From a virus: DNA of 64,000 bases. This document shows, piece after piece, positions 1-64,000 of this stretch. The stretch is taken from positions 152,499-216,498 of the IMG/VR virus record IMGVR_UViG_3300010334_000023. One strand, 5' to 3'. Both the position numbers and the translations under genes were made by a program. Below the pieces are notes generated by a model. That model was not told the origin of the DNA, ran no database searches, and was given only the letters and a program-made list of their open reading frames with translations. How positions within the stretch are numbered: position 1 is the first letter of the stretch; each line of letters starts with the position of its first letter.

Positions 1-653
1 ATGCGGCAGACAGCAGCTGGAAGCTGGAGAACGAGTGGAAGTCCATATACATGACGCCCTATGAAGAGACTATCAAGCTGGACTGTGACATGCTGTTTTT
101 CACAGATCTCGGTAGGATCTGGGATCAGCTGAGCCAAAGAGATTTCGTGATATGTAACCAAGTGTTGAACTACAAGTCAGACGTAATAACCAGCGACGTC
201 TATCGCAAGGTATTCACAGACAACCAGCTACCAAATGTCTACACGGCATTCATGTATTTCAAGAAGACCACAGAGACACATGAGATATTTGACTTAGCTA
301 AGTTCGTTTTCAGGAACTGGGAAACCATGTTCCTGGAGACCATGAAACCAGAAAATCGGCCTAACTATGTCAGCACTGACGTGGTTTTTGCTCTGGTGCT
401 CAAGCTGTTGGACCTGGACCAACACTGCTATACAGCACGAGCAATACCTACCTTCACGCACATGAAGAGCCAACTGCAGGGATGGGGCACAGGTATCACA
501 GAAGACTGGACCAAGCACATGCCAGTGTTTTTCAATCCTAGATTGGAATGCAAGATAGGAAATCATCTGCAGTTCCATCCACTGCACTACCATATCAAGG
601 GATTCGTAACCGACGAGATATTGGAATATTATGAGCGAGCAGCAGGAAGATAA
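1..653 (+). CDS. Putative glycosyltransferase, 5' partial
   Basis: The reading frame is already open at base 3 and runs to TGA at 653, so the true start lies before the window and at least 216 residues are present. Near the visible N-terminus it reads IKLDCDMLFF, a hydrophobic strand ending in a DCD triad. This is the DXD metal and nucleotide-sugar site typical of GT-A glycosyltransferases. The middle is rich in aromatics and the C-terminus carries HFHPLHYH-like histidines. The ATG at 51 is internal to the conserved part and is unlikely to be the start. It leads the glycosyltransferase-like array that follows. The exact sugar and acceptor cannot be told from the sequence. Confidence 0.6.
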   Translation, partial: AADSSWKLENEWKSIYMTPYEETIKLDCDMLFFTDLGRIWDQLSQRDFVICNQVLNYKSDVITSDVYRKVFTDNQLPNVYTAFMYFKKTTETHEIFDLAKFVFRNWETMFLETMKPENRPNYVSTDVVFALVLKLLDLDQHCYTARAIPTFTHMKSQLQGWGTGITEDWTKHMPVFFNPRLECKIGNHLQFHPLHYHIKGFVTDEILEYYERAAGR

Positions 654-1188
654 ACAGGCCTGGGTTTGGTATGACAGGGTTACCCTGCAGCTGAAGCATG
701 TGAGCTTCAATCTGAATGGTCACCAAGGCAATGATCTGGAAAAGATGCCGATGCACTATGACAGCGCATTGGACATCGCCAACGGCAAGAGCAGGCTTTT
801 TGAATACGAGCTGGTTGATGCGCAGGGAGAGCTAACTGTGCGTTACAAGAGGCACAAGATTCCTTTCAAGAAGTTCTGGCAACTGGTTGATCTCAATATA
901 GAGAACAAGTTTGATGGATATTTCAACGACGCTGAATCTGCTCGCAGTCCAGTGCAGATATCAGATCTTTCTCCTGCTGGCTTTACCGTTGGTGTGCGTG
1001 ATATGGTACGCAACATAGTGTTCTATATCACCATGAAGAACGATCCAAACTATCTCATCAAAAAGATCGATCTCTATCCACTTGCCGAGGATGCTGCTAG
1101 CACCACTGGTATCTTCGTGCCAGTTGATCTTGATGAGCCGTATAGCATATATGTGAAGTATGACGAAGTGAGGTACGATGCTACATGA
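631..1188 (+). CDS. Hypothetical protein in glycosyltransferase array
   Basis: This encodes 185 residues and starts inside the last 23 bases of the upstream transferase gene, so the two are probably translationally coupled. I recognise no catalytic motif, signal peptide or membrane segment. The protein is acidic with alternating short hydrophobic strands, for example FTVGVRDMVRNIVFYITM near residues 113-130, which suggests a beta-rich fold. It lies between two glycosyltransferase-like genes in one transcription unit, so a role in glycan building or binding is possible. That is inference from position only. Confidence 0.6.
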   Translation: MSEQQEDKQAWVWYDRVTLQLKHVSFNLNGHQGNDLEKMPMHYDSALDIANGKSRLFEYELVDAQGELTVRYKRHKIPFKKFWQLVDLNIENKFDGYFNDAESARSPVQISDLSPAGFTVGVRDMVRNIVFYITMKNDPNYLIKKIDLYPLAEDAASTTGIFVPVDLDEPYSIYVKYDEVRYDAT

Positions 1189-1189
1189 G

Positions 1190-2083
1190 ATGAACGAATT
1201 CGACTTTGTGTTCCTAAGCTATGATGAACCCAATGCCGAGATTCTCTATGCTGAGTTGGTGAACAAGGTACCGTGGGCCAAGCGAGTTCATGGTGTGCGC
1301 GGTTTTGACTCAGCACACAGGGCCTGTGCTGACATAGCTGATACTGATTTCTTCGTGACTGTGGACGGCGATAATCGCGTGCATGACAGCTTCCTCAACA
1401 CCAAGATAGAGATAAACAATGGGCAAGAAGACCATGCATGGACATGGGCAGGTCGCAATCACGTTAATGGTTTGGTCTATGGCAATGGTGGACTGAAGCT
1501 GTGGAGCAAACAGTTTGTGCGCAGCATGAACAGCCACGAGAACAGCAACAGTGATGCTGGCAAGGTTGACTTCTGTTGGAACATGAGATACCACGAAGTG
1601 TTTGGCACACACAGCACCAGCATGATCAATGCCAGCCCCTATCAGGCCTGGCGAGCTGGTTATCGCGAAGGCGTGAAGATGAGCCTAGAGACTGGACGCA
1701 AGGTTCCATATCAGGATTTTAGCAGGAAGATCTGGATCTATAATCTCCACAAGCTGCTGATCTGGTGCAGTGTTGGAGCTGACGTGGAGAACGGCATATG
1801 GAGCATGCTGGGTGCTAGGCAGGGCGCACACGACTGCAATCTCACAGATGACGATCACACCAAGATCAGTGACTATGGTTGGTTTGAAGAGAAATGGCAC
1901 AGCACCAAGGACTGTGATCCGCAAGCACAGTGCCTCATGCTAGGGCAGCTGCTGAGGCAGAAACTTGGCATAGAGATAGCTGACTTAGATGCTGATCAAA
2001 GCAGATTCCACAAGCGCATATACATAAATCCACCCAGGCCCATGGTCAGCTATGAGCAGATCAAACATCTATCGGCAGTCTGA
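1190..2083 (+). CDS. GT-A-like glycosyltransferase paralogue 1
   Basis: This is a 297-residue member of a family repeated four times in this region. The conserved order is FDFVFLSYDEPNAE at the N-terminus, then a WAKRVHG.RGFDSAH block, then TVDGDN as the probable DXD nucleotide-sugar site. After these come RNHVNGLVYGNGGLKLW and a later PYQAWRAGYREGVKM block. I chose the ATG at 1190 because it follows the previous stop as TGA-G-ATG, the same junction seen before the third paralogue. An in-frame ATG at 1178 would add four residues. Phage relatives are usually called glycosyltransferase or hypothetical. The function is inferred from the DXD motif and context. Confidence 0.65.
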   Translation: MNEFDFVFLSYDEPNAEILYAELVNKVPWAKRVHGVRGFDSAHRACADIADTDFFVTVDGDNRVHDSFLNTKIEINNGQEDHAWTWAGRNHVNGLVYGNGGLKLWSKQFVRSMNSHENSNSDAGKVDFCWNMRYHEVFGTHSTSMINASPYQAWRAGYREGVKMSLETGRKVPYQDFSRKIWIYNLHKLLIWCSVGADVENGIWSMLGARQGAHDCNLTDDDHTKISDYGWFEEKWHSTKDCDPQAQCLMLGQLLRQKLGIEIADLDADQSRFHKRIYINPPRPMVSYEQIKHLSAV

Positions 2084-3930
2084 TGTTTGACATCTTTTTC
2101 GTGAGCCGACATCCCAGCGATCGTTCACTTCACTCTGAGTTCTGCAGGCGTTTTCCGGCTGCTATGCTGCTGCGAGGTCAGGACAACGTCTGTGATGTGA
2201 TCAACTCTGCGAGGACTCGCAGCCTAACCAGCATGTATTGGTTGGTAACTGATGATGCGATTCTGCCAGATGAAATGGATCTAACTTGGAAACCAGAAAC
2301 CTGGGACAGCCACTATCCGCACCATTGGCCAACAGCAGACCAACTTGACGAGTCTGGTAAAGAATTCTCTGGGGCCTATCTCATGCCAAGGTCTTATAGA
2401 CCAACCGCTGAAGAGCTATCATCTGGCATACTGCGCGAAGTCAAACATATGACAGGTCATCTGACAGTCAGACCCTATGACATTGTCTTAGCCAGCCGGC
2501 ATAGCAAGAACTATCAGGCATTTGAGGATTTTGCTCTGCGATATCCCAAAGCCAACTATCTGCCAGACCAGACCAGCATTGAATCAGCAGTGGCTGAAAG
2601 CAAGGAGATCTGCCGTACACGCATGTATTGGTTGATCACCGATGATGTGTTCCTACCTGATGAGCTTGATCTCAGCTGGAGACCTCCGGTCTGGGATCGG
2701 ATCTATACACATGTTTGGCCAACGCAGCCTACTTCGGATCCGCAATCATGCGGGTCGTCTGGTGTTTACCTCATTCCATGCAGCGTTGAACGAGATTTCC
2801 TCGATCAGTGCAAGCATGTACCAGCTCCGAGCTGTTCAGTGATACCCTATGATCGCATCATGAGCCTCAGCACCACATCTGATCCCTGTGACAAGGTAGT
2901 GCATAACAACGATCTTTTTGATGCATGCGTACAAGCCAAGGAGCTAGCTGTCACGGAGATGCATTGGCTGGCGCTGGGAGACATAAACATATTGCCAGAT
3001 TTTGATCTCAGCTGGAGACCAGCAGAATGGGACCGTGACTATGTTCACATATGGCCAACCATAGGTCTGGACGGTCAGATAACCTATGAACAGGAAGGTA
3101 TCTATCTCATACCAGGTGATCACACGCCTCGAGCTTCTAGGTCTGGAAGCTATCTAGGTCGCAGCAAGACCATGGATCAGCCTGCTGCTATACAGCTGCC
3201 ATTTGACATATTCTTCATCAGCTACGACGAAAGCTATGCTGAAGAAAACTGGCAGGATCTGGTTGAGCGATATCCTAGGGCCAAGAGGGTCCATGGAATC
3301 AAGGGTATACACAACGCACATCGATGCTGCGCCGGTCAGTCGCGTACCAGCATGTTCTATACCGTTGATGCAGACACGGTGTGCAGTTCCGGCTGGGATT
3401 TCAGCTATCGTCCTCCAAGGCACGACAGGGATTATCTACATGTTTGGTACAGTGAGAATCCCGTGAATGGTCTCTGCTATGGCTGGGGCAGCATCAAGCT
3501 GTGGCCCAAGATGGCAGTGCTGGAGTTTGATCAAAACTGGTTGGATTTCACTACTACAGTGGGCAACATCAAGGTAATACCAGAGACCGTAGCCGAGACC
3601 AGATATAACAGGGATCAGCTCACTACTTGGCGCAGCGCCTTCCGTGAGAGCGTGAAGCTATGCCAGAACGTGGCCATGGGTGAAACTGGAGAAAGCCTGG
3701 ATAGGCTGCTGGTATGGCTGAACGCTGACAGTGCCGCAGACTGGTCTGATGACAGCAGGCAGGGTGCTGCCGATGGCCTGAGATTCTATCAGGAGTCGCA
3801 GGACTCGTCTGACACACCTCTGACACTGATCAATGATTTTGATTGGCTCGCAGATAGATTCAATAATCGCATTAGAGACCTGGACGACTTTGATCGAGAT
3901 GATCTGCTGGACCTGCTGGGAACGGATTGA
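2083..3930 (+). CDS. Multidomain GT-like protein, three short repeats plus one full domain
   Basis: This 615-residue protein contains one family fold repeated. Three shortened copies lie at about residues 1-125, 132-245 and 256-350. Each has YDIVLASRH-like, MYWLITDD, LPDELDLSWRP..WDR and H.WPT blocks. A full-length copy from residue 374 to the end carries FDIFFISYDES, AKRVHGIKGIHNAH, TVDAD (428-431) and NPVNGLCYGWGSIKLWP. The short copies have TDD or LGD where the full copy has DXD, and lack the HG.KG..AH block. They may therefore be non-catalytic binding modules, with only the C-terminal copy active. It begins at a TGATG overlap with the gene before it. Confidence 0.65.
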   Translation: MFDIFFVSRHPSDRSLHSEFCRRFPAAMLLRGQDNVCDVINSARTRSLTSMYWLVTDDAILPDEMDLTWKPETWDSHYPHHWPTADQLDESGKEFSGAYLMPRSYRPTAEELSSGILREVKHMTGHLTVRPYDIVLASRHSKNYQAFEDFALRYPKANYLPDQTSIESAVAESKEICRTRMYWLITDDVFLPDELDLSWRPPVWDRIYTHVWPTQPTSDPQSCGSSGVYLIPCSVERDFLDQCKHVPAPSCSVIPYDRIMSLSTTSDPCDKVVHNNDLFDACVQAKELAVTEMHWLALGDINILPDFDLSWRPAEWDRDYVHIWPTIGLDGQITYEQEGIYLIPGDHTPRASRSGSYLGRSKTMDQPAAIQLPFDIFFISYDESYAEENWQDLVERYPRAKRVHGIKGIHNAHRCCAGQSRTSMFYTVDADTVCSSGWDFSYRPPRHDRDYLHVWYSENPVNGLCYGWGSIKLWPKMAVLEFDQNWLDFTTTVGNIKVIPETVAETRYNRDQLTTWRSAFRESVKLCQNVAMGETGESLDRLLVWLNADSAADWSDDSRQGAADGLRFYQESQDSSDTPLTLINDFDWLADRFNNRIRDLDDFDRDDLLDLLGTD

Positions 3931-3931
3931 G

Positions 3932-4621
3932 ATGTATGACATAGTTTTTATCAGCTACGAAGAATCAAATGCTGCTGCTAATTGGCAGCTGCTCAAGGAC
4001 AGATTTCCTGCTGCCAAGAGGTTGCATGGCATCACAGGGCTTCATCAAGCACACATCACGGCTGCTAACATGGCCCAGACTGACATGTTTTATGTGGTAG
4101 ATGGTGATGCTGTGATTGAACCCGACTTTGTTTTTGACCACGTGGTTCCGGAACATCAACTGGATCATGTGCATGTGTTCCGTGCTAGGAATCCAATCAA
4201 TGACCTAGTCTACGGCTACGGTGCTGTAAAGCTACTGCCAGTGGCCGAGGTCAAGCGATTGGTGGAGAGAGACTTCAAACCGGACATGACCAGCAGCATC
4301 AATCGCAAGTACAAGATCATACATCAGCTATCAAATGTCACAGCGTTTAACACTGATCCCTACAACACTTGGCGCAGCGCTTTCAGAGAATGTGCCAAGC
4401 TGGCCAGCGGCGTCATAGATGGGCAGGTTAACATCGAGACAGAGCAGAGACTAGAGATTTGGTGCACCAAAGGCAGTGGCAGGGACTATGGCTATTGGTG
4501 TCTGCTTGGTGCGCAGGCCGGCAGGCAGTTTGGCCTGGACAGCCGAGGCACTGATCAGCTGATGAAGATCAACGATTGGACATGGCTTCGCCAGAGATAC
4601 GAGGAGAGCGGACTGAAATGA
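3932..4621 (+). CDS. GT-A-like glycosyltransferase paralogue 3
   Basis: This encodes 229 residues starting MYDIVFISYEESNAAANWQ. The start is placed at 3932, one base after the preceding stop, because translation from upstream ATGs would run inside the previous gene and the family block begins here. Conserved parts are AKRLHGITGLHQAH, FYVVDGDA (the DXD-like site), NPINDLVYGYGAVKLLP and an NTWRSAFRECAKL block. It is the shortest complete copy of the family and probably has the minimal fold. The stop overlaps the start of the next paralogue as ATGA. The substrate is unknown. Confidence 0.65.
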   Translation: MYDIVFISYEESNAAANWQLLKDRFPAAKRLHGITGLHQAHITAANMAQTDMFYVVDGDAVIEPDFVFDHVVPEHQLDHVHVFRARNPINDLVYGYGAVKLLPVAEVKRLVERDFKPDMTSSINRKYKIIHQLSNVTAFNTDPYNTWRSAFRECAKLASGVIDGQVNIETEQRLEIWCTKGSGRDYGYWCLLGAQAGRQFGLDSRGTDQLMKINDWTWLRQRYEESGLK

Positions 4622-5487
4622 GCGAGTATTGGCCCAGAGATATAGATGCTTTCTACATCAGCTATGACGAACCAAACTGCGAAGACAACTGGGCCAGGGT
4701 GCTGGACATGCTACCTCAAGCCAAGCGCACGCACGGAGTCAAGGGATTTGATGCTGCACACAAGGCCTGTGCCGAGGCCAGCCAGACAGAGAGATTCCTC
4801 ACCATTGATGGTGATAACTGGCTGTTGGCTGACGGATTAGACACAAAGCTAGACGACACTGGAATGGAAGACGTGGTCTTCAGCTTCAAGAGCAGGAATG
4901 CGGTCAATGGTCTTGAATATGGTAACGGAGGTCTAAAATGCTGGCGCAGAGATGTGTTGCTGGCTAGCAACACACATGAGAGCAGCGACAACACAGACTT
5001 CTGCTGGGATCTGCGCTACTATCAAGTTGATGTGTTGAGCAGCATTGGCGTTAACAACGCCACGCCTTACCAGGCTTGGCGAGCCGGTTATCGCGAAGGC
5101 GTGAAGATGAGCTATGTGAATGGCAAACCCATGTCTGATCCAATCGCCGATCGCAAGCTGATAGCTCACAGTAACCATAGCAAGCTGCAGATATGGATGA
5201 CCTTGGGCAGGGACGTGACCAACGGAGCATGGGCCATGCTGGGAGCAAGGCAAGGCTTCTGCGATCTCTATAGCGGTACCATAGGCAACACTGTGATCAA
5301 TGACTATGATTGGTTCGCAGAGAAATGGAAGAAGATCCAACACCTCAACACAGATGCTGCGCTATCTCAGCATGCTCGCAGACTTCGAGACGAGTTTGAT
5401 TTTTTCGTTCCGGAACTTGATCAACTGACCAGCCAGTGGTTCAAGAAAACCTATGTGCATCCGCAGCGACGAGGTCTGATGCTATGA
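4618..5487 (+). CDS. GT-A-like glycosyltransferase paralogue 4
   Basis: This encodes 289 residues starting MSEYWPRDIDAFYISYDEPN. It is most similar to the first paralogue, sharing AKRTHGVKGFDAAHKACAEA, TIDGDN, RNAVNGLEYGNGGLKCW, TDFCWDLRYY and PYQAWRAGYREGVKMSY. The two also share a C-terminal extension with NGAWAMLGARQG and NDYDWFAEKW. This suggests that copies 1 and 4 arose from one duplication, with copies 2 and 3 between them. The ATGA overlaps at both ends show it is an integral cistron of the array. Confidence 0.65.
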   Translation: MSEYWPRDIDAFYISYDEPNCEDNWARVLDMLPQAKRTHGVKGFDAAHKACAEASQTERFLTIDGDNWLLADGLDTKLDDTGMEDVVFSFKSRNAVNGLEYGNGGLKCWRRDVLLASNTHESSDNTDFCWDLRYYQVDVLSSIGVNNATPYQAWRAGYREGVKMSYVNGKPMSDPIADRKLIAHSNHSKLQIWMTLGRDVTNGAWAMLGARQGFCDLYSGTIGNTVINDYDWFAEKWKKIQHLNTDAALSQHARRLRDEFDFFVPELDQLTSQWFKKTYVHPQRRGLML

Positions 5488-6245
5488 TCAAGTCTCCTCC
5501 TAGGAGATTGATACGATCGCTGCTGGGACACCTAGACCAGGAGGGTCTGTCTCTGCCTCTGTTGCGGTTCATGCTAGGCAACTTTGACAGCTATGATGAT
5601 CACTTGGTCATGCTCAAGCAGGTCATGGCAGTGTCGCAGCTGGATACTGAGCTGGTTGGCAAAGATGCATGGAGCGAAGGTCAGCTGCTGAGCAAGCATT
5701 GGCTGTGCGAACAGCTATCAAACCTGGACAAGAACCTCGGAGAGATATGGATAGCCTGTGGATGGATAGGATCTCTGGCTTTGATGATCGACTGTTATAG
5801 ACCACATCTGCGTTTCAAGAGCCTGCGCAGCTTTGATATTGACAGTCGCTGCGCTGATCTAGCTGACGCGCTTAACAAGCGCATGCTGCTGGATGATTGG
5901 CGTTTCAAGGCCAGCACTGCTGACGTGAACGATCTCACCTACGATGACCACCTGTGGCTCACCAGCAGGTCACAGAATAGGACTGAGCGCATGGTTGGAA
6001 CCGCAGACACCGTGATCAATACCAGCTGTGAACATCTAGCTGATTTTGACTTTTGGTTTGGTCGCATACCAACCGGAAAGCTCGTGGTGCTTCAATGTAG
6101 CAATCACGACAGCTATGCCGGACATGTCAATCACATGGACAGCATGACTGAGCTGGCCATGAGAGCTCGATGCCGCCGCATCATGTACAAGGGCACGCTG
6201 GACTGCGGGCCCTACCAGCGCCACATGTTGATAGGAGTGAAATGA
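5484..6245 (+). CDS. Putative SAM-dependent methyltransferase-like protein
   Basis: This encodes 253 residues. The central part reads EIWIACGWIGSLALM followed about 20 residues later by LRSFDIDSRCADLAD. That is the layout of class I methyltransferase motif I (glycine-rich loop) and the acidic end of beta-2. Later TVINTSCEHL and GKLVVLQCSN blocks could be beta-4 and beta-5. The whole protein matches the C-terminal half of the next gene, so the pair are paralogues. The glycine loop is not canonical, so SAM binding is inferred. Its place among transferases suggests modification of a sugar or of another small molecule. Confidence 0.5.
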   Translation: MIKSPPRRLIRSLLGHLDQEGLSLPLLRFMLGNFDSYDDHLVMLKQVMAVSQLDTELVGKDAWSEGQLLSKHWLCEQLSNLDKNLGEIWIACGWIGSLALMIDCYRPHLRFKSLRSFDIDSRCADLADALNKRMLLDDWRFKASTADVNDLTYDDHLWLTSRSQNRTERMVGTADTVINTSCEHLADFDFWFGRIPTGKLVVLQCSNHDSYAGHVNHMDSMTELAMRARCRRIMYKGTLDCGPYQRHMLIGVK

Positions 6246-7522
6246 ACATGCGATTGAACGACAAGGAACTGCTGGTCAAGATCAAGAACGATAACCGTTT
6301 GCTTGAATTTAGGCATCTACTGACAGCTGAGGACCGAGCAACATTTGCAGACGTGTACAAGTGGTCGCCTGCTCTCATCGGCATATTAGCCAGTGACCAT
6401 AGCTTCTTCGCACTGCTCAACAGGTTAAATCCAAACGATCGCAAAGCGATTGGGTTAGTCTGCGTTTGGTCTCCAGAGTTGATAGGAATATTGGCCAGCG
6501 ACCAGAGCGGAATCTTTGCGCTGCTGAAAAGGTTAGATCAGACCGATCGCAAAGCGGTTGGGTCAGTCTGTGCTTGGTCTCCGGAGTTGATAGGAATATT
6601 AGCCAGCGATTACAGCATCTTTGTGCTGCTTAACAAGCTAGATCAGACCGATCGCAGAGCTCTAGCGTCAGTCTGTGATTGGTCTTCCGCACTAATTGGT
6701 ATCATGACCAAGAACGAACATGCACCGCTATCTTGGTTGAATAAGCTCAGCCGAAGCGAACTTGATGGTTGCCGAGATGTCTGGAACTGGCCCATTTATA
6801 TTCTAGACAGGCTCTATGTTGAACCTCAGCACATCTTGCCCTTCTATTACATGTGGGACCTAGTTGCTGATCATGCCGAGTTCATCAAGAACTATTTCCA
6901 AATAAACGATAACCAACTATATGACAAAAACCACATGATAGATGCTTGGTCGCGAGGACAGGTCAACAGCAAGGCTTGGCTATGCGCCACGGCTGCTATA
7001 CTTGGCATCAAACTTGGCAAAACCTGGGTACTCTGCGGATGGCTAGGAACGTTGAGCTATTTTATGTTGGTACGTAGGCAACAGCTGGGAATCACACACA
7101 TACGTAGCTTTGACATAAACCCCGATTGCTGCCAACTAGCTGATATACTAAACAAGAATTTTGTCAAGGATGGGTGGAAGTTCAAAGCCACAACACTTGA
7201 TGTCAACAGTCTGTCATATGACAATTTTTGTTATCAGACAGTGAAGCACGACGGTACCTTGATAAATGCTCTCGGATCAGCTGATACCATCATTAACACC
7301 AGCTGCGATCACATGGGAGAAGATAAGACCTGGTGGGATCGCATACCAAATGGTAAGTTGGTAATACTACAGAACAATGATTGGCATGAGAATGACCAAC
7401 ACAACAATAGCGTGAAGGATTTAAGTGAGTTCAAGAGACATTATCCAATGAGCGAATTGCTTTATGAAGGGGAACTAGACTGTATATTGTATACGAGATT
7501 CATGCTCATAGGACGCAAATGA
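6242..7522 (+). CDS. Methyltransferase-like protein with N-terminal tandem repeats
   Basis: This encodes 426 residues starting at the ATGA overlap with the gene before. Residues 31-171 hold four tandem repeats of 35-36 residues with consensus DRKA.G.VC.WSPELIGILASD followed by an FALLNKLD helix. The repeats look helical, like small binding repeats. Residues from about 205 to the end match the preceding gene, including KTWVLCGWLGTLSY, HIRSFDINPDCCQLAD and DTIINTSCDH. This looks like the same methyltransferase-like domain fused to a repeat adaptor. The repeats are close to each other in DNA too, which suggests recent expansion. The biochemical role is unknown. Confidence 0.55.
   Translation: MNMRLNDKELLVKIKNDNRLLEFRHLLTAEDRATFADVYKWSPALIGILASDHSFFALLNRLNPNDRKAIGLVCVWSPELIGILASDQSGIFALLKRLDQTDRKAVGSVCAWSPELIGILASDYSIFVLLNKLDQTDRRALASVCDWSSALIGIMTKNEHAPLSWLNKLSRSELDGCRDVWNWPIYILDRLYVEPQHILPFYYMWDLVADHAEFIKNYFQINDNQLYDKNHMIDAWSRGQVNSKAWLCATAAILGIKLGKTWVLCGWLGTLSYFMLVRRQQLGITHIRSFDINPDCCQLADILNKNFVKDGWKFKATTLDVNSLSYDNFCYQTVKHDGTLINALGSADTIINTSCDHMGEDKTWWDRIPNGKLVILQNNDWHENDQHNNSVKDLSEFKRHYPMSELLYEGELDCILYTRFMLIGRK
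6330..6755 (+). repeat. Four tandem ~107-bp coding repeats
   Basis: The DNA for residues 31-171 of the repeat-methyltransferase gene is four in-frame copies of about 107 bases. Copies 2 and 3 share long near-identical stretches around the WSPELIGILASD codons (about 6466-6490 and 6574-6604). Repeat number could vary by slippage or recombination. Confidence 0.6.
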
Positions 7523-7764
7523 TCACAGACCTAACTCTGCTATCAACAAGACAGCTGCAGACCGAAGCAGCTCGTGCCCTGTCAGCTGGTGATGGTTTTG
7601 GGAATCATGACTTGGTGAGATTCAACAAGGCAGCACATCATGACAGCCATGCTTGGTATCGCGCGGTGATAGAATGGTACGTGAGCGTTCACGGTGATCT
7701 GCCCAGCAGGGTTGGTCCAGGCATGACAGTGAAGCTGCTGGTGGAGGATGAACATGATCTATGA
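7519..7764 (+). CDS. Small hypothetical protein
   Basis: This encodes 81 residues and starts at an ATGA overlap with the upstream gene. It has an N-terminal helix-like segment (LLSTRQLQTEAARAL), a His-rich middle (AAHHDSHAWYRAVIEWYVSVHG) and an acidic end. I recognise no known motif. The gene overlaps the following radical SAM gene by 11 bases, and its tail contains that gene's Shine-Dalgarno sequence. It may therefore be an accessory subunit or a translational lead-in for the radical SAM protein. Confidence 0.55.
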   Translation: MITDLTLLSTRQLQTEAARALSAGDGFGNHDLVRFNKAAHHDSHAWYRAVIEWYVSVHGDLPSRVGPGMTVKLLVEDEHDL

Positions 7765-8854
7765 TTACTCTGAGATTACTAGCGTGCACCTCGAACTTAC
7801 CAGCAAGTGCAATGCCAGCTGTCCCATGTGCGCACGCAACAAGTTTGGCGGGCCAGAGAATGAGTTCCTGCCTCAAGCAGAACTGAGCCTGACTGATATA
7901 CAGCGCATCATGCCCGAGGCATTCGTGAGGCAGCTGAGCAGGCTCTACATGTGCGGCAACTATGGAGATCCCATCGTGGCCAATGACATGCTGGAAGTCT
8001 ATCAGTGGCTGCGCAAGGTCAATCCCAGCATCAAGCTGGGACTGCACACCAATGGTGGTGCCAGGACTCCCACATGGTGGAGCAATCTGGGCATTGTGCT
8101 CAGTGCCAAGGGCGATTACGTGAAGTTTGGCATAGATGGCTTGGAGGATACCAACCACATCTATAGGCGCGGTACCAACTGGTCCAAGATCATGGACAAT
8201 GCCAAGGCCTTCATAGCTGCAGGCGGTATTGCCCAGTGGGAATACATCGTGTTCAAGCACAACGAACATCAGGTGGATGAAGCCCGTGCGCTGAGCGAGC
8301 AGCTGGGCTTCGCACAGTTCCGCACCAAGAAGACAGGTCGCTTCTTCAGCAACACTAGGTTACAAGGCAAGGACAGCCAAGAGGTATGGAACCGCAATGG
8401 CATGGTGGAGTATCTCTTGGAGAAACCAACCAACGAGCTCTATCACAATGACAGCTTGATCAAGGAACAGAGCCTGGTGGACCGCTTTGGCAGCATGCAG
8501 GCCTACGTGGATCAAACCTGCGTGAAGTGCAAGGTTGGCGAGGAAAAGAGCCTGTACATCTCAGCAGAAGGTCTGGCATTTCCTTGCTGTTGGACGGCTA
8601 ACCAGCTGTATGTTTGGTATTGGCCCCACAAGCAGAGCGAGATGTGGACGCTGCTGGATCATGACACTCACAACGTGAACGCCCTGGAAAACACACTAGA
8701 ATCTATAATAAATGGTCCATATTTCAATAAGATAGCTGATAGCTGGTCAAAACCCAGCATCAGTGATGGCAAGCTGAGAGTATGTGCCAAAACCTGCGGA
8801 ACTGGGTTCGATCAGTTCGCTAGCCAATTCACGGAAGCTGTAAATAGATCATGA
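7754..8854 (+). CDS. Radical SAM protein with C-terminal SPASM-like cysteines
   Basis: This encodes 366 residues. Cysteines 19, 23 and 26 (CNASCPMC) form the CX3CX2C site that binds the radical SAM [4Fe-4S] cluster. A later group (TCVKCKVGEE, FPCCW, and CAKTCG near the C-terminus) resembles the auxiliary-cluster cysteines of SPASM or twitch domains. Such enzymes use SAM to make a 5'-deoxyadenosyl radical. I chose the ATG at 7754 because GGAGG lies six bases before it; the ATG at 7748 overlaps that site. It is coupled to a second radical SAM gene. Both follow glycosyltransferases, so sugar or peptide modification is likely, but the substrate is unknown. Confidence 0.8.
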   Translation: MIYDYSEITSVHLELTSKCNASCPMCARNKFGGPENEFLPQAELSLTDIQRIMPEAFVRQLSRLYMCGNYGDPIVANDMLEVYQWLRKVNPSIKLGLHTNGGARTPTWWSNLGIVLSAKGDYVKFGIDGLEDTNHIYRRGTNWSKIMDNAKAFIAAGGIAQWEYIVFKHNEHQVDEARALSEQLGFAQFRTKKTGRFFSNTRLQGKDSQEVWNRNGMVEYLLEKPTNELYHNDSLIKEQSLVDRFGSMQAYVDQTCVKCKVGEEKSLYISAEGLAFPCCWTANQLYVWYWPHKQSEMWTLLDHDTHNVNALENTLESIINGPYFNKIADSWSKPSISDGKLRVCAKTCGTGFDQFASQFTEAVNRS

Positions 8855-10245
8855 CCAACCAATTACCAAGTGACACTTTCTGCGCTCTACCCTGGGTGCA
8901 TCTCAGCAGCCGACCAGATGGAACCATGCGCGTCTGCTGCACAGCCAACGCCAGCAGCGTGCAGGATCCAGACAGCACCAAGAAGCTGAGCGGTGGACAG
9001 ATAGGCGTGCTGCGCACTGCTGATGGCACTCCTGCTAACCTCAACAACACCACGCTGATGGACGCATGGAACAATGATTACATGCGCAACGTGCGCAAGA
9101 TGATGCTCAGGGGCGAACAGCCTCCCAGCTGTGTGAAATGCTACAAGGAAGAATCTTCTGGTGTGCAGAGCAAGCGCAACTGGGAGACTCGCTACTGGGT
9201 TGAGCAGCTGGGATTGGATGACATCATAGGTGATACCACCGAGGATGGCGAAGTCAGCCCGAGAATACGCTATCTTGATCTGCGCCTGGGCAGCAAGTGC
9301 CAGCTGGCCTGCGTGATGTGTAGCCCGCATGACAGCAGCGGTTGGATCAAGGAATGGACAGAAATCTATCCACAGATAACCAATGACCGACTCAAGCAGA
9401 GCTGGGGCTGGGCTGACAAAGGCAAGCAGCACGGCGCTAGCTACAACTGGCATCTCAACAATCCTGTTTTCTGGGATCAGCTCTACGATCAGATACCTCA
9501 CATGAAGCAGCTGTATTTCGCAGGCGGTGAGAGCACCATCATCGAAGAACACTACACGCTGCTGGAGGAGGTCATACGCCGCGGCTATGCCCCGCAGATA
9601 GAGCTTAGGTACAACAGCAATGCAGTTGAGCTGCCACAGCGTCTGTTCGACTGCTGGAGCCAGTTCCGAGAAGTCAAGTTCCACTTCAGCGTGGACTGCA
9701 TAGGTGCCAAGAATGAATATATTCGCTATCCCAGCAACTGGGATAACATGGTCACTCACATGCATCTGTTGGATCAGACTCCCAACATCATAGTGACCAC
9801 TGCTGTCACGGTAATGGCACTCAACATCTATTACCTGCCAGACGTGATCAAGTGGAAGCTCACGCAAGGGTTCGTGAAGTTCAACGAATGGCCCAGCGGC
9901 GGTGGCATGATCAACTGGCATCTAGCCTATTGGCCTCCTCAGCTCAACGTCAAGGTGCTGCCCAAGTGGGCCAAACAGATGGTGCGAGCCAAGTTTGAAG
10001 AGCTGTTCGTTTGGTTGGAAGATAATTGGCAGCTGTGCACCGGACTGCCAGAAGGCATGGACAAACACACCGTGCTGAACACTGGATACGGTATAAAGAG
10101 ATTACGCAGCCTATTGGATTTCATGGACAAGGAAGATTGGAGCGAGCGCATGCCTGAGCTCAGGGAATGGATACGAGTCCTTGACAAGACACGCGGATTG
10201 GATTTCAAAGCCACTTTCCCTGAGATGAGTGGGCTCTTAGATTGA
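8851..10245 (+). CDS. Twitch/SPASM-type radical SAM protein
   Basis: This encodes 464 residues. The N-terminal part has FCALPWVHLSSRPDG and RVCC (Cys 11, 29, 30) plus CVKC at 94-97, a cysteine pattern found in twitch-domain radical SAM proteins of phages and polysaccharide clusters. The core begins at CQLACVMC (Cys 150, 154, 157), preceded by YLDLRLGSK and followed by YFAGGEST, the usual glycine-rich SAM-binding strand. It starts within the stop of the other radical SAM gene (ATGA). Two unlike radical SAM enzymes side by side suggest consecutive steps on one substrate. Confidence 0.8.
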   Translation: MTNQLPSDTFCALPWVHLSSRPDGTMRVCCTANASSVQDPDSTKKLSGGQIGVLRTADGTPANLNNTTLMDAWNNDYMRNVRKMMLRGEQPPSCVKCYKEESSGVQSKRNWETRYWVEQLGLDDIIGDTTEDGEVSPRIRYLDLRLGSKCQLACVMCSPHDSSGWIKEWTEIYPQITNDRLKQSWGWADKGKQHGASYNWHLNNPVFWDQLYDQIPHMKQLYFAGGESTIIEEHYTLLEEVIRRGYAPQIELRYNSNAVELPQRLFDCWSQFREVKFHFSVDCIGAKNEYIRYPSNWDNMVTHMHLLDQTPNIIVTTAVTVMALNIYYLPDVIKWKLTQGFVKFNEWPSGGGMINWHLAYWPPQLNVKVLPKWAKQMVRAKFEELFVWLEDNWQLCTGLPEGMDKHTVLNTGYGIKRLRSLLDFMDKEDWSERMPELREWIRVLDKTRGLDFKATFPEMSGLLD

Positions 10246-10279
10246 GGTAAACGATCATGCAATTTGGACTGCCTGGAAC

Positions 10280-10287
10280 CATAAATA
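10280..10287 (+). promoter_or_regulatory. T4-type late promoter box CATAAATA
   Basis: CATAAATA lies in the gap after the radical SAM genes, about 30 bases before the ATG at 10317. It matches the TATAAATA-like -10 box of T4-type late promoters, and the spacing leaves room for a short leader. Confidence 0.55.
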
Positions 10288-10316
10288 GTAGCGTAAGTTC
10301 ACATGGGATCACTGTA

Positions 10317-10685
10317 ATGGCAAGTTCCCCCAAGAAGCCAGTTGATAAAGCCGCTGATGCGGTCTGGGAAGACATATTCAACAATCTTACCATTGAGAAC
10401 GAACCTCCCACTAGATACATCAAGAGCGTGATCATACAGACCAAAGACGGGTCAGTGCTCAAGGTAAGTGGTCGAAGCTTTGCTGAGATCATAGAGCAAG
10501 AACGCCATCTCTCTCCTGGACAGAGCGAGATATACAGCTGCAGGATGACCATCAATTTTCCCAAGCTGCGTGCGGATGTGGAAACATGGTGCGGTGATCT
10601 GTTTACCGAGTTAAACACATCTGACAGCTACAAGGTGACGGTTAAATCCAAGCGCAAAGCTGCCAAGAAGACAAAGCATGATTGA
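10317..10685 (+). CDS. Hypothetical protein behind a late promoter
   Basis: This encodes 122 residues starting MASSPKKPVDKAADAVWEDIF. An upstream in-frame ATG at 10257 precedes the late promoter box, so the ATG at 10317 fits the expected transcript better. The protein is mixed alpha/beta with a strongly basic tail (VKSKRKAAKKTKHD) that could bind nucleic acid or a negatively charged partner. I do not recognise the family. The late promoter suggests expression with virion genes, unlike its neighbours. Confidence 0.6.
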   Translation: MASSPKKPVDKAADAVWEDIFNNLTIENEPPTRYIKSVIIQTKDGSVLKVSGRSFAEIIEQERHLSPGQSEIYSCRMTINFPKLRADVETWCGDLFTELNTSDSYKVTVKSKRKAAKKTKHD

Positions 10686-10710
10686 CTAGTTTCTACGGAT
10701 TAGTCATACT
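10682..10710 (+). promoter_or_regulatory. Sigma-70-like promoter of thyX
   Basis: TTGACT at 10682-10687 and CATACT at 10705-10710 are separated by 17 bases. The -10 box ends five bases before the thyX ATG at 10716, so the transcript should begin at or very near the start codon. Confidence 0.5.
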
Positions 10711-10715
10711 ATATC

Positions 10716-11366
10716 ATGACAGTCAAGCTCATAGCCATATCACAACCGACCATTGACGAATGCACCACAGCTGAAGAGCTGGTGGCATACTGTGCCAGGG
10801 TCTCAAACCCAGCCAACCAAGACAACCATGGTACCAGCGCCAAGCTGATACGATACCTCATAAAAAACGCACATTGGTCTCCCTTGGAGATGGTACACAT
10901 GACCATGGAGATCAACACCACACGTGACATAGCAAGGCAGATACTGCGACATCGCAGCTTCAGCTTCCAGGAGTTCAGCCAGCGCTATGCCGACCCTACC
11001 AAGAGCCTGGGTTTCGTAACCAGAGAAGCACGCCTGCAGGATGCCAAGAACCGGCAAAACAGCATCGAAGTTGACGATGCTGAACTGGCTGATCTGTGGA
11101 CTGGCATGCAGGAGTTAGCCATAGAAAATGCGCAGAGGCAGTATACCAAAGCAATCAACATGGGTATTGCCAAGGAACAGGCCCGTGCGCTGCTGCCAGA
11201 AGGTCTAACAGAGAGCCGTATCTATATGGCAGGCAGCCTCCGCAGCTGGGTACACTACTGTGATCTGCGCCGTGCTAACGGTACCCAGAAAGAACATCGC
11301 GAGATAGCAGAAGCCTGCTGGAGCATCGTGGTTGATCAATTCCCCATGCTAGGACAAGGAGATTGA
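10716..11366 (+). CDS. thyX: FAD-dependent thymidylate synthase
   Basis: ThyX methylates dUMP to dTMP with methylenetetrahydrofolate and FAD, and supplies thymidine for phage DNA. The protein has 216 residues, the usual size. It carries the signature RHR.(7)S motif as RHRSFSFQEFSQR at residues 78-90, preceded by HWSPLEM.H and followed by the C-terminal ESRIYMAGSLRSWVHYCDLR segment typical of the family. No classical ribosome binding site precedes the ATG, in keeping with the leaderless arrangement of the promoter. A kinase gene follows after one base. Confidence 0.95.
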   Translation: MTVKLIAISQPTIDECTTAEELVAYCARVSNPANQDNHGTSAKLIRYLIKNAHWSPLEMVHMTMEINTTRDIARQILRHRSFSFQEFSQRYADPTKSLGFVTREARLQDAKNRQNSIEVDDAELADLWTGMQELAIENAQRQYTKAINMGIAKEQARALLPEGLTESRIYMAGSLRSWVHYCDLRRANGTQKEHREIAEACWSIVVDQFPMLGQGD

Positions 11367-11367
11367 C

Positions 11368-11841
11368 ATGAAGATATTGATAATGGGTTTGCCTGGTAGC
11401 GGTAAGACAACCTTGGCCAGGGCTCTGGCACCGAGGCTAAAGGCCGTGCATTGGAACGCAGATGCCGTGCGAGGCAACCTCAATGCTCATCTGGGTTTCA
11501 GTGAGGATGATCGCATCGAACAAGCACGCAGGATGGGATGGTTATGCGATCAGGTAACCGCAGCTGGACAGGTAGCTGTGGCAGACTTCGTGTGTCCTAC
11601 ACCAGCTACTCGAGCAGCTTTTGGCAGAGCCGACTGCACCATCTGGCTTGACACCATCAAAGAAGGCCGCTTTGCTGACACAAACAAGTTATTCGTAGCA
11701 CCCGAGGTGACCGGGGGCGACTATCGCGTGGACACTCAGGACTGCGAGTTCTGGAGCAAGATGATATTTGAAGATCTGGATTATCGACTGCGCCCAAGCT
11801 GGGGCAAGGCTTTCATGCTGGGACTGAGAAACACGCTATGA
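11368..11841 (+). CDS. CysC-like P-loop kinase (adenylylsulfate kinase family)
   Basis: This encodes 157 residues. A perfect Walker A, GLPGSGKTT, lies at residues 7-15. It is followed by HWNADAVRGNLNAHLGFSEDDR and a QARRMGWLCD block that closely match the substrate region of adenylylsulfate (APS) kinases. CysC phosphorylates adenylylsulfate to PAPS. However, many phage and polysaccharide-cluster homologues act on other substrates, so the reaction is not certain. The gene lies between thyX and an unknown gene, with a cytidylyltransferase-like gene two further on. The C-terminal third is not typical CysC and may bind another partner. Confidence 0.75.
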   Translation: MKILIMGLPGSGKTTLARALAPRLKAVHWNADAVRGNLNAHLGFSEDDRIEQARRMGWLCDQVTAAGQVAVADFVCPTPATRAAFGRADCTIWLDTIKEGRFADTNKLFVAPEVTGGDYRVDTQDCEFWSKMIFEDLDYRLRPSWGKAFMLGLRNTL

Positions 11842-12257
11842 AGATTGGACTTAGCTTCAGCCGTTGCCTGCGAGATATAGTGGATGGTAAGGTCAACATG
11901 GATGATGTGCTGGTAATAATCGCGCGCACAGATTTTGATCCAACCAACGACGAAGAGTGGAACAACATCTGGAACGGATACTATCATGGAACCGGACTGT
12001 CACATCCAGAATGGCAGGATTATCCGCATGATGCTGAGGCACTGTTTAGGAACGTAGCCACGCAGCTTTGGCAGGATGGCAAGCTGCACCAACCTCGACG
12101 GTTCGGAGCTCGAGTGCTGCGCAGACCTGAGATATGGCTTGAAACTGTGCTGCTGGATGATGATCTGGATAACAAGCCCTTGGCCAAAGAGGCCTGGGAG
12201 GGATTCAAGATGGCAGCAGCTCTCACAGGCTGCAAAATTGACAGGGAATATCACTGA
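11838..12257 (+). CDS. Conserved phage-type hypothetical protein
   Basis: This encodes 139 residues and is coupled to the kinase gene by an ATGA overlap. The N-terminus reads MKIGLSFSRCLRDIVDGKV, followed by DDVLVIIARTDFDP, an alternating strand-helix start. A Trp-rich stretch (EEWNNIWNGYYHG, HPEWQDYP) comes next. I see no catalytic signature. The resemblance to small conserved proteins of T4-like aquatic phages is from memory only. Its place between two nucleotide-handling enzymes suggests nucleotide or cofactor metabolism. Confidence 0.6.
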   Translation: MKIGLSFSRCLRDIVDGKVNMDDVLVIIARTDFDPTNDEEWNNIWNGYYHGTGLSHPEWQDYPHDAEALFRNVATQLWQDGKLHQPRRFGARVLRRPEIWLETVLLDDDLDNKPLAKEAWEGFKMAAALTGCKIDREYH

Positions 12258-12646
12258 TGACCAAGAAATGGGAAAACAACAAGCCAACTGTGCAGATGTT
12301 GGGCCGCTGGCAGCCATGGCACGATGGACACTTCGCTCTGTTCGAACGAGCAGTGGCCAAGACCGGACAGGTTGCTATCATGGTCAGAGACACAGGTGGT
12401 ACAGACGAGAAGAATCCATTCTACTACGATGTTGTGCGCGATCGCATCATATCTGAGCTGGGCAAGAAGGGCTACATGCATGGCAGTGACTATGTTGTCA
12501 TGCTGATGCCAAACATCGTAAATATCACATACGGGCGCGATGTGGGTTACAAGATTGAGCAGGAAGTGTTTGACGAAGAAATACATGCCATATCTGCCAC
12601 AAAGATTCGTGAAGAGATGAAACTCAAAGGAACAGACAATGAATAA
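12257..12646 (+). CDS. Cytidylyltransferase-like nucleotidyltransferase
   Basis: This encodes 129 residues of the HIGH-type nucleotidyltransferase superfamily. GRWQPWHDGHFALFERA at residues 17-33 contains the H.GH motif (His22, Gly24, His25) that binds the nucleotide triphosphate. ISATKIR at 112-118 is the second conserved block (ISxTxIR). These enzymes transfer AMP or CMP to a phosphorylated small molecule with release of pyrophosphate. The size fits a single catalytic domain. With the CysC-like kinase two genes upstream it may form a kinase-plus-nucleotidyl step that activates a small molecule; the substrate is unknown. Confidence 0.8.
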   Translation: MTKKWENNKPTVQMLGRWQPWHDGHFALFERAVAKTGQVAIMVRDTGGTDEKNPFYYDVVRDRIISELGKKGYMHGSDYVVMLMPNIVNITYGRDVGYKIEQEVFDEEIHAISATKIREEMKLKGTDNE

Positions 12647-13655
12647 GATTGGAACCATAGCAGCACTGCTGGCAGTGATGTTTGTAGGCTCAGCTCATGC
12701 TGAGGAAGTGACTACATTGAAGAACAGTGCTGCGGATTTGAATCCCTACGTGGCACAGCGAGACGGCATCTTTCTTGGACTGCTGTTTGAAGCTGTGATG
12801 GGTGGTCCTCAGACCAAGCTCAAGACCAGCACAGAATCCTGGATGGATTCCAGCAACAACACCATAGTGCTCAGCAAAGTACCCTATGTCAGCGGCACGG
12901 TATATGCCAAGGACATTGATGCTGCTGGCAGCGTGTTCTCAGTCACCAAAGATGCGCACTATCGCTATTTCAAAGGCAACGGTCTCCCCAGCACTCCCAT
13001 GGGCAAGTTCCCAGTTGAACAGGGCACAGCTGCCTATAGCTATTATTCTGCTGCACCCGCTGGACACGATCCTAGGACTGGCATACCAGGATCGGATTAC
13101 AGCAGCGCTGCTGCTATCGGTGTGAGCCCATACAATCTTGACGTGATGGTACCACTGCATCCGCGATACAGCAAGATTCCAAATCCCATTGATTCACTGG
13201 TTACCGGAGTGGCGCTAACTGGCACTGTATGGCATGTTGAGGTAGCCAATGCCAGCAGCACAGATTGGTACAACCCACTGTCAATCCTGCCATTGGATGA
13301 CTGCTTTGGACATCCCTACAGCCAGCAGTATCATCTGCACAGCTATTCATGGAAGTGTTTCCCTAATCAGGGTACCACAGGCCCCAGCCCGCTGGTTGGT
13401 TACGCTCTGGATGGATTTGGCATCTATGGCCCACGCGGCGAAGATGGCAAGATGATAACCAATGCACAGCTTGATGAATGCCATGGCATGATCAGCAAGG
13501 TAATGTGGGAAGGCAAGCTTACCAAGATCTATCATTACGTGCTGAACAACGAATATCCCTACAGCATTGGCTGCTTCAGGGGCGTGGTCAATACCAGCTT
13601 GGCTCTGCTGAAGACTACCAAGCATTCGCATGGTATGTTAAAGAGCATGCACTGA
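12639..13655 (+). CDS. Exported YHYH-domain protein
   Basis: This encodes 338 residues. The first 21 residues are a classical Sec signal peptide (MNK, hydrophobic core, then SAHA before EE). The mature part ends with the YHYH-type domain: YALDGFGIYGP, LDECHG, IYHYVLNNEYPYSIGCFRG. The last His of the eponymous YHYH motif is Val here. The biochemical role of YHYH proteins is not established. The export signal implies action in the periplasm or outside the cell, which is unusual among the cytoplasmic enzymes around it. The gene ends the plus-strand block just before a strong terminator. Confidence 0.8.
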   Translation: MNKIGTIAALLAVMFVGSAHAEEVTTLKNSAADLNPYVAQRDGIFLGLLFEAVMGGPQTKLKTSTESWMDSSNNTIVLSKVPYVSGTVYAKDIDAAGSVFSVTKDAHYRYFKGNGLPSTPMGKFPVEQGTAAYSYYSAAPAGHDPRTGIPGSDYSSAAAIGVSPYNLDVMVPLHPRYSKIPNPIDSLVTGVALTGTVWHVEVANASSTDWYNPLSILPLDDCFGHPYSQQYHLHSYSWKCFPNQGTTGPSPLVGYALDGFGIYGPRGEDGKMITNAQLDECHGMISKVMWEGKLTKIYHYVLNNEYPYSIGCFRGVVNTSLALLKTTKHSHGMLKSMH

Positions 13656-13677
13656 CGGTTACGAGAATACCGATAAT

Positions 13678-13708
13678 GAAAAAGGACGGATTGCTCCGTC
13701 CTTTTTTT
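13678..13708 (+). terminator. Rho-independent terminator
   Basis: AAGGACGGA and TCCGTCCTT form a 9-bp stem with a TTGC loop, followed by a run of T. A-tracts on the other side make it potentially bidirectional, and it lies between two convergent transcription units. Confidence 0.9.
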
Positions 13709-13729
13709 GTATCTAATTATCAGTTTAAT

Positions 13730-14446
13730 TCACTTCTTGGCAGCAGTCTTCTTGGCTGCTGGTTTCTTGGCAGCGGCCTTGGGTGCTGCTATCTTGGCAG
13801 TCGGAGCTGCTGCTTCTTCCAACCACGAACCACCATTGGCCTTGGCTTTGTGGCCAGGGTTTAGCGTGGGATCGATAGCATAGGCCTGTGCGCGGCGTGC
13901 TGTAGCATCAGCTTCAAGCATCTCTGCCATGCGGATCAAGTCTCGTGCTTCCTGTGCTCGGCCATCAGCAGTGGTGCCTTCCAAGTTGCTCTGATGCACG
14001 TTGAATTTGCCCATCTCTGCTAGCACTGCTGCGCGAGTGGCTGGATCCAGATCATTGAGGTCTGGCGGAGTAGCGTCGTCAACAGTTTTCATGGCAGCCA
14101 GGATCTGGCGCAGAGGAAACTTCATGCCGCGAGCCGGTGTCATGTGTACGAGATCAACAGGAACCTTGTCCAAGCGCTGGGCAGCATGCAGCTTCTGGAG
14201 CATGGTAGCGCCAGTGCCATCCGGAGCAGGGCGGCGGCCCAGTAGTTCGCCTAGGTCCTTGCTCTGTTGACCTTCCACGCTTTCTACTATCTTGCGGAGT
14301 GCTTCGTTGTACTGATCAGGCAGCGCATCTGTGTCTATGACCAGTGCATGTTCATCATCGCCTGGCAGGCTCATGAATACCACTACTACCTGCTTGCCAG
14401 TGTTCTCCAACTGGCCTATGTGCTTCATCATATCAGCCATTGGCAT
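13730..14446 (-). CDS. Conserved phage hypothetical with Lys/Ala-rich tail
   Basis: This encodes 238 residues. The N-terminus (QLENTGKQVVVVFMSLPGDDEHALVIDTDALPD) and the PVDLVHMTPARGMKFPLRQIL block look like a conserved protein of T4-like aquatic phages that I recall but cannot name. The C-terminus ends in a low-complexity AAPKAAAKKPAAKKTAAKK tail, similar to histone-H1-like tails, which could bind DNA. It overlaps the end of the upstream gene by 14 bases and is the last cistron before the shared terminator. Confidence 0.7.
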   Translation of the reverse strand: MPMADMMKHIGQLENTGKQVVVVFMSLPGDDEHALVIDTDALPDQYNEALRKIVESVEGQQSKDLGELLGRRPAPDGTGATMLQKLHAAQRLDKVPVDLVHMTPARGMKFPLRQILAAMKTVDDATPPDLNDLDPATRAAVLAEMGKFNVHQSNLEGTTADGRAQEARDLIRMAEMLEADATARRAQAYAIDPTLNPGHKAKANGGSWLEEAAAPTAKIAAPKAAAKKPAAKKTAAKK

Positions 14447-14654
14447 TACCTGCTGGTTGATCGCCGCTGGTCTGTTGTGCTGCGGCTGCGTCTACGAATT
14501 TCTTGAACTTGTTGTATAGCTGGCCAACTGGCTCAAGCTCTGCACCACGGAACGCACCGCGGCTGCTAGCGAGATCCAGCACAGTCAGGATGTTCTGTAG
14601 ATCTGCAAGATTGATTGTACTATCTTGCTGTGGTTGTGTAACTTGATCGTTCAC
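14433..14654 (-). CDS. Small conserved phage protein
   Basis: This encodes 73 residues and begins with GTG, preceded seven bases away by a strong GAGGAGG. The core INLADLQNILTVLDLASSRGAFRGAELEPVG.LYNKFKKF is a helical block that I recall as common in T4-like cyanophages, in the same pairing with the next gene. The ends are low-complexity (QPQQDS, QQTSGDQPAGNANG). The function is unknown. A promoter lies 31-58 bases upstream. Confidence 0.7.
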   Translation of the reverse strand: MNDQVTQPQQDSTINLADLQNILTVLDLASSRGAFRGAELEPVGQLYNKFKKFVDAAAAQQTSGDQPAGNANG

Positions 14655-14684
14655 GGTTTTGCCTCCTCATGGACATGGTAACAT

Positions 14685-14712
14685 ATATTAACCATGGCGA
14701 CTGGGAGATCAA
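14685..14712 (-). promoter_or_regulatory. Sigma-70-like promoter
   Basis: Read on the minus strand, TTGATC (14707-14712), 16 bases, then TAATAT (14685-14690). A leader of about 25 bases with GAGGAGG then leads to the GTG at 14654. Confidence 0.55.
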
Positions 14713-14723
14713 ATATCTTTTTG

Positions 14724-14900
14724 CTAGGTTATGGCATTCCAGATGCGCAGCACGGTGATGCTCATGGTACCAAAGCTGGTTATGAAGGCTCCCGTGCTGA
14801 ACGCAAGATCGTTGTGCAGAGTCTCGCATGACAGTCCTACCAACCCTGCTGCTACGAAAGCGGCAAACAGCAATACTGCGATGCAGATAGTCTTGATCAT
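14724..14900 (-). CDS. Small two-span membrane protein, holin-like in size
   Basis: This 58-residue gene starts MIKTICIAVLLFAAFVAAG and ends in NAIT. Two hydrophobic stretches, about residues 4-26 and 36-54, are joined by a short polar loop (SCETLHNDLAFS), giving a likely two-pass inner-membrane protein. CCGGAG lies about ten bases before the ATG, and a perfect TATAAATA late promoter lies 31 bases upstream. The late promoter, tiny size and two spans fit a class II holin or another late membrane factor. No lysis genes are nearby, so this is inference. Confidence 0.6.
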   Translation of the reverse strand: MIKTICIAVLLFAAFVAAGLVGLSCETLHNDLAFSTGAFITSFGTMSITVLRIWNAIT

Positions 14901-14930
14901 GCTGCTACGACTCCGGTTAGATACCAGAAC

Positions 14931-14938
14931 TATTTATA
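14931..14938 (-). promoter_or_regulatory. Late promoter TATAAATA
   Basis: An exact match to the T4 late -10 consensus, read on the minus strand, 30 bases before the ATG of the small membrane protein. Confidence 0.65.
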
Positions 14939-14951
14939 GTAGCATGCCTGA

Positions 14952-15152
14952 TCAGCGTTTCTGCAGGGCCTTGATAGCATCTAGAACCACCATGCGATCC
15001 TTGGCCTGCATATCAAAGAAGGTCTTGGGCATCTTGGGTGTACCAAGCTGTGTAAGCATCTGCCCTATGCGAGCCCATTCGCAGCACTGTTTGTCATCCT
15101 TGAGATCGCCGCTGCGTGACATCATCTCACGTCCAAGTTCCATGGCATCCAT
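14952..15152 (-). CDS. Small hypothetical protein
   Basis: This encodes 66 residues, starting at an ATG preceded by AGGACACACAG. It is a charged helical protein (MELGREMMSRSGDLKDDKQCCEWARIGQ) with a double Cys and no recognised motif. It sits at the end of a run of four small minus-strand genes with nine bases or less between them. The function is unknown. Confidence 0.6.
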   Translation of the reverse strand: MDAMELGREMMSRSGDLKDDKQCCEWARIGQMLTQLGTPKMPKTFFDMQAKDRMVVLDAIKALQKR

Positions 15153-15161
15153 CTGTGTGTC

Positions 15162-15413
15162 CTATTGTTCGTGTCTCAGGTGAAAGTCTATAGCATCTTC
15201 TCTGTTGTTGAATTTTATCTCTACCATGTTAGTGCGGTATTCATCCAACAGTATCTTGCGATCTATCTTGGCAGTGGGCCAATCTATCATCAGCTGCTGT
15301 TCCAGCAAGCTGACGTTGAAGTCAAAGCTGGCAGGATTCAGTTCAGCTACTATGAGATTTCCCAACAGCTGAGTGCGACGTATCAGTCTTTGCCTATGAA
15401 CTTCTTGGCCCAT
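15162..15413 (-). CDS. Small hypothetical protein
   Basis: This encodes 83 residues if the ATG at 15413 is used, which overlaps the preceding gene by 31 bases; GGAGG lies 13 bases upstream. The middle (FDFNVSLLEQQLMIDWPTAKIDRKILLDEYRTNMVEIKFNNREDAIDFHLRH) alternates strands and helices. No family is recognised. The start is uncertain because the first 20 residues are basic and unlike the rest. Confidence 0.5.
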   Translation of the reverse strand: MGQEVHRQRLIRRTQLLGNLIVAELNPASFDFNVSLLEQQLMIDWPTAKIDRKILLDEYRTNMVEIKFNNREDAIDFHLRHEQ

Positions 15414-15661
15414 GTGTCAGCCCATTCCTCCAAGTGCTCTTCTAGATAGGCCACACCCTGCGCACTGTGCAGGCTAGCTGTCTTTTCTATGCTGTTGGTC
15501 ACCACCACAGGCAGCTTGTCTTCGATCATGTCGATGATCTTCTGTCGCTCCTGCGGGGGCATGTCCCTGGTCCACATAGCCAATCGTTCGGCTACCATGG
15601 CACACAGCTGGGCACTAAGCTGAGCCAGCTGTGGTCGAAATTCTCCTGGTGTACCTTCCAT
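15383..15661 (-). CDS. Hypothetical helical protein
   Basis: This encodes 92 residues, starting within the stop of the upstream DUF465-like gene (TAATG). It is largely helical, with LAQLSAQLCAMVAERLAMW, QERQKIIDMIEDKLPVVVTNSIEK and LEEHLEEWADTWAKKFIG segments. There is no signal peptide, membrane span or catalytic motif. It probably belongs to the same small-gene operon as its neighbours; its job is unknown. Confidence 0.6.
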   Translation of the reverse strand: MEGTPGEFRPQLAQLSAQLCAMVAERLAMWTRDMPPQERQKIIDMIEDKLPVVVTNSIEKTASLHSAQGVAYLEEHLEEWADTWAKKFIGKD

Positions 15662-15852
15662 TACTCGCTTGCCTTCTTGTGCTGATTATCTGCACTAAGT
15701 TTAGCGATCTCATCCTTGAGAGCCAACTTCTTCTTTTTGAGTTGGTGTATAGCATCGTCGTCGTATCGACCTGTGCGTTCCCTGCGATCAATCTCATGGT
15801 CCAAGGCTTGATGTTCTGTTACCAAACGATTGATGTGATTCTCTAGGCTCAT
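15661..15852 (-). CDS. YdcH-like (DUF465) small coiled-coil protein
   Basis: This encodes 63 residues. It matches the DUF465/YdcH pattern along its length: NHINRLVTEHQALDHEIDRRER, then LKKKKLALKDEIAKL. That is a short helix-turn-helix coiled coil with an H.L...H..LD..I signature. The role of this family is unknown in bacteria and phages. GGAGCACAGC precedes the ATG. It opens the small-gene operon downstream of the VWA gene. Confidence 0.75.
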   Translation of the reverse strand: MSLENHINRLVTEHQALDHEIDRRERTGRYDDDAIHQLKKKKLALKDEIAKLSADNQHKKASE

Positions 15853-15879
15853 GCTGTGCTCCTGTTGGTGACAGGCTGC

Positions 15880-17154
15880 TCAAGCAGCCTGTCCGATCTC
15901 TTCCACACCCGTGTCGTGATCATAGTAGGCATACTGACCAAACGGTGGCTTCACGCGAGTCTTGTGACCCTCTGTGATGATCCACAGCGTGTCGCAGTAG
16001 CTCTCTGGGCCCCAAGTACCAAACGGATAACCGTCTGTGAACACCACTGCTTTCTTGGGCTCGATCTGCTCACTCATCCAATAGTTCCAGAACGCCATGA
16101 AATCTGTACCGCCGCCACCCTTGCATTCATAGTTCAGCAGGTCGTCTGCGCTGTCCTTGGTGAACTTCTGGAAGTTATAGACCTGTGTGTCAAAGCAAAG
16201 GATGCTGATGGTGAAGTCATTGTACATGCTCATGATGCCATAGACTTCACTGAGAAAGTCCTTGGCCATGCTGTCGCTGATGGAACCACTCATGTCGATA
16301 GCAATGGCAATGTCAATGGTATCGTCCTTGTCCAGTGTTGGCAGGAAGATGCCACCATACATGTGCTTGCGATTGGGGCGCATCCAGGTAAAGTCATCAG
16401 TGATGCAGCTCTGGATGTTCTGCTGCAGGAGATCGCGCCAGTTGATCTTTGGCTCTACCAGATCATCAATGATGCGCTGTAGGCTAGCTGGCATCTTGCC
16501 AGCACTAGCCTGCGCTGCCTGCAGCACCTTGTTCTTCATCTCTTCGCGGATCTTCTTGAGATCTTCTTCGCTGACCTTGATTGGATTGCCATCCTTGTCC
16601 ACGGCCTGTCGACCCTTGCCATCCTTGCCGTTGCTGTCACCGCCAAGCTCCAGATGCACGTCCATGGTCAGCTGCTTCTTGACCTTGCGCTTTTCGAGAT
16701 CATCATAGACTGCCTCAGAAGTCCAACCCAGATACTTCTCATCATACAAGCCCACACGCTGGTTGGTCTCGCCCTTGTCGTCAACCTCGGTGACCTTCTT
16801 GGTAGGCATCTTGCCGATCTTATCTGAGGTAAGCATGCCGTTGATCACATAGTCGTTGGCCATGTTCCACCAGCTGGGGTCGCGGTGCGTGCGGCGACCA
16901 AAATGGTCCAGAGCCACGTGCAGCACCTCGTGGCACAGCACGAACTTGATCTCGTCGATGTCAAGGTCCTTGAAGAAGTCTCGATTGTAATAGATGTTGC
17001 GGCCGTCCACGGCTGCAGTGCTGCACCAACCTGCGTCAGTGGCATCTACCAAAGGCAGCTGCATGGTCAGCGTGCCAAAGAACGGCGTCTTGAACAGCAG
17101 TTCCAGTCGCGCTTGGCTGATCTTCTTGGTGATTGGATCTCGTTGAATTGACAT
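15880..17154 (-). CDS. VWA-domain protein with HExxH metallopeptidase-like N-terminus
   Basis: This encodes 424 residues. The N-terminal part has HEVLH..LDH (residues 75-84), a zinc-binding HExxH site with a possible third ligand. The C-terminal part is a von Willebrand A domain whose MIDAS is intact (D287, S289, S291 in IDMSGSIS, with GGGGTDF and FTDGYP later). This is the DUF2201-like pairing. The start at 17154 has GGAGG six bases before it; a longer reading would overlap the promoter. The gene for its likely partner, a MoxR-type AAA ATPase, lies immediately upstream. MoxR-VWA pairs act as chaperones that insert cofactors or remodel complexes. Confidence 0.85.
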   Translation of the reverse strand: MSIQRDPITKKISQARLELLFKTPFFGTLTMQLPLVDATDAGWCSTAAVDGRNIYYNRDFFKDLDIDEIKFVLCHEVLHVALDHFGRRTHRDPSWWNMANDYVINGMLTSDKIGKMPTKKVTEVDDKGETNQRVGLYDEKYLGWTSEAVYDDLEKRKVKKQLTMDVHLELGGDSNGKDGKGRQAVDKDGNPIKVSEEDLKKIREEMKNKVLQAAQASAGKMPASLQRIIDDLVEPKINWRDLLQQNIQSCITDDFTWMRPNRKHMYGGIFLPTLDKDDTIDIAIAIDMSGSISDSMAKDFLSEVYGIMSMYNDFTISILCFDTQVYNFQKFTKDSADDLLNYECKGGGGTDFMAFWNYWMSEQIEPKKAVVFTDGYPFGTWGPESYCDTLWIITEGHKTRVKPPFGQYAYYDHDTGVEEIGQAA

Positions 17155-17173
17155 TGTGTACCTCCAATGAACC

Positions 17174-17201
17174 ATGATAGCACATATTACCAGGGCGTCA
17201 A
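17174..17201 (-). promoter_or_regulatory. Sigma-70-like promoter for the VWA gene
   Basis: On the minus strand TTGACG (17196-17201), 16 bases, TATCAT (17174-17179). The -35 box lies inside the hairpin at 17191-17220, so ending of the upstream transcript and starting of this one are superposed. Confidence 0.55.
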
Positions 17202-17220
17202 CCACTAAGCTGACGCCCTG
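17191..17220 (-). terminator. Hairpin between MoxR and VWA genes
   Basis: CAGGGCGTCA and TGACGCCCTG make a perfect 10-bp stem with a 10-base loop, eight bases after the MoxR gene stop. The minus-strand sequence after it is only moderately T-rich, so termination may be partial. Confidence 0.5.
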
Positions 17221-17228
17221 TGAGTTAT

Positions 17229-18422
17229 TTAGATGCTAGGGATGAGATCGCTGTAACGCTTGCAGAACTCTACCCAGTTCTTCAGCTTTGGCGCCTGCAG
17301 AGGCAGCTTGTAGGTACCCATGATGGTCTTGGCACCCATCACAGCCAGCTCGTCTTCAAAGTTGTCCATGATGAAGCGGAAGAACGTGTCTACCTTGGCT
17401 TGGAAGGCGTCATTCTTCTTGTTGTCTTCCTTGACACCTTTGCTGGCATCAGTGAGCTCGTAGCACAGCGCAGTGGTCAACGCATACATCACGTCGATCT
17501 GCTTGGTGTTGAGCTTGGTGACCTTGCCTTCCAAGATGTCCTTGGCATTGGGCAAGTTAGCAGCCTGCTTGCGATAGGTCATGAACTTGATTCCGGGACC
17601 TTCGCCCACTGTGCCCTTGATGAGATCACCCAGAGACTCGTCTGTCAAGCGCACGTCTACCATGTCGCCGTCCTTGTTAGGCTCCTGCAGCAGCTCGCTA
17701 GCAAAGAACCATGAACGAGGCGTGGCGAACGCATAGCTGTCCGCGCTGGGTTGGAAGTTCATCAAGTCGTTGGGCTGGAAGCTGAGATAACCAACCACGT
17801 CCTTGTGCACGCGGTTCAGCAGAGCCCATTCTTTCCAGTCGTCAATGCTGACATCCAAAGTTACGTGCGTGAAGCGGTTAGCCAGAGGCATGGGCATGTT
17901 GTAGGCCACGCCCTTGTCCTTGACACGGTTGCCTGCGGCAACGATCACCACATCCTTGGGCAGCTCGTAGGTACCAATCTTGCGATTGAGGATCACCTGA
18001 TAGGTAGCTGCCTGCACGCTGGGAGGCGCTGCGCTCATCTCGTCAAAGAACACCAATGCGCGGCTGTTGGGGTCTGTGGGCAAATCGCTGGGATTGCTCC
18101 ACTTAAAGACCTTCTCTGTCAGCGGCACGTTGGCTTCGTCGCGCACCAAGTTTCCTTGTGCGTCGTATACCTTGACCTCAGCGAGATAAGGGATACCGCG
18201 CACGTCTGTGGGCTCCATCAGAGGCAGTCGGATGTCGATAAGTGGGCGATTCTGTTCGCGTGCTACCTCAGCAACGATATCAGATTTGCCAATGCCCGGT
18301 GGACCCCAAACGAAGATAGGACGCTTGCGGTTGATGCTGTGGGTCAGCGCAGTCTTGAGGCGTGATGGGGAAATGCCAGTGTTTTCCAGCATGCGAGTCT
18401 TGGTAGCAGAAGCGTTAGCCAT
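17229..18422 (-). CDS. MoxR-type AAA+ ATPase
   Basis: This encodes 397 residues. Walker A GPPGIGKS lies at residues 40-47 and Walker B LVFFDE at 123-128, followed by QAATYQVILNRKIG and a sensor-1-like VVIVAAGNR block. This is the MoxR branch, whose members work with VWA proteins. The start at 18422 has GGAG 11 bases upstream, and its own promoter lies at 18451-18478. With the downstream VWA/HExxH gene it should form a two-component remodelling machine. In a phage this could act on a virion complex or a host metalloenzyme; the target cannot be read from sequence. Confidence 0.85.
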   Translation of the reverse strand: MANASATKTRMLENTGISPSRLKTALTHSINRKRPIFVWGPPGIGKSDIVAEVAREQNRPLIDIRLPLMEPTDVRGIPYLAEVKVYDAQGNLVRDEANVPLTEKVFKWSNPSDLPTDPNSRALVFFDEMSAAPPSVQAATYQVILNRKIGTYELPKDVVIVAAGNRVKDKGVAYNMPMPLANRFTHVTLDVSIDDWKEWALLNRVHKDVVGYLSFQPNDLMNFQPSADSYAFATPRSWFFASELLQEPNKDGDMVDVRLTDESLGDLIKGTVGEGPGIKFMTYRKQAANLPNAKDILEGKVTKLNTKQIDVMYALTTALCYELTDASKGVKEDNKKNDAFQAKVDTFFRFIMDNFEDELAVMGAKTIMGTYKLPLQAPKLKNWVEFCKRYSDLIPSI

Positions 18423-18450
18423 TGTATGTGGTCTCCGTTGTTGTGATCTT

Positions 18451-18478
18451 ACACTAGCATGTTTTGTATACCTGTCAA
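18451..18478 (-). promoter_or_regulatory. Sigma-70-like promoter for the MoxR gene
   Basis: On the minus strand TTGACA (18473-18478), 16 bases, TAGTGT (18451-18456). The gap then leads to the ATG at 18422 with GGAG between. Confidence 0.55.
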
Positions 18479-18487
18479 CCAGAAAAA

Positions 18488-18763
18488 TCAAGAGCTCCAG
18501 TAGCTCTCGCTTCTGGGACTGGCATGATAGGGAGTGTCGTAACGTTCGTGGAATTCCCTGCCAGTGATGATGTTCTTGCGCATCACCATGGTCTCATGTA
18601 TCTCAAAGCTGAAGCCCTGGGCCGAGGGATAGAGATGCAGCAGCTCGCGCACTTCGCGCGTCATTGCCGCGAGATCGGGCCTATCGTAGTCATACTTGCC
18701 GCAGAGCCGCTTTCCGCTCTTTTGGCGCTTGTCGACCTTCCAGATTTCCATGGTGTAAAGCAT
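18488..18763 (-). CDS. Small hypothetical protein
   Basis: This encodes 91 residues. GGGAG lies seven bases before the ATG at 18763. The protein is basic at the start (MEIWKVDKRQKSGKRLCGKYDYD) and continues with a helix (LAAMTREVRELLHLY) and strands. No known motif is seen. It has its own sigma-70-like promoter, so it is probably an early single gene. The function is unknown. Confidence 0.6.
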   Translation of the reverse strand: MLYTMEIWKVDKRQKSGKRLCGKYDYDRPDLAAMTREVRELLHLYPSAQGFSFEIHETMVMRKNIITGREFHERYDTPYHASPRSESYWSS

Positions 18764-18788
18764 ATGCCTGCTCCCTGTTATCTATGCT

Positions 18789-18816
18789 ACATTAGCATGT
18801 ATCTAGGGACTGTCAA
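18789..18816 (-). promoter_or_regulatory. Sigma-70-like promoter
   Basis: On the minus strand TTGACA (18811-18816), 16 bases, TAATGT (18789-18794), leading to the gene that starts at 18763. Confidence 0.6.
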
Positions 18817-19138
18817 CCGGTATTTTTGCCTTTGATTTCAAGTAGCTAAGCGTCATGCTGACAGCAAAAATAGCTTGAAAATAACGTTTTCCTGTGGCCA
18901 TTGCCCAGCATTCTCTGGTGTATCTGTCCGCAGTTTCTGCTAGTATCTCGTCCAATTTAGCAGCCCAATATTCGCGGACTGCACAGCCTGTGGCAATGTC
19001 ATCTGCTGTGATCTTGCTGAGATCGCGCTGTTCTATCACGCGCCCAAGCACGTCGCCGTAGAGCTCATCAGAGTGAGGAACATCTATGGTAGTCCTATAC
19101 AGATGAGCTGCCCAACCCCAGTCACGATCACTGCTCAA
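18803..19138 (-). CDS. Hypothetical protein, probable TTG start
   Basis: This encodes 111 residues from a TTG at 19138 that has GAGG six bases before it. An ATG at 19213 in the same frame would give 136 residues but overlap the upstream gene by 86 bases, which is out of line with the other junctions here. The protein contains a helix-rich middle (LYGDVLGRVIEQRDLSKITADDIATGCAVREYWAAKLDEILAETA). Its end carries a hydrophobic YFQAIFAVSMTLSYLKS stretch, which may be amphipathic. The family is not recognised. Confidence 0.5.
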   Translation of the reverse strand: MSSDRDWGWAAHLYRTTIDVPHSDELYGDVLGRVIEQRDLSKITADDIATGCAVREYWAAKLDEILAETADRYTRECWAMATGKRYFQAIFAVSMTLSYLKSKAKIPVDSP

Positions 19139-19319
19139 CTGGAACCTCGTGATCCATCCACTGTGCGCAGAAGGCTTCGGTATAGATTGGCTTCTCAGCT
19201 GGGCCAAATCCAAACCTTGACCTAAAGCTGTCTCGGAATGCTGACCAGAGATCTGGATTGACCACGTAGCAGGGATTGTCGCTTGGTAACGCAGGGCTCT
19301 GTGTGTGTTTCCATTTCAT
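19128..19319 (-). CDS. Small hypothetical protein, likely leaderless
   Basis: This encodes 63 residues starting MKWKHTQSPALPSDNPC. A GTG two codons upstream is possible, but the -10 box of a well-formed promoter ends six bases before the ATG at 19319, which favours the ATG and a leaderless message. The body (LWSAFRDSFRSRFGFGPAEKPIYTEAFCAQWMDHEV) is compact and Trp/Phe rich. I recognise no family. Confidence 0.5.
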   Translation of the reverse strand: MKWKHTQSPALPSDNPCYVVNPDLWSAFRDSFRSRFGFGPAEKPIYTEAFCAQWMDHEVPVEQ

Positions 19320-19325
19320 AGTCAC

Positions 19326-19353
19326 ACAATAACAGATTATCTGAGACTGTCAA
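19326..19353 (-). promoter_or_regulatory. Sigma-70-like promoter abutting the start codon
   Basis: On the minus strand TTGACA (19348-19353), 16 bases, TATTGT (19326-19331), then six bases to the ATG at 19319. Confidence 0.55.
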
Positions 19354-19769
19354 GCGTGTTTTTTGAAGTTCACGAACTGTTGTGCGCTGCCATCCACCAT
19401 CTGTAGCTCAAAGTGTAACATTGGCTCAAACACTATCAGGCTCTTGCCTCGCACCGCCCATGGTCCTCGCAGAGCATCTTCTAAGCCCAGCAGCACTCGT
19501 CCTGTCATGATGTTGTTGTCGTCGCTGTTGGCCACGTAGCTGTTGTATCTCTCTCCAAGCAGCTTGAGACCAGCTGACGTGAGCCGCCATCCTTGATTAA
19601 CAAACAGTGCTTTTCGCAGCCTGGCTATAGCATGGTCAGTCAAGGGATCTTCCGGATCGATGAGCCTGGCTTGATAGCAGATATCGATGCCGTGTTTGGT
19701 CAACCAAACATAGGGACCCTGAGGTCCGAGATCGCGGAGATCACCATGGGGCCAATCTGTCTTTTCCAC
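19350..19769 (-). CDS. Hypothetical protein
   Basis: This encodes 139 residues from a GTG at 19769; no in-frame ATG is near and no clear ribosome binding site is seen. Blocks include GPYVWLTKHGIDICYQARLIDPEDPLTDHAIARLRKALFVN, WRLTSAGLKLLGERY and a C-terminal ELQMVDGSAQQFVNF. The fold is probably mixed, and parts look like a winged-helix arrangement (helix, strand, TSAGLKLL helix), but this is a weak impression. No function can be assigned. Confidence 0.5.
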   Translation of the reverse strand: MEKTDWPHGDLRDLGPQGPYVWLTKHGIDICYQARLIDPEDPLTDHAIARLRKALFVNQGWRLTSAGLKLLGERYNSYVANSDDNNIMTGRVLLGLEDALRGPWAVRGKSLIVFEPMLHFELQMVDGSAQQFVNFKKHA

Positions 19770-19785
19770 CCATTATTTAATGGGA

Positions 19786-20007
19786 TTAGAACCTGCCGCC
19801 GTCCTGTTTTACCTCAGCAGTGAGGATCTGCTGCTGTAGATCGATGATCTTTTGGTTCATCTCGTTCTCACGCGACAGCATCACAGCAATGCTTGCGCTG
19901 AGGAGATCAGCTTCGTGCATGGTCAACCGGATCTCTCTGCTGTTGCTGATCTTGGCTACTCTGTGCTTTTCAAGGAAAGATCTAACTTGGTTCTTTTCGT
20001 CCGTCAT
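19786..20007 (-). CDS. Small conserved phage-type helical protein
   Basis: This encodes 73 residues starting MTDEKNQVRSFLEKHRVAK. It is almost entirely helical and ends in a likely coiled coil (MLSRENEMNQKIIDLQQQILTAEV). The ISNSREIRLTMHEADLLSAS block looks familiar from T4-like aquatic phages, but I know no function. It is joined to the upstream gene by a short overlap and probably forms an operon with it and the RNase H-type nuclease gene. Confidence 0.65.
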   Translation of the reverse strand: MTDEKNQVRSFLEKHRVAKISNSREIRLTMHEADLLSASIAVMLSRENEMNQKIIDLQQQILTAEVKQDGGRF

Positions 20008-20483
20008 GCTTTGCTGATCCTTTTCTTTTGGCTCATGGCATTCTGCATCTCCAGCTTGGTGCGGAACGGGCCTATGAACTCATTCTCTTCCAAGGTCTGT
20101 GTGCGCGGGCAGTAGCTGCCAGTCCAGCCATGTTCAAAATCCAACGCATAGTATCCCGCAGCGAATCTGGCCTTGCCCTTGGCGGTCTTAGCATAGGTAA
20201 CTATAGCACCTTCTTCCACATCAAACACTGCCTTGTGCTTGATTGGATAGCCGTTGATCTGGCCAATCTCATCGTCCTTGTCGTCATCAGTTTCACGTGC
20301 TTCTATCTGCAGGTTACCACCTAGAAAAGCAGTTAGCTCGTCGGCGTCTGCGAACAGCTTGCGATCAAACGGACCAATGACCTTGAAGCCTTCCACAGTT
20401 ACAGTGACCAACCCAGCATTGCTGCCATCCTTTTCAAGGATGTAGCTGGCTTCCGTGATTTCCTTTAGCTTGTAGCTGCTCAT
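20004..20483 (-). CDS. Hypothetical protein between nuclease and helical protein
   Basis: This encodes 159 residues. It opens with MSSYKLKEITEASYILEKDGSNAGLVTVTVEGFKVIGPF and repeats a similar IGPFRTKLEMQNAM block near the end, so it may contain two related beta-rich halves each ending in IGPF. The centre is acidic (RETDDDKDDEIG). There is no catalytic signature. It overlaps the RNase H-type gene by four bases, so the two are coupled. A DNA-metabolism accessory role is possible. Confidence 0.6.
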   Translation of the reverse strand: MSSYKLKEITEASYILEKDGSNAGLVTVTVEGFKVIGPFDRKLFADADELTAFLGGNLQIEARETDDDKDDEIGQINGYPIKHKAVFDVEEGAIVTYAKTAKGKARFAAGYYALDFEHGWTGSYCPRTQTLEENEFIGPFRTKLEMQNAMSQKKRISKA

Positions 20484-21469
20484 GCTGTTTCCATCCTCAG
20501 TTGCCCATCGTATTGTGCACTGAAACAGGGTGCGAAGTCATTCACGTTCTTTTCGATCCTGACCAAGCCGTTGATGTTGCAGTAGCGCATGAGGGCCAGT
20601 CCGATCTGCTTCTTGACTGATTGGTTGACTTCGTCGATGATCAGCCTGTCAAACTTGTCTATGAGATCCAACGGCTGTTGAGTTAGGTCGATCAACATGC
20701 GATTTCTCTCGTAGTCGTCCCGCACTCTGTGTTCTACATTCTCGTGATCTAACCACTTGCTAAGCATGAGGTTATTCCACGCATATCCGCGATTATGTCG
20801 GTCTTCGTAGGCAGCTTCTAGCTTGGTCTTGCGCACACCTGGGAACGCACTCATCACGTTGTCGCTGTCATCCCCGCGCATGCACTTTTCAAACAGTATC
20901 CATTCTGGATTTGGCACAGGCATTGGCTTGCCTTGCTTGTTGATTGCCAGCTTGCCATCTTGATCATAGATGCCTGTGTGAGTGTATAGCAGGCTAGCTA
21001 TGCCATTGTATAGTATGACATTTTCTGCGATCAGCTGCTGGAAATCACTGTCGCTGCTGATGATCACGTGCTTGTCATCTGGATGCAGCTGTATCCAGCG
21101 TGCGATCATGTCGTCTGCTTCAGCGTTTGGATGGCGCAGCACCGTGCAGTTGGTCTTGTTCTTGATGAATTCCACGAATCCATCCATGCTTTCGAAAAAC
21201 AGCTGGTCTTCTTCGATTTCTCGTTCTGTGCGTTTGGCAGCTGCTACCTTGCGGTTTGCCTTGTATGGCGTATACACATCCTTGCGCCAGCTTCGTCCTT
21301 CCAAGCAGAAAACGGTATGGCTGCCACTGAATTCTGTCCATACCTTCTTGATGCTGTTGAATATTATGTGCTGCGCCATGCCCAACTGAAGTTCAGTGCT
21401 AGGAGCTCTCACACCATGGCGCACTCTCATGAATAGGTTCTGAGTATCAATTATTAGATAAGTTGCCAT
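20480..21469 (-). CDS. rnh: T4 RNase H-like 5'-3' exonuclease
   Basis: This encodes 329 residues of the FEN/PIN-like 5' nuclease family. T4 RNase H removes RNA primers and short DNA from Okazaki fragments. The expected acidic metal ligands are present: MATYLIIDTQNLF near the start, NAEADDMIARW, ISSDSDFQQL and RGDDSDN, together with the YKANRK arch region. I chose the ATG at 21469, preceded by GGAGGCGAGC; a longer reading would overlap the promoter. It is driven by a consensus promoter and heads a three-gene unit. Confidence 0.88.
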   Translation of the reverse strand: MATYLIIDTQNLFMRVRHGVRAPSTELQLGMAQHIIFNSIKKVWTEFSGSHTVFCLEGRSWRKDVYTPYKANRKVAAAKRTEREIEEDQLFFESMDGFVEFIKNKTNCTVLRHPNAEADDMIARWIQLHPDDKHVIISSDSDFQQLIAENVILYNGIASLLYTHTGIYDQDGKLAINKQGKPMPVPNPEWILFEKCMRGDDSDNVMSAFPGVRKTKLEAAYEDRHNRGYAWNNLMLSKWLDHENVEHRVRDDYERNRMLIDLTQQPLDLIDKFDRLIIDEVNQSVKKQIGLALMRYCNINGLVRIEKNVNDFAPCFSAQYDGQLRMETA

Positions 21470-21485
21470 GCTCGCCTCCATCCTG

Positions 21486-21513
21486 AGTATAGCACAGCTG
21501 CGATCTATGTCAA
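21486..21513 (-). promoter_or_regulatory. Consensus sigma-70-like promoter of rnh
   Basis: On the minus strand TTGACA (21508-21513), 16 bases, TATACT (21486-21491), followed by GGAGG and the ATG at 21469. Confidence 0.7.
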
Positions 21514-21516
21514 CTG

Positions 21517-22098
21517 TTAGTTCTTGCGCCAGTACCAACCATCGTTGGCAACCATGCGCACCTGCTTGCTGGGTATACCCTGGGCTTTGGCCCAGCTGGT
21601 AACTGCGAAATTAACTGAAAACAGGTTAGCATCATGTCCAGCGACCAATCCGCCTGGGCGCACTTTTGGTACCCAGCTGTCCAAATCGGTTAGAACCTGC
21701 TTCATGCTGTGACCACCATCTATGAACACGAAATCATATGCTTGGTCTTCCAGCAGTGCTGCGGCTTTTTGGCTGTCTTCGCGTATGAAGTTGAACCTGT
21801 CGCCCATCAGAGGTAGGTTGGCCTGCAGTATGGCATAGTTGGCTTCTGCTTCCATCCTGCTCACTGGTTTGTCCCAGTCGTGATAGGGTGCGTAATGATC
21901 AATGCCTGTCAGCATGGCTATGTTTGGACATTCGTTGAGCATGAACCAGCTGTTGATACCAAGACCCACACCTATCTCGATGCCTATAGCAGGATAGGGC
22001 ATGCTCTTTAGCTCGTCCAGGATGCCTCTGCTGGCCTGCTGCCTATAGATGCGAGGCCAATCCGGGCTGTCAAACAGTGTTGTAAGTGTCTGGTTCAC
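21517..22098 (-). CDS. Class I SAM methyltransferase
   Basis: This encodes 193 residues from a GTG at 22098. IGIEIGVGLGINSWFML is motif I with the glycine loop. LTGIDHYAPYHDW gives the acidic residue after beta-2, and YDFVFIDGGHSMKQVLTDLDSW is the motif IV block typical of the Methyltransf_24 group. The PGGLVAGHD block completes the Rossmann core. Many members methylate sugars or small molecules. A CATAAATA box ends four bases before the GTG, so a leaderless late transcript is possible. The target is unknown. Confidence 0.8.
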   Translation of the reverse strand: MNQTLTTLFDSPDWPRIYRQQASRGILDELKSMPYPAIGIEIGVGLGINSWFMLNECPNIAMLTGIDHYAPYHDWDKPVSRMEAEANYAILQANLPLMGDRFNFIREDSQKAAALLEDQAYDFVFIDGGHSMKQVLTDLDSWVPKVRPGGLVAGHDANLFSVNFAVTSWAKAQGIPSKQVRMVANDGWYWRKN

Positions 22099-22102
22099 CC
22101 TG

Positions 22103-22110
22103 TATTTATG
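22103..22110 (-). promoter_or_regulatory. Late promoter box CATAAATA abutting the methyltransferase start
   Basis: Minus-strand CATAAATA followed by CAGG and then the GTG start at 22098. Confidence 0.45.
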
Positions 22111-22113
22111 GTA

Positions 22114-22707
22114 TTAGCTATGCTCGGTCTTACCATCCTCTCGCCGAATGCGACGAACATTGCTGACAAACTCTGGATCAGTGGGGGCCATCTCTGCTAG
22201 TATGCTGTTACAGACATCGTTTAGCCAGCGGTTGATCACGTCCTCGTCGCTGCCCTGATAGTTATTAGCTCGCAGAGACTGCACGAATGCATCGTTGTAA
22301 TCTAGCTCAAAGAAGGTCTTGCTGGGATCAACCGGGTCCCAGCTGATCTTGGGCATGGCCATGTAGGGTTCGTTCTTGATGTCTGCGGCCTTGCGTTCGT
22401 GTTCTGGTGCGCTTATGCGATTGTGCTTGAGTTCCACATCCAGCTTGGCCAGTGCCAACGCAGTCTCGTCAGAGTTGTCTAGTTCTGCCAATCTGCTATC
22501 GCGATCATAGGCGCTGATCTTGCCGTAAGCCAGATCGATGTCCAACACGCTCTTGGTAAAGGCCGGGCTATCTAGCCCGTGGCCGATCCGGGCCTTGGCA
22601 ATGTCTAGATCATAGCCTGTGAGATAGTATTCAGCTTCTGCCAGTTCTCGGCTCTTGCCTTTTAGTCCCCAGGCAGCTGGTAACCAACCAAACGGTATCT
22701 TGCTCAT
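22114..22707 (-). CDS. Hypothetical phage protein
   Basis: This encodes 197 residues starting MSKIPFGWLPAAWGLKGKSRELAEAEYYLTG. The ATG at 22707 has AGGAAG upstream; earlier in-frame codons lie within queE and are not needed. Most of the protein is charged and helical (DETALALAKLDVELKHNRISAPEHERKAADI). A later WDPVDPSKTFFELDYNDAFVQSL block and a C-terminal basic tail follow. The family is not recognised. It is two bases after the queE stop, so it may be co-transcribed with the deazaguanine genes. Confidence 0.65.
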   Translation of the reverse strand: MSKIPFGWLPAAWGLKGKSRELAEAEYYLTGYDLDIAKARIGHGLDSPAFTKSVLDIDLAYGKISAYDRDSRLAELDNSDETALALAKLDVELKHNRISAPEHERKAADIKNEPYMAMPKISWDPVDPSKTFFELDYNDAFVQSLRANNYQGSDEDVINRWLNDVCNSILAEMAPTDPEFVSNVRRIRREDGKTEHS

Positions 22708-22709
22708 GC

Positions 22710-23621
22710 TTATCTTCCTATCACGTTGCTGAAGATCCAGCAGTGTATGCGAGCTGCTACGTTGTAGCCGCGCTTGAGCGCTTCTTCCGTGACCCACATC
22801 TGCACGTCTTCCTGTTCTTCTCGAGTAGCCCCCACAGGCATGACCCACACTGGCCAGTTCACGTCTGCTGCGCGGAAAGCATCAACTGCTCGCTCTAGTT
22901 CATCCCAGGTCAGTGGATTCTTGTCAAGCACGAACTTCAGCTGTCCGTGATTGCTGATCAGCCTGTATTCGCGCACGATCTCTGGCTTGATAGCATCTGT
23001 CCAGCTCTCGCCTGAAGTGCCCAGCTTGGGGCTCACGCTCCAGAACAGCTCGCCATTGTACATGCCGCGATTGTTAAAGAACTCATCAAAGTTCTTGCGC
23101 ACAGCCTGCGTGCCGTTGGTCTCTATGGTGATGTGGCGAGGCATGTCCATCTGCATGCGAAGCGTCTGCATGATGTCCACGATGCCTGTCTGGCTCATCA
23201 TGGGTTCGCCGCCGGTGAATGCTAGATGCACGTCCTGTCCGCTGCGAGGATGCACAAATGATCCTCCCTGCAGCCTGCTGCGAAAATCTGCGCAGATCTC
23301 TTCTGCTGTGCTCTGATGTGCCAGATGGCCATACTTGGTGCTCCAGCTGTAGCTGCTATCGCAGCCAGTTGTCCACACCGGCAGATCATCCATCTTGGTG
23401 ATGCCGTTGGCCTGAGGGTCGTATTCCTGATAATCTAGCTTGTAGGTGCTGCGATCTCTGGGATTAGCCTGTCCAAATCCGTCACAGTTGAAGTTGCAGC
23501 CCCAGAAGCGTATCCAAACTGTGGGATGACCAGCATACCTGCCTTCGCCCTGTATGGTAGGAGTAGGACCAGCGTTGCCTCCAAAGGTCTCGCTGTAACG
23601 GTACTTCTTGGCAGTGCTCAT
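22710..23621 (-). CDS. queE: 7-carboxy-7-deazaguanine synthase, radical SAM
   Basis: QueE converts 6-carboxytetrahydropterin to 7-carboxy-7-deazaguanine. This protein has 303 residues. The N-terminus GPTPTIQGEGRYAGHPTVWIRF is the QueE lead-in, followed by GCNFNCDGFG (Cys42, Cys46). The third cluster cysteine of the usual CX3CX2C is displaced; TGCDS at residue 87 is the likely ligand after a ~40-residue insert, a form I recall from other phage QueE proteins. FTGGEP and THE IETNGT blocks follow. It overlaps the next small gene by four bases. With FolE and QueD nearby it supplies a deazaguanine precursor for DpdA. Confidence 0.85.
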   Translation of the reverse strand: MSTAKKYRYSETFGGNAGPTPTIQGEGRYAGHPTVWIRFWGCNFNCDGFGQANPRDRSTYKLDYQEYDPQANGITKMDDLPVWTTGCDSSYSWSTKYGHLAHQSTAEEICADFRSRLQGGSFVHPRSGQDVHLAFTGGEPMMSQTGIVDIMQTLRMQMDMPRHITIETNGTQAVRKNFDEFFNNRGMYNGELFWSVSPKLGTSGESWTDAIKPEIVREYRLISNHGQLKFVLDKNPLTWDELERAVDAFRAADVNWPVWVMPVGATREEQEDVQMWVTEEALKRGYNVAARIHCWIFSNVIGR

Positions 23622-23839
23622 GGTTGCTCCTTGCTCAGCTTATAGATCATTATAGCTTGATCCAGCACTTCGCGCAAGGCTGGATTATCTTTGGCTGCGT
23701 GCTTCATGTCATGCCATAGATATAGGTTTTGATAGTAGGGATCTGAAGGATCGCGCTTGACTAGCCAGCGATCCATGTGTCCAAGCTCCCTGGCATACAC
23801 AGTCTTACCATCATCTGGGCTTTCAAAGATCAGCGGCAT
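23618..23839 (-). CDS. Small hypothetical protein
   Basis: This encodes 73 residues starting MPLIFESPDDGKTVYARELGHMDRW. It has a strand-rich start and a helical end (ALREVLDQAIMIYKLSKEQP). It overlaps queE downstream by four bases and touches the AbrB-like gene upstream, so all are coupled. No motif is recognised. Confidence 0.6.
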   Translation of the reverse strand: MPLIFESPDDGKTVYARELGHMDRWLVKRDPSDPYYQNLYLWHDMKHAAKDNPALREVLDQAIMIYKLSKEQP

Positions 23840-24033
23840 CAGGGGCCCGCGGGAGCTTCTGGTTCAACTTTGCGCACTATCACATGGCCAGTGGTCTCGT
23901 CTGTTTCCCAGTTGATGGTATCGCCTTCCTTCCAACCAAGCTCTGCCATGAGGTCTTCTGGAAACTGCAGGAACAGCTCACCGTTTTCGTCCTGCTGCAC
24001 GTCAACGACCATGCTGCGTTTGGTATCAGTCAT
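23839..24033 (-). CDS. AbrB/MazE-like small DNA-binding protein
   Basis: This encodes 64 residues. The stretch SMVVDVQQDENGELFLQFPEDLMAELGWKEGDTINWE has the swapped-hairpin AbrB pattern: a strand, G.L.LP..L....GW..GD.I.W, then a second strand (GHVIVRKV). Such proteins bind DNA as dimers, as transition regulators or antitoxins. No toxin gene is adjacent, so a regulator is more likely. The start at 24033 follows GGAGAAAAGA; longer in-frame readings begin inside the upstream gene. Confidence 0.7.
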   Translation of the reverse strand: MTDTKRSMVVDVQQDENGELFLQFPEDLMAELGWKEGDTINWETDETTGHVIVRKVEPEAPAGP

Positions 24034-24259
24034 TCTTTTCTCCAATGCCCAGTGTTGCAGGCGAATGATCCAGGTATGGTTCGCCATTCTTGCTAGTGTA
24101 GAAATACGCATCCTCATCGTTGATGGTAACCATGAGATCGCTGTGATAGATGTCGTAGTCTGTGAACATGCCGTCTGGCTCATAGACTCTGAACACCATT
24201 GATCCACCTATGGGCAGCAGCACACCTGACATACCGTTGGCATTCTGTGGTTTGGTCAT
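24026..24259 (-). CDS. Small hypothetical protein
   Basis: This encodes 77 residues beginning MTKPQNANGMSGVLLPIGGSMVFRVYEPDG. It is strand-rich and acidic with several Tyr (DYDIYHSDLMVTINDEDAYFYTS). It overlaps genes on both sides by 4-8 bases in the same operon. No family is recognised. Confidence 0.6.
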   Translation of the reverse strand: MTKPQNANGMSGVLLPIGGSMVFRVYEPDGMFTDYDIYHSDLMVTINDEDAYFYTSKNGEPYLDHSPATLGIGEKND

Positions 24260-24849
24260 CAGTCATCCTTGCTCAGCGCACGCCATACCTTGGCCTGTTC
24301 GCGCATGCTTTCGTACTCTTGTTCCATGTGTTGGAGCTTGTGCAGCGTGACATCCATGATGGTCTGGATAGCAGCATCCACAGCATCGTCGTAGTCATCA
24401 CCCAGCTTGCGCATTGGTTCGTAATCACGTTCCAAGTTGCGATCCCGCTTCATGATGCCCATGAGACGTTCCAAGCGTTCCAAGCGTGCGAACAGTCCGT
24501 CGTCGCTATTCGTGGCACCACCTTGGAAGATGTCACCGTTGGCACTGATGCTTATGGTCTCGCGACCACCAATGGTGGTCCAAGTGTTAGTGCCTCCCGT
24601 GTTAGTCGTTAGCACTTGGTTAGGGTAGCCTGTTCCAACGCCACCGCCTCCACCTGTCACGGTTATGTAGGGTGTTGTCGCACTGGTATAACCGGTACCT
24701 GCGGACGCCATGGTTATGGAACTGATACCACCATGCGCACCGAGGTGTGCGATAGTAGATTTTGTACCAGTGCCGGTGTAGGTAATAGATGTAAATCCAC
24801 CATTGTTAACCACGGTACCGTTAGCGAGAGTGGCAGTTGTTGTGGTCAT
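24259..24849 (-). CDS. Putative virion-associated protein, beta-rich N-terminus and coiled-coil C-terminus
   Basis: This encodes 196 residues with two clear parts. Residues 1-115 are Gly/Thr/Ser-rich, with repeated beta motifs like those in fibre genes of this phage (SITYTGTGTKSTI, ITMASAGTGYTSATTPYITVTGGGGG). Residues 118-196 are a charged helical segment (DGLFARLERLERLMGIMKRDRNLERDYEPMRK and later QHMEQEYESMREQAKVWRAL), a probable coiled coil that could trimerise. The layout suggests a small structural or fibre-linked protein. No exact homologue is known to me. Confidence 0.6.
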   Translation of the reverse strand: MTTTTATLANGTVVNNGGFTSITYTGTGTKSTIAHLGAHGGISSITMASAGTGYTSATTPYITVTGGGGGVGTGYPNQVLTTNTGGTNTWTTIGGRETISISANGDIFQGGATNSDDGLFARLERLERLMGIMKRDRNLERDYEPMRKLGDDYDDAVDAAIQTIMDVTLHKLQHMEQEYESMREQAKVWRALSKDD

Positions 24850-24851
24850 GA

Positions 24852-25145
24852 TCAGCGCCTCAGACTATGCTGCATGATGATGCTGGTCAGCTCTGGACCG
24901 AGCTCGGTATCATCATGTACTATATATAGATCGCGTTCATGTTCACCCCTGCGTTCGTCCCAGTGGCTGATCTCTATGACCCTACCGCCGTGCGCAGCAT
25001 GTATGCGTATGGTAGCTGCTCCTCGCGTGTCCAGTTCATGAGGGGATCGCATTGGCTTAGCAGTTGTAGATATGACATTGTATTCATGGACCGACTCCCA
25101 GGCTTTCTTGGCTTGCCGTTGGAACCATCTGTCAAACCATTTCAT
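24852..25145 (-). CDS. Hypothetical protein
   Basis: This encodes 97 residues. AGGTGACCAA precedes the ATG. The start MKWFDRWFQRQAKKAWE is an amphipathic basic-aromatic helix that could lie on a membrane or bind a partner. The rest is beta-like with many His and Arg (ATIRIHAAHGGRVIEISHWDERRGEHERDLYIVHDD). The function is unknown; it lies in the same minus-strand unit as the deazaguanine genes. Confidence 0.6.
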   Translation of the reverse strand: MKWFDRWFQRQAKKAWESVHEYNVISTTAKPMRSPHELDTRGAATIRIHAAHGGRVIEISHWDERRGEHERDLYIVHDDTELGPELTSIIMQHSLRR

Positions 25146-25184
25146 TTGGTCACCTTTTTTTTGATATCGTGTATCCGGGGTGGA

Positions 25185-25250
25185 TCATTGCTGCTGCGTC
25201 GCATGATCAAACATAGCTATCATGTTTTGAAAATCTGTTTCAGTGTTCAT
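25185..25250 (-). CDS. Possible 21-residue peptide coupled to queD
   Basis: An ATG overlaps the queD stop as ATGA and opens a 21-codon frame (MNTETDFQNMIAMFDHATQQQ). It fills most of the gap to the next gene. The tight coupling is like real junctions here, but the frame is too short to be sure. Confidence 0.25.
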   Translation of the reverse strand: MNTETDFQNMIAMFDHATQQQ

Positions 25251-25741
25251 ATCAGTTCCTCGTTCCACTCCCTGTGTCCTTCTCTAAAGGCCATGTTAGC
25301 TTGCGTTTCGCGCACTTCTACGCGATAGCACCATAGGCGTTCTGACTCGCCTTGGCCCCAGAGATCTGGGATGTATACACTGTTAATATAATTGTATAAC
25401 ATGTCAGCTAGGCCTTCGCAACCAAGCCGGGGTAGGATAGTGAGCTTGGCTAGACGCTTGCTTTGTAGCAACTTAAACGTTTCCAGTTCCGGATCATCTT
25501 CTGCTACCAGCAGCGTGTGATCAAACTGGTCTTCCAGGGTCTTCTTGAGTTCCTTGAGACCGCCATAGTCAGCTGCCCAGTTGCGCACATCCAGATCGTT
25601 GGTGCCAAAGTAGAACTTCATGCTGAACGCATAGCCGTGGATCATGTTGCAGTGGCTGTCAGCACGCCACTGGCGATATGCGCAGGGAAATGCATCCACG
25701 TATTCCTTGGTGCTGGTGTACTTGTAGGTGATTGGTGTCAT
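25247..25741 (-). CDS. queD: 6-carboxytetrahydropterin synthase
   Basis: QueD turns dihydroneopterin triphosphate into 6-carboxytetrahydropterin, the substrate of QueE. The 164-residue protein has the phage form of the zinc and Cys region, FPCAYRQWRADSHCNMIHGYAFS (Cys20, His30, His35). It also has a QFDHTLLV block (Asp74, His75) for the catalytic dyad, and a late E.GLADML and VRETQANMAF end that correspond to the pterin-binding Glu and following strand. One position often His in cellular QueD is Tyr here. FolE lies just upstream. Confidence 0.85.
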   Translation of the reverse strand: MTPITYKYTSTKEYVDAFPCAYRQWRADSHCNMIHGYAFSMKFYFGTNDLDVRNWAADYGGLKELKKTLEDQFDHTLLVAEDDPELETFKLLQSKRLAKLTILPRLGCEGLADMLYNYINSVYIPDLWGQGESERLWCYRVEVRETQANMAFREGHREWNEELI

Positions 25742-25819
25742 GTTTGTGCTCCTATGTTGTTATACCATAGGCTGCAGAATTTGTATAGCGGGAATGAAGC
25801 CAAGCGCCGCTTGTCATAC

Positions 25820-26506
25820 TTATCTTGGTGCGAAATCTTGCTGAAGCTTGACATTGTCGAAGAACTCTTTTTTAGTGCTCTGATCGTTAAAGAACGCGCC
25901 TCGCAACACCGTGGTCTGTGTTAAGCTGCTGTGTGCCATGATGCCGCGATTCTCGCAGCAGCCATGAGAAGCTTGTATGTACACAGCCACGTTCTCGCTG
26001 TCTGTGGCTCTTTGTATCTCTCTGGCTATGTCGTTGCAGAGCTCTTCCTGCAGAGTCCCACGCCTAGCGCACCACTGAGCAATGCGAGTATACTTAGACA
26101 GTCCGATAAGCTTACCAGCGGCAATGATCCCAATATAAGCAACACCGTGAACGGGTTGGTGATGATGGCTACAAACACTACGCAGCTCGCTGCGAACCAC
26201 AAGCATACCTTGGTAACGATCTTCGCTGTCATTGGGAAAAGCTGTAGCAGCTGGGATTGGGTCATATCTACCTCGCATCAGTTCCTTGACATACATCTTG
26301 GCCAGGCGTCGGCCCGTGTCATGGCTGTTTGGATCATTCTCGCGATCGATGATCAAGCTGTCTAACACCGCGTCGAACCGTGCATTGAGCTCGTCGATTA
26401 GCTGATCTTGTTCTCCTGGTTCTATGTATGCGCTGATGTTGTCGTTGGCATTGAATCTAGCACCGGCGGCTTTGATACGCTGGCGAATGGTTTCACTTAC
26501 TGTCAA
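25820..26506 (-). CDS. folE: GTP cyclohydrolase I
   Basis: FolE makes dihydroneopterin triphosphate from GTP, the first step toward 7-deazaguanines (and folate). The protein has 228 residues. Zinc ligands are visible as Cys112 and His115 in VCSHHHQPV and Cys183 in SHGCCENRG. The GVAYIGIIAAGKLIGLSK block and TQTTVLRG end are as in the family. It begins with TTG at 26506, preceded eight bases away by GGGAG; no in-frame ATG lies before the conserved part. A promoter lies 41-69 bases upstream. It shares a strand and unit with queD and dpdA. Confidence 0.92.
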   Translation of the reverse strand: MTVSETIRQRIKAAGARFNANDNISAYIEPGEQDQLIDELNARFDAVLDSLIIDRENDPNSHDTGRRLAKMYVKELMRGRYDPIPAATAFPNDSEDRYQGMLVVRSELRSVCSHHHQPVHGVAYIGIIAAGKLIGLSKYTRIAQWCARRGTLQEELCNDIAREIQRATDSENVAVYIQASHGCCENRGIMAHSSLTQTTVLRGAFFNDQSTKKEFFDNVKLQQDFAPR

Positions 26507-26546
26507 CTGTTGTCTCCCGATGTTGTCGCAGTGGGTTGCGTGCGTT

Positions 26547-26575
26547 ATTGTAGTCTATTTAGGCGGTGTGCGCAA
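26547..26575 (-). promoter_or_regulatory. Sigma-70-like promoter of folE
   Basis: On the minus strand TTGCGC (26570-26575), 17 bases, TACAAT (26547-26552). The spacer also contains CCTAAATA, similar to the late boxes, so both types of control are possible. Confidence 0.45.
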
Positions 26576-27148
26576 CTAGAGTTCTGCGCTAGCCGTCCAT
26601 GATCCGGTAGTCATGTCATCGGCTGTGACCCCTGGATGATTGTACATAGGCGGAACCGCTCCGTAGCCTTGCTGATAACCACCGTTGGGACCCATGCTAG
26701 TCGATCCTTGGGCTCCTGTAGCGACAGCAGCACCATGCGGAATTTGAATGGCTGGATTGAGCTGCAGAGTGGAAGTGATCTGATTGATATTTGGCAAGGT
26801 AATAGTGCCGATGCGCTTTGTGATGTCATCTTGGCTCATGCCAAATCTATCATTTATCCTTTCATTGTCACGCTGCTCCCAGATGCTGGACTGGTGATCA
26901 TCTTCGTTCATCACCAGTCCAGCCATGACTGGATCACAGCCTTCGTCTATCATCTTGGTGATGACCTGTCGCATGTTGCTTAACTCGCGGGTTATGCGTG
27001 TGCGTTCGTTTGACAGGTCCAACCTTGACTGTTCGTACTTTTCGCGCAGGTCCTGGCTGTCCTGCTCGTTTTGTTTGAGCTTGTTTAGTGTCTTGCGATA
27101 GCGATAGAAATAGCTATCCATGGCTTCTAGGCGCTGAGTGTCGTTCAT
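26576..27148 (-). CDS. Hypothetical coiled-coil protein
   Basis: This encodes 190 residues. Residues 1-75 are a long charged helix (QRLEAMDSYFYRYRKTLNKLKQ, then NEQDSQDLREKYEQSRLDL), a likely coiled coil. The C-terminal half is Gly/Pro/Gln-rich and low in complexity (SMGPNGGYQQGYGAVPPMYNHPG), like flexible virion linkers. Start at 27148, overlapping the upstream gene by four bases. It may be structural rather than part of the deazaguanine pathway despite its position. Confidence 0.6.
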   Translation of the reverse strand: MNDTQRLEAMDSYFYRYRKTLNKLKQNEQDSQDLREKYEQSRLDLSNERTRITRELSNMRQVITKMIDEGCDPVMAGLVMNEDDHQSSIWEQRDNERINDRFGMSQDDITKRIGTITLPNINQITSTLQLNPAIQIPHGAAVATGAQGSTSMGPNGGYQQGYGAVPPMYNHPGVTADDMTTGSWTASAEL

Positions 27149-27672
27149 GCTACGGTATCCTGACCATATGCCGTCCACGGTGTGAAAGTCTTTCGATCCA
27201 TGAGATCATGCAGGCTATGCACCCAGACTCCTGGATTGGATGCTTTGAAGCCCGTGTCATCGATCTTCACGCAGGTGTTGTAGTTGGCCAAGCCTGCGTA
27301 TGGTAATTTCACAGAGATCTGCGGTATGAACTGGCTGTGGCTGATAGCACTCATCTCAGCAACACCCAGCCAATGTTCGAGATCAAAGTCCAATGTGACC
27401 CAGTAACCTCGATCCAGCAGTGCTACACAGAGGTCATCCCAGCTCTTCCAGGCATCGTAATCTTCGTAACCACTCACTTTGAAGCTTTGGTTAGCACCCA
27501 GATAGATGTGCTTGCAGACCCTGTATCGAGCCGTGTCAGCAACGTCGTCCACATCCTGCCGACCAACCACGAACAGCGTGTGTGCGCCCTTCATCGGAGT
27601 GTTTTCTACTTCGTAGCCCGTGAAGTACTTCACGTCTGTCTTTACGCCATCAATGTAATCTCGTTCCATCAC
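27145..27672 (-). CDS. Conserved hypothetical protein coupled to dpdA
   Basis: This encodes 175 residues and overlaps the dpdA stop by four bases. It opens VKTDVKYFTGYEVENTPMKGAHTLFVVG, continues with KHIYLGANQSF, YWVTLDFDLEHW, FIPQISVKLPY and TCVKIDDTGFKASNPGVWVHSLHDL. The alternation of strand and helix suggests an alpha/beta fold, perhaps TIM-barrel-like. I recall close relatives in T4-like cyanophages, of unknown function. The tight coupling suggests a role with DpdA in DNA modification. Confidence 0.7.
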   Translation of the reverse strand: MMERDYIDGVKTDVKYFTGYEVENTPMKGAHTLFVVGRQDVDDVADTARYRVCKHIYLGANQSFKVSGYEDYDAWKSWDDLCVALLDRGYWVTLDFDLEHWLGVAEMSAISHSQFIPQISVKLPYAGLANYNTCVKIDDTGFKASNPGVWVHSLHDLMDRKTFTPWTAYGQDTVA

Positions 27673-29327
27673 ATGTCCTCCACGCTCATTGACACATCGT
27701 TGTTGGCATCCATGCCTGTGATGCTCTGCAGCATCTTCTCATGCTTCATTATCAGATCCATGGGGCGTTCACTGGTAAAGATGTCCTCTACTAGATCCTT
27801 GAACTCCAGCAGATCTGGTGTCAGCAGTTCCTTGGCTTCGCTGATTGGTCTGTCCTGTGCCATGTTGGCTGCCTGTATGGCATTGACATGCAGTTCAGTG
27901 TTGTGGTTCATGGCCAATAGGTAGCTGAAACCATCCATGCTGCTAGGCCACTTCTCTTGATACTTGCTGTGGCTGTCAGCAAAGCGTGCTGTGCCGAGAT
28001 CAAACACGCCGCCGTTCTCGTGGCTGTGTATGGCGTACTCCTTGTAGGCTTTGGTCCACTTGAACGGATCATTGGCCTTGCCTTCGGGAGTTGAAGCCCA
28101 GTAGCCGCTTTCGATTTCTTTCTTGGTAAAAGCTACCTTCTTGCTTTCAAGGTCATCATAGCCCCTGCAGCAGATGTCTCCCACGCTGACCTGATCGCCT
28201 ATCCTGCTGCGCACTGGCGTTAGCTTCTTGGGCAGGTTGTTGGCAATCCAATCGTTGAGCAGCTGTGGGTTGTTCTTCAGCTCTTTCTTGTCCACGATTG
28301 GACCGCCCTTGAAGCCAACATTGTCCGCGCTGAGCTCATGTCCGTAGTACATCTGTCCCTTAGCAGTCATCACAAACGGGCTGGCTGCGTCGAAGCTGAT
28401 GGTCAGCTGTGGATCCACATGCTTCCGCAGCGCACGCTGCAGGGATGTGAGAGCACAGCCAGCCTTGATCTTACCGTTACCCAGATAGTGCAGCCACTCA
28501 CGTCCTGAGAGATAGTTTTCATCTCTCATGATGATCAGTCTGCGCAGATTAATGGTGAAGTTACTTGCCTGCACGTTGGAGAACGCCCAGCTCTCAAAGG
28601 GCAGGTCCTTGGTGTGCTCCCACCACACGTCACCTTCTTCCATGTTGCGTCCCTGTAGGACGTTGAGGAACTTGGTGGCACCCTCCCTGCGATTCTTGAT
28701 GAAGAAGTTGTGGTTGTCCAGGCTGCCAGTCAAGCAATCGCTGAAGCTCTTGAGGCTGGGATGCAGACTCTCGCCTGTGACTGGATCAAGACCATATTTG
28801 ACCAATGCGTAGGTAGGCCAGTCCAATACCATGCTATAGTCTGCCGTGGCTTCTAGCCAACGCAGCAGCTTCATTCGCACATCGTCCTTGTCGTTCTGAT
28901 GTTCTTCCGGTGTCTGCTTGGGCTTGGCATGCCATGGATACTTGAGCACACCGGTAGCAGCTTGGAACCCACCTGAATCGCCTAGCAGCACAGTGTTAGC
29001 GCGATCGCGCTGCTGCACCATGCTCTCCTGCACCCAGCTATCCTGCGGATCCAGTATGGCATGTCCAGCTGAATACAGTGCTACTGGATAGTAGAAAAGG
29101 CTGTTAGCGGGATCGAGGAAGTTGAGATCCTTGAGTCCCTGTGGCAAGCCCTCGGGCATGGTGTCGCGCATGTTGTACTGAACCATGCTGACGATCTTGG
29201 CATAGATCATGCTGATGCTGGGCAAGAACAGGGCATAGTCATTCTGCGTAGCGGCCATGTTCCTGCACTTTGCGTTGAAAGTGAGGTGGTCAGTGTCAAA
29301 GCTGAATCTCTGGAAATCTTTTTTCAT
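27669..29327 (-). CDS. dpdA: DpdA-like tRNA-guanine transglycosylase homologue for DNA modification
   Basis: This encodes 552 residues. TGT enzymes swap guanine for a deazaguanine in tRNA; phage DpdA homologues do this in DNA. Conserved TGT sites are visible: GDSGGFQ at 116-122 (Asp117, the base-binding Asp), VLDWP with Asp169, NVLQGR with Gln225, and FDAASPF with Asp313 as the likely nucleophile. The protein is longer than tRNA TGT (~375) and lacks the usual CXCXXC zinc cluster, both in line with DpdA. FolE, QueD and QueE are in the same strand block. A promoter's -10 box ends five bases before the ATG, so it may be translated from a leaderless message. Confidence 0.85.
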   Translation of the reverse strand: MKKDFQRFSFDTDHLTFNAKCRNMAATQNDYALFLPSISMIYAKIVSMVQYNMRDTMPEGLPQGLKDLNFLDPANSLFYYPVALYSAGHAILDPQDSWVQESMVQQRDRANTVLLGDSGGFQAATGVLKYPWHAKPKQTPEEHQNDKDDVRMKLLRWLEATADYSMVLDWPTYALVKYGLDPVTGESLHPSLKSFSDCLTGSLDNHNFFIKNRREGATKFLNVLQGRNMEEGDVWWEHTKDLPFESWAFSNVQASNFTINLRRLIIMRDENYLSGREWLHYLGNGKIKAGCALTSLQRALRKHVDPQLTISFDAASPFVMTAKGQMYYGHELSADNVGFKGGPIVDKKELKNNPQLLNDWIANNLPKKLTPVRSRIGDQVSVGDICCRGYDDLESKKVAFTKKEIESGYWASTPEGKANDPFKWTKAYKEYAIHSHENGGVFDLGTARFADSHSKYQEKWPSSMDGFSYLLAMNHNTELHVNAIQAANMAQDRPISEAKELLTPDLLEFKDLVEDIFTSERPMDLIMKHEKMLQSITGMDANNDVSMSVEDM

Positions 29328-29332
29328 GTTTC

Positions 29333-29361
29333 AGTATGGCCTATGGCGGTGATCTTGTCAA
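29333..29361 (-). promoter_or_regulatory. Sigma-70-like promoter abutting dpdA start
   Basis: On the minus strand TTGACA (29356-29361), 17 bases, CATACT (29333-29338), then GAAAC and the ATG at 29327. Confidence 0.55.
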
Positions 29362-30455
29362 GCACGAACCAGCTCTTGGATCAAGGGAGTTGCGGTGAAG
29401 AACTTGGTACTAACCTGCTCAGCTTCTGAGCTAGCATGGCTTGACAAGCTGTTGCGGTTCATGAGGTAGCGTATGTGAGTGATCAGCTTGTCCTTGTTGG
29501 CTTGATAGCTGTCCCAGTTCTTGGTCCATTCGCTGGGATAGCATTCGCTCCACATCTCTGAGTAGCTGAGTCGGTCTGGCACCATGGGATAGGTTCCAAC
29601 CAACGCTGCTTCATACATTGAGATGCCCAGAGTTTCTTGCAGGTTAGCGCTGAAAGCGATCTTGCTCTCTGCGAGATGCTGATGGTATTCGTCCTTGGAG
29701 AGCTTCTGTTCCTGTGCCACAAACCATTCATATTCTGGCATGGCTTCGGCCAAGTCCTTGAAGATCTCCAGCTGCTTCTCTGGTGCCAGACGATGCGGGA
29801 ATATGATCTTGTCTCGCTTGGCTGTGGTAGCATAAGGAGCTAGCAGTGGCTGCATGTATTCCATGGGCCAGCCGGTGAGCTTGAGCCGGTTGATCTCAGA
29901 GTCTGGGAAACCAACGATGAACTCTTCGGTCTCATCCTCGGCAAATAATGTCTCTACGCCCAGCAGCTGTCTCAGGAACAGGTTGCTGTGGAATCGCGTG
30001 GCAAACCAGTTGGTGTCATAGGTGTAGAACATGCTGCATTCAGCATTGCGTACCCAGGGTTTATCGCCAACCAGACGTCCCAGGAAGTCCTGTGGATCAT
30101 AGCTGCCAGCGTGCCAAAGACCGTGTATCTCAATCTTTTTGCCAAGCAATTCAGCCATGTAGCGCAGCTGGATCACTGTGGGATTCCACGCATCTGTGTA
30201 AAGGAACTTGTCGCCGTCTTGTATCTTGCCATCCCTGAACAGCTGTGCTATCACGCTCAGCTGTGATGATTTGTAGATGTTGGTAGCACCAAAATCCAAG
30301 AACGCACCTGGCGTTGGTGTGGCAGGTACCTCGTCTCCCTCGATGATGGCCACGGTGTCCACGCCTGCCCCATCCAGCAGGATAGGGATGTGATCATACC
30401 ATTGGCGAGTGTAGCGCGTGTCAATTGGTTCGATGGGGACAACGTACACTGTCAT
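29358..30455 (-). CDS. GT-B-type glycosyltransferase (family 1/4-like)
   Basis: This encodes 365 residues. The C-terminal half has the GT-B donor-binding layout: IIFPHRLAPEKQLEIFKDLAEAMP, then ANLQETLGISMYEAALVGTYPMVPDRLSY, where the Glu of E.LGISMYEA is the typical EX7E-like site. The N-terminal half has GDKFLYTDAWNP and IHGLWHAGSYDP blocks. It starts at a TAATG overlap with the upstream gene. Because it sits directly upstream of dpdA, it could add sugar to a modified base in phage DNA. A glycan role is equally possible. Confidence 0.75.
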   Translation of the reverse strand: MTVYVVPIEPIDTRYTRQWYDHIPILLDGAGVDTVAIIEGDEVPATPTPGAFLDFGATNIYKSSQLSVIAQLFRDGKIQDGDKFLYTDAWNPTVIQLRYMAELLGKKIEIHGLWHAGSYDPQDFLGRLVGDKPWVRNAECSMFYTYDTNWFATRFHSNLFLRQLLGVETLFAEDETEEFIVGFPDSEINRLKLTGWPMEYMQPLLAPYATTAKRDKIIFPHRLAPEKQLEIFKDLAEAMPEYEWFVAQEQKLSKDEYHQHLAESKIAFSANLQETLGISMYEAALVGTYPMVPDRLSYSEMWSECYPSEWTKNWDSYQANKDKLITHIRYLMNRNSLSSHASSEAEQVSTKFFTATPLIQELVRA

Positions 30456-30841
30456 TATTCTGCATCCCACTTCAAGATGGCACCGTTCTCTCCATCTTCT
30501 GAGACTTCAATCCACACTTCGCGTCCTGGCCACTTATCTATTATCTTCTCATATAGTTCTTCACTAATCATCTCACAGCTGCGATAGTTTAGCTGTAAGG
30601 TTTTTTGATCATATAGCTTCTCAAGCCATCTTTTTGCCTGTAAAAATTCCACATCACGGTCATTATGCGTGACAGAGATCCAAACTTGGAAGTGGAAGAT
30701 GTGGCGATGCGGATAGCCCAAGAAGCTGACATCGTACTCGTCGCCTGTGGCCAGAGCTGGATCTGTGAGTGCTGCGGGATACTTGTGGATGCCTTCTTTC
30801 TGGAACTTTACCCAGATCATTCTCTTGCGTGGATCTGCCAT
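30455..30841 (-). CDS. Conserved phage protein, possible QueD-like T-fold
   Basis: This encodes 128 residues; GGAG lies seven bases before the ATG. The layout resembles 6-pyruvoyl-tetrahydropterin synthase/QueD: FQKEGIHKYPAA, then PHRHIFHFQVWISV where QueD has HGH.Y.V.V, then DVEFLQAKRWLEKLYD, then the SCEMISEELYEKI helix and the VSEDGENGAIL strand. Some zinc-type His are present (HKYP, HRH) but the match is only by pattern. If real, it is a second, divergent T-fold protein beside the deazaguanine genes. Otherwise it is a conserved phage protein of unknown role. Confidence 0.6.
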   Translation of the reverse strand: MADPRKRMIWVKFQKEGIHKYPAALTDPALATGDEYDVSFLGYPHRHIFHFQVWISVTHNDRDVEFLQAKRWLEKLYDQKTLQLNYRSCEMISEELYEKIIDKWPGREVWIEVSEDGENGAILKWDAE

Positions 30842-30866
30842 GTGATATCTCCTATGATGATATAAG

Positions 30867-30895
30867 ATGATAACACAGGTCAGAGATTTTCACAA
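30867..30895 (-). promoter_or_regulatory. Sigma-70-like promoter
   Basis: On the minus strand TTGTGA (30890-30895), 17 bases, TATCAT (30867-30872), leading to the ATG at 30841 with GGAG between. Confidence 0.5.
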
Positions 30896-30898
30896 GTG

Positions 30899-33800
30899 CT
30901 AGAGATCCAAAGCAGTCCTAACCACCTTTATCACCATGTTTTGGCTGGTATTCGGGGTGAACAGCAGCTCAACTATGCCTCCCACGATGTCAGCAGACCA
31001 GATGCCGAGGCTGGTGCTGGTATAGATGTCAGCATATTCAGTGAAAAACACATCTGTACCATCTTGGATCAGCATCAGTTGGCTGCTCTGATAGCTGCTG
31101 GTAGCAGTGTTGGTTATCTGCAGCAGATAGTGCGCTGTGCGGAACTGAGTGGTTGGCCACGAATCAACCACAGATTGGAAGGTGCTGTTGCTGGTATAAG
31201 CATTACCGTCTAAGACCCAGGTGTTGCCGCTAACATAGCCGTTGCTCTGCAGCACCTGTACGTTGGCAAAGCCAATGCTGTTGATCTGGTTGAAGCTGCC
31301 TATGTTGGCATAGCTAGCAGCAACATCGTTGGTGACCGTGAGATTGCCCAATACTGACAGGTTGTTGTTGAAAATAGTGCTGTTGCTGACTGTGAGATTG
31401 CCTAGCACAGCAAGGTTAGACGCAAAGGTGCTGTCCTTGCTCACTGTGATGTTGCCCAGCACTGATAGATTGCTGTTGAAGAGGCTGTCCTTGCTCACTG
31501 TGATGTTGCCCAGCACTGATAGATTACTGCTGAAACTGCTGTCAGTGAGAACAGTGATGTTGCCTAGCACAGCAAGGTTAGACGCAAAGGTGCTGTCCTT
31601 GCTCACTGTGATGTTGCCCAGCACTGATAGATTGCTGTTGAAGAGGCTGTCCTTGCTCACTGTGATGTTGTTCTGGAACACAGCAGCATTGGACACGCTT
31701 AGTGCACCGCCCACTGAGAGATCGCTGCTTATGTTGGCAGCATAAGCATATAGTGCTCCGTACACAGCTAGATTGCTGCTGACATTCACGTTGCTGGCTA
31801 TGAGGCTTAGATTACCTAAGCCATTGCTGGTGCTGCCGCCGCTGGCCAAAATCCTCGCATCATAGTCGTTGCCAAATATGCTGCTATGGAAATCCACGTA
31901 TGGTGTGCCAGCTGTGATCCTATTCTGCTGTCCCAGCTCTATGCTGCCATTGGTATCACCACCGATGATCACAGTGCCTGTGGTACCTGAGCTGGCAGTT
32001 AGGCTGCCACCAACCAGCGCATCCAATCCTATGGCAGCCCCGCCCTTGGTCACAAAGCTAGCTGAGCTTAGACTGCTGCTGTTAACTGTGCTGTTGATCA
32101 GCAGCCCTTGTCCATAGATGAACCTTGCCACTTGATTAGCAGCCGCATTGCCACCTTGGGCAAACACGATGTCGTTGTTGAGCATGGTGCCGAGCACGAG
32201 ATTACCACCGCCCGTGACAGCGTTACCGTACATCAATAGGTAACCATCGTTTGCATGGTCAATGGTAGCTTGGTTCCATCCGCTGCTGTTGATGCCCAGA
32301 TCTATGTAGGTGTTGACAGCAGTGCCATTATCCGCTGTGACCACTATGTCTGCGCTGGCGCTGTCACCTGAGCTGTCATTGTGCACGTTTATCTGTGAGC
32401 TGGCATTTACGTTGCCTGCGAACAGTGCTACGGTATTTGGTTGGTAATTGGTATAGTCCTGCACACCAGCGTAGAGCGCAGCAAAGCCGCCGGCTCCGCC
32501 TGTAAACGTGCCGGTCTTGCCACTGATTATGCTGGTATTGCTACCGTTTAAGTTTCCACCTAGCCTGATGTTTAGTCCAACATCCAGGCTGGACACGTTG
32601 GCAGTATTAAGAACAGCGAGATTAGCAGTGTTCAGGCTGACGTTGCCGGCATCCCAGAACAGGCTAGCACTGTTGCCACTGAAGGTATTGCTGTTGCCGG
32701 CAAACTGTATGGTATATTGTGGACCAAAGCTTGGTGTATAGGATGCTGCTGTAACCTGGAAGCTGCCATCTGGGAACAGTATGCCACTGGTAGTTGATGC
32801 TGTGTTACCTATGTGTAGGTTACCATAGACATCCAGTGGATATCTAGCAGTGCTGGTGCCGATACCTATGTTCGAGTTGCTGATCAGCGTGTTAGCAACA
32901 AAGTTTGGCGCAGATATCAGTCCTGTAGCTAGTACATTCTGAGTGAACAGCGTGTTCACGCCTATGATGTTGCCTCCTGATCCAGTAGTAGTGATAGTAC
33001 CGCTGGTAACAAGATTACCAACCGTGGCGTTGCCCGTGGACTGTATGGTAGTGTTGCTGATCAGACCATTGACGGTGGCTGTACCGGCGCTCTGTATGCT
33101 GCTGTTGCTGACCAAGCTGCTTCCGATAATAGCACCGTTGGCCTGTATGGTTGTGTTGCTTAGCAAGCTGTTAGCAGTGATGGTATCTGCTGCCTGTATG
33201 CTGGTGTTGCTGATCACTGTGTTGAACAGACCGGTACCAGGTGCCTGGACGTTGCTGCCGCTCACTATGTCATAGAGCTGTGCCAGTCCCAACGACTGTA
33301 TGGTAGTGTTGCTGAACAGGCTGTTGCCTGTGATCGATCCGTTGGCCTGTATGTATGTGTCGCTGGCAATGCTGCCTGCGATCACCGCACCGTTGCTGAT
33401 CATGCTCTGACCAGTTATGGTACCATTGGCCTGTATGAAGCTGTTGCTGATAAGATGTGCAGCTCTGACAAAGCCCACAGATTGTACATAGATATTGGTT
33501 TCCAGCAGCTGTCCGTACATGCCAAAGGTTGAGTAGATCTGGGTATTGCTGGTGATTATCTCAGCAACCAAACGCCTGCCGGCTGTGATATTGTCTGCTG
33601 AAACGTTACCGCTGACATCCAGCCTGCCACCGATGAGCACGTTGCCATATACTTCCAGATTGGCCTCTAACAGCGCACCATTGCCCACCACCAGATTATC
33701 TGTGAACACGGTGTTATCGGCAGTGATGTTGCCGTTGCTGTTGAAGCTGTTGGCTCTGATCTTTCTGCTAGCAGTGAGAAATTCTGTGGTGATGTTGCCG

Positions 33801-36800
33801 CTGTTTACTATGATGTTTGAATAAACTGTATCGATGGTAGCAGCGTCGCTGACTGTGAGATCTGTGGTAGTGATGCTGGTGTTGCTGACTATGCTGTTGG
33901 CAGTTAGCAATGACGACGCGGTGATATCTGGGCTGGTAATGCTGAGATTACCCACGATCACATCTGCCACTAGATTATTGCTCACCGTGACATTGGTCAC
34001 GTCCAAAGAAACGTTGGCAGCGATAACATTGGCAGATATCTTGTTGACTGCGCTGATATCAGTGGCACTGATATTGGTATTGCTGTTTAGCGAGTTGACC
34101 TGTGCCAAACCGCCAGTGATCAGCGTGGTAGTTACTATTGTGCTGTTGGCCACCACGTTCTGTGCAGAAACCAACACAGTAGCTTGGACATTTGGCGTGA
34201 TAACAGCTAGATTACCAACCAGCAGGTTACCAGTTATGTTGTTGAGAGCAGTGATACCTGCTGAGGTCACGCTGGTGTTAGCAGCGATTAGATCCCCGCT
34301 GACTCTGTTGGTCACGCTGATGTTGGTGCCGCTTATCTCGTTGTTGGCATGTATGTTGGAACCAATCACCAATCCCACAGCTGAGATAGCAGTGTTGGAA
34401 TTCAGTTGATTAGCTAATAGATCTTGACCAAAACGTCCCTGTCCTGTGGTAGCTATCTGGCCTAGGGCATTGACAGCACCGCCTATGCCCACACCGCCAT
34501 TTACTACCAGCGCGCCGCTGGTGCTGTTGATGCTGATGGTAGCATTGCTAAGCAGCAGGTCACCAAACTGAGCAGCACCATAAACGTATCCTGGTACGCT
34601 GGTAAAAGGATTTACCACATTGCTGATACCTGGCTGCACGTTGGTTAGGTAAACGAACCTACCAGTGCTGTTCTGGAAGCCCATGAATGCGTTGTTGTCG
34701 TTGAGGATGAAATAGTTCATCACAACGCCGCGATCATAACCGTCGTTGTACGTGAGAATATTGCCTTCGCCGTTATCAGATCCGACTTTTATGGTAGGAC
34801 CTGTCACGCTGATGCTATTGCTGTTGACGATGGTGCTGTTGCCGCGAACGATGAAGTTACCGCTGACTACCAGATTGCCGGTGAACAGGCTCTGCTGCCC
34901 CCCTACATTGAGATTGCCACCTATGCCCACACCACCTGTGACTATCAGCGCGCCGGATCCGGTGCTACCGCTGGCTGTGTTGTTGGTAATTGTTACAACG
35001 CCGCTGGCAGCGATGTTAGCCGCTGTGATACCCACATTGCTGACTATGGTGTTGCTGCTTAATTGGTTAAGAGCATTGATAGCAGGTGACGTAATACTGA
35101 GATTGCTGTTGATGGTGTTGGCTAGGATACCTTGTGCTGCTTGTATGCTAGTGTTGCTGGTTATGGTCTGCACCACAGCATTGGTGATGATGTTCAGCGT
35201 GCTAGCAGTGGCTTCTGTGTTGCTGATCAACTGATTGACCACAGCGATGCCAGTGGTCTTTAGTGTCTGGCCTTCTATGAAGCTGTTGCTGCGGACCTGC
35301 TGGCCTGATACAAGCCCGTTGGCACTTACCGCAGCATTGCTGCTGAGAGTGCCTACCTGTGCACCGTTCTCGACTACCAGCGTGCTGGTGGTGCTGTTGT
35401 TGTTGACGATCAGACTGTTTACGTTAGCTAGACCACTGCTCTGCAGGGAAGCACCGAAAACATTGTTGTTGCCTATCAAGCTACTGATCTGTGCCACGCC
35501 TGCTATGTTTAGGTTAGCACCATAGATATTGGCATTGCTGATCAGTGCGTTAACTGTGGCAGTTCCAGCAGCCTGCATGGTGCTATTGCTGTTGACCGAG
35601 CCAGCAACCACTTCGCCTATGGCATGCACGAATGTGTTGCTCTTGATAGCATTACCAGTGATGGTACCAATGGCATGTATGTTGAGATTGCTATAGATCT
35701 CACCAAACGTTGCTACGCCCAGAGACTGCATGGTGCTGTTGCTGGTCATGCTCCTAGCAACGATATCTCCTACGGCCTGTATGGTAGAGTTGCTGTTGAG
35801 GCTACCAACGAGCACGTTGCCAGTGACCTGTATGCTGCTGTTGCTGTAGAGACTGCCTACCTGTGCCGAACCTGAGATGTTTAGATTGGCACCACTGATG
35901 TTGGTATTGGCTATCAAGCTGTTGGTCGTGGTGACACCAGCTGTCTGCGTGAACCCATTGCTGTAGATGTTGCCCAGATGGGCAGTACCAGCTATGCCGA
36001 GATTGGCACCGTAGATGCTGGTATTGGCTATCAGAGAGTTAGTGGTGGTCAGGCCAGCTGTCTGGGTGAACCCATTGCTGTATGAGTTTCCTAACCAAGC
36101 AGTGCCAGATATGTTGATACCACTGCCACTGATGTTGGTGTTGGTTATCAGAGAATTGGTAGTGGTCAGTCCTGCGGTCTGCACAGAGCCGTTGCTGTAC
36201 ACGCTACCAAGTACGGCTGGTCCTTGTACGTTTAGGCTACCACCGTATATGTTTGTGTTGGCTATCAAGCTGTTGGTAGTGGTGACACCAGCGGTCTGAG
36301 TGAACCCGTTGCTGTAGACATTGCCTGCCAACGCAGTGCCTGAGATGTTGAGATTTGCGCCGCTGATGTTGGCATTGGCTATGAGCTGGTTGGTAACTGT
36401 CAAACCAGCGGTCTGAGTGAACCCGTTGCTGTAGATGTTGCCAATCCAGGCATTGCCACTGACATTAAGGTTGGCAGTGTAGACGTTAGTATTGCTCAGC
36501 AGCTGATTGGCCAGGATCAAACCGCTGGCATTGATGCTGATGTCTCCGTTGAGGCTTGGTCCGAGACTGGGCAGAGCCTGTCCCAGTGATCCAGGCGCTA
36601 GCACAGTGATCTGGCCGCTCACAGCTAGGTTGTTGTTGACGTTAAGCACGCCGCCGATACCAACGCCGCCGGCCACAGTCAACGCACCTGTGACAGCACT
36701 GTTGCTGGCTGTGAGTGTCTCTATCTTCAGACCAACGCCGTTTACGAAGCGTGCTATCTCGTTGCTTGGGTCGGCGCCGCCTGTGGCAAAAACTATATCA

Positions 36801-37930
36801 TTGGCAGCTAGCGTGCCTAGCACCAAGTTGCCGCCACCGGTGATGCTATTGCCTGCCACGTACAGATAGCCGTCGTTGGCAGCATCTATGGTGCCTTGGT
36901 CAAAGGTGCCGCTGTTGATGCCAAGATCTATGTAGGTATCATTGTTAGTTCCATTGTCTGCAGTGATGACCATGTCGCCGCTGGCCGCAGCACCTGGATT
37001 GATGTTCTGCAGGTTCAGTTGGCTGTAATCGTCTATGTTTGAGCTGAGCTGTAGCACAGTGTTTGGCTGGTACACATAACCATAGGGTATGCCACCATAG
37101 ATCGCACCAAAGCCATAGCTGTCTCCATAGAACACACCGCTGTTGCCAGTGATCTGGTTGACATTGCCTATGATGTTGATGTTACCGCTGACGTTTAGAT
37201 TGCCGCTGATGCCAACACCGCCATGCACAACCAGCGCACCATCCTGAGACGTGGTGCTGTTGATGTTGCTGGTTATGAACATGCTGCTGCTGATCAGCGT
37301 GGCATTGCTGGCGCTGTAGAATAGGTTGCCGCTGTCGCCGCTGAATGCGTTACCAGCACCAGCAAACTGCATGGTGCCTGGAACTCCATAGCTGGGTGTG
37401 TTGGCCGCAGCAGTGTCTTGGAAGCTACCATCAGGGAACACGATACCGCGGATGCGACCAGCAGTGTTGCTGATGGTGATGTTGCCCAGCACATGCAGCT
37501 TGCTCACTGGCACAGCAGTGCCTATGCCCAACCTCACGTTGCTATTGTCAAAGGCAAACAGGCTGTTGCCGGCAAAAAGGTCGTTTTGGTTGAACTGGAC
37601 TGCGCCGTTACCGCCACCAGGCGGTGTACCATAGGCTGCAGTGGTCTGATAGGTACCATCTGGCCATATGATGCCGCTGGTGGTTGTTGCAGTGTTGGCA
37701 ATATGGATGTTACCCCAGACGTCCACGGGATAGCGCACGGTGCTGGTACCAACACCAAGATTAGCAAAGAATCCTTGGTTTACCGTGATGTTACCGGGTT
37801 GGCCGTCAAAGGTAACGAACTCTACCGCGCCGTTGCTGTTTAGTATGCGTGGTCCGTTCTTGCCCAGGGCGAGATCAACAGAAACACCGCTAAGAGCAAA
37901 ATCAAATCTTGGATTGTTTGGCAGCGTCAT
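30899..37930 (-). CDS. Giant repeat-rich virion fibre protein (2343 residues)
   Basis: This is the largest complete gene in the window. Nearly the whole length is built of short repeats such as LIANTNISGANLNISG, YSNGFTQTAGLTTTNS and VSGNLNVSGNI, spaced as expected for a beta-helix or triple-beta fibre. Phrases such as GIIWPDGTYQTTAA and VRYPVDVWGNIHI at the N-terminus recur near residues 1600-1700, so the protein has a repeated head-like module. The C-terminus (FRTAHYLLQITNTATSSYQSSQLMLIQDG) looks globular and may be a tip or trimerisation domain. It has a late-type ACTAAATA box upstream and GGGAACGGG at the ATG. A tail fibre or other long virion protein is most likely. Confidence 0.8.
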   Translation of the reverse strand: MTLPNNPRFDFALSGVSVDLALGKNGPRILNSNGAVEFVTFDGQPGNITVNQGFFANLGVGTSTVRYPVDVWGNIHIANTATTTSGIIWPDGTYQTTAAYGTPPGGGNGAVQFNQNDLFAGNSLFAFDNSNVRLGIGTAVPVSKLHVLGNITISNTAGRIRGIVFPDGSFQDTAAANTPSYGVPGTMQFAGAGNAFSGDSGNLFYSASNATLISSSMFITSNINSTTSQDGALVVHGGVGISGNLNVSGNINIIGNVNQITGNSGVFYGDSYGFGAIYGGIPYGYVYQPNTVLQLSSNIDDYSQLNLQNINPGAAASGDMVITADNGTNNDTYIDLGINSGTFDQGTIDAANDGYLYVAGNSITGGGNLVLGTLAANDIVFATGGADPSNEIARFVNGVGLKIETLTASNSAVTGALTVAGGVGIGGVLNVNNNLAVSGQITVLAPGSLGQALPSLGPSLNGDISINASGLILANQLLSNTNVYTANLNVSGNAWIGNIYSNGFTQTAGLTVTNQLIANANISGANLNISGTALAGNVYSNGFTQTAGVTTTNSLIANTNIYGGSLNVQGPAVLGSVYSNGSVQTAGLTTTNSLITNTNISGSGINISGTAWLGNSYSNGFTQTAGLTTTNSLIANTSIYGANLGIAGTAHLGNIYSNGFTQTAGVTTTNSLIANTNISGANLNISGSAQVGSLYSNSSIQVTGNVLVGSLNSNSTIQAVGDIVARSMTSNSTMQSLGVATFGEIYSNLNIHAIGTITGNAIKSNTFVHAIGEVVAGSVNSNSTMQAAGTATVNALISNANIYGANLNIAGVAQISSLIGNNNVFGASLQSSGLANVNSLIVNNNSTTSTLVVENGAQVGTLSSNAAVSANGLVSGQQVRSNSFIEGQTLKTTGIAVVNQLISNTEATASTLNIITNAVVQTITSNTSIQAAQGILANTINSNLSITSPAINALNQLSSNTIVSNVGITAANIAASGVVTITNNTASGSTGSGALIVTGGVGIGGNLNVGGQQSLFTGNLVVSGNFIVRGNSTIVNSNSISVTGPTIKVGSDNGEGNILTYNDGYDRGVVMNYFILNDNNAFMGFQNSTGRFVYLTNVQPGISNVVNPFTSVPGYVYGAAQFGDLLLSNATISINSTSGALVVNGGVGIGGAVNALGQIATTGQGRFGQDLLANQLNSNTAISAVGLVIGSNIHANNEISGTNISVTNRVSGDLIAANTSVTSAGITALNNITGNLLVGNLAVITPNVQATVLVSAQNVVANSTIVTTTLITGGLAQVNSLNSNTNISATDISAVNKISANVIAANVSLDVTNVTVSNNLVADVIVGNLSITSPDITASSLLTANSIVSNTSITTTDLTVSDAATIDTVYSNIIVNSGNITTEFLTASRKIRANSFNSNGNITADNTVFTDNLVVGNGALLEANLEVYGNVLIGGRLDVSGNVSADNITAGRRLVAEIITSNTQIYSTFGMYGQLLETNIYVQSVGFVRAAHLISNSFIQANGTITGQSMISNGAVIAGSIASDTYIQANGSITGNSLFSNTTIQSLGLAQLYDIVSGSNVQAPGTGLFNTVISNTSIQAADTITANSLLSNTTIQANGAIIGSSLVSNSSIQSAGTATVNGLISNTTIQSTGNATVGNLVTSGTITTTGSGGNIIGVNTLFTQNVLATGLISAPNFVANTLISNSNIGIGTSTARYPLDVYGNLHIGNTASTTSGILFPDGSFQVTAASYTPSFGPQYTIQFAGNSNTFSGNSASLFWDAGNVSLNTANLAVLNTANVSSLDVGLNIRLGGNLNGSNTSIISGKTGTFTGGAGGFAALYAGVQDYTNYQPNTVALFAGNVNASSQINVHNDSSGDSASADIVVTADNGTAVNTYIDLGINSSGWNQATIDHANDGYLLMYGNAVTGGGNLVLGTMLNNDIVFAQGGNAAANQVARFIYGQGLLINSTVNSSSLSSASFVTKGGAAIGLDALVGGSLTASSGTTGTVIIGGDTNGSIELGQQNRITAGTPYVDFHSSIFGNDYDARILASGGSTSNGLGNLSLIASNVNVSSNLAVYGALYAYAANISSDLSVGGALSVSNAAVFQNNITVSKDSLFNSNLSVLGNITVSKDSTFASNLAVLGNITVLTDSSFSSNLSVLGNITVSKDSLFNSNLSVLGNITVSKDSTFASNLAVLGNLTVSNSTIFNNNLSVLGNLTVTNDVAASYANIGSFNQINSIGFANVQVLQSNGYVSGNTWVLDGNAYTSNSTFQSVVDSWPTTQFRTAHYLLQITNTATSSYQSSQLMLIQDGTDVFFTEYADIYTSTSLGIWSADIVGGIVELLFTPNTSQNMVIKVVRTALDL
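31399..31508. repeat. 110-bp perfect direct repeat, copy A
   Basis: This segment is identical over 110 bases to 31561-31670, inside the C-terminal part of the giant fibre gene. Starts are 162 bases apart, a multiple of three, so loss or gain by recombination would keep the frame. Confidence 0.9.
31561..31670. repeat. 110-bp perfect direct repeat, copy B
   Basis: Second copy of the repeat at 31399-31508. It encodes the LFNSNLSVLGNITVSKDSTF-type unit of the fibre. Confidence 0.9.
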
Positions 37931-37969
37931 CCCGTTCCCAGCTCAAATCATGGCCAATACAGCTGGCAG

Positions 37970-37977
37970 TATTTAGT
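37970..37977 (-). promoter_or_regulatory. Late-type box ACTAAATA for the giant fibre gene
   Basis: Minus-strand ACTAAATA lies 39 bases before the ATG at 37930, in the gap between two fibre genes. Confidence 0.5.
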
Positions 37978-37995
37978 TTAGCCGGATCGCGGCAC

Positions 37996-40212
37996 TCAGC
38001 TGTACTTCATGGTGATGCGCCACGACCCCTGTGTGCTGGTGCCTATGCCCACGTAGGCATTGATAGTGGTGATCTGCGTGACTGGATAGCTGAGAGCTGC
38101 TGTGTAGTTGCCCACGGTCGAAGCATTTATCTGCGTGTTGGCCATCAGCAGGCTATGGTCGGCCGCACTGCCCACGGTGAACGTGGTGTTGCTGTCGTTG
38201 AAAGCAGTGATTATGGCGACGTCGAGATCGGTTACCGTGACACCCGCTGTCATGGTACCAACTGTCACAGTGTTGCTGCTGGAGTAGTTGCCAACAGCTG
38301 TGAACTGATAGCTCAAGCTCTGAGTGCCACTGGTTGTGTTGCCCACGTTCTGTCCATCGAGATTGAGGCCAACTGGTACCCAGACCGTGGGACCAAGCTG
38401 CGCGGCCAAGTAGGCTTGGTTATGACCACTGCCGTCGTCGTAGACATAGACTATGGTGCCCAGAGTTACCGTGAGGCTGTTACGCACTGCGATGTTGCTG
38501 ACGAAATAACCAACTGCTACACCAGTGGGACCCGTGGGACCCGTGAGCTGGCTGACGCTGCTGATGTTCCACGCCACGATGTCCACGGTATCGCCGGCCA
38601 CACAGGGTGCGTTCAGTATTACCTGAGTGCCATTGGTAGCTATGTATTCATAGGGAGTAAGCTTGACACCGTTGACGAAAACTTCAACATATGGGGCTAC
38701 ATAATCGCAGGTGAACACTGTCTGGCCGCTGCTGGCATTGAAGTTATATTCTTGGAAGCTGCCAACTGACCTAGGACCGGTTGGACCAGTTGGTCCTGAA
38801 CCGGTTGGACCAGTGGCACCCGTGGGATTTACTCCGGCTATCTGCCATGCCACTATGGTTACAGGATCACCGCCTATGGCAGCATTGGCCAGCGTCACTG
38901 TGCTACCGTTGGTAGCTGTGTACAGATCTGGAGCTAACAGCACTCCGTCATAGTAGACATCAACGTAGCCAGGATAATAGCTGGCAGCAAACACTGTCTG
39001 GCCGGTGGTCGCTGTGAGATCAAAACGCGCATAAGCGCCTAGCGCAGCAGGACCAGTTGGACCAGCAGCACCTGTTGGACCAGTTGAACCAGTAGCGCCT
39101 GTGTTGGCAGCAGTGCCTGGAGTACCTGTTGGACCGGTTGGACCCTGCGCACCAGTTGCACCAGTAGCGCCCTGTGATCCTGCGCCTATGACCTGCCAGT
39201 TGGCATTGTTCAGGGTTGGATTTAGGCAGATGTAGGCTACATTAGTAGCCCTGTTGATCCACATGCTGCCTACAGCATAGCCCTGTGACTGATCGTTGGA
39301 TCTGGTAGGCGGAACCACGGCATCATAGTTGTCCAATGGCTGCACGAAGCCAGCTTGTGCTAGCTTGACAGCACGGTTGCCGTTGATCTTGATGTAGACA
39401 GGCATGGCCAGGCTGTCAGGACGCACGCTGGTCAATCCACCCGGGGTGCTAGGGCTCAACCACAGCACATCACCTGGCAGTCCTGGTAATGGACTGAGGT
39501 TGTTAAGCACCTTGCCTCGCGGCTCCCACTGGAACCAATCTACACCGGGTATGCCTATGGTGCGCACGGTGCCTATGACGTTGCTGCTGGCCAGAGAATT
39601 AGCCTGGGCTAGATAATAATTGCCATTGCTAGAGAGATAAATCAGATCATTTATGTTAAATCCGTGCCCTGGCTGCTCCACACCGATGCGGTTCTGCACT
39701 GGATTCTTGGCTATGAACTTGGCATTTACGTCGGATAGCCAACCTGGATAGGGCTGTATGAAGCTGTTGTAGAGGCTAAGAGTGTTTATGGCTGGCACTC
39801 CGTCTTCGTAGATTTTGAAAACGAAGCCAGGTTGACCAGTTATGGCCACGCCATCGCTGCAGCTGAATGCTTCGTAGCGATTGGTGTCTTCTACCACGCA
39901 GGTGATGCTGTCCACTGACGCAGAGATTATCTGCACTATCTGCACGCACTTGCCTGTGGCTGCTTCACCGTAGTACATTCCGGAGGTTATATCTAGGCCG
40001 TTATAAACGTAGATCTGCGGAGTGCTGAAGCTGCTGTGATTGTATTGAGTGACCGACGCTGTCATGGTCCACTGATAGGGCTGCGGCGCCGGGCCGCCTG
40101 CCCACCATTGATCCTCGCCATATACGGGACCTTCGTCAAATGGCCAATAGCTGAGCGGTGTCAGTGAGATATTGTCTATGTACAGCGTGATGACTGGATT
40201 GATAGATACCAC
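37996..40212 (-). CDS. Virion fibre protein with collagen-like segments (738 residues)
   Basis: This begins with GTG, preceded by GGAGCGATAAC. The N-terminal ~350 residues are globular and beta-rich, with a cysteine-containing region (CVVEDTNRYEAFSCSDG). A collagen-like G-X-Y stretch ([16 protein letters not shown] and on) follows. Then come two related beta modules, each starting F..SA..GQTVF and holding YVDVYYDGVLL or YVEVFVNGVKL and an AGDTV.IVAW end, separated by further GPTG segments. The same module occurs in the next fibre gene. The C-terminal domain ends WRITMKYS. A tail or head fibre that meets the host surface is likely. Confidence 0.8.
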   Translation of the reverse strand: MVSINPVITLYIDNISLTPLSYWPFDEGPVYGEDQWWAGGPAPQPYQWTMTASVTQYNHSSFSTPQIYVYNGLDITSGMYYGEAATGKCVQIVQIISASVDSITCVVEDTNRYEAFSCSDGVAITGQPGFVFKIYEDGVPAINTLSLYNSFIQPYPGWLSDVNAKFIAKNPVQNRIGVEQPGHGFNINDLIYLSSNGNYYLAQANSLASSNVIGTVRTIGIPGVDWFQWEPRGKVLNNLSPLPGLPGDVLWLSPSTPGGLTSVRPDSLAMPVYIKINGNRAVKLAQAGFVQPLDNYDAVVPPTRSNDQSQGYAVGSMWINRATNVAYICLNPTLNNANWQVIGAGSQGATGATGAQGPTGPTGTPGTAANTGATGSTGPTGAAGPTGPAALGAYARFDLTATTGQTVFAASYYPGYVDVYYDGVLLAPDLYTATNGSTVTLANAAIGGDPVTIVAWQIAGVNPTGATGPTGSGPTGPTGPRSVGSFQEYNFNASSGQTVFTCDYVAPYVEVFVNGVKLTPYEYIATNGTQVILNAPCVAGDTVDIVAWNISSVSQLTGPTGPTGVAVGYFVSNIAVRNSLTVTLGTIVYVYDDGSGHNQAYLAAQLGPTVWVPVGLNLDGQNVGNTTSGTQSLSYQFTAVGNYSSSNTVTVGTMTAGVTVTDLDVAIITAFNDSNTTFTVGSAADHSLLMANTQINASTVGNYTAALSYPVTQITTINAYVGIGTSTQGSWRITMKYS

Positions 40213-40224
40213 GTTATCGCTCCA

Positions 40225-41553
40225 TCAACCTGTGAATATCATGGTTACCCAGAGATATCCGTCTCCGCTAGCCGGCACGCCGGTGTTACCGGGGCTCAGC
40301 GCGAACAAGCTGGTGGTATTGATATCGAGGCTGAGGCAAGAATAGCTGCCGCCTGTTGCATTGCTGGGCACTGTTTGCCTATAGGCCCCAGCTGGTTGTA
40401 CCAATGGACCACCTTGGCAGGTTACTATGCCTGGATAGGCATTCATGCCATGCACTATGGTTATCTGTGTGTCACCTGCTCTAGTGATCTGGGGTGCTGT
40501 GATGTTTGAGAGATTGTCAACGTAGCCATTTGGCAGCAGTATGCCGCTGTTGAACAGCAGCCTAAAGCTGATGAGGCTGGTAGCTGTGGCGCCCGTAGGT
40601 CCAAGCGGCCCGCTTGGACCAGTCACTCCTGTGGCACCTGTGGGACCTGTGGTAGTGCTGGTTGGACCTGTTGGCCCGGTCACTGTTGATGCAGGACCTG
40701 TGGGGCCTATGGGACCGCCGCTTGGACCAGTGGGACCAGTCATCTGGCTGACCGTGGCTATCTCCCAGGCTATGATGCTGACAGGATCTCCGCCCAGTGC
40801 CTGCTGAGTTAGCACCACGGTGTTACCGTCTGTGGCTATATATTCACTGTTTGGTACCAGCAGCAATCCATTATAGTAAACGTCTACGAAATCTGGTGTG
40901 TAGGTAGCATAGAACACTGTCTGGCCAGATGTAGCATAGCTGTCGTAGCGCTGAAAAGCACCGCTGGCAGCCGGACCAGTGGGACCTGCTGCGCCAGTGG
41001 GACCAGTGCTGATAGGACCAGTTGGACCAGGAGGTCCTGGAGGACCCTGTGCGCCACCTGTGTTGGTAGCCTGTGGTTGATTGCTGCCGCCTGCTATGGC
41101 TCCATAGTTCAGCAGAATCTGGTTGACTGATCCCACGAAATAGGCATCAGTTGGAGGCGGTACCAGATACTTCCTGTCCACCACTGCTCGCAGCCACACA
41201 TAGTTGCCGCTGAAGCTGTAGGCAAAGATGCCCGTGTCCCCCTGAGTGATGTTGGGATATTGGTTGGCAGGCCACTGCAGCAGAGCTGGATCAAATCCGG
41301 TTGGCAGCGCGGGATCCAGCGGGAACTGCACATATGGCGTGCCGTTGCCTATGGGTATGTTAAACCAATCACTGTCGGCATTGGGGTCGGTAGCCAAGCT
41401 GCCTTGTATGTAGATCCGGCCTGTGAAATTGTCCAGATTGATGCTCACGGTATGGTTATTACCAACCATGTTGTTGTATCCGGCACCCTTTTGCTTGATG
41501 CCGATCACGTTGATCTGGTTATTGGTGGTACCTAGAAGTGTGACGCTGATCAT
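40225..41553 (-). CDS. Virion fibre protein with collagen-like segments (442 residues)
   Basis: AGGCGGCAAA precedes the ATG. The N-terminal ~165 residues are globular (MISVTLLGTTNNQINVIG, later GRIYIQGSLATDPNADSDWF). They are followed by G-X-Y repeats ([11 protein letters not shown]), one SGQTVFYATYTPDFVDVYYNGLLL module shared with the neighbouring fibre, a longer GPTG block, and a C-terminal globular domain (ITIVHGMNAYPGIVTCQGG). It is 12 bases from the larger fibre gene, so the two are probably made together. A late-type box lies just upstream. Confidence 0.8.
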   Translation of the reverse strand: MISVTLLGTTNNQINVIGIKQKGAGYNNMVGNNHTVSINLDNFTGRIYIQGSLATDPNADSDWFNIPIGNGTPYVQFPLDPALPTGFDPALLQWPANQYPNITQGDTGIFAYSFSGNYVWLRAVVDRKYLVPPPTDAYFVGSVNQILLNYGAIAGGSNQPQATNTGGAQGPPGPPGPTGPISTGPTGAAGPTGPAASGAFQRYDSYATSGQTVFYATYTPDFVDVYYNGLLLVPNSEYIATDGNTVVLTQQALGGDPVSIIAWEIATVSQMTGPTGPSGGPIGPTGPASTVTGPTGPTSTTTGPTGATGVTGPSGPLGPTGATATSLISFRLLFNSGILLPNGYVDNLSNITAPQITRAGDTQITIVHGMNAYPGIVTCQGGPLVQPAGAYRQTVPSNATGGSYSCLSLDINTTSLFALSPGNTGVPASGDGYLWVTMIFTG

Positions 41554-41574
41554 TTTGCCGCCTAATCCCCTGGT

Positions 41575-41582
41575 TATTTAGC
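41575..41582 (-). promoter_or_regulatory. Late-type box GCTAAATA
   Basis: Minus-strand GCTAAATA lies 21 bases before the ATG at 41553, just after the stop of the upstream small gene. Confidence 0.5.
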
Positions 41583-41591
41583 GGCAGCTGT

Positions 41592-41774
41592 TTAGTCTAG
41601 ATCAGCTAGCTCCACCACCACCGTGCTGTCATTGAGCACTTCTTCTACCAGTGCTGGTGCTGTGGCTGCTAGGATGGCTTTTTGCTCGTCTGTGAGCACC
41701 GATGCTGCGTCGCTGCTGTCCTTGACCATGCGGCTCAGCTTGATAACAACCAATTCTTCAATTAACTTGGCCAT
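41592..41774 (-). CDS. Small acidic phage protein
   Basis: This encodes 60 residues; GGGAGATCACAC precedes the ATG. It is helical and acidic toward the end (EEVLNDSTVVVELADLD) with a Lys/Arg pair near the start (IKLSRMVKDSSD). Similar small proteins occur in T4-like aquatic phages, to my memory, without known function. It stands between the fibre genes and the ClpA unit. Confidence 0.65.
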   Translation of the reverse strand: MAKLIEELVVIKLSRMVKDSSDAASVLTDEQKAILAATAPALVEEVLNDSTVVVELADLD

Positions 41775-41822
41775 GTGTGATCTCCCTGTTGGATCTGATA
41801 CTTATGGCTCAAATCGACTGAG

Positions 41823-42152
41823 TCATCTGATCTTTGGTTTGCGACCGCGCTTGCGACCAGTGCTGCGAGTAGTGCCGTCTGGATTGATGTTGAATATCTC
41901 GGCATACCTCTGCACGCTCATGCCATCTATGGCAGTAATGTCATCGCTGCTCACTGTCAACTGTCCCTGCCCGTTTGCTTCCTTGAGAGTGAGAGCGAAA
42001 GATCCGCTGTTTTCGACCACGCTGATCAGATGGTAATCATCAGAAGCCTGCTGTGGCCAACCAAATGCGTTCCTGCGACTGATCCTGGCAGTGACCATGC
42101 TGTCCTCACCTAGCTTGCCCTGTGCGATAAGCTCGCTCACGAGGTTGATCAT
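41823..42152 (-). CDS. Hypothetical protein with AT-hook-like tail
   Basis: This encodes 109 residues. The body is beta-rich (DYHLISVVENSGSFALTLKEANGQGQLTVSS) with an IDGMSVQRYAEIFNI helix. The C-terminus is GRKRGRKPKIR, which contains the RGRKP core of AT-hook DNA-binding motifs. It overlaps the clpA stop by four bases and so is made with ClpA. DNA binding is suggested by the tail only. Confidence 0.65.
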   Translation of the reverse strand: MINLVSELIAQGKLGEDSMVTARISRRNAFGWPQQASDDYHLISVVENSGSFALTLKEANGQGQLTVSSDDITAIDGMSVQRYAEIFNINPDGTTRSTGRKRGRKPKIR

Positions 42153-44437
42153 TGCGAGACCTCCTGAACCAACTGCAGGTCCTGCGGCTGTGCCGTGTCT
42201 GGCGCAGGTTCTGGATTGCTGAGATATTCAAACTCTAGCTTGTCTTCCTTGACAGTGATCATCACAGCTCCGCCGTGTCGCAGCTTGCCAAACAGCATCT
42301 CTCTGCTCAGTGGCTTCTTGATGTGATCGGCGATCACTCTGGCCAAGGGACGCGCACCCATGTTGGTGTCAAATCCCTTGTCGATCAGCCACTGCTTGGC
42401 AGAAGCATCGCAGACTATCTTGACGTTCTTGCGAGCACTCAGACCATTGAGCTCGCCGAGGAACTTGTCAACGATGCTGTCCATGTTGTCCTTGTTCAGC
42501 TTGTTGAACTTGATGATGGCATCCAGCCTGTTGCGGAACTCTGGTGTGAAGAAACGGTTGATGGCCTGCGTGTCCTCGTCTCGCACAGTGCTCTTGGTGA
42601 AGCCGATCAGTTCCTTTTCCATGTCAGCTGCACCCAGATTGCTGGTGAAGATCACGATGGCATTGCGTGCGCTGGCTGATTTTCCTTGGCTGCTGGTCAC
42701 TGTGCCATGATCCATCAGCGCAAGGAAGATGTTGTAGACGTCGGGATGTGCTTTTTCGATCTCGTCGAACAGCAGCACGCAGTGAGGATGCGTGTCAAGC
42801 TCATTGATCAGCACGCCGCCGCCGGCACCACCGTCACCGTAACCAACGTAACCCGGAGGTGATCCGATGAACTTGCTGACTGTGTGACGCTCTTGGTACT
42901 CGCTCATGTCAAATCTGGCAAAATGCACGCCTAGGCTCTTGGCCAACTGCTTGGCAACTTCGGTCTTGCCCACACCACTGGGCCCTGAGAACAGGAAGCT
43001 GCCCACGGTCTTGTCGCTCTCGCGCAGTCCGCTCCTGCTCATGTAGATGGCGTTGACCACTCCGTCGATGGCATCGATCTGTCCAAATATCTTGGCTTTG
43101 AGATCAGTCTCTAGCTGTTCTAGCTTGTCAGCTTCCTTGCTCTTTACCGTGGTCACAGGTACCTTGGCTACTCTGCTGACTTCGGCTTCGATCATTTCCT
43201 TGGTCAATAGCTTGGCACGTTCTGATGCTGGTTTGATCCTCTGCCATGCTGCTGCGCTGTCCACGATGTCGATGGCCTTGTCAGGCAAGCATCTGTCGTG
43301 TATGTGCTTGGTAGTGAGTTCCACTGCAGCATCCAAGGCTTCTGGTTCAAACTCGATACCATGGTACTCTTCGTAGTGCTTGGCGATACCTCTGAGTATG
43401 CGCTTGCTGTCCTCAACGCTGGGTTCGAACACGTCCAGCTTTTGGAATCGCCGCACCAGCGCACGGTCCTTTTCAAAGTGCTTGCGATATTCCTCGTTGG
43501 TGGTGCTGCCGATGCAGCAGATCTCGCCGCGGCTCAGCGCAGGCTTTAGCATGTTAGCTGCGTCGATGCTGCCACCGCCTCCGCCATTGCCTGCACCCAT
43601 GATCATGTGTATCTCGTCGATGAACATGATGGTCTTTGGCAGCGCTGAGAACGCTGCGATGATCTGCTTGAGACGCTCTTCAAAATCACCTCTGAACTTG
43701 GTACCTGCTACCAACGTGGCCACATCAAGGTTCCAGATGGTGTGATCGGCTAAGCTGTCTGGTACATCCCCTTCGATGATGCGCCGAGCCAAGCCTTCTA
43801 CTATGATGGTCTTGCCCACACCGGGATCGCCGGTCATGATCACGTTATGCTTGTTGCGGCGTGCCATGATCTGGCAGATCTGTTCAACTTCCTTCTCACG
43901 GCCGATCAGAGGATCTATGCGGCCTGCCTGTGCCTTGGCATTGAGATTGATGCAGTATTCCTCGAGTATCTCAAGAGCTGCTTTGCTGTCCATGGCCGAA
44001 TCTGGGCTGTTATCGGTGCGATTGGCTAGCTCGACTAGCTTTTCCTTGGTTGGACCATGCTTCTCCAAAAACCAACTAGCTGGGCTGTCTGGTATGTGAT
44101 ACAGTGCTAGCAACACGTCCACCGCACCTATGTCACCGCGACCGCTGAACAGGCTCTGTGTCTTGGCCTTCTTGATCACGTTGCTGAGCAGCGCTGTATG
44201 CCGAGGCTGGAAGCTGCCTGCCTTGACCACGACATGGTTGCGCTCGTTGTTCAACCACTCGCTGGTCAGAGTGATCAGCTTTTCCAGATCGCCCCCACCT
44301 TGTACCATGAGATCCTGTATGGGTTCCATCTCCAGCAGTCCTGCCAGCAGATGCTCAAGCGTTACCAGCTCGTGGTTAAGGCTAGCAGCCAGTTGATAAG
44401 CACGCTGCAGTGGTTGTTCAAAAGCCTGCATGCTCAT
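42149..44437 (-). CDS. clpA: ClpA-like AAA+ unfoldase
   Basis: This encodes 762 residues, close to bacterial ClpA. It has an N-terminal Clp repeat domain, Walker A motifs GDPGVGKT (203-210) and GPSGVGKT (485-492), Walker B MFIDEIH and LLFDEIEKAH, and no ClpB middle coil. ClpA unfolds proteins and feeds them to ClpP. The loop before the RFFTPEFRNRLD block reads ELIGF, with IGF at 611-613, matching the IGL/IGF tripeptide by which ClpA/ClpX dock on ClpP. The phage protein could therefore use host ClpP. It is coupled to the peptide deformylase gene. AGGGAG lies nine bases before the ATG. Confidence 0.93.
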   Translation of the reverse strand: MSMQAFEQPLQRAYQLAASLNHELVTLEHLLAGLLEMEPIQDLMVQGGGDLEKLITLTSEWLNNERNHVVVKAGSFQPRHTALLSNVIKKAKTQSLFSGRGDIGAVDVLLALYHIPDSPASWFLEKHGPTKEKLVELANRTDNSPDSAMDSKAALEILEEYCINLNAKAQAGRIDPLIGREKEVEQICQIMARRNKHNVIMTGDPGVGKTIIVEGLARRIIEGDVPDSLADHTIWNLDVATLVAGTKFRGDFEERLKQIIAAFSALPKTIMFIDEIHMIMGAGNGGGGGSIDAANMLKPALSRGEICCIGSTTNEEYRKHFEKDRALVRRFQKLDVFEPSVEDSKRILRGIAKHYEEYHGIEFEPEALDAAVELTTKHIHDRCLPDKAIDIVDSAAAWQRIKPASERAKLLTKEMIEAEVSRVAKVPVTTVKSKEADKLEQLETDLKAKIFGQIDAIDGVVNAIYMSRSGLRESDKTVGSFLFSGPSGVGKTEVAKQLAKSLGVHFARFDMSEYQERHTVSKFIGSPPGYVGYGDGGAGGGVLINELDTHPHCVLLFDEIEKAHPDVYNIFLALMDHGTVTSSQGKSASARNAIVIFTSNLGAADMEKELIGFTKSTVRDEDTQAINRFFTPEFRNRLDAIIKFNKLNKDNMDSIVDKFLGELNGLSARKNVKIVCDASAKQWLIDKGFDTNMGARPLARVIADHIKKPLSREMLFGKLRHGGAVMITVKEDKLEFEYLSNPEPAPDTAQPQDLQLVQEVSQ

Positions 44438-44940
44438 GCTGTGACTCCCTGGCGCTTGACCTTCTTGGCCAGCTTGCGCCGTGCTAGATCCAAGCGCAGC
44501 TTGCTTACCCTGTCGTCGATCATGATGCCCTGTAGATGATCAAACTCATGCAGGAATATCCTGCTCCATCCAAAGCCCATGTCAGTGATCTGCTGGTTGC
44601 CAGTGATATCTCTGAACATGACCTTGATCTGCTTGCTGCGCTTGACCTTGAGAACCAAACCTGGCAGGCTAAGGCAGCCTTCATCATGTTCATCAGTCTC
44701 GTCGCTGGCACTGAGCACCACGGGATTGATGAACACTGCGTCCTGGCCTTCCACGCTGACCACGAACAGGTTGATGCTGTGCCCTACCTGTGGCGCAGCC
44801 AACCCAACTCCTCCGTGCGCCCGCAGCGTGTCAAACATGTCTTGGATCAGTGGACCCAGAGATGGAATCTCACTGGGTTCTATCAAGCGTGCTTGCTGCC
44901 GCAGCAGTGCTGCTGGACTGGTCACTAAGGGTAGTATCAT
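44434..44940 (-). CDS. def: Peptide deformylase
   Basis: This removes the formyl group from the N-terminal methionine of new proteins. All three family motifs are intact: GVGLAAPQ (44-51), EGCLS (87-91) and HEFDH (131-135), giving the Cys and two His metal ligands and the catalytic Glu. The 168-residue size equals bacterial enzymes and is longer than many cyanophage deformylases because it keeps a C-terminal helix (LDLARRKLAKKVKRQ). It overlaps clpA by four bases and follows dnaJ by four, so the three are one unit. Confidence 0.95.
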   Translation of the reverse strand: MILPLVTSPAALLRQQARLIEPSEIPSLGPLIQDMFDTLRAHGGVGLAAPQVGHSINLFVVSVEGQDAVFINPVVLSASDETDEHDEGCLSLPGLVLKVKRSKQIKVMFRDITGNQQITDMGFGWSRIFLHEFDHLQGIMIDDRVSKLRLDLARRKLAKKVKRQGVTA

Positions 44941-44944
44941 TGTT

Positions 44945-45829
44945 TTACTGGCTCCTCTGGCTCTGCACTTGCTTGAGCAGATCCCTTTGTTGAGTGGTTA
45001 GATTCCTGCATATCTCTACGTTGAGCCTGAGGAACAGGTCTCCTCTGTGGCGTGCGTTGTTGTGAGCAGGCATGCCTTGGCCTTGAACACGCAGCATGGT
45101 ACCGTGCTGCGTGCCAGCTGGTACGTTTACGCTGAGCTTTTGGCCATCTATGCCCGTGACTTCTTGGTCGGTGCCCAGCATGGCTGCTATGGCATCCACG
45201 TTCAGCACAGCATGCAGATGCGGACCATCTCTGTTGAACAACGCATGCTCGCTGATTGACACGGTGACATAGAGATCACCTGGGGGCAGATTGCCCATGC
45301 TGCGGTCGCCGTGACCTTGGAACTTGAGCCTGGTGCCATTCTGCACGCCAGCAGGTATTGAGACATTGATGCTGGTCTGCTGCCCGTTGGCATCAAACTG
45401 CACGGGCACGGTCTTGCCAACAAAGGCATCTTCCAGGGTGATGTTGAGAGTGAACTGCCAATCTCTGTTACGAGGCGGCTGCGGTCTGCCAAAGCCCTGC
45501 CCGAACACCTGGCTCATGATGTCATCGAATGGATTGCCACCTCCGCCAAAGCTGAAACTGAAATCCGCACCAGGAAATCCGTGGTTGAAGTTTTGATGGA
45601 AGGGATTGCCTCCCTGTCCAAACCTGCGCTGTTGATCGTACTGCGCACGTTTCTGGGCATCGCCCAGCGTGTCATTGGCCTCGTTGATCTTCTTGAACAG
45701 GGCCTCTGAATCCTTGTTGCCCTGGTTGAGATCAGGGTGATGCTGCTTGGCTAATCGCCTATAAGCAGCTCTGATTTCGTCTGGACTGGCGTTTTCGCCT
45801 ATTTCGAGTATCTTGTAATAATCTTCCAT
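44945..45829 (-). CDS. DnaJ/CbpA-like J-domain co-chaperone
   Basis: This encodes 294 residues from the ATG at 45829 (MEDYYKILEIGENASPDEIR). The J domain holds His31-Pro32-Asp33, which stimulates DnaK. A Gly/Phe-rich linker (FGQGGNPFHQNFNHGFPG) follows, then the two C-terminal substrate-binding domains. The four CXXCXGXG zinc repeats of full DnaJ are absent, so it is the CbpA type. A TTGACA promoter with its -10 box five bases before the ATG suggests a leaderless message. With ClpA and deformylase it forms a protein-maturation unit. Confidence 0.9.
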   Translation of the reverse strand: MEDYYKILEIGENASPDEIRAAYRRLAKQHHPDLNQGNKDSEALFKKINEANDTLGDAQKRAQYDQQRRFGQGGNPFHQNFNHGFPGADFSFSFGGGGNPFDDIMSQVFGQGFGRPQPPRNRDWQFTLNITLEDAFVGKTVPVQFDANGQQTSINVSIPAGVQNGTRLKFQGHGDRSMGNLPPGDLYVTVSISEHALFNRDGPHLHAVLNVDAIAAMLGTDQEVTGIDGQKLSVNVPAGTQHGTMLRVQGQGMPAHNNARHRGDLFLRLNVEICRNLTTQQRDLLKQVQSQRSQ

Positions 45830-45834
45830 GACAG

Positions 45835-45864
45835 AGTGTAACCTATTGAGCACCATGGTGTCAA
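45835..45864 (-). promoter_or_regulatory. Sigma-70-like promoter abutting the dnaJ-like start
   Basis: On the minus strand TTGACA (45859-45864), 18 bases, TACACT (45835-45840), then CTGTC and the ATG at 45829. Confidence 0.5.
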
Positions 45865-45878
45865 TGCCAGCGGCATAC

Positions 45879-45886
45879 CATAAATA
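45879..45886 (+). promoter_or_regulatory. Late promoter box CATAAATA
   Basis: Plus-strand CATAAATA, 36 bases before the TTG at 45922. It lies in the divergent gap next to the minus-strand dnaJ promoter. Confidence 0.55.
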
Positions 45887-45921
45887 ATCAAATATCACCA
45901 ACTAGCAAGGGGTGCAGTGTC

Positions 45922-46611
45922 TTGGATGAAGAAAAACAGGCTACGTTGGCGCAGATAGCTGTTAACTATCTAACCAACACTCGTCCGATCATGCTAGCAG
46001 TGCATTTCATTTATATTGCCATGATAACGCTGGTATTTTCAGCGTCTTACGTGATTGCTTTCCATTTTACCAGCTTGGTCACGGTTTACGAAGAAGCCCA
46101 CAGCATCAGCAGCTTCAGCTTGAATCTCAAGACATCTTTGGAGAACGATAACGCTATCTATGCCAATCTTAACAGGCTGCTCGGCGACAACGGTGGTATG
46201 AGAGCCTATGTGTACAGATACCACAACGGATTGGCAGCAATCAGTGGTGTGCCATTCTTCTTCCAGACCATGACACATGAAGTGATCAGCCCTGGTACTT
46301 CTCGCATCATGAACTTTGAGCAGCGCATACCAGCCAGCATACACATGGCCATCAACAACCACTTTGTCAATGACAAGTGTGCAGTGATCAAGAACGCTGA
46401 CAAGGACAGGGAAAACCAAGATTACTATTTCTGGATGAGCAGAAACGCCAAACATCTCATACGCTGTCCGATCTACATGAGCAACGGCGATCTGTTTGGA
46501 TTCGTTGGTGTGGATTTCGCCACAGACATCAGCGAACTGGATACCAGCATCAAGCGCATCAGGGACGCAACGTCTGACATCGCCAAGATATTCCAAAGCA
46601 TCAAGCGCTGA
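45922..46611 (+). CDS. Membrane-anchored GAF-like protein
   Basis: This encodes 229 residues from TTG at 45922; AAGGGG lies nine bases before it, and the only nearby ATG is out of frame. Residues 22-50 are a hydrophobic span (PIMLAVHFIYIAMITLVFSA) that should anchor it in the inner membrane. After a helical linker, residues 90-225 resemble a GAF or PAS-like sensor: MRAYVYRYHNGLAAISGVPFFF, then LIRCPIYMSNGDLFGFVGVDF. A ligand cannot be inferred. The late promoter box suggests a late role, perhaps in the envelope. Confidence 0.65.
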   Translation: MDEEKQATLAQIAVNYLTNTRPIMLAVHFIYIAMITLVFSASYVIAFHFTSLVTVYEEAHSISSFSLNLKTSLENDNAIYANLNRLLGDNGGMRAYVYRYHNGLAAISGVPFFFQTMTHEVISPGTSRIMNFEQRIPASIHMAINNHFVNDKCAVIKNADKDRENQDYYFWMSRNAKHLIRCPIYMSNGDLFGFVGVDFATDISELDTSIKRIRDATSDIAKIFQSIKR

Positions 46612-46670
46612 TATATTTAGGCAAAGCTGGATCGTGATCCATAAAATAACACAGTCAAGGGATCACATGC

Positions 46671-47381
46671 ATGCACATACTCATACCCATGAGCGGGCGA
46701 GGTTCTAGGTTCGCCCAGCAGGGTTACGCAAAACCCAAACCTCTGATAGAATTCTTCGGCAAGCCAATGGTCCAGCATGTGCTGGAGAACCTTGGACTGC
46801 ACAATACATTTACACTATGCGTGCTGCGCGAGCACTATGATGCAGATCCTGTGCTGTTTGAACAGCTAGGTCGCATGACTGATCTCAATTTAGTGTTTGT
46901 GGACCAGGTCACACAGGGTGCTGCTGAGACCTGCTTGCTGGCCAAGCAACATATAAAACCCAATGATACTCTGTTCATTGCCAACTGCGATCAGATCATG
47001 GCCTGGGACCAAGATCACTTTGAAGAATGGTTAGCAGCTGAGCGACTGGATGGTGCCATGCTGACCTTCTTCAAGGACAGTCCAGCCTACAGCTATGTGG
47101 AAGTCGACCAAGGCGGCATAGCCATACGCACGGCTGAAAAGCAGGTCATAAGCCCGCATGCTACCACTGGCATCTACGTGTGGACCCAAGGCAAGGATTT
47201 CGTGTGGGCAGCAGAACAGATGATAGCAGACAACGTGCGTGTCAATAATGAATTCTATGTTTGCCCTGTGTATAATTGGAACATCGCACGCGGCGACCGC
47301 ATAGGCATATATCCACCCCAGGCTCACTGGCCCATAGGCACACCAGAAGACTTGGACATCTACATAGAGGCGCACCAATGA
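46671..47381 (+). CDS. Sugar-phosphate nucleotidyltransferase-like protein
   Basis: This encodes 236 residues. It begins MHILIPMSGRGSRFAQQGYAKPKPLIEFFGKPM, the nucleotide-binding signature of NTP-sugar transferases (GxGxR then KPL). FIANCDQIMAW provides the metal-binding Asp. These enzymes join a sugar 1-phosphate to NMP from an NTP. AAGGG lies upstream of the ATG. It opens the seven-gene RuBisCO-like operon and overlaps the cupin gene by four bases. It is probably the activation step for the sugar or polyol made there; the substrate is unknown. Confidence 0.8.
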   Translation: MHILIPMSGRGSRFAQQGYAKPKPLIEFFGKPMVQHVLENLGLHNTFTLCVLREHYDADPVLFEQLGRMTDLNLVFVDQVTQGAAETCLLAKQHIKPNDTLFIANCDQIMAWDQDHFEEWLAAERLDGAMLTFFKDSPAYSYVEVDQGGIAIRTAEKQVISPHATTGIYVWTQGKDFVWAAEQMIADNVRVNNEFYVCPVYNWNIARGDRIGIYPPQAHWPIGTPEDLDIYIEAHQ

Positions 47382-47710
47382 AAGTATTTGATCCCACGCT
47401 GTTCACAGGTGGTTGGTTCGTTGGAGACTTCCAACCCAGCATCTGGAACACCAAGGACTTTGAAGTAGGTTACAAGTATCATCAGGCCGGCGAACCATGG
47501 CCAGCTCACTATCATGAGCACATGGACGAGATCACCGTTTTGGTAGATGGCGTGATGAGGATACAGGACCAGATCCTGGTTGGCCCGACCATATTCCTGC
47601 TGAAAAAGGGCGAGATAGCAGATCCAGAATTCCTAGCAGATTGCCAAGTGGTGGTGATCAAGACTCCCAGCGTGCCTGGCGACAAGATAGAGGTGAAAAA
47701 AGAATCATGA
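47378..47710 (+). CDS. Small cupin-fold protein
   Basis: This encodes 110 residues. YHQAGEPWPAHYHEHMDEITVLVDG carries the cupin motif 1 pattern (H.H...E...V..G), with His and Glu ligands for a metal. A second strand block (GPTIFLLKKGEIADPEFL) follows. Cupins serve as isomerases, epimerases or dioxygenases in sugar pathways. It overlaps the genes on either side (ATGA at both ends), so it is made in step with the nucleotidyltransferase and the RuBisCO-like protein. Confidence 0.75.
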   Translation: MKVFDPTLFTGGWFVGDFQPSIWNTKDFEVGYKYHQAGEPWPAHYHEHMDEITVLVDGVMRIQDQILVGPTIFLLKKGEIADPEFLADCQVVVIKTPSVPGDKIEVKKES

Positions 47711-48849
47711 GCATAGACATCGTCAGAGACCAAAAGGAACTGGGTACCTATTTCTACGTTACCTACGACGTAGAAAGCACCAGCACGCTGTTTGACGCAG
47801 CATGGGCCATAGCAGTGGGCCAGAGCATTGGCAATCCCAACACACGGTCAGTCTGGGAGACACCAGAGATGATCGAAGCACACTGTGCCAAGATCCTGCG
47901 CAGCAACAACTTTGACAAGAAGAAGGGTTTGGTCACCATTGGTTACCCAGCTGCCAACATCAACTGGGACAACGATGGCATCGCTCAGCTGCTGTGCATC
48001 ATCCAGGGCGGCCAGACTGACATTGACATCATCAAGAAGTGTCGCGTGGTTGATCTTGAGATACATCCCCAGACCATAGACAGCCACTTCAACAAGCCAC
48101 GCTATGGCATCAGTGGCATGAGGGCCTACACTGGCTGCTTTGGCAAACCGTTCTTTGGAGGCATCATCAAGCCCAAGACCGGCGTAACACCTCATCAGCT
48201 GCTAGACATGGTCAAGGAACTGGTTGATGGCGGCGTTAACTTCATCAAGGAAGACGAGATCCTCAGCAATCCAGACATCTGCAGGCTGGAAGATCGCGTG
48301 AGCTTGATCAGTGATTACATCAGCGACAAGAGCGTGGTATATACCTTCTGCATCAACAGCGATCCTCTGCATGTGCTGGATCGCGCACGTTTCGTGGCCA
48401 GCAATGGCGGCACAGGGGTGCACGTGAACGTGTGGAGCGGTCTTGGCGTGTACAAGAGCATACGCGATCTGGATCTGGATCTGTTCATACACTATCAGAA
48501 GAGCGGTGACAAGGTCATCACGCATAAGAAGAATCCTTTTGGCATAGAGTGGACTGTGCTGTGCCAGCTGGCAGCTATCAGCGGTGTTGACACCATACAC
48601 GCAGGCATGTGGGGTGGCTACCTATCGGATCCCGAAGACGAGATCACTGCGTACATGAAAGTTCTCAGAAGCGGCAACGTGGTTCCTGCGCTAAGCTGCG
48701 GTATGACAGCAGAGCTGATCCCACCAATCGTGGAAAAGTTTGGTGTGGACTGGATGGCCAACGTGGGCGGCGCCATACACGGTCATCCAGATGGCACGCT
48801 GGCAGGTGCACAGAAGATACGCCGAGCCATAGACAGCTTGAAGGTGTGA
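47707..48849 (+). CDS. RuBisCO-like protein (form IV type)
   Basis: This encodes 380 residues homologous to the RuBisCO large subunit. GGIIKPKTG (151-159) keeps both Lys of loop 1, and NFIKEDE keeps the carbamylated Lys (181) and metal ligands Asp183 and Glu184. GVHVNVW aligns with the HIHRAMH strand but has Asn and Val for His294 and Arg295. DTIHAGMWGGY keeps His327 but has Tyr305 in place of loop-6 Lys334. ALSCG keeps Ser379, and GGAIHGHP follows. Without Lys334 it should not fix CO2; such proteins are enolases or isomerases of phosphorylated ketoses. Metal-enolate chemistry looks intact. It is coupled to the cupin gene by ATGA. Confidence 0.92.
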   Translation: MSIDIVRDQKELGTYFYVTYDVESTSTLFDAAWAIAVGQSIGNPNTRSVWETPEMIEAHCAKILRSNNFDKKKGLVTIGYPAANINWDNDGIAQLLCIIQGGQTDIDIIKKCRVVDLEIHPQTIDSHFNKPRYGISGMRAYTGCFGKPFFGGIIKPKTGVTPHQLLDMVKELVDGGVNFIKEDEILSNPDICRLEDRVSLISDYISDKSVVYTFCINSDPLHVLDRARFVASNGGTGVHVNVWSGLGVYKSIRDLDLDLFIHYQKSGDKVITHKKNPFGIEWTVLCQLAAISGVDTIHAGMWGGYLSDPEDEITAYMKVLRSGNVVPALSCGMTAELIPPIVEKFGVDWMANVGGAIHGHPDGTLAGAQKIRRAIDSLKV

Positions 48850-48850
48850 C

Positions 48851-49324
48851 ATGAAGTTCATAGCACACCGAGGATTGATGGACGGTCCTGATGAGCGCAT
48901 GCAGAACCGCCCTGATCAGATCGTCAAGGCACTGGACCATGGATTCGAAGCAGAGATAGACCTGTGGCATATAGATGGCAAGTGGGTGCTGGGACATGAT
49001 GGTCCTGAGCATGACATCGAATTTGATTACCTCAGGCAGAAGGGCCTGTGGATTCACTGCAAGAACCTCGATGCGCTGTTTGCTCTCAGAGCACAGAAAC
49101 ATCACTACAACTTCTTTTGGCACGAAAGTGATCTAGTGACGCTGACCAGCACCAACATGGTCTGGACTTACTTTGGCAAGCCAGAGACCGTGAGCCCCAT
49201 GAGCATCTGCGTGATGCCGGAAGCTACCTATGAATGGACAGACATAGAGCAGATGGTGCGCAGCTGGAACTGGTATGGCTTCTGCAGCGACTATGTGAAC
49301 CGGCTGCGGGCATGGCAACACTAG
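48851..49324 (+). CDS. GDPD-like phosphodiesterase
   Basis: This encodes 157 residues, one base after the RuBisCO-like gene. MKFIAHRGL (His6, Arg7), EAEIDLW (Glu35, Asp37) and GHD (His49) are the metal and catalytic residues of glycerophosphodiester phosphodiesterases. The protein is shorter than the usual ~240 residues, as in homologues from capsule clusters. Its role could be to trim or transfer a glycerophosphate-type group, or to open a phosphodiester in the product of this operon. Confidence 0.8.
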   Translation: MKFIAHRGLMDGPDERMQNRPDQIVKALDHGFEAEIDLWHIDGKWVLGHDGPEHDIEFDYLRQKGLWIHCKNLDALFALRAQKHHYNFFWHESDLVTLTSTNMVWTYFGKPETVSPMSICVMPEATYEWTDIEQMVRSWNWYGFCSDYVNRLRAWQH

Positions 49325-49971
49325 CACTATGCTTTGCGGGATTACCTCGCATAACTGACGTCAGCACTGCTAGCTGGCGTCGCCTCATTGATCAACACGA
49401 CACTGATGTATTCGTGCATGCGTGGAGCAACGATGCTGAACTGTCTCGCAACTGGATCAGCAGTGCGTATGCTCCCACAGAGATGATAATAGAATCTCAG
49501 CGAGAGTTTGATACCAGCATCTACAAGGATCGCATCTGGGCCTATAGGTCGCAGCCACGAAACGTGCTCAGCATGTGGTACAGCATAGCTCAGAGCCTTC
49601 AGCTGGCAGACCGGCACGCACGGAAACAGCGCAAGACCTATGACTTTGTTGCCCGTGCACGATTTGATTGGCACTGTGATCAGTTTGTGCTGGAACAGTA
49701 CGATGGCCTCACAGTGCCAGATGATCCCGGTCTGAGCGGTCACAATTTCCAGCATCGCGGAACATGGCACGTGGCACACAACGATCAGTTTGGATATGGC
49801 AGCATGACTGTGATGCGAGACTACGGAGAGACATTTGCTCGCATACCTTGGCTGTATTCTGTAGATGGTGTCGACTTCTGCAGCGAATTATTCCTCACCA
49901 CTAACATGATGACCAAGCAAATTCCGGTTAAATTACAGAAGGGCATGCGCTATCGCATGGTAAGGGACTAA
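49312..49971 (+). CDS. Putative glycosyltransferase-like protein
   Basis: This encodes 219 residues starting MATLALCFAGLPRITDVSTASW, 13 bases inside the end of the previous gene. DTDVFVHAWSND, then YDFVARARFDWHCDQF and a later DQFGYGSMTVMRDY block, resemble capsule-locus transferases in which an R.D motif serves as the DXD site. There is no membrane span. It is followed after one base by a family 2 glycosyltransferase. The donor and acceptor are unknown. Confidence 0.65.
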   Translation: MATLALCFAGLPRITDVSTASWRRLIDQHDTDVFVHAWSNDAELSRNWISSAYAPTEMIIESQREFDTSIYKDRIWAYRSQPRNVLSMWYSIAQSLQLADRHARKQRKTYDFVARARFDWHCDQFVLEQYDGLTVPDDPGLSGHNFQHRGTWHVAHNDQFGYGSMTVMRDYGETFARIPWLYSVDGVDFCSELFLTTNMMTKQIPVKLQKGMRYRMVRD

Positions 49972-49972
49972 C

Positions 49973-51043
49973 ATGAAGATAGGTGTATATACGATCGCGT
50001 TAAACGAGCTACAGCACTGCGAACGCTGGGCTCAGAGCGTGGCAGATGCTGACTATCGTGTTGTGCTAGACACGGGTAGCACAGATGGCACGGTTGAGAA
50101 GCTGCGCGAGCTGGGTGTCACTGTGTTTGAACAACGTTTTGATCCATGGCGCTTTGATCATGCTCGCAACGCTGCGCTGGCCTGCTTGCCCACAGACACT
50201 GACATCTGCATCAGCCAGGACATGGACGAGTTCCTTGCTGAAGGTTGGCGACCCAAGATGGAAGCAGCTTGGCGCATGAACGAGACCACACGCTTGGCCT
50301 ATACCTATGTGTTTGATTATCGTGTTGGTGGACCAAATGATGGTTACCGCATGGACAAGATACACGCTAGGATAGGCTATCAATGGAAGCGCCCAGTGCA
50401 TGAGACAGTGTTCAGCACAGTGGGTCTTGAGAATGTTGCCGAAGATCTCAGCATAGTGCTGAACCAGATACAGGATCGCAGCAAGGACACTCGAGGGCGT
50501 TACTTGCCACTGCTGAAGATGGCAGCCGAGGAAGACAGCGACGACAGCCAGATCAGCTTTTGGTATGGCCGCGAGCTGATGTATGCGAACCAACATACCG
50601 AGTCAGTGACAGAGCTTGAGAGATATCTCAGCCTTGAGACCAGTAGGTGGCCCATAGAGCGTTCAGAAGCCATGATATACATCAGCAGGATGAGCGACAG
50701 CCGCAAGCTGGAATATCTGCAGCGAGCACTGATATGTTCGCCTGAACGCAGGCAGGTGTGGTTAGAGATGGCTCGCTACTATTACAACAACCAGGACTGG
50801 CACGGTCTGCTGTGGGCAGCTGGCAGCGGCATGGAAAAGAGCCGCAGGGATCACAGCTATCTGGACAGTGCAGATGCCTGGGGCAATCAGCTGCTGGACT
50901 TTGGCAGCATAGCTGCTGCTAACCTTGGATGGTACAGCAAGGCAGCTGATTGGTGCCGACAGGCACTGGACATGAGCCCCAGTGACGATAGATTGAAAAC
51001 CAACCTGCAGTGGATGCAGGATAAGATCAAGGGACAAGCATGA
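49973..51043 (+). CDS. Family 2 glycosyltransferase with C-terminal helical repeats
   Basis: This encodes 356 residues. The GT-A core opens MKIGVYTIALNELQHCERW, with DTGSTDGT at 33-40 for nucleotide-sugar binding and QDMDEFL (DXD at 83-85) for metal. From about residue 170 on it is helical with TPR-like spacing (WYGRELMYANQHTESVTELERYL, later WYSKAADWCRQALDMSPSDDRLKTNL). Such fusions often modify proteins or large glycans. It overlaps the next gene at ATGATG, and the two are close paralogues. Confidence 0.85.
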   Translation: MKIGVYTIALNELQHCERWAQSVADADYRVVLDTGSTDGTVEKLRELGVTVFEQRFDPWRFDHARNAALACLPTDTDICISQDMDEFLAEGWRPKMEAAWRMNETTRLAYTYVFDYRVGGPNDGYRMDKIHARIGYQWKRPVHETVFSTVGLENVAEDLSIVLNQIQDRSKDTRGRYLPLLKMAAEEDSDDSQISFWYGRELMYANQHTESVTELERYLSLETSRWPIERSEAMIYISRMSDSRKLEYLQRALICSPERRQVWLEMARYYYNNQDWHGLLWAAGSGMEKSRRDHSYLDSADAWGNQLLDFGSIAAANLGWYSKAADWCRQALDMSPSDDRLKTNLQWMQDKIKGQA

Positions 51044-52104
51044 TGCGCATAGCGATTTACGGACCAACCAAGAACCAAGCTCACCATGTGCAGGCATGGT
51101 ATGATAGCTGCAAGGATGCTGATGTTATCTGCATCGCAGACACTGGCAGCACAGACGGAACCAAGGAAGCCATGTTGGCACTGGGAGTGCAGGTCACGGA
51201 TGTCCGCATCATACCTTGGCGCTTTGACGATGCGTTCAACACTGCGATGTATCTAGTACCAGATGACATAGATGTGTGCATACGCCTGGACACCGATGAG
51301 AGACTGACACCAGGTTGGCGCGACAAGCTGGAAGCAGCTTGGAAGCCAGAAACCACGAGGCTGCGCTATCCCTACATCTGGAACTGGAACGCTGACGGCA
51401 CGCCAGGTCGCCAGTGGTACGGCGATCGCATACACAGCCGCAAAGGCTACCGCTGGATGGGAGCCACGCACGAAGGACTGGTCAGCAGATTACCAGAAAT
51501 ACATACTTTCACAGATGATTTCCAGATACATCACTTCCCAGATCCCAAGAGCAAGAGCGGTGATCTCAGCCTGCTGGAAGAAAGCGTGAGAGAGTGGCCG
51601 CATGATAGCCGCATCAAGGCCTACCTGGGCCGCGAGTATGCTTATCAAAAGATCTGGGACAAGTGCGCAGCTACCTACAAGGAATTCCTCGGTATGAGCT
51701 TTGACACGGTTGAGCGCTGCCAGGCTCTGACCACTCTGGCACAGGCTGAACCCGAGAACAAGCTGTTTTGGCTCAAGCAGGCTGCCTATGAAGTACCCAC
51801 TCATCGCGAACCTTTAGTAGCATTGGCACAGCACTACTATGAAGCAGCAGACTGGAAGAACTGCTACGACTATTCTCATCGCGCTCTCAAGATCACCAAG
51901 CATCCCATGGACTACACCTGCACACCTGAGGCATGGGGATGGCAACCGCATGATCTGCTGAGCATCGCAGCATGGAACCTAAGGCTCTATGACGAATGCT
52001 TGGAACAGGCCAAGACAGCTCTGGAAAAATCTCCAGATGACACGCGACTGAAAAACAATCTCAAGCTGATAGAGGATTTCATAGCCAAGAATCTACGTGG
52101 TTGA
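51040..52104 (+). CDS. Family 2 glycosyltransferase with C-terminal helical repeats, paralogue
   Basis: This encodes 354 residues and begins with ATG at 51040, with GGGAC before it. It has the same plan as its upstream neighbour: CIADTGSTDGT, CIRLDTDERL with DXD at 84-86, and a shared PWRFDDAFNTAM block. A TPR-like half follows (LGREYAYQKIWDKCAATYKEFL, ECLEQAKTALEKSPDDTRLKNNL). The pair arose by duplication and may add successive sugars. It is the last cistron of the RuBisCO-like operon. Confidence 0.85.
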   Translation: MMRIAIYGPTKNQAHHVQAWYDSCKDADVICIADTGSTDGTKEAMLALGVQVTDVRIIPWRFDDAFNTAMYLVPDDIDVCIRLDTDERLTPGWRDKLEAAWKPETTRLRYPYIWNWNADGTPGRQWYGDRIHSRKGYRWMGATHEGLVSRLPEIHTFTDDFQIHHFPDPKSKSGDLSLLEESVREWPHDSRIKAYLGREYAYQKIWDKCAATYKEFLGMSFDTVERCQALTTLAQAEPENKLFWLKQAAYEVPTHREPLVALAQHYYEAADWKNCYDYSHRALKITKHPMDYTCTPEAWGWQPHDLLSIAAWNLRLYDECLEQAKTALEKSPDDTRLKNNLKLIEDFIAKNLRG

Positions 52105-52108
52105 TACC

Positions 52109-52116
52109 ACTAAATA
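52109..52116 (+). promoter_or_regulatory. Late-type box ACTAAATA abutting the next start
   Basis: ACTAAATA is followed by five C and then the ATG at 52122, matching the close spacing seen at other starts. Confidence 0.45.
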
Positions 52117-52121
52117 CCCCC

Positions 52122-52352
52122 ATGAGGCTACAGTACCTAGACCATAAACCAATCATAACTCTGCGAGAAGACACTTCGGTGTTTGCCTTCTTCACAGAAG
52201 CAGGGGTGGGTAAGATAGTCAAGGGCGTGAACACCACGCCTGACGTTGGTGTGGATGAGATACCTCGTCAGGCTGCTAAGTTCAAGATCAAGGTTGATCG
52301 CAACGGCTATCCGCCTGTGGCACGCAGCGACGGCAAGATTCCCAAGCTATAG
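52122..52352 (+). CDS. Small conserved phage protein
   Basis: This encodes 76 residues starting MRLQYLDHKPIITLREDTSVFAFFTEAGVGKIV. It is strand-rich with a central GVNTTPDVGVDEIPRQAAKFKIKVDRNGYPPVARSDGK block that looks well conserved. No ribosome binding site is seen; a TAAATA box ends five bases before the ATG. A TTG at 52101 is an alternative start. I recall similar small proteins in T4-like aquatic phages, without known function. Confidence 0.65.
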   Translation: MRLQYLDHKPIITLREDTSVFAFFTEAGVGKIVKGVNTTPDVGVDEIPRQAAKFKIKVDRNGYPPVARSDGKIPKL

Positions 52353-52360
52353 TCATGAAA

Positions 52361-52383
52361 AGAGGTGGGACTGGCCCACCTCT
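52361..52383 (-). terminator. Rho-independent terminator between convergent genes
   Basis: AGAGGTGGG and CCCACCTCT form a 9-bp stem with a five-base loop. Read on the minus strand it is followed by TTTTCATG. It lies between two convergent units and could stop both. Confidence 0.7.
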
Positions 52384-52395
52384 GACAGTTAGATA

Positions 52396-52674
52396 TTAGA
52401 TACGGCTACGTCGGCTAGCTGCCTTGGCATCTTCTTCAGTGGACTCAACTGCGATAGGCACCCAGCGCTGTGGGATTGGTAACCCGCTCTTGCGATAATA
52501 GTCCAAGTCTGCTTCTGGATCATCTACTTGAGTCCATACCACCCATTTACCATCAAGTTCGCGTTTCTTGATATCGTGTCTCTTATCCATCTCTGGTCTC
52601 TTTATGCTATTAAGGGTTACCGGAACATCCCGGCTCTCAAGTTTAGCAGCAACTATAGCTGCTGCCAAATTCAT
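52396..52674 (-). CDS. Hypothetical protein
   Basis: This encodes 92 residues starting MNLAAAIVAAKLESRDVPVTLNSIKRPEM. The start at 52674 overlaps the stop of the phosphoribosyltransferase as ATGA. The middle is charged (KRHDIKKRELDGKWVVWTQVDDPEADLDYYRKSG), and the end is Glu/Ala/Arg-rich. No known motif is seen. It is the last gene before the terminator. Confidence 0.6.
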   Translation of the reverse strand: MNLAAAIVAAKLESRDVPVTLNSIKRPEMDKRHDIKKRELDGKWVVWTQVDDPEADLDYYRKSGLPIPQRWVPIAVESTEEDAKAASRRSRI

Positions 52675-53213
52675 TGTGAAGATGCACCTAACCACCAGTT
52701 CTCATAAGGAAACTCGATCCACATATCTTGCTCAGCCTTGTTGATTTCCATGGCTGCGTAATCTACCTTGGTAGTGCTAGCTAGATTGTTAACCAACACA
52801 GCAAAGCGCACGTTGTGGTGCCAGATATTATCCCAGTGTGAGCTGTCTGGTAAGCAGGTACTGCGCCAATCGCGTTTGATCCATTCCAGAGTGGCACCTG
52901 TGTCATTGATGTCGTCTACGATCAAGATCTGCTTTGGAGGATTACCCTCAGTTGGAAACTTCTCATCATAGCCAAACGCATCTTCTGCCATCCACCAATT
53001 GCTTTCATTGTCAGCACCATTGTCGCGCAAGCTCACTCGCAGTGTATGGCAAGGCACAGCAAACCAATGGCTTAGCAGCACAGCAGGCAGCAACCCACCT
53101 CGAGTAAGTCCAACGATGTAGTCTGGACGCCAGCGATCAATAGTTACCTGTCGAGCTATTGATAACACTTGCGAATTTACGTCTTTATAGCTGAGATATC
53201 GCTTGTTGATCAT
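52671..53213 (-). CDS. Phosphoribosyltransferase-like protein
   Basis: This encodes 180 residues. ILIVDDINDTGATL is the PRPP-binding loop (VDDINDTG) of type I phosphoribosyltransferases, and IVGLTRGGLLPAVLLSHWF is the preceding strand-loop. Relatives salvage purines such as xanthine or hypoxanthine. I chose the ATG at 53213 because GGGA lies nine bases before it and the promoter at 53238-53265 would start transcription close to the earlier ATGs (53234, 53228, 53219). A role in base salvage during infection is likely, and the base may be a deazapurine. Confidence 0.8.
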   Translation of the reverse strand: MINKRYLSYKDVNSQVLSIARQVTIDRWRPDYIVGLTRGGLLPAVLLSHWFAVPCHTLRVSLRDNGADNESNWWMAEDAFGYDEKFPTEGNPPKQILIVDDINDTGATLEWIKRDWRSTCLPDSSHWDNIWHHNVRFAVLVNNLASTTKVDYAAMEINKAEQDMWIEFPYENWWLGASSQ

Positions 53214-53237
53214 AGGCATGTTTCCCATTACCATGCC

Positions 53238-53265
53238 AGTATAGCAGGATTTGGCTAGGCGTCAA
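53238..53265 (-). promoter_or_regulatory. Consensus sigma-70-like promoter
   Basis: On the minus strand TTGACG (53260-53265), 16 bases, TATACT (53238-53243), upstream of the phosphoribosyltransferase gene. Confidence 0.65.
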
Positions 53266-54076
53266 CCGCTAAGATAAGATGGTTTTCACCATCTGATATG
53301 GTCACATGCTCATCTGCGCAGTCCACATGATAGTGTGTGCCCAGCATGGTCTGTAGGGCGATGCTCTCGCGCAGCACAGGACTGCCTATGTCCAGACCAA
53401 ACACTGGCATGGCAGCATAGGCACCCTCTTTGTAGCCTGTGATCTTGTACACACGCTGCTGTCCAGCGTTGGTTATGCGCAGCCACTGGCCTCGCACTTC
53501 CACATGCTCTACCAGGCTGTTGGCCAAGAACGCCCCGATGCCTTCGGCTGTGGGTTCTGCTACCTGAGCGGGTTTTTGTTTTTCTTGGCTGGGTTTTGGC
53601 TCGCTCACCGTGGCTGGAGCCTGAGCCTTGGTGTCGATGGGTTCGTCCTTGACTTCTACCTTGCCTGGGTCCAGGTTCACGTTGGCTCTGACATGATCTT
53701 CAGACAGCGTTTCAAACTTGCCCTCGGGCATGTCGTAAGCATGGAACTGCCACTCCTTATTAGCGGTTAGGTTGCTGACCTGCTTACACATCTCTACCAG
53801 TCTGTTTGGATATTCGTCGTTGCGTGTCATTTCCACGAATACCAAGTAATAACCATCGTCTGTGGGAGCCGGGCTCACGTCTGTGTCCAGTGGGCGTATG
53901 CTGCTCTTTTCTATGAATATGCTGAGATCTATTGCAGGATCGTGGTCAACCACGTAGAATCCAGTGACTATCACCCTGCGATCATCGATCTTGCTCTCAT
54001 ATTCATCGATGGTGACCAGTGGCATGACCAGATGCTCCAAGGCGTGGCGAGTTAGTCCTTCGCTGAGCTTGCTCAT
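53255..54076 (-). CDS. Conserved phage hypothetical protein
   Basis: This encodes 273 residues with two domains joined by a Pro/Lys/Glu-rich linker (residues about 145-175, PATVSEPKPSQEKQKPAQVAEP). The N-terminal domain (LEHLVMPLVTIDEYESKIDDRRVIVTGFYVVD) is conserved in T4-like aquatic phages as far as I recall. The C-terminal domain (VRGQWLRITNAGQQRVYKITGYKEGAYA) is beta-rich. The function is unknown. It overlaps the next upstream gene by four bases. Confidence 0.65.
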   Translation of the reverse strand: MSKLSEGLTRHALEHLVMPLVTIDEYESKIDDRRVIVTGFYVVDHDPAIDLSIFIEKSSIRPLDTDVSPAPTDDGYYLVFVEMTRNDEYPNRLVEMCKQVSNLTANKEWQFHAYDMPEGKFETLSEDHVRANVNLDPGKVEVKDEPIDTKAQAPATVSEPKPSQEKQKPAQVAEPTAEGIGAFLANSLVEHVEVRGQWLRITNAGQQRVYKITGYKEGAYAAMPVFGLDIGSPVLRESIALQTMLGTHYHVDCADEHVTISDGENHLILAVDA

Positions 54077-54585
54077 CCCTGTTTCACTGCCTTTTCGCTA
54101 TCAATGCCCTCGGCTTCCGCATCGTCAACGGTTTCGGTATCAACTTCCTCTTCGTACTGATCCATGACTTCCTTGTCGAGGTTGCGCACAAACTTGCGCG
54201 GTATCAGCATGTCAATCAGCCAGATCCTAACCTTCTTCATCTTGGGCTTCTTGGTGCCTGGCTGATAATCGCTCTCGGATTTGACCTTGATGGGTACCAG
54301 TTCTTCGGCCTTGCTATAGGATATCTTGGTGCCGTGCTGCAGAAGCCTCAGGCCACCCTCGGGGTCCGGCATCTTCTTGTATGGATACTTGAGCGTGATC
54401 TTGATCCAGTAGGGCCTGGTGAAAGGTCCTGCTACCACTTCACCTAGCTCCCAGTTCTTGTAGACATAGAGATTGTTGCTGTCTAGATAGTTTTCAATGT
54501 CAATGAGGATGTCGATCAGGTCCTCGTTGTCTGAGATCCTGTTTACTACTTCCTGTGCGGATTTGCTGTCATGTTGATGCGGCAT
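54073..54585 (-). CDS. Conserved phage hypothetical protein with hairpin at its start
   Basis: This encodes 170 residues. The first half (SAQEVVNRISDNEDLIDILIDIENYLDSNNLYVYKNWELGEVV) is helical then beta. TRPYWIKITLKYPYKKMPDPEGGLRLL and the C-terminal acidic tail follow. Similar proteins accompany the next gene in T4-like aquatic phages, to my memory. The start codon is in one arm of an 11-bp inverted repeat, and a late-type TAAATA box is in its loop, so the start is under unusual control. Confidence 0.65.
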   Translation of the reverse strand: MPHQHDSKSAQEVVNRISDNEDLIDILIDIENYLDSNNLYVYKNWELGEVVAGPFTRPYWIKITLKYPYKKMPDPEGGLRLLQHGTKISYSKAEELVPIKVKSESDYQPGTKKPKMKKVRIWLIDMLIPRKFVRNLDKEVMDQYEEEVDTETVDDAEAEGIDSEKAVKQG

Positions 54586-54607
54586 GGAAATATTTATCCA
54601 TGCCGCA
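54578..54607 (-). promoter_or_regulatory. Inverted repeat spanning a start codon and late box
   Basis: TGCGGCATGGA and TCCATGCCGCA form a perfect 11-bp stem around an 8-base AT loop. The minus-strand GATAAATA (54591-54598) lies in the loop and part of an arm. The ATG at 54585 lies in the other arm, five bases after the box. Confidence 0.5.
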
Positions 54608-54618
54608 ACAGTGAGTGT

Positions 54619-55377
54619 TTATTCTTCGCCGTACATGCGCAATATGTCAGTGATCACAGGATGGCGTTCCACGCTGTCCTTGTCAAAGTGGCAGACTGCT
54701 ATGCTGGGAGTGCCGTCAAAGCGAGCGATAAAGTCAGTTAAGCCGTTATCCTTGCCACGATCACTCTGGCGTACGTCGCCGGTTATGATCATCTTGGTGC
54801 CCTCACCTATGCGTGTGAGAGCGCTGAGCATGCTGTTGCGGGTGGTGTTCTGAGCTTCGTCCAGTATCACTATGGCGTTCTTGAAGGTCCGTCCGCGCAG
54901 ATAGGCCACTGGTACCAGTTCTATGGTACCTTCCTCTATCATGTGAGCGATCTCTTTCATGCCAAAGTGTTCTTCGAACACGTCTAGCACAGGTTTGGTC
55001 CAAGGGGCCATCTTTTTCAGTATGTCACCCGGTAAGAAACCTATGTCCTTGTCATCAACTGCGATGTTGGGTCTGGTTATGACCACCTTGCTCACTGCTC
55101 GTGACTGCAGCTGCTGTATGGCATATAACGTCGCGAGGTAGGTCTTGCCGCTGCCGGCGTAACCAAGTGCGAATACCATGTTGATTGAGGGATCTTGCAG
55201 GGCTTCTATGTAAGCTTCCTGCGCTATGTTCTTGGGTAGCAGCCGTATTCGCTGCCGTTGGGGACTTCGATGGAACTGTTCTATCCTTACCACGTTCCCA
55301 TGTTGTGTTTCAGTGTGCTTGTAGAAATCATTCTCATTGTTCGCTCGATACGCAGAGCGACGCGCACGTTTAGCCAA
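54619..55377 (-). CDS. phoH: PhoH-like P-loop ATPase
   Basis: This encodes 252 residues of the PhoH family common in marine phages. Walker A reads GYAGSGKTYLA, followed by VITRPNIAVDDKDIGFLPGD, YLRGRTFKNAIVILDEAQN (Walker B), and MIITGDVRQSD, all family blocks. The first ATG-type codons in frame lie far upstream and outside the family, so I place the start at TTG 55377, with AGGAGG five bases before it. A CATAAATA box lies upstream. The role of phage PhoH is not settled; an RNA helicase-like or phosphate-stress role is proposed in bacteria. Confidence 0.9.
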   Translation of the reverse strand: MAKRARRSAYRANNENDFYKHTETQHGNVVRIEQFHRSPQRQRIRLLPKNIAQEAYIEALQDPSINMVFALGYAGSGKTYLATLYAIQQLQSRAVSKVVITRPNIAVDDKDIGFLPGDILKKMAPWTKPVLDVFEEHFGMKEIAHMIEEGTIELVPVAYLRGRTFKNAIVILDEAQNTTRNSMLSALTRIGEGTKMIITGDVRQSDRGKDNGLTDFIARFDGTPSIAVCHFDKDSVERHPVITDILRMYGEE

Positions 55378-55405
55378 AGGCTCCTCCTGGGTTCTTGACC
55401 AACAA

Positions 55406-55413
55406 TATTTATG
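55406..55413 (-). promoter_or_regulatory. Late promoter box CATAAATA of phoH
   Basis: Minus-strand CATAAATA, about 28 bases before the TTG start of phoH. Confidence 0.55.
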
Positions 55414-55458
55414 GTTGATGTTCGATATCACAGCGCAAAGGTCCGTGCCTGTGCTAGA

Positions 55459-55466
55459 GCTAAATA
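55459..55466 (+). promoter_or_regulatory. Late-type box GCTAAATA of the fibre gene
   Basis: Plus-strand GCTAAATA, 27 bases before the ATG at 55494, divergent from the phoH box. Confidence 0.5.
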
Positions 55467-55493
55467 AGCAGAGTTTTTGGATCATCCGCAGCC

Positions 55494-58400
55494 ATGGCAA
55501 TAGACCCTAATACCATCGATACCCAGTTTCCTGTCGCTAATCAAGACAATGATAGCCAGGGATTTAGGAACAATTTCTCGGCTATCCAAGAGAACTTCAT
55601 ACAGGCCAACGCAGCAATAAGCAGCCTGCAGGCCACCACGATAGGTTTAGCCGGACCGGTATACACGCCAATAGCCAGCAATCTAACATCTGGATCAGTC
55701 ACGCTGATCACGGAATTCCAGACCAGCTCAGGCAATTCTACCCTGACCTTCCCTGGTACCAGTGCTGTGGTGTTGCCTGTGGGCAACAGCAGCCAACGTC
55801 CAAACCCAGTGATAGGTCAGATACGCTATAACACTGACACCAATCAGATCGAATATTACAACAGCACCAACTGGTATCCAGTGGGTCCAACAGGTCCCAC
55901 AGGTGCTGACAGTGTCGTAACTGGTCCAACTGGTCCGGCCAATGGTCCTACCGGACCTACTGGTCCGCTGGGCCTGCAGGGTGTGCCTGGACAGCAAGGG
56001 TTCCCAGGCATACCAGGACCAACTGGTCCAACTTCCGTGATCACTGGACCAACTGGTTACACAGGTCCCACATCTAACATATCTGGACCAACTGGCCCAA
56101 CTGGCATCACCGGACCAACAGGTCCCACTGGTGCAACAGGCCCTACTGGCTACACTGGTCCCACAGGTCCCACAGGTGAGACTGGTCCAACTGGACCAAC
56201 TGGTATCACTGGACCCACGGGCATAGGCATACCAGCTCCGCCCGTGCGCAGCGTGCAGTTCAATGCTGGTAGCAATGTGTTTGGTGGCAGCAGCCTCTTT
56301 ACCTGGGGCACCGACAATGTGCTCAACGTCAACAGCATACTGAGCCAGAACACCCAGATCGTTAATGATGTGATACGCAATAGGTTGGCCTCGGCTAATC
56401 TCGTGCTACAGACACCTGTTGACGGCGGCGTCTACGTGAGCAACGATTTCTATGTGCAGGGCATATCACACAGGACAGCACCACACGTCACTGGCGTGAT
56501 GTACGTGACCGTGGACGGTGACGATGCCAACACTGGCTTGGCAGAAGATCGCGCCAAGCGTACCATAGCCAGCGCTTGCTCAGCAGCAGCACAGCTCATA
56601 GCCAATCCCAGCACGCCTTGGATATACTGCACTATATATGTGCGGGCGGGTGTGTATACCGAGCCAAATCCCATATTGGTTCACAGCGGCATCACGGTGT
56701 TTGGCGATAACCTACGTTCTGTTACCGTGACTCCGCTCAATCCAACATTGGACATATTCTGGCTCAACCCCAAGACATATCTCTATGGCATGACATTCCG
56801 TGGCCATCAGTATCCTGCTGCAGCTGTGCAGTTTCCAGAGAATGGAACCACTGTTATACATGAACTGCATGACTGGGCGTCTCCATACGTGCAGAACTGC
56901 TCAAGCATCACCCTGGGCAAGTATCAAGGCAACGTGCAGATAAGCGAAGCTGGCACTGGTATGATCGTGGACGGTGTTCGTGGTCGCAAGCTCAGTGCGC
57001 CAGATTTTGGCAACGTGATAGTACCGACCATGACCACATGGACCAGCGGCAACACCGCAGTGTTCTATCAAGCCTACGCACCAACCTGGAGTGGTAACGT
57101 GGCAGTGGGTTGGCTAGCTCAGAGCGGCATCGAAGGCAGCCCTGCGGTGGTGACCAGCGTTGGTACAACTACCATTGACGGCAACCCAGCCTACACTTAC
57201 TCGCTAGACGAGTTTGACTACAATACCGTAGACATATATACCTTTGACAACGTGCTGACCAGCACTAGTGCTATCATACTCAACAACACCAGCCCGGGAT
57301 TTGGTGACACGGTGGTTGGGGGATGGTATATGCAGAGTCCTGCCTATCCAGGCTTTGTCAACGCATACACGCTGTTGCGAGCCAACATACCATTCATACA
57401 GGCACAGGTAGTAGCCTACATGCAGGCTGAATTTGGCTATCCTGCCACCAGCACTAGTGCCAGAGATATCGGATACATAACCGATGCAGTTTGCCGCGAT
57501 CTCCTTGCCAGCAACTATGACCTAGCGCTGCAGGCAGGAGAATATTTCTGGACTGAGACAGCAAATGGTCCGGTCAGCGTGCTACCTCCCAGCAGCATAG
57601 CTATCTGCCTAGCTGGCATACAGTTTGCTAGCCAAATAGCACAGACCGCGATTACCAATACCAGCTTCGCTCCTGTATATGATCCCGGAACTCCGCAGGT
57701 TTTCTACGTCTATCTAGGCGACAGCGGTAGAATAGCTGTGACCACCGTGGCTACCAACTACAACATAGTGCTTGAAATCATTCAGAACGGCCCATATAAC
57801 AATCCGCTTGCCAACGGCCAGAGGCTCATGGAGAGCAACAGGCTATTCGCACAGAACGAAGTGGTAGCATACGTAAACACCCTGTATCCGGACACGTTAT
57901 ATAACGCTACTCTGCAGGCTCAGTGCTATCGTGATGTTGGTTATCTCTGGGATGCTATTACCTATGATACCTATCATCTAGGCAATGCTCAGAGCGTGAC
58001 AGATGCGCTGTTCTACTGGGATGGCGCCACATCGCGCATACCAGGCGAGATACCACAGACTGTGAATGCTTTTATCTATGCCAATCAATTGGCCATTAAC
58101 GTGCTCAACAACACACAGACTGCTCCGTTATATCAGAGCAACATAGCTCAGGTCATAGACAACACGCTGGTTGGTGGCAACGTGGTGGTACAGTATGTGA
58201 ATCAACTGTTTGCCTACGTTGAAGACATCGTGGCCAATGGGGCAGGAGCTGCACCCGTGATGTATAACACCACGGGACCTGGCACGCCAATAAGCAGCGT
58301 GACCTATCAGCCAGGTTACGATAGCATGAACGGTAACAATGCTTGGCTCATAGAGTTCGCTGGCCCCATACCCGGCACAAGCTGGCCATATCCGCTGAGC

Positions 58401-59669
58401 AATCCAAACCTCACATATCCGATCTACAACCTGGTGTTCACCAGCCAGGGTGGACCATTTACCTTCGTGCCATTCAAGAGCACGCTGCCCTATCGCGGAC
58501 AGGGCCTGAACAGCATGGTGCTTGATGCATTCACTCAATACAACGAGATAGGCTACACTCCCGTGCCAGTGCCTCTGGGAACCGTTGACAACAACGCTCT
58601 GAACCATGGTGGTAACGGCATAGTGATCAAGAACGGTGGCTACGCTCAGCTGGTTTCGATCTTTGAGATCTGCTGCAACATCGGAGTCATCTGCCAAAGC
58701 GGTGGCACCTGTTCCATAACCAACTCAAACACTGACTTTGGCAACTATGGCCTCTGGGCCGATGGTATGAGCGATGAACAATACGTCTGCAACATAGATA
58801 ACACAGCAGTACCTGCGGGATTCACTAATGGTACCGCAGGGCTGTGGTACGTGAACAACCTACCTCTGTTCAATGCCGCAGCACCTAACCAGGGCTATGT
58901 GCGACCCTATGTGGGGCAGGTGTGCTATGTTGGTCAGCTCTACTATTACATACAAGCAGCTAACGTCACCGTGGGTGGCAGTGGGTACATAGCACCGCCC
59001 AGCATATCAATAAACCTAGACAGCACACAATATCAGGCTTTCATATTGGCAGGTGGTACCATTGCGCAGGCGCAGCCAATAATGGCCCTAGACGGTGGCA
59101 GCTATCTGGGTTCTCCTACCTATTACGTTGAACAGGTCAGCATCATAGTAAGCGGTAGCCAATACACGGCTTTGGACCTAGCTAAACCTGACTTCTTTGT
59201 GTTCAGCGCGCCAGAGAACCCAGGTGGTACAACCGCAGCAGCAACGCCAATAGGCTACCCGATCTACTACACGATTACCTACGGCACAAGCACAGGTAGC
59301 GGACAAGGCACTGTAGTGCTCGATGAGAACTTACCATATGTTCCGGTCAACGGTGCTCCCATGCACATGTTCCAAGTCAGCAGGATCATCACCAGCAGCC
59401 ACTGCATGGAATACGTGGGATCGGGTACTGATATCGCCAAGTGCATACCGGCAAGAACCAGCAGCCTAGCAGGCAATGCACCTGATCAAACACATGAAGT
59501 GGTGATGACCAACGGCGGCAGGGTAGCATATACCACTACTGACCACCTTGGTAACTTCAGGATCGGACCCGAATTGGTGATAAATCAAAACACAGGTACG
59601 CTGTCTGGACGCACGTTCCAGAAGAGCCTGTTCGCAATTATGACGCCATATATACTGGCGCTACAATGA
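55494..59669 (+). CDS. Large virion fibre protein with collagen-like and beta-helix domains
   Basis: This encodes 1391 residues. The N-terminus ([26 protein letters not shown]) is a conserved virion module in T4-like aquatic phages, to my memory. Residues about 120-245 are collagen-like ([14 protein letters not shown] and so on). From about 330 the sequence resembles a pectate-lyase-type beta-helix ([52 protein letters not shown]). The C-terminal third has further beta-rich and globular segments. It most likely forms a long fibre or spike that binds, and perhaps cuts, a surface polysaccharide. It is followed after 15 bases by a small virion-type gene. Confidence 0.8.
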
Positions 59670-59684
59670 TGAGGATAGAGTGAC

Positions 59685-60137
59685 ATGGCCGGTATTCCAT
59701 TAAACACGTTCAAGACGGTAACCAGCTACCTACAGTATCTGGCGCCAAACACTGCCCAACCGCCTGGCACACCAACTCCTCCCAGCGGCAGTCCTGCCAA
59801 CACTTACTGGGTATACACAGCCCCTCCTGGCACCACGGGCATCGTGCTATACATGCAGGTAGCCAACATCAGTGCCAACACCACATATTATGCCAGCGCT
59901 TGGCACTATAGGGCAGTTACCAACTATCTCGTTGATCCTCCGGTGACTAGCCAGATCTTCACCACAATAGTGAACGATGTCAGCTGTCCTGTAAATGATG
60001 CCAGGGTCATGCTGGGCGGCAAGCTGGTGTTAGAAACAGGTGATCAGCTGTATGTGGCAGGCTCAGACAACACAGCAACATCAACCAGCGGATACCTGCA
60101 GCTATTAGTGAGCATCCTGGAATCGGCTAATCAGTGA
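59685..60137 (+). CDS. Small virion-associated beta-rich protein
   Basis: This encodes 150 residues starting MAGIPLNTFKTVTSYLQYLAPNT. It is Thr/Ser/Pro-rich at the start and beta-rich after (YWVYTAPPGTTGIVLYMQVANISANTTYYASAWHY). It carries VLETGDQLYVAGS, a segment also common in small capsid- or fibre-associated proteins. GAGGATAGAGTGAC precedes the ATG. Its place between two fibre genes suggests it is a structural or cap protein. Confidence 0.65.
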   Translation: MAGIPLNTFKTVTSYLQYLAPNTAQPPGTPTPPSGSPANTYWVYTAPPGTTGIVLYMQVANISANTTYYASAWHYRAVTNYLVDPPVTSQIFTTIVNDVSCPVNDARVMLGGKLVLETGDQLYVAGSDNTATSTSGYLQLLVSILESANQ

Positions 60138-60151
60138 TGGGCAGCAACAAC

Positions 60152-60159
60152 CATAAATA
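60152..60159 (+). promoter_or_regulatory. Late promoter box CATAAATA
   Basis: CATAAATA lies 24 bases before the ATG at 60184 of the giant collagen-like gene. Confidence 0.6.
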
Positions 60160-60168
60160 TCTGGCTAA

Positions 60169-64000
<3,832 letters not shown>

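Follow-up and report, generated by a model that had tools for sequence, protein, structure and literature searches.

We found in the window (the whole stretch of DNA analysed, 64,000 nucleotides of an IMG/VR virus record) an operon that appears, by a modest balance of probability, to be a phage-borne version of a nucleotide-sugar module that is mobile between genomes, in which a non-carboxylating, enolising RuBisCO-like protein (RLP) would feed an activated unit into a glycan. The core of the putative module would be the RLP and a sugar nucleotidyltransferase (NTase), usually with a mini-GDPD-like phosphodiesterase and, in phages, with a cupin. What the sequences show directly is the family and clade of the proteins, the pattern of their residues, the linkage of the genes and the replacement of the RLP by RpiB within one and the same gene set.

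The operon lies between tail-fibre genes within the 216-kb virus record and is composed of seven overlapping or closely spaced genes, all on the + strand at 46671-52104, as the initial annotation had described (Table 1). The NTase and cupin genes share a 4-base ATGA overlap (47378-47381), the cupin and RLP genes share another (47707-47710), and a 1-base gap separates the RLP gene from the GDPD-like gene. The assignment of the fifth gene is weak because its DUF7796 Pfam match fell under the curated cut-off. The same cluster recurs across many diverged contigs, which argues against a chance arrangement.

Table 1. Genes of the operon, with the evidence for each assignment
Feature	Position	Strand	Evidence
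Sugar nucleotidyltransferase (NTase), GT-A fold	46671..47381	+	PF00483 1.4e-10; phrog_3980 1e-59
Small metal-type cupin	47378..47710	+	HxHx4E motif; phrog_24762
RuBisCO-like protein (RLP), 380 aa, distinct clade, predicted non-carboxylating	47707..48849	+	Pfam, trees, residues, model
Mini-GDPD-like phosphodiesterase	48851..49324	+	Catalytic residues, profile match, weak fold matches
Glycosyltransferase-like protein, DUF7796-like	49312..49971	+	phrog_13607; weak assignment
GT2-type glycosyltransferase, C-terminal TPR-like region	49973..51043	+	phrog_13126 'beta-1,4-glycosyltransferase'
GT2-type glycosyltransferase, paralogue of the 49973..51043 gene	51040..52104	+	phrog_13126

The RLP matched the Pfam families RuBisCO_large (PF00016; 8.6e-37, 127.4 bits against a cut-off of 30.1) and RuBisCO_large_N (PF02788; 9e-6, 26.3 bits against 20.7), and among NCBIfam models it scored best with form III (172.6 bits; cut-off 497). 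The nearest PDB fold to its AF2 model (pLDDT 93.4) was also form III RuBisCO, with a TM-score of 0.88. Through an alignment of 55 clade members, we found that K175, K177, K201, D203, E204, H327, S379 and G381 were invariant (55/55), including the KxDE set of carbamylatable Lys and metal-binding Asp/Glu. In the window RLP these are K181 (K201 in RuBisCO), D183 and E184, confirming their retention as first annotated, and the Tyr reported in place of loop-6 Lys334 proved to be Y305. The substitutions E60G, T65N, H294Q and K334Y occurred in 55/55, so that the clade has Tyr and Gly where carboxylases have loop-6 Lys334 and Glu60; N123 was replaced throughout (G in the window RLP, or Q by another alignment), and the H298 position of the window RLP is Asp. 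Changes that the initial annotation had not listed are E60G, T65N, N123G (or Q), H294Q and H298D. It had also described Arg295 as lacking; the Arg is indeed absent, but the site is occupied by Lys in 54/55 members (K265 in the window RLP), a conservative change with which phosphate binding may persist. As a RuBisCO homologue with catalytic residues replaced, the protein is a form IV RLP in the broad sense.

In the most diverged clade members, identity to the window RLP fell to 36-45%. If the RLP had no part in enediolate chemistry, or supported the NTase in a structural or regulatory role, this would account for its many changed active-site residues and its tight linkage to the NTase; we think this very unlikely, since the metal-binding and base residues are invariant in all 55 of these diverged proteins, which is unexpected of a non-catalytic protein. 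The earlier expectation of an enolising and not CO2-fixing enzyme agrees with the residue pattern, in which those for enolisation are kept and those for gas addition are lost. From the form III fold and the intact metal and carbamate residues, the RLP could also be taken for an auxiliary RuBisCO that fixes CO2 and so raises carbon fixation in the host, the assumption made in reports of viral 'rbcL' genes. Against this, E60, N123, H294, H298 and K334 have all been exchanged, none of the carboxylating forms tested includes the clade, the genes around it belong to glycan synthesis, and the R15P-isomerase family, the one partner family covered by the search, was found in 0/35 RLP virus records. 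On residues and tree, we rejected the carboxylase reading, to which we attach almost no probability.

Phylogenetic trees grouped the phage and cellular RLPs in a single clade (100/99-100), distinct from forms I-III, MtnW, OiaX/kinase-linked, DeepYkr-like and NonPhoto-like RLPs. The HMM and tree comparison of 47707-48849 proposed with the annotation thus separated the protein from the carboxylating forms I-III tested. Identity with the MtnW (YkrW) enolase was rejected (TIGR03332, 95.3 bits against a cut-off of 513.6; separate clade), as was identity with OiaX (NCBIfam, 130 bits against 700; separate clade). Eight KPQG/KDDH proteins on the tree were taken, from their motif, to be of the Rhodospirillum rubrum (DeepYkr) type; the RLP fell outside them, no methylthioadenosine (MTA)-salvage partner of the IF-2B/MtnA family appeared in the 35 virus records searched, and we rejected an MTRu-1P isomerase of this type. 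Form IV-GOS RLPs are named for ocean metagenome sequences. Because its carriers include SAR11 and marine phages, the window clade is possibly the form IV-GOS clade.

Among the partner proteins, the NTase matched PF00483 at 41.7 bits against a cut-off of 21.2, and its GxGxRF nucleotide motif was invariant in 25 aligned family members. The best PDB match of the family profile was 4evw (1e-32). We take this nearest solved relative to be an uncharacterised structural-genomics entry and therefore rejected the fold as a guide to substrate; the profile comparison against the PDB did not tell CTP apart from UTP, dTTP or GTP. The window cupin had no Pfam match, and its relatives matched Cupin_7 (18/25) and Cupin_2 (8/25). 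The window GDPD-like protein likewise had no Pfam match; its catalytic residues H6, R7, E35, D37 and H49 were invariant in the family alignment, its profile matched 7e0v in the PDB (2.5e-4), and the top Foldseek matches of its 157-aa AF2 model (pLDDT 95.2) were all GDPD, with TM-scores of 0.5-0.6 and weak E-values of at least 2.7e-3.

The RLP is encoded on 72 IMG/VR contigs. For the linkage count, we used 44 non-redundant phage loci with full flanks, and found within 3.5 kb of the RLP gene an NTase in 42/44, a cupin in 37/44 and a GDPD in 37/44. A further 22 cellular records from several phyla carry the RLP (Legionella isolates, large SAR11 contigs, Azospirillum, Nanoarchaeia, Verrucomicrobia, Elusimicrobia and others), most with the NTase adjacent. 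The neighbourhood search suggested at the outset thus recovered the gene pairs in phages and the RLP–NTase pair also in cells: the NTase is the constant partner, and the cupin is near-universal in the phage branch only. The RLP was present in 1/93 Legionellaceae and 2/197 SAR11-order genomes, so it is rare and patchy in cells, and on these counts a common host pathway was rejected. There was no tblastn match to the RLP among 50,697 records of isolated phages and a structural search of BFVD gave nothing RuBisCO-like; matches on plasmids were only about 30% identical and were OiaX-type or other RLPs. The viral records are mostly fragments, so gene absences in them are weak evidence.

The RLP has a conserved setting of nucleotide-sugar and glycosyltransferase genes, with GT2, GT10, GT25, NeuB, NAD epimerases, UDP-GlcNAc 2-epimerase and FkbM found nearby, which bears out the glycan-synthesis setting first proposed. 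GDPDs are usually glycerophosphodiester hydrolases and most characterised RLPs are catabolic, so GDPD, cupin and RLP might instead break down or scavenge host glycans or lipid head groups, while the NTase would have a task of its own. We consider this improbable: the 25 commonest Pfam families among RLP neighbours included no transporter and no glycoside hydrolase family, the most conserved pair is RLP and NTase, NTases being anabolic, and the module ends in glycosyltransferases. It had been remarked that no phage pathway like this was described; our literature search found no pathway of the RLP and NTase kind, but the module also occurs in cells and is not phage-specific.

The Synechococcus phage Bellamy (gp206-gp207) and its relatives carry the same NTase, cupin and GDPD families in a mostly shared order, and differ in that an RpiB domain fused to the NTase replaces the RLP, with PfkB-kinase-like and HAD genes upstream. 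RpiB was found in 0/51 RLP records, and the RLP in 0/32 records of the RpiB or HAD variants. This exchange favours isomerisation as the RLP reaction. Most members of the RpiB group are near-identical cyanophages, which leaves about two independent instances of the replacement, the Bellamy-type group and L253. Yet another variant combines NTase-HAD, cupin and GDPD with neither RLP nor RpiB, so the RLP may contribute a step of its own and be more than a stand-in for RpiB; the kinase and phosphatase genes of the RpiB variant are missing from most RLP loci, and the two routes may thus differ in substrate. In S-SKS1, RibB is fused to a homologous NTase. Six loci carry the RibB and RLP modules side by side, which indicates that the RibB module is a separate pathway, and RibB as an alternative to the RLP was withdrawn. 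In each of three Legionella genomes, the sole LicD gene adjoins the RLP–NTase pair in divergent orientation. LicD-domain enzymes commonly work on CDP conjugates, from which they pass on the linked phosphate (PMC4873967); for Legionella, this pairing points to a product linked to CDP. LicD was seen beside the RLP in Legionella only and was rejected as a general partner.

These results suggest a scheme whose reaction, substrate, nucleotide, step order and final acceptor we infer. The RLP would bind a pentulose phosphate or bisphosphate, and Mg2+ held by carbamylated K181 with D183 and E184 would stabilise the enediolate formed by proton abstraction. With the CO2-addition residues E60, N123 and K334 gone, we propose that the enediolate is reprotonated and not carboxylated, which would yield an isomer or epimer. 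The NTase would then join the resulting phosphate to a nucleotide, most likely from CTP, and transferases (the glycosyltransferases in the window, LicD in Legionella) would attach the unit to a glycan of the surface or of the virion. A further adjustment of the sugar probably falls to the cupin, and the GDPD probably either cuts an intermediate at a phosphodiester bond or returns the donor for reuse. The route of the initial annotation, remodelling of a sugar phosphate by the RLP and the cupin followed by its activation by the NTase, is plausible on this evidence. More tentatively, and at somewhat less than an even chance, the RLP and a dedicated cytidylyltransferase may make a nucleotide-linked pentulose phosphate, or a derivative of one, with which virions, phage-modified host surfaces or bacterial envelopes (SAR11, Legionella) are decorated.

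The known functions of RuBisCO relatives are CO2 fixation, nucleotide salvage, methionine salvage and sugar-acid breakdown. Our analysis suggests that they probably also serve surface-sugar synthesis. Large environmental phages by the dozen, together with a small scattering of bacteria and archaea, carry this distinct RLP; with its unusual active site, fixed across the clade, and its tie to a sugar NTase, it would add a biosynthetic branch to the superfamily. If the more tentative reading holds, no other RuBisCO relative would yet have a biosynthetic role in glycans, and this one would have spread between cells and large phages. The NTase link would make its function testable with purified enzymes.

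Other RuBisCO-superfamily genes on viral contigs have been reported as auxiliary 'rbcL' genes for carbon fixation (PMC12607003, PMC12615777); the one from landfill groups with 'RbcL-like' proteins. We suspect that these may overlap the window clade. Clade genes match RuBisCO models without having the CO2-capturing residues, so a viral 'rbcL' should first be checked at E60, N123 and K334, and one of the window clade should not be taken as carbon fixation.

Among the known systems, form III RuBisCO (Pyrococcus horikoshii 2cwx/2d69; about 27% identity) resembles the RLP in fold and shares the carbamate Lys, the metal Asp/Glu, K175/K177, H327 and S379, but the RLP has R295 replaced as well as E60, N123, H294, H298 and K334, belongs to a separate clade and is partnered by a sugar NTase and not by nucleotide salvage. 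The R. rubrum RLP, a 5-methylthioribulose-1-P isomerase followed by a cupin sulfurylase as the next enzyme (PMC4958253), is a precedent for a non-carboxylating RLP with a cupin, and the phage pair could by analogy serve MTA salvage or the isoprenoid shunt. We give this little credence: judged by proxy sequences the clade is different, as the KPQG/DeepYkr-like RLPs carry K177Q and E204H and have lost H327, all kept in the window clade; no MtnA/R15P-isomerase (IF-2B) family gene was found in the 35 RLP virus records, which include many fragments; and the partner that stays constant is the sugar NTase, with the GDPD beside it. OiaX (3-oxo-isoapionate-4-phosphate decarboxylase) and the four-carbon-acid-kinase-linked RLPs, proven or annotated sugar-acid enzymes, are likewise RLPs and act on branched or straight sugar-acid phosphates. 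The NCBIfam OiaX model matches the RLP (1e-37), and RibB, a C-C-cleaving Ru5P enzyme, is the one fused to the NTase homologue of S-SKS1, so the RLP might cleave a C-C bond as OiaX does, with the NTase activating the shortened ketose phosphate. We regard this as unlikely though deserving some weight, since the RibB module is separate and we recognised neither a kinase nor a dehydrogenase for sugar acids among the genes of the phage module. The OiaX and kinase-linked RLPs also form a separate clade (100/100) that keeps K334 and R295, has K177 and H298 changed and stands in a catabolic context, whereas the window clade is found with genes of glycan synthesis.

The initial annotation had predicted that the RuBisCO-like protein (RLP) of the window would not fix CO2. 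The RLP matched RuBisCO_large (E = 8.6e-37), and its bit scores were far under the cut-off of every NCBIfam model (172.6 against 497 for form III, 130 against 700 for OiaX and 95 against 514 for MtnW). Using 34 phage relatives, we obtained an AlphaFold2 model (pLDDT 93.4), whose closest solved folds were form III RuBisCOs (TM-score 0.88, 27-28% identity). In the maximum-likelihood tree, phage and cellular RLPs formed a single clade (support 100/100) outside forms I, II, II/III, III, MtnW and the OiaX/kinase-linked RLPs. A second tree, to which eight KPQG-motif RLPs and one NonPhoto-like RLP were added, gave the same result (100/99, bootstrap not fully settled); clade names of these nine and form names of genome sequences were assigned by motif and score, and both trees were built without IV-GOS, IV-AMC, IV-Photo and IV-Aful references. 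Both trees thus place the RLP outside forms I-III, which supports the initial annotation on this point.

To describe the active site, 34 phage and 21 cellular RLPs were aligned (form I numbering). All 55 kept K175, K177, K201, D203, E204, H327, S379 and G381, and all 55 carried E60 to Gly, T65 to Asn, H294 to Gln and K334 to Tyr replacements; R295 was replaced by Lys in 54 and H298 by Asp in 53, while N123 was Gly or a neighbouring Gln, depending on the alignment. K177 was lost in all other RLP groups sampled, so the residue pattern of this clade differs from theirs. By the established RuBisCO mechanism, the retained residues are enough to bind the metal and to enolise the substrate; the missing ones take part in CO2 addition and the steps that follow it. 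The RLP is therefore expected, from its sequence, to be an enolising, non-carboxylating enzyme.

Of the 216,498 bp of the virus record, the window covers the final 64 kb, and all seven genes of the reported cluster were found in it at the positions given. ATGA overlaps at the nucleotidyltransferase (NTase)/cupin and cupin/RLP junctions, and the one-base spacing between RLP and the GDPD-like gene, indicate that these four genes are likely co-translated. Tail-fibre-type genes, possible targets of glycosylation, lie on both flanks, and decoration of virion fibres with glycans is therefore one candidate role for the pathway. A tight row of genes with putative names assigned from sequence (ClpA-like ATPase, peptide deformylase, DnaJ-like) adjoins the operon and has neighbours of equal size in loci L003-L006. 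The QueE-like gene elsewhere in the window suggests a queuosine-type 7-deazaguanine pathway, possibly for DNA modification.

Coordinates of the operon and related features
Feature	Position	Strand	Remark
Seven-gene cluster	46671-52104	+	four genes below, then three glycosyltransferase-like genes
NTase	46671-47381	+	
Cupin	47378-47710	+	
RLP	47707-48849	+	
GDPD-like phosphodiesterase	48851-49324	+	
Tail-fibre-type genes	37996-41553	-	one flank; some with collagen-like matches
Tail-fibre-type genes	55494-59669	+	other flank; some with collagen-like matches
ClpA-like/peptide deformylase/DnaJ-like row	42149-45901	-	
QueE-like radical SAM gene	22710-23621	-	phrog_2076
Bellamy gp206	L075:8823-9980		annotated 'phosphatase', actually NTase-RpiB fusion; cupin directly next
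S-SKS1 NTase-RibB	L079:8001-9428		full RibB (DHBP synthase) domain

After near-copy removal, 48 phage RLP loci remained, and in 44 of them the flanking sequence reached 3.5 kb or more in both directions. Counting partners on the same strand within 3.5 kb of RLP, we found NTase in 42 of the 44, cupin in 37, GDPD in 37 and all three in 30, most frequently in the order NTase-cupin-RLP-GDPD. NTase also adjoined RLP in nearly all informative cellular loci, including Verrucomicrobia and Azospirillum, where a simple ORF caller missed it and coordinates revealed it; GDPD-like genes occurred near RLP in SAR11, Verrucomicrobia and Nanoarchaeia. The gene families around RLP were mostly those of glycan synthesis. 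Six SAR11 loci (L087, L089, L090, L091, L092, L094) carry an NTase homologue on each side of RLP; in L087 the GxGxR nucleotide motif is gone from the upstream copy, which may have a regulatory role or no activity.

A cupin-family scan gave 540 loci, with RLP in 64 of the best 80. Synechococcus phage Bellamy and about 28 IMG/VR relatives, mostly a single lineage, carry an NTase-RpiB fusion (PF02502, 3.9e-32), usually followed by cupin and GDPD and preceded by a HAD phosphatase and a PfkB-like kinase. A third form, NTase-HAD fusion with cupin and GDPD and without RLP, was present in L248, L202 and 13 further loci. No RpiB was found in 51 RLP records and no RLP in 32 RpiB- or HAD-variant records, many of both sets being fragments. 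RpiB enzymes interconvert ribose-5-phosphate and ribulose-5-phosphate; the presence of RpiB where other loci have RLP thus speaks in favour of RLP acting as an isomerase or epimerase of a pentulose phosphate. The NTase family is also fused to RibB in Synechococcus phage S-SKS1, matched by 11 IMG/VR loci; in intact loci the next genes encode a kinase-like protein, a small HAD and a transaldolase-family protein, and the cluster resembles a further nucleotide-sugar module, distinct from the one with RLP.

The profile of the NTase does not by itself identify the nucleotide. Each of three Legionella genomes has a single LicD gene, which adjoins RLP-NTase in divergent orientation, and LicD-domain enzymes commonly use CDP conjugates, transferring the linked phosphate (PMC4873967); we therefore lean towards a CDP-linked product in Legionella. 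The phage loci lack LicD and carry glycosyltransferases, so their final transfer step is either a different one or falls to enzymes of other families.

A search of 50,697 GenBank phage records gave no RLP match, and no RuBisCO fold was found in BFVD, a set of predicted viral protein structures; IMG/VR contained 72 related loci (44-82% identity). A scan across bacteria and archaea, with each species represented by a single genome, found RLP in 22 cellular records: SAR11 single-cell genomes, three Legionella isolates, Azospirillum oleiclasticum, one alphaproteobacterium, Patescibacteria, Verrucomicrobia, Elusimicrobia, Sphingobacteriales, Crocinitomicaceae, Nanoarchaeia, Pacearchaeota and Woesearchaeota. 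Several (L081, L082, L084, L085 and L097) lie on short contigs or branch among phages and may be phage DNA inside cell bins; those of Legionella, Azospirillum, Nanoarchaeia, Elusimicrobia and a 167-kb SAR11 contig look cellular. RLP was rare in wider samples (1/93 Legionellaceae, 2/197 SAR11-order genomes). Cell-only branches lay outside the mixed phage branch, which, under midpoint rooting, weakly suggests transfer from cells to phages. In one small Woesearchaeota genome (L101, G022), an RLP from this clade occurs alongside a form III RuBisCO.

Within the literature covered, which excluded most subscription journals and preprints, no RuBisCO-like protein was tied to a nucleotidyltransferase or glycan pathway. 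A viral 'rbcL' gene has been described as 'RbcL-like' (PMC12607003), and another has been tested in lysate as a carboxylase (PMC12615777). The closest functional analogue of the module is the RLP/cupin pair of R. rubrum (PMC4958253), from which it differs in RLP clade, residues and partner genes.
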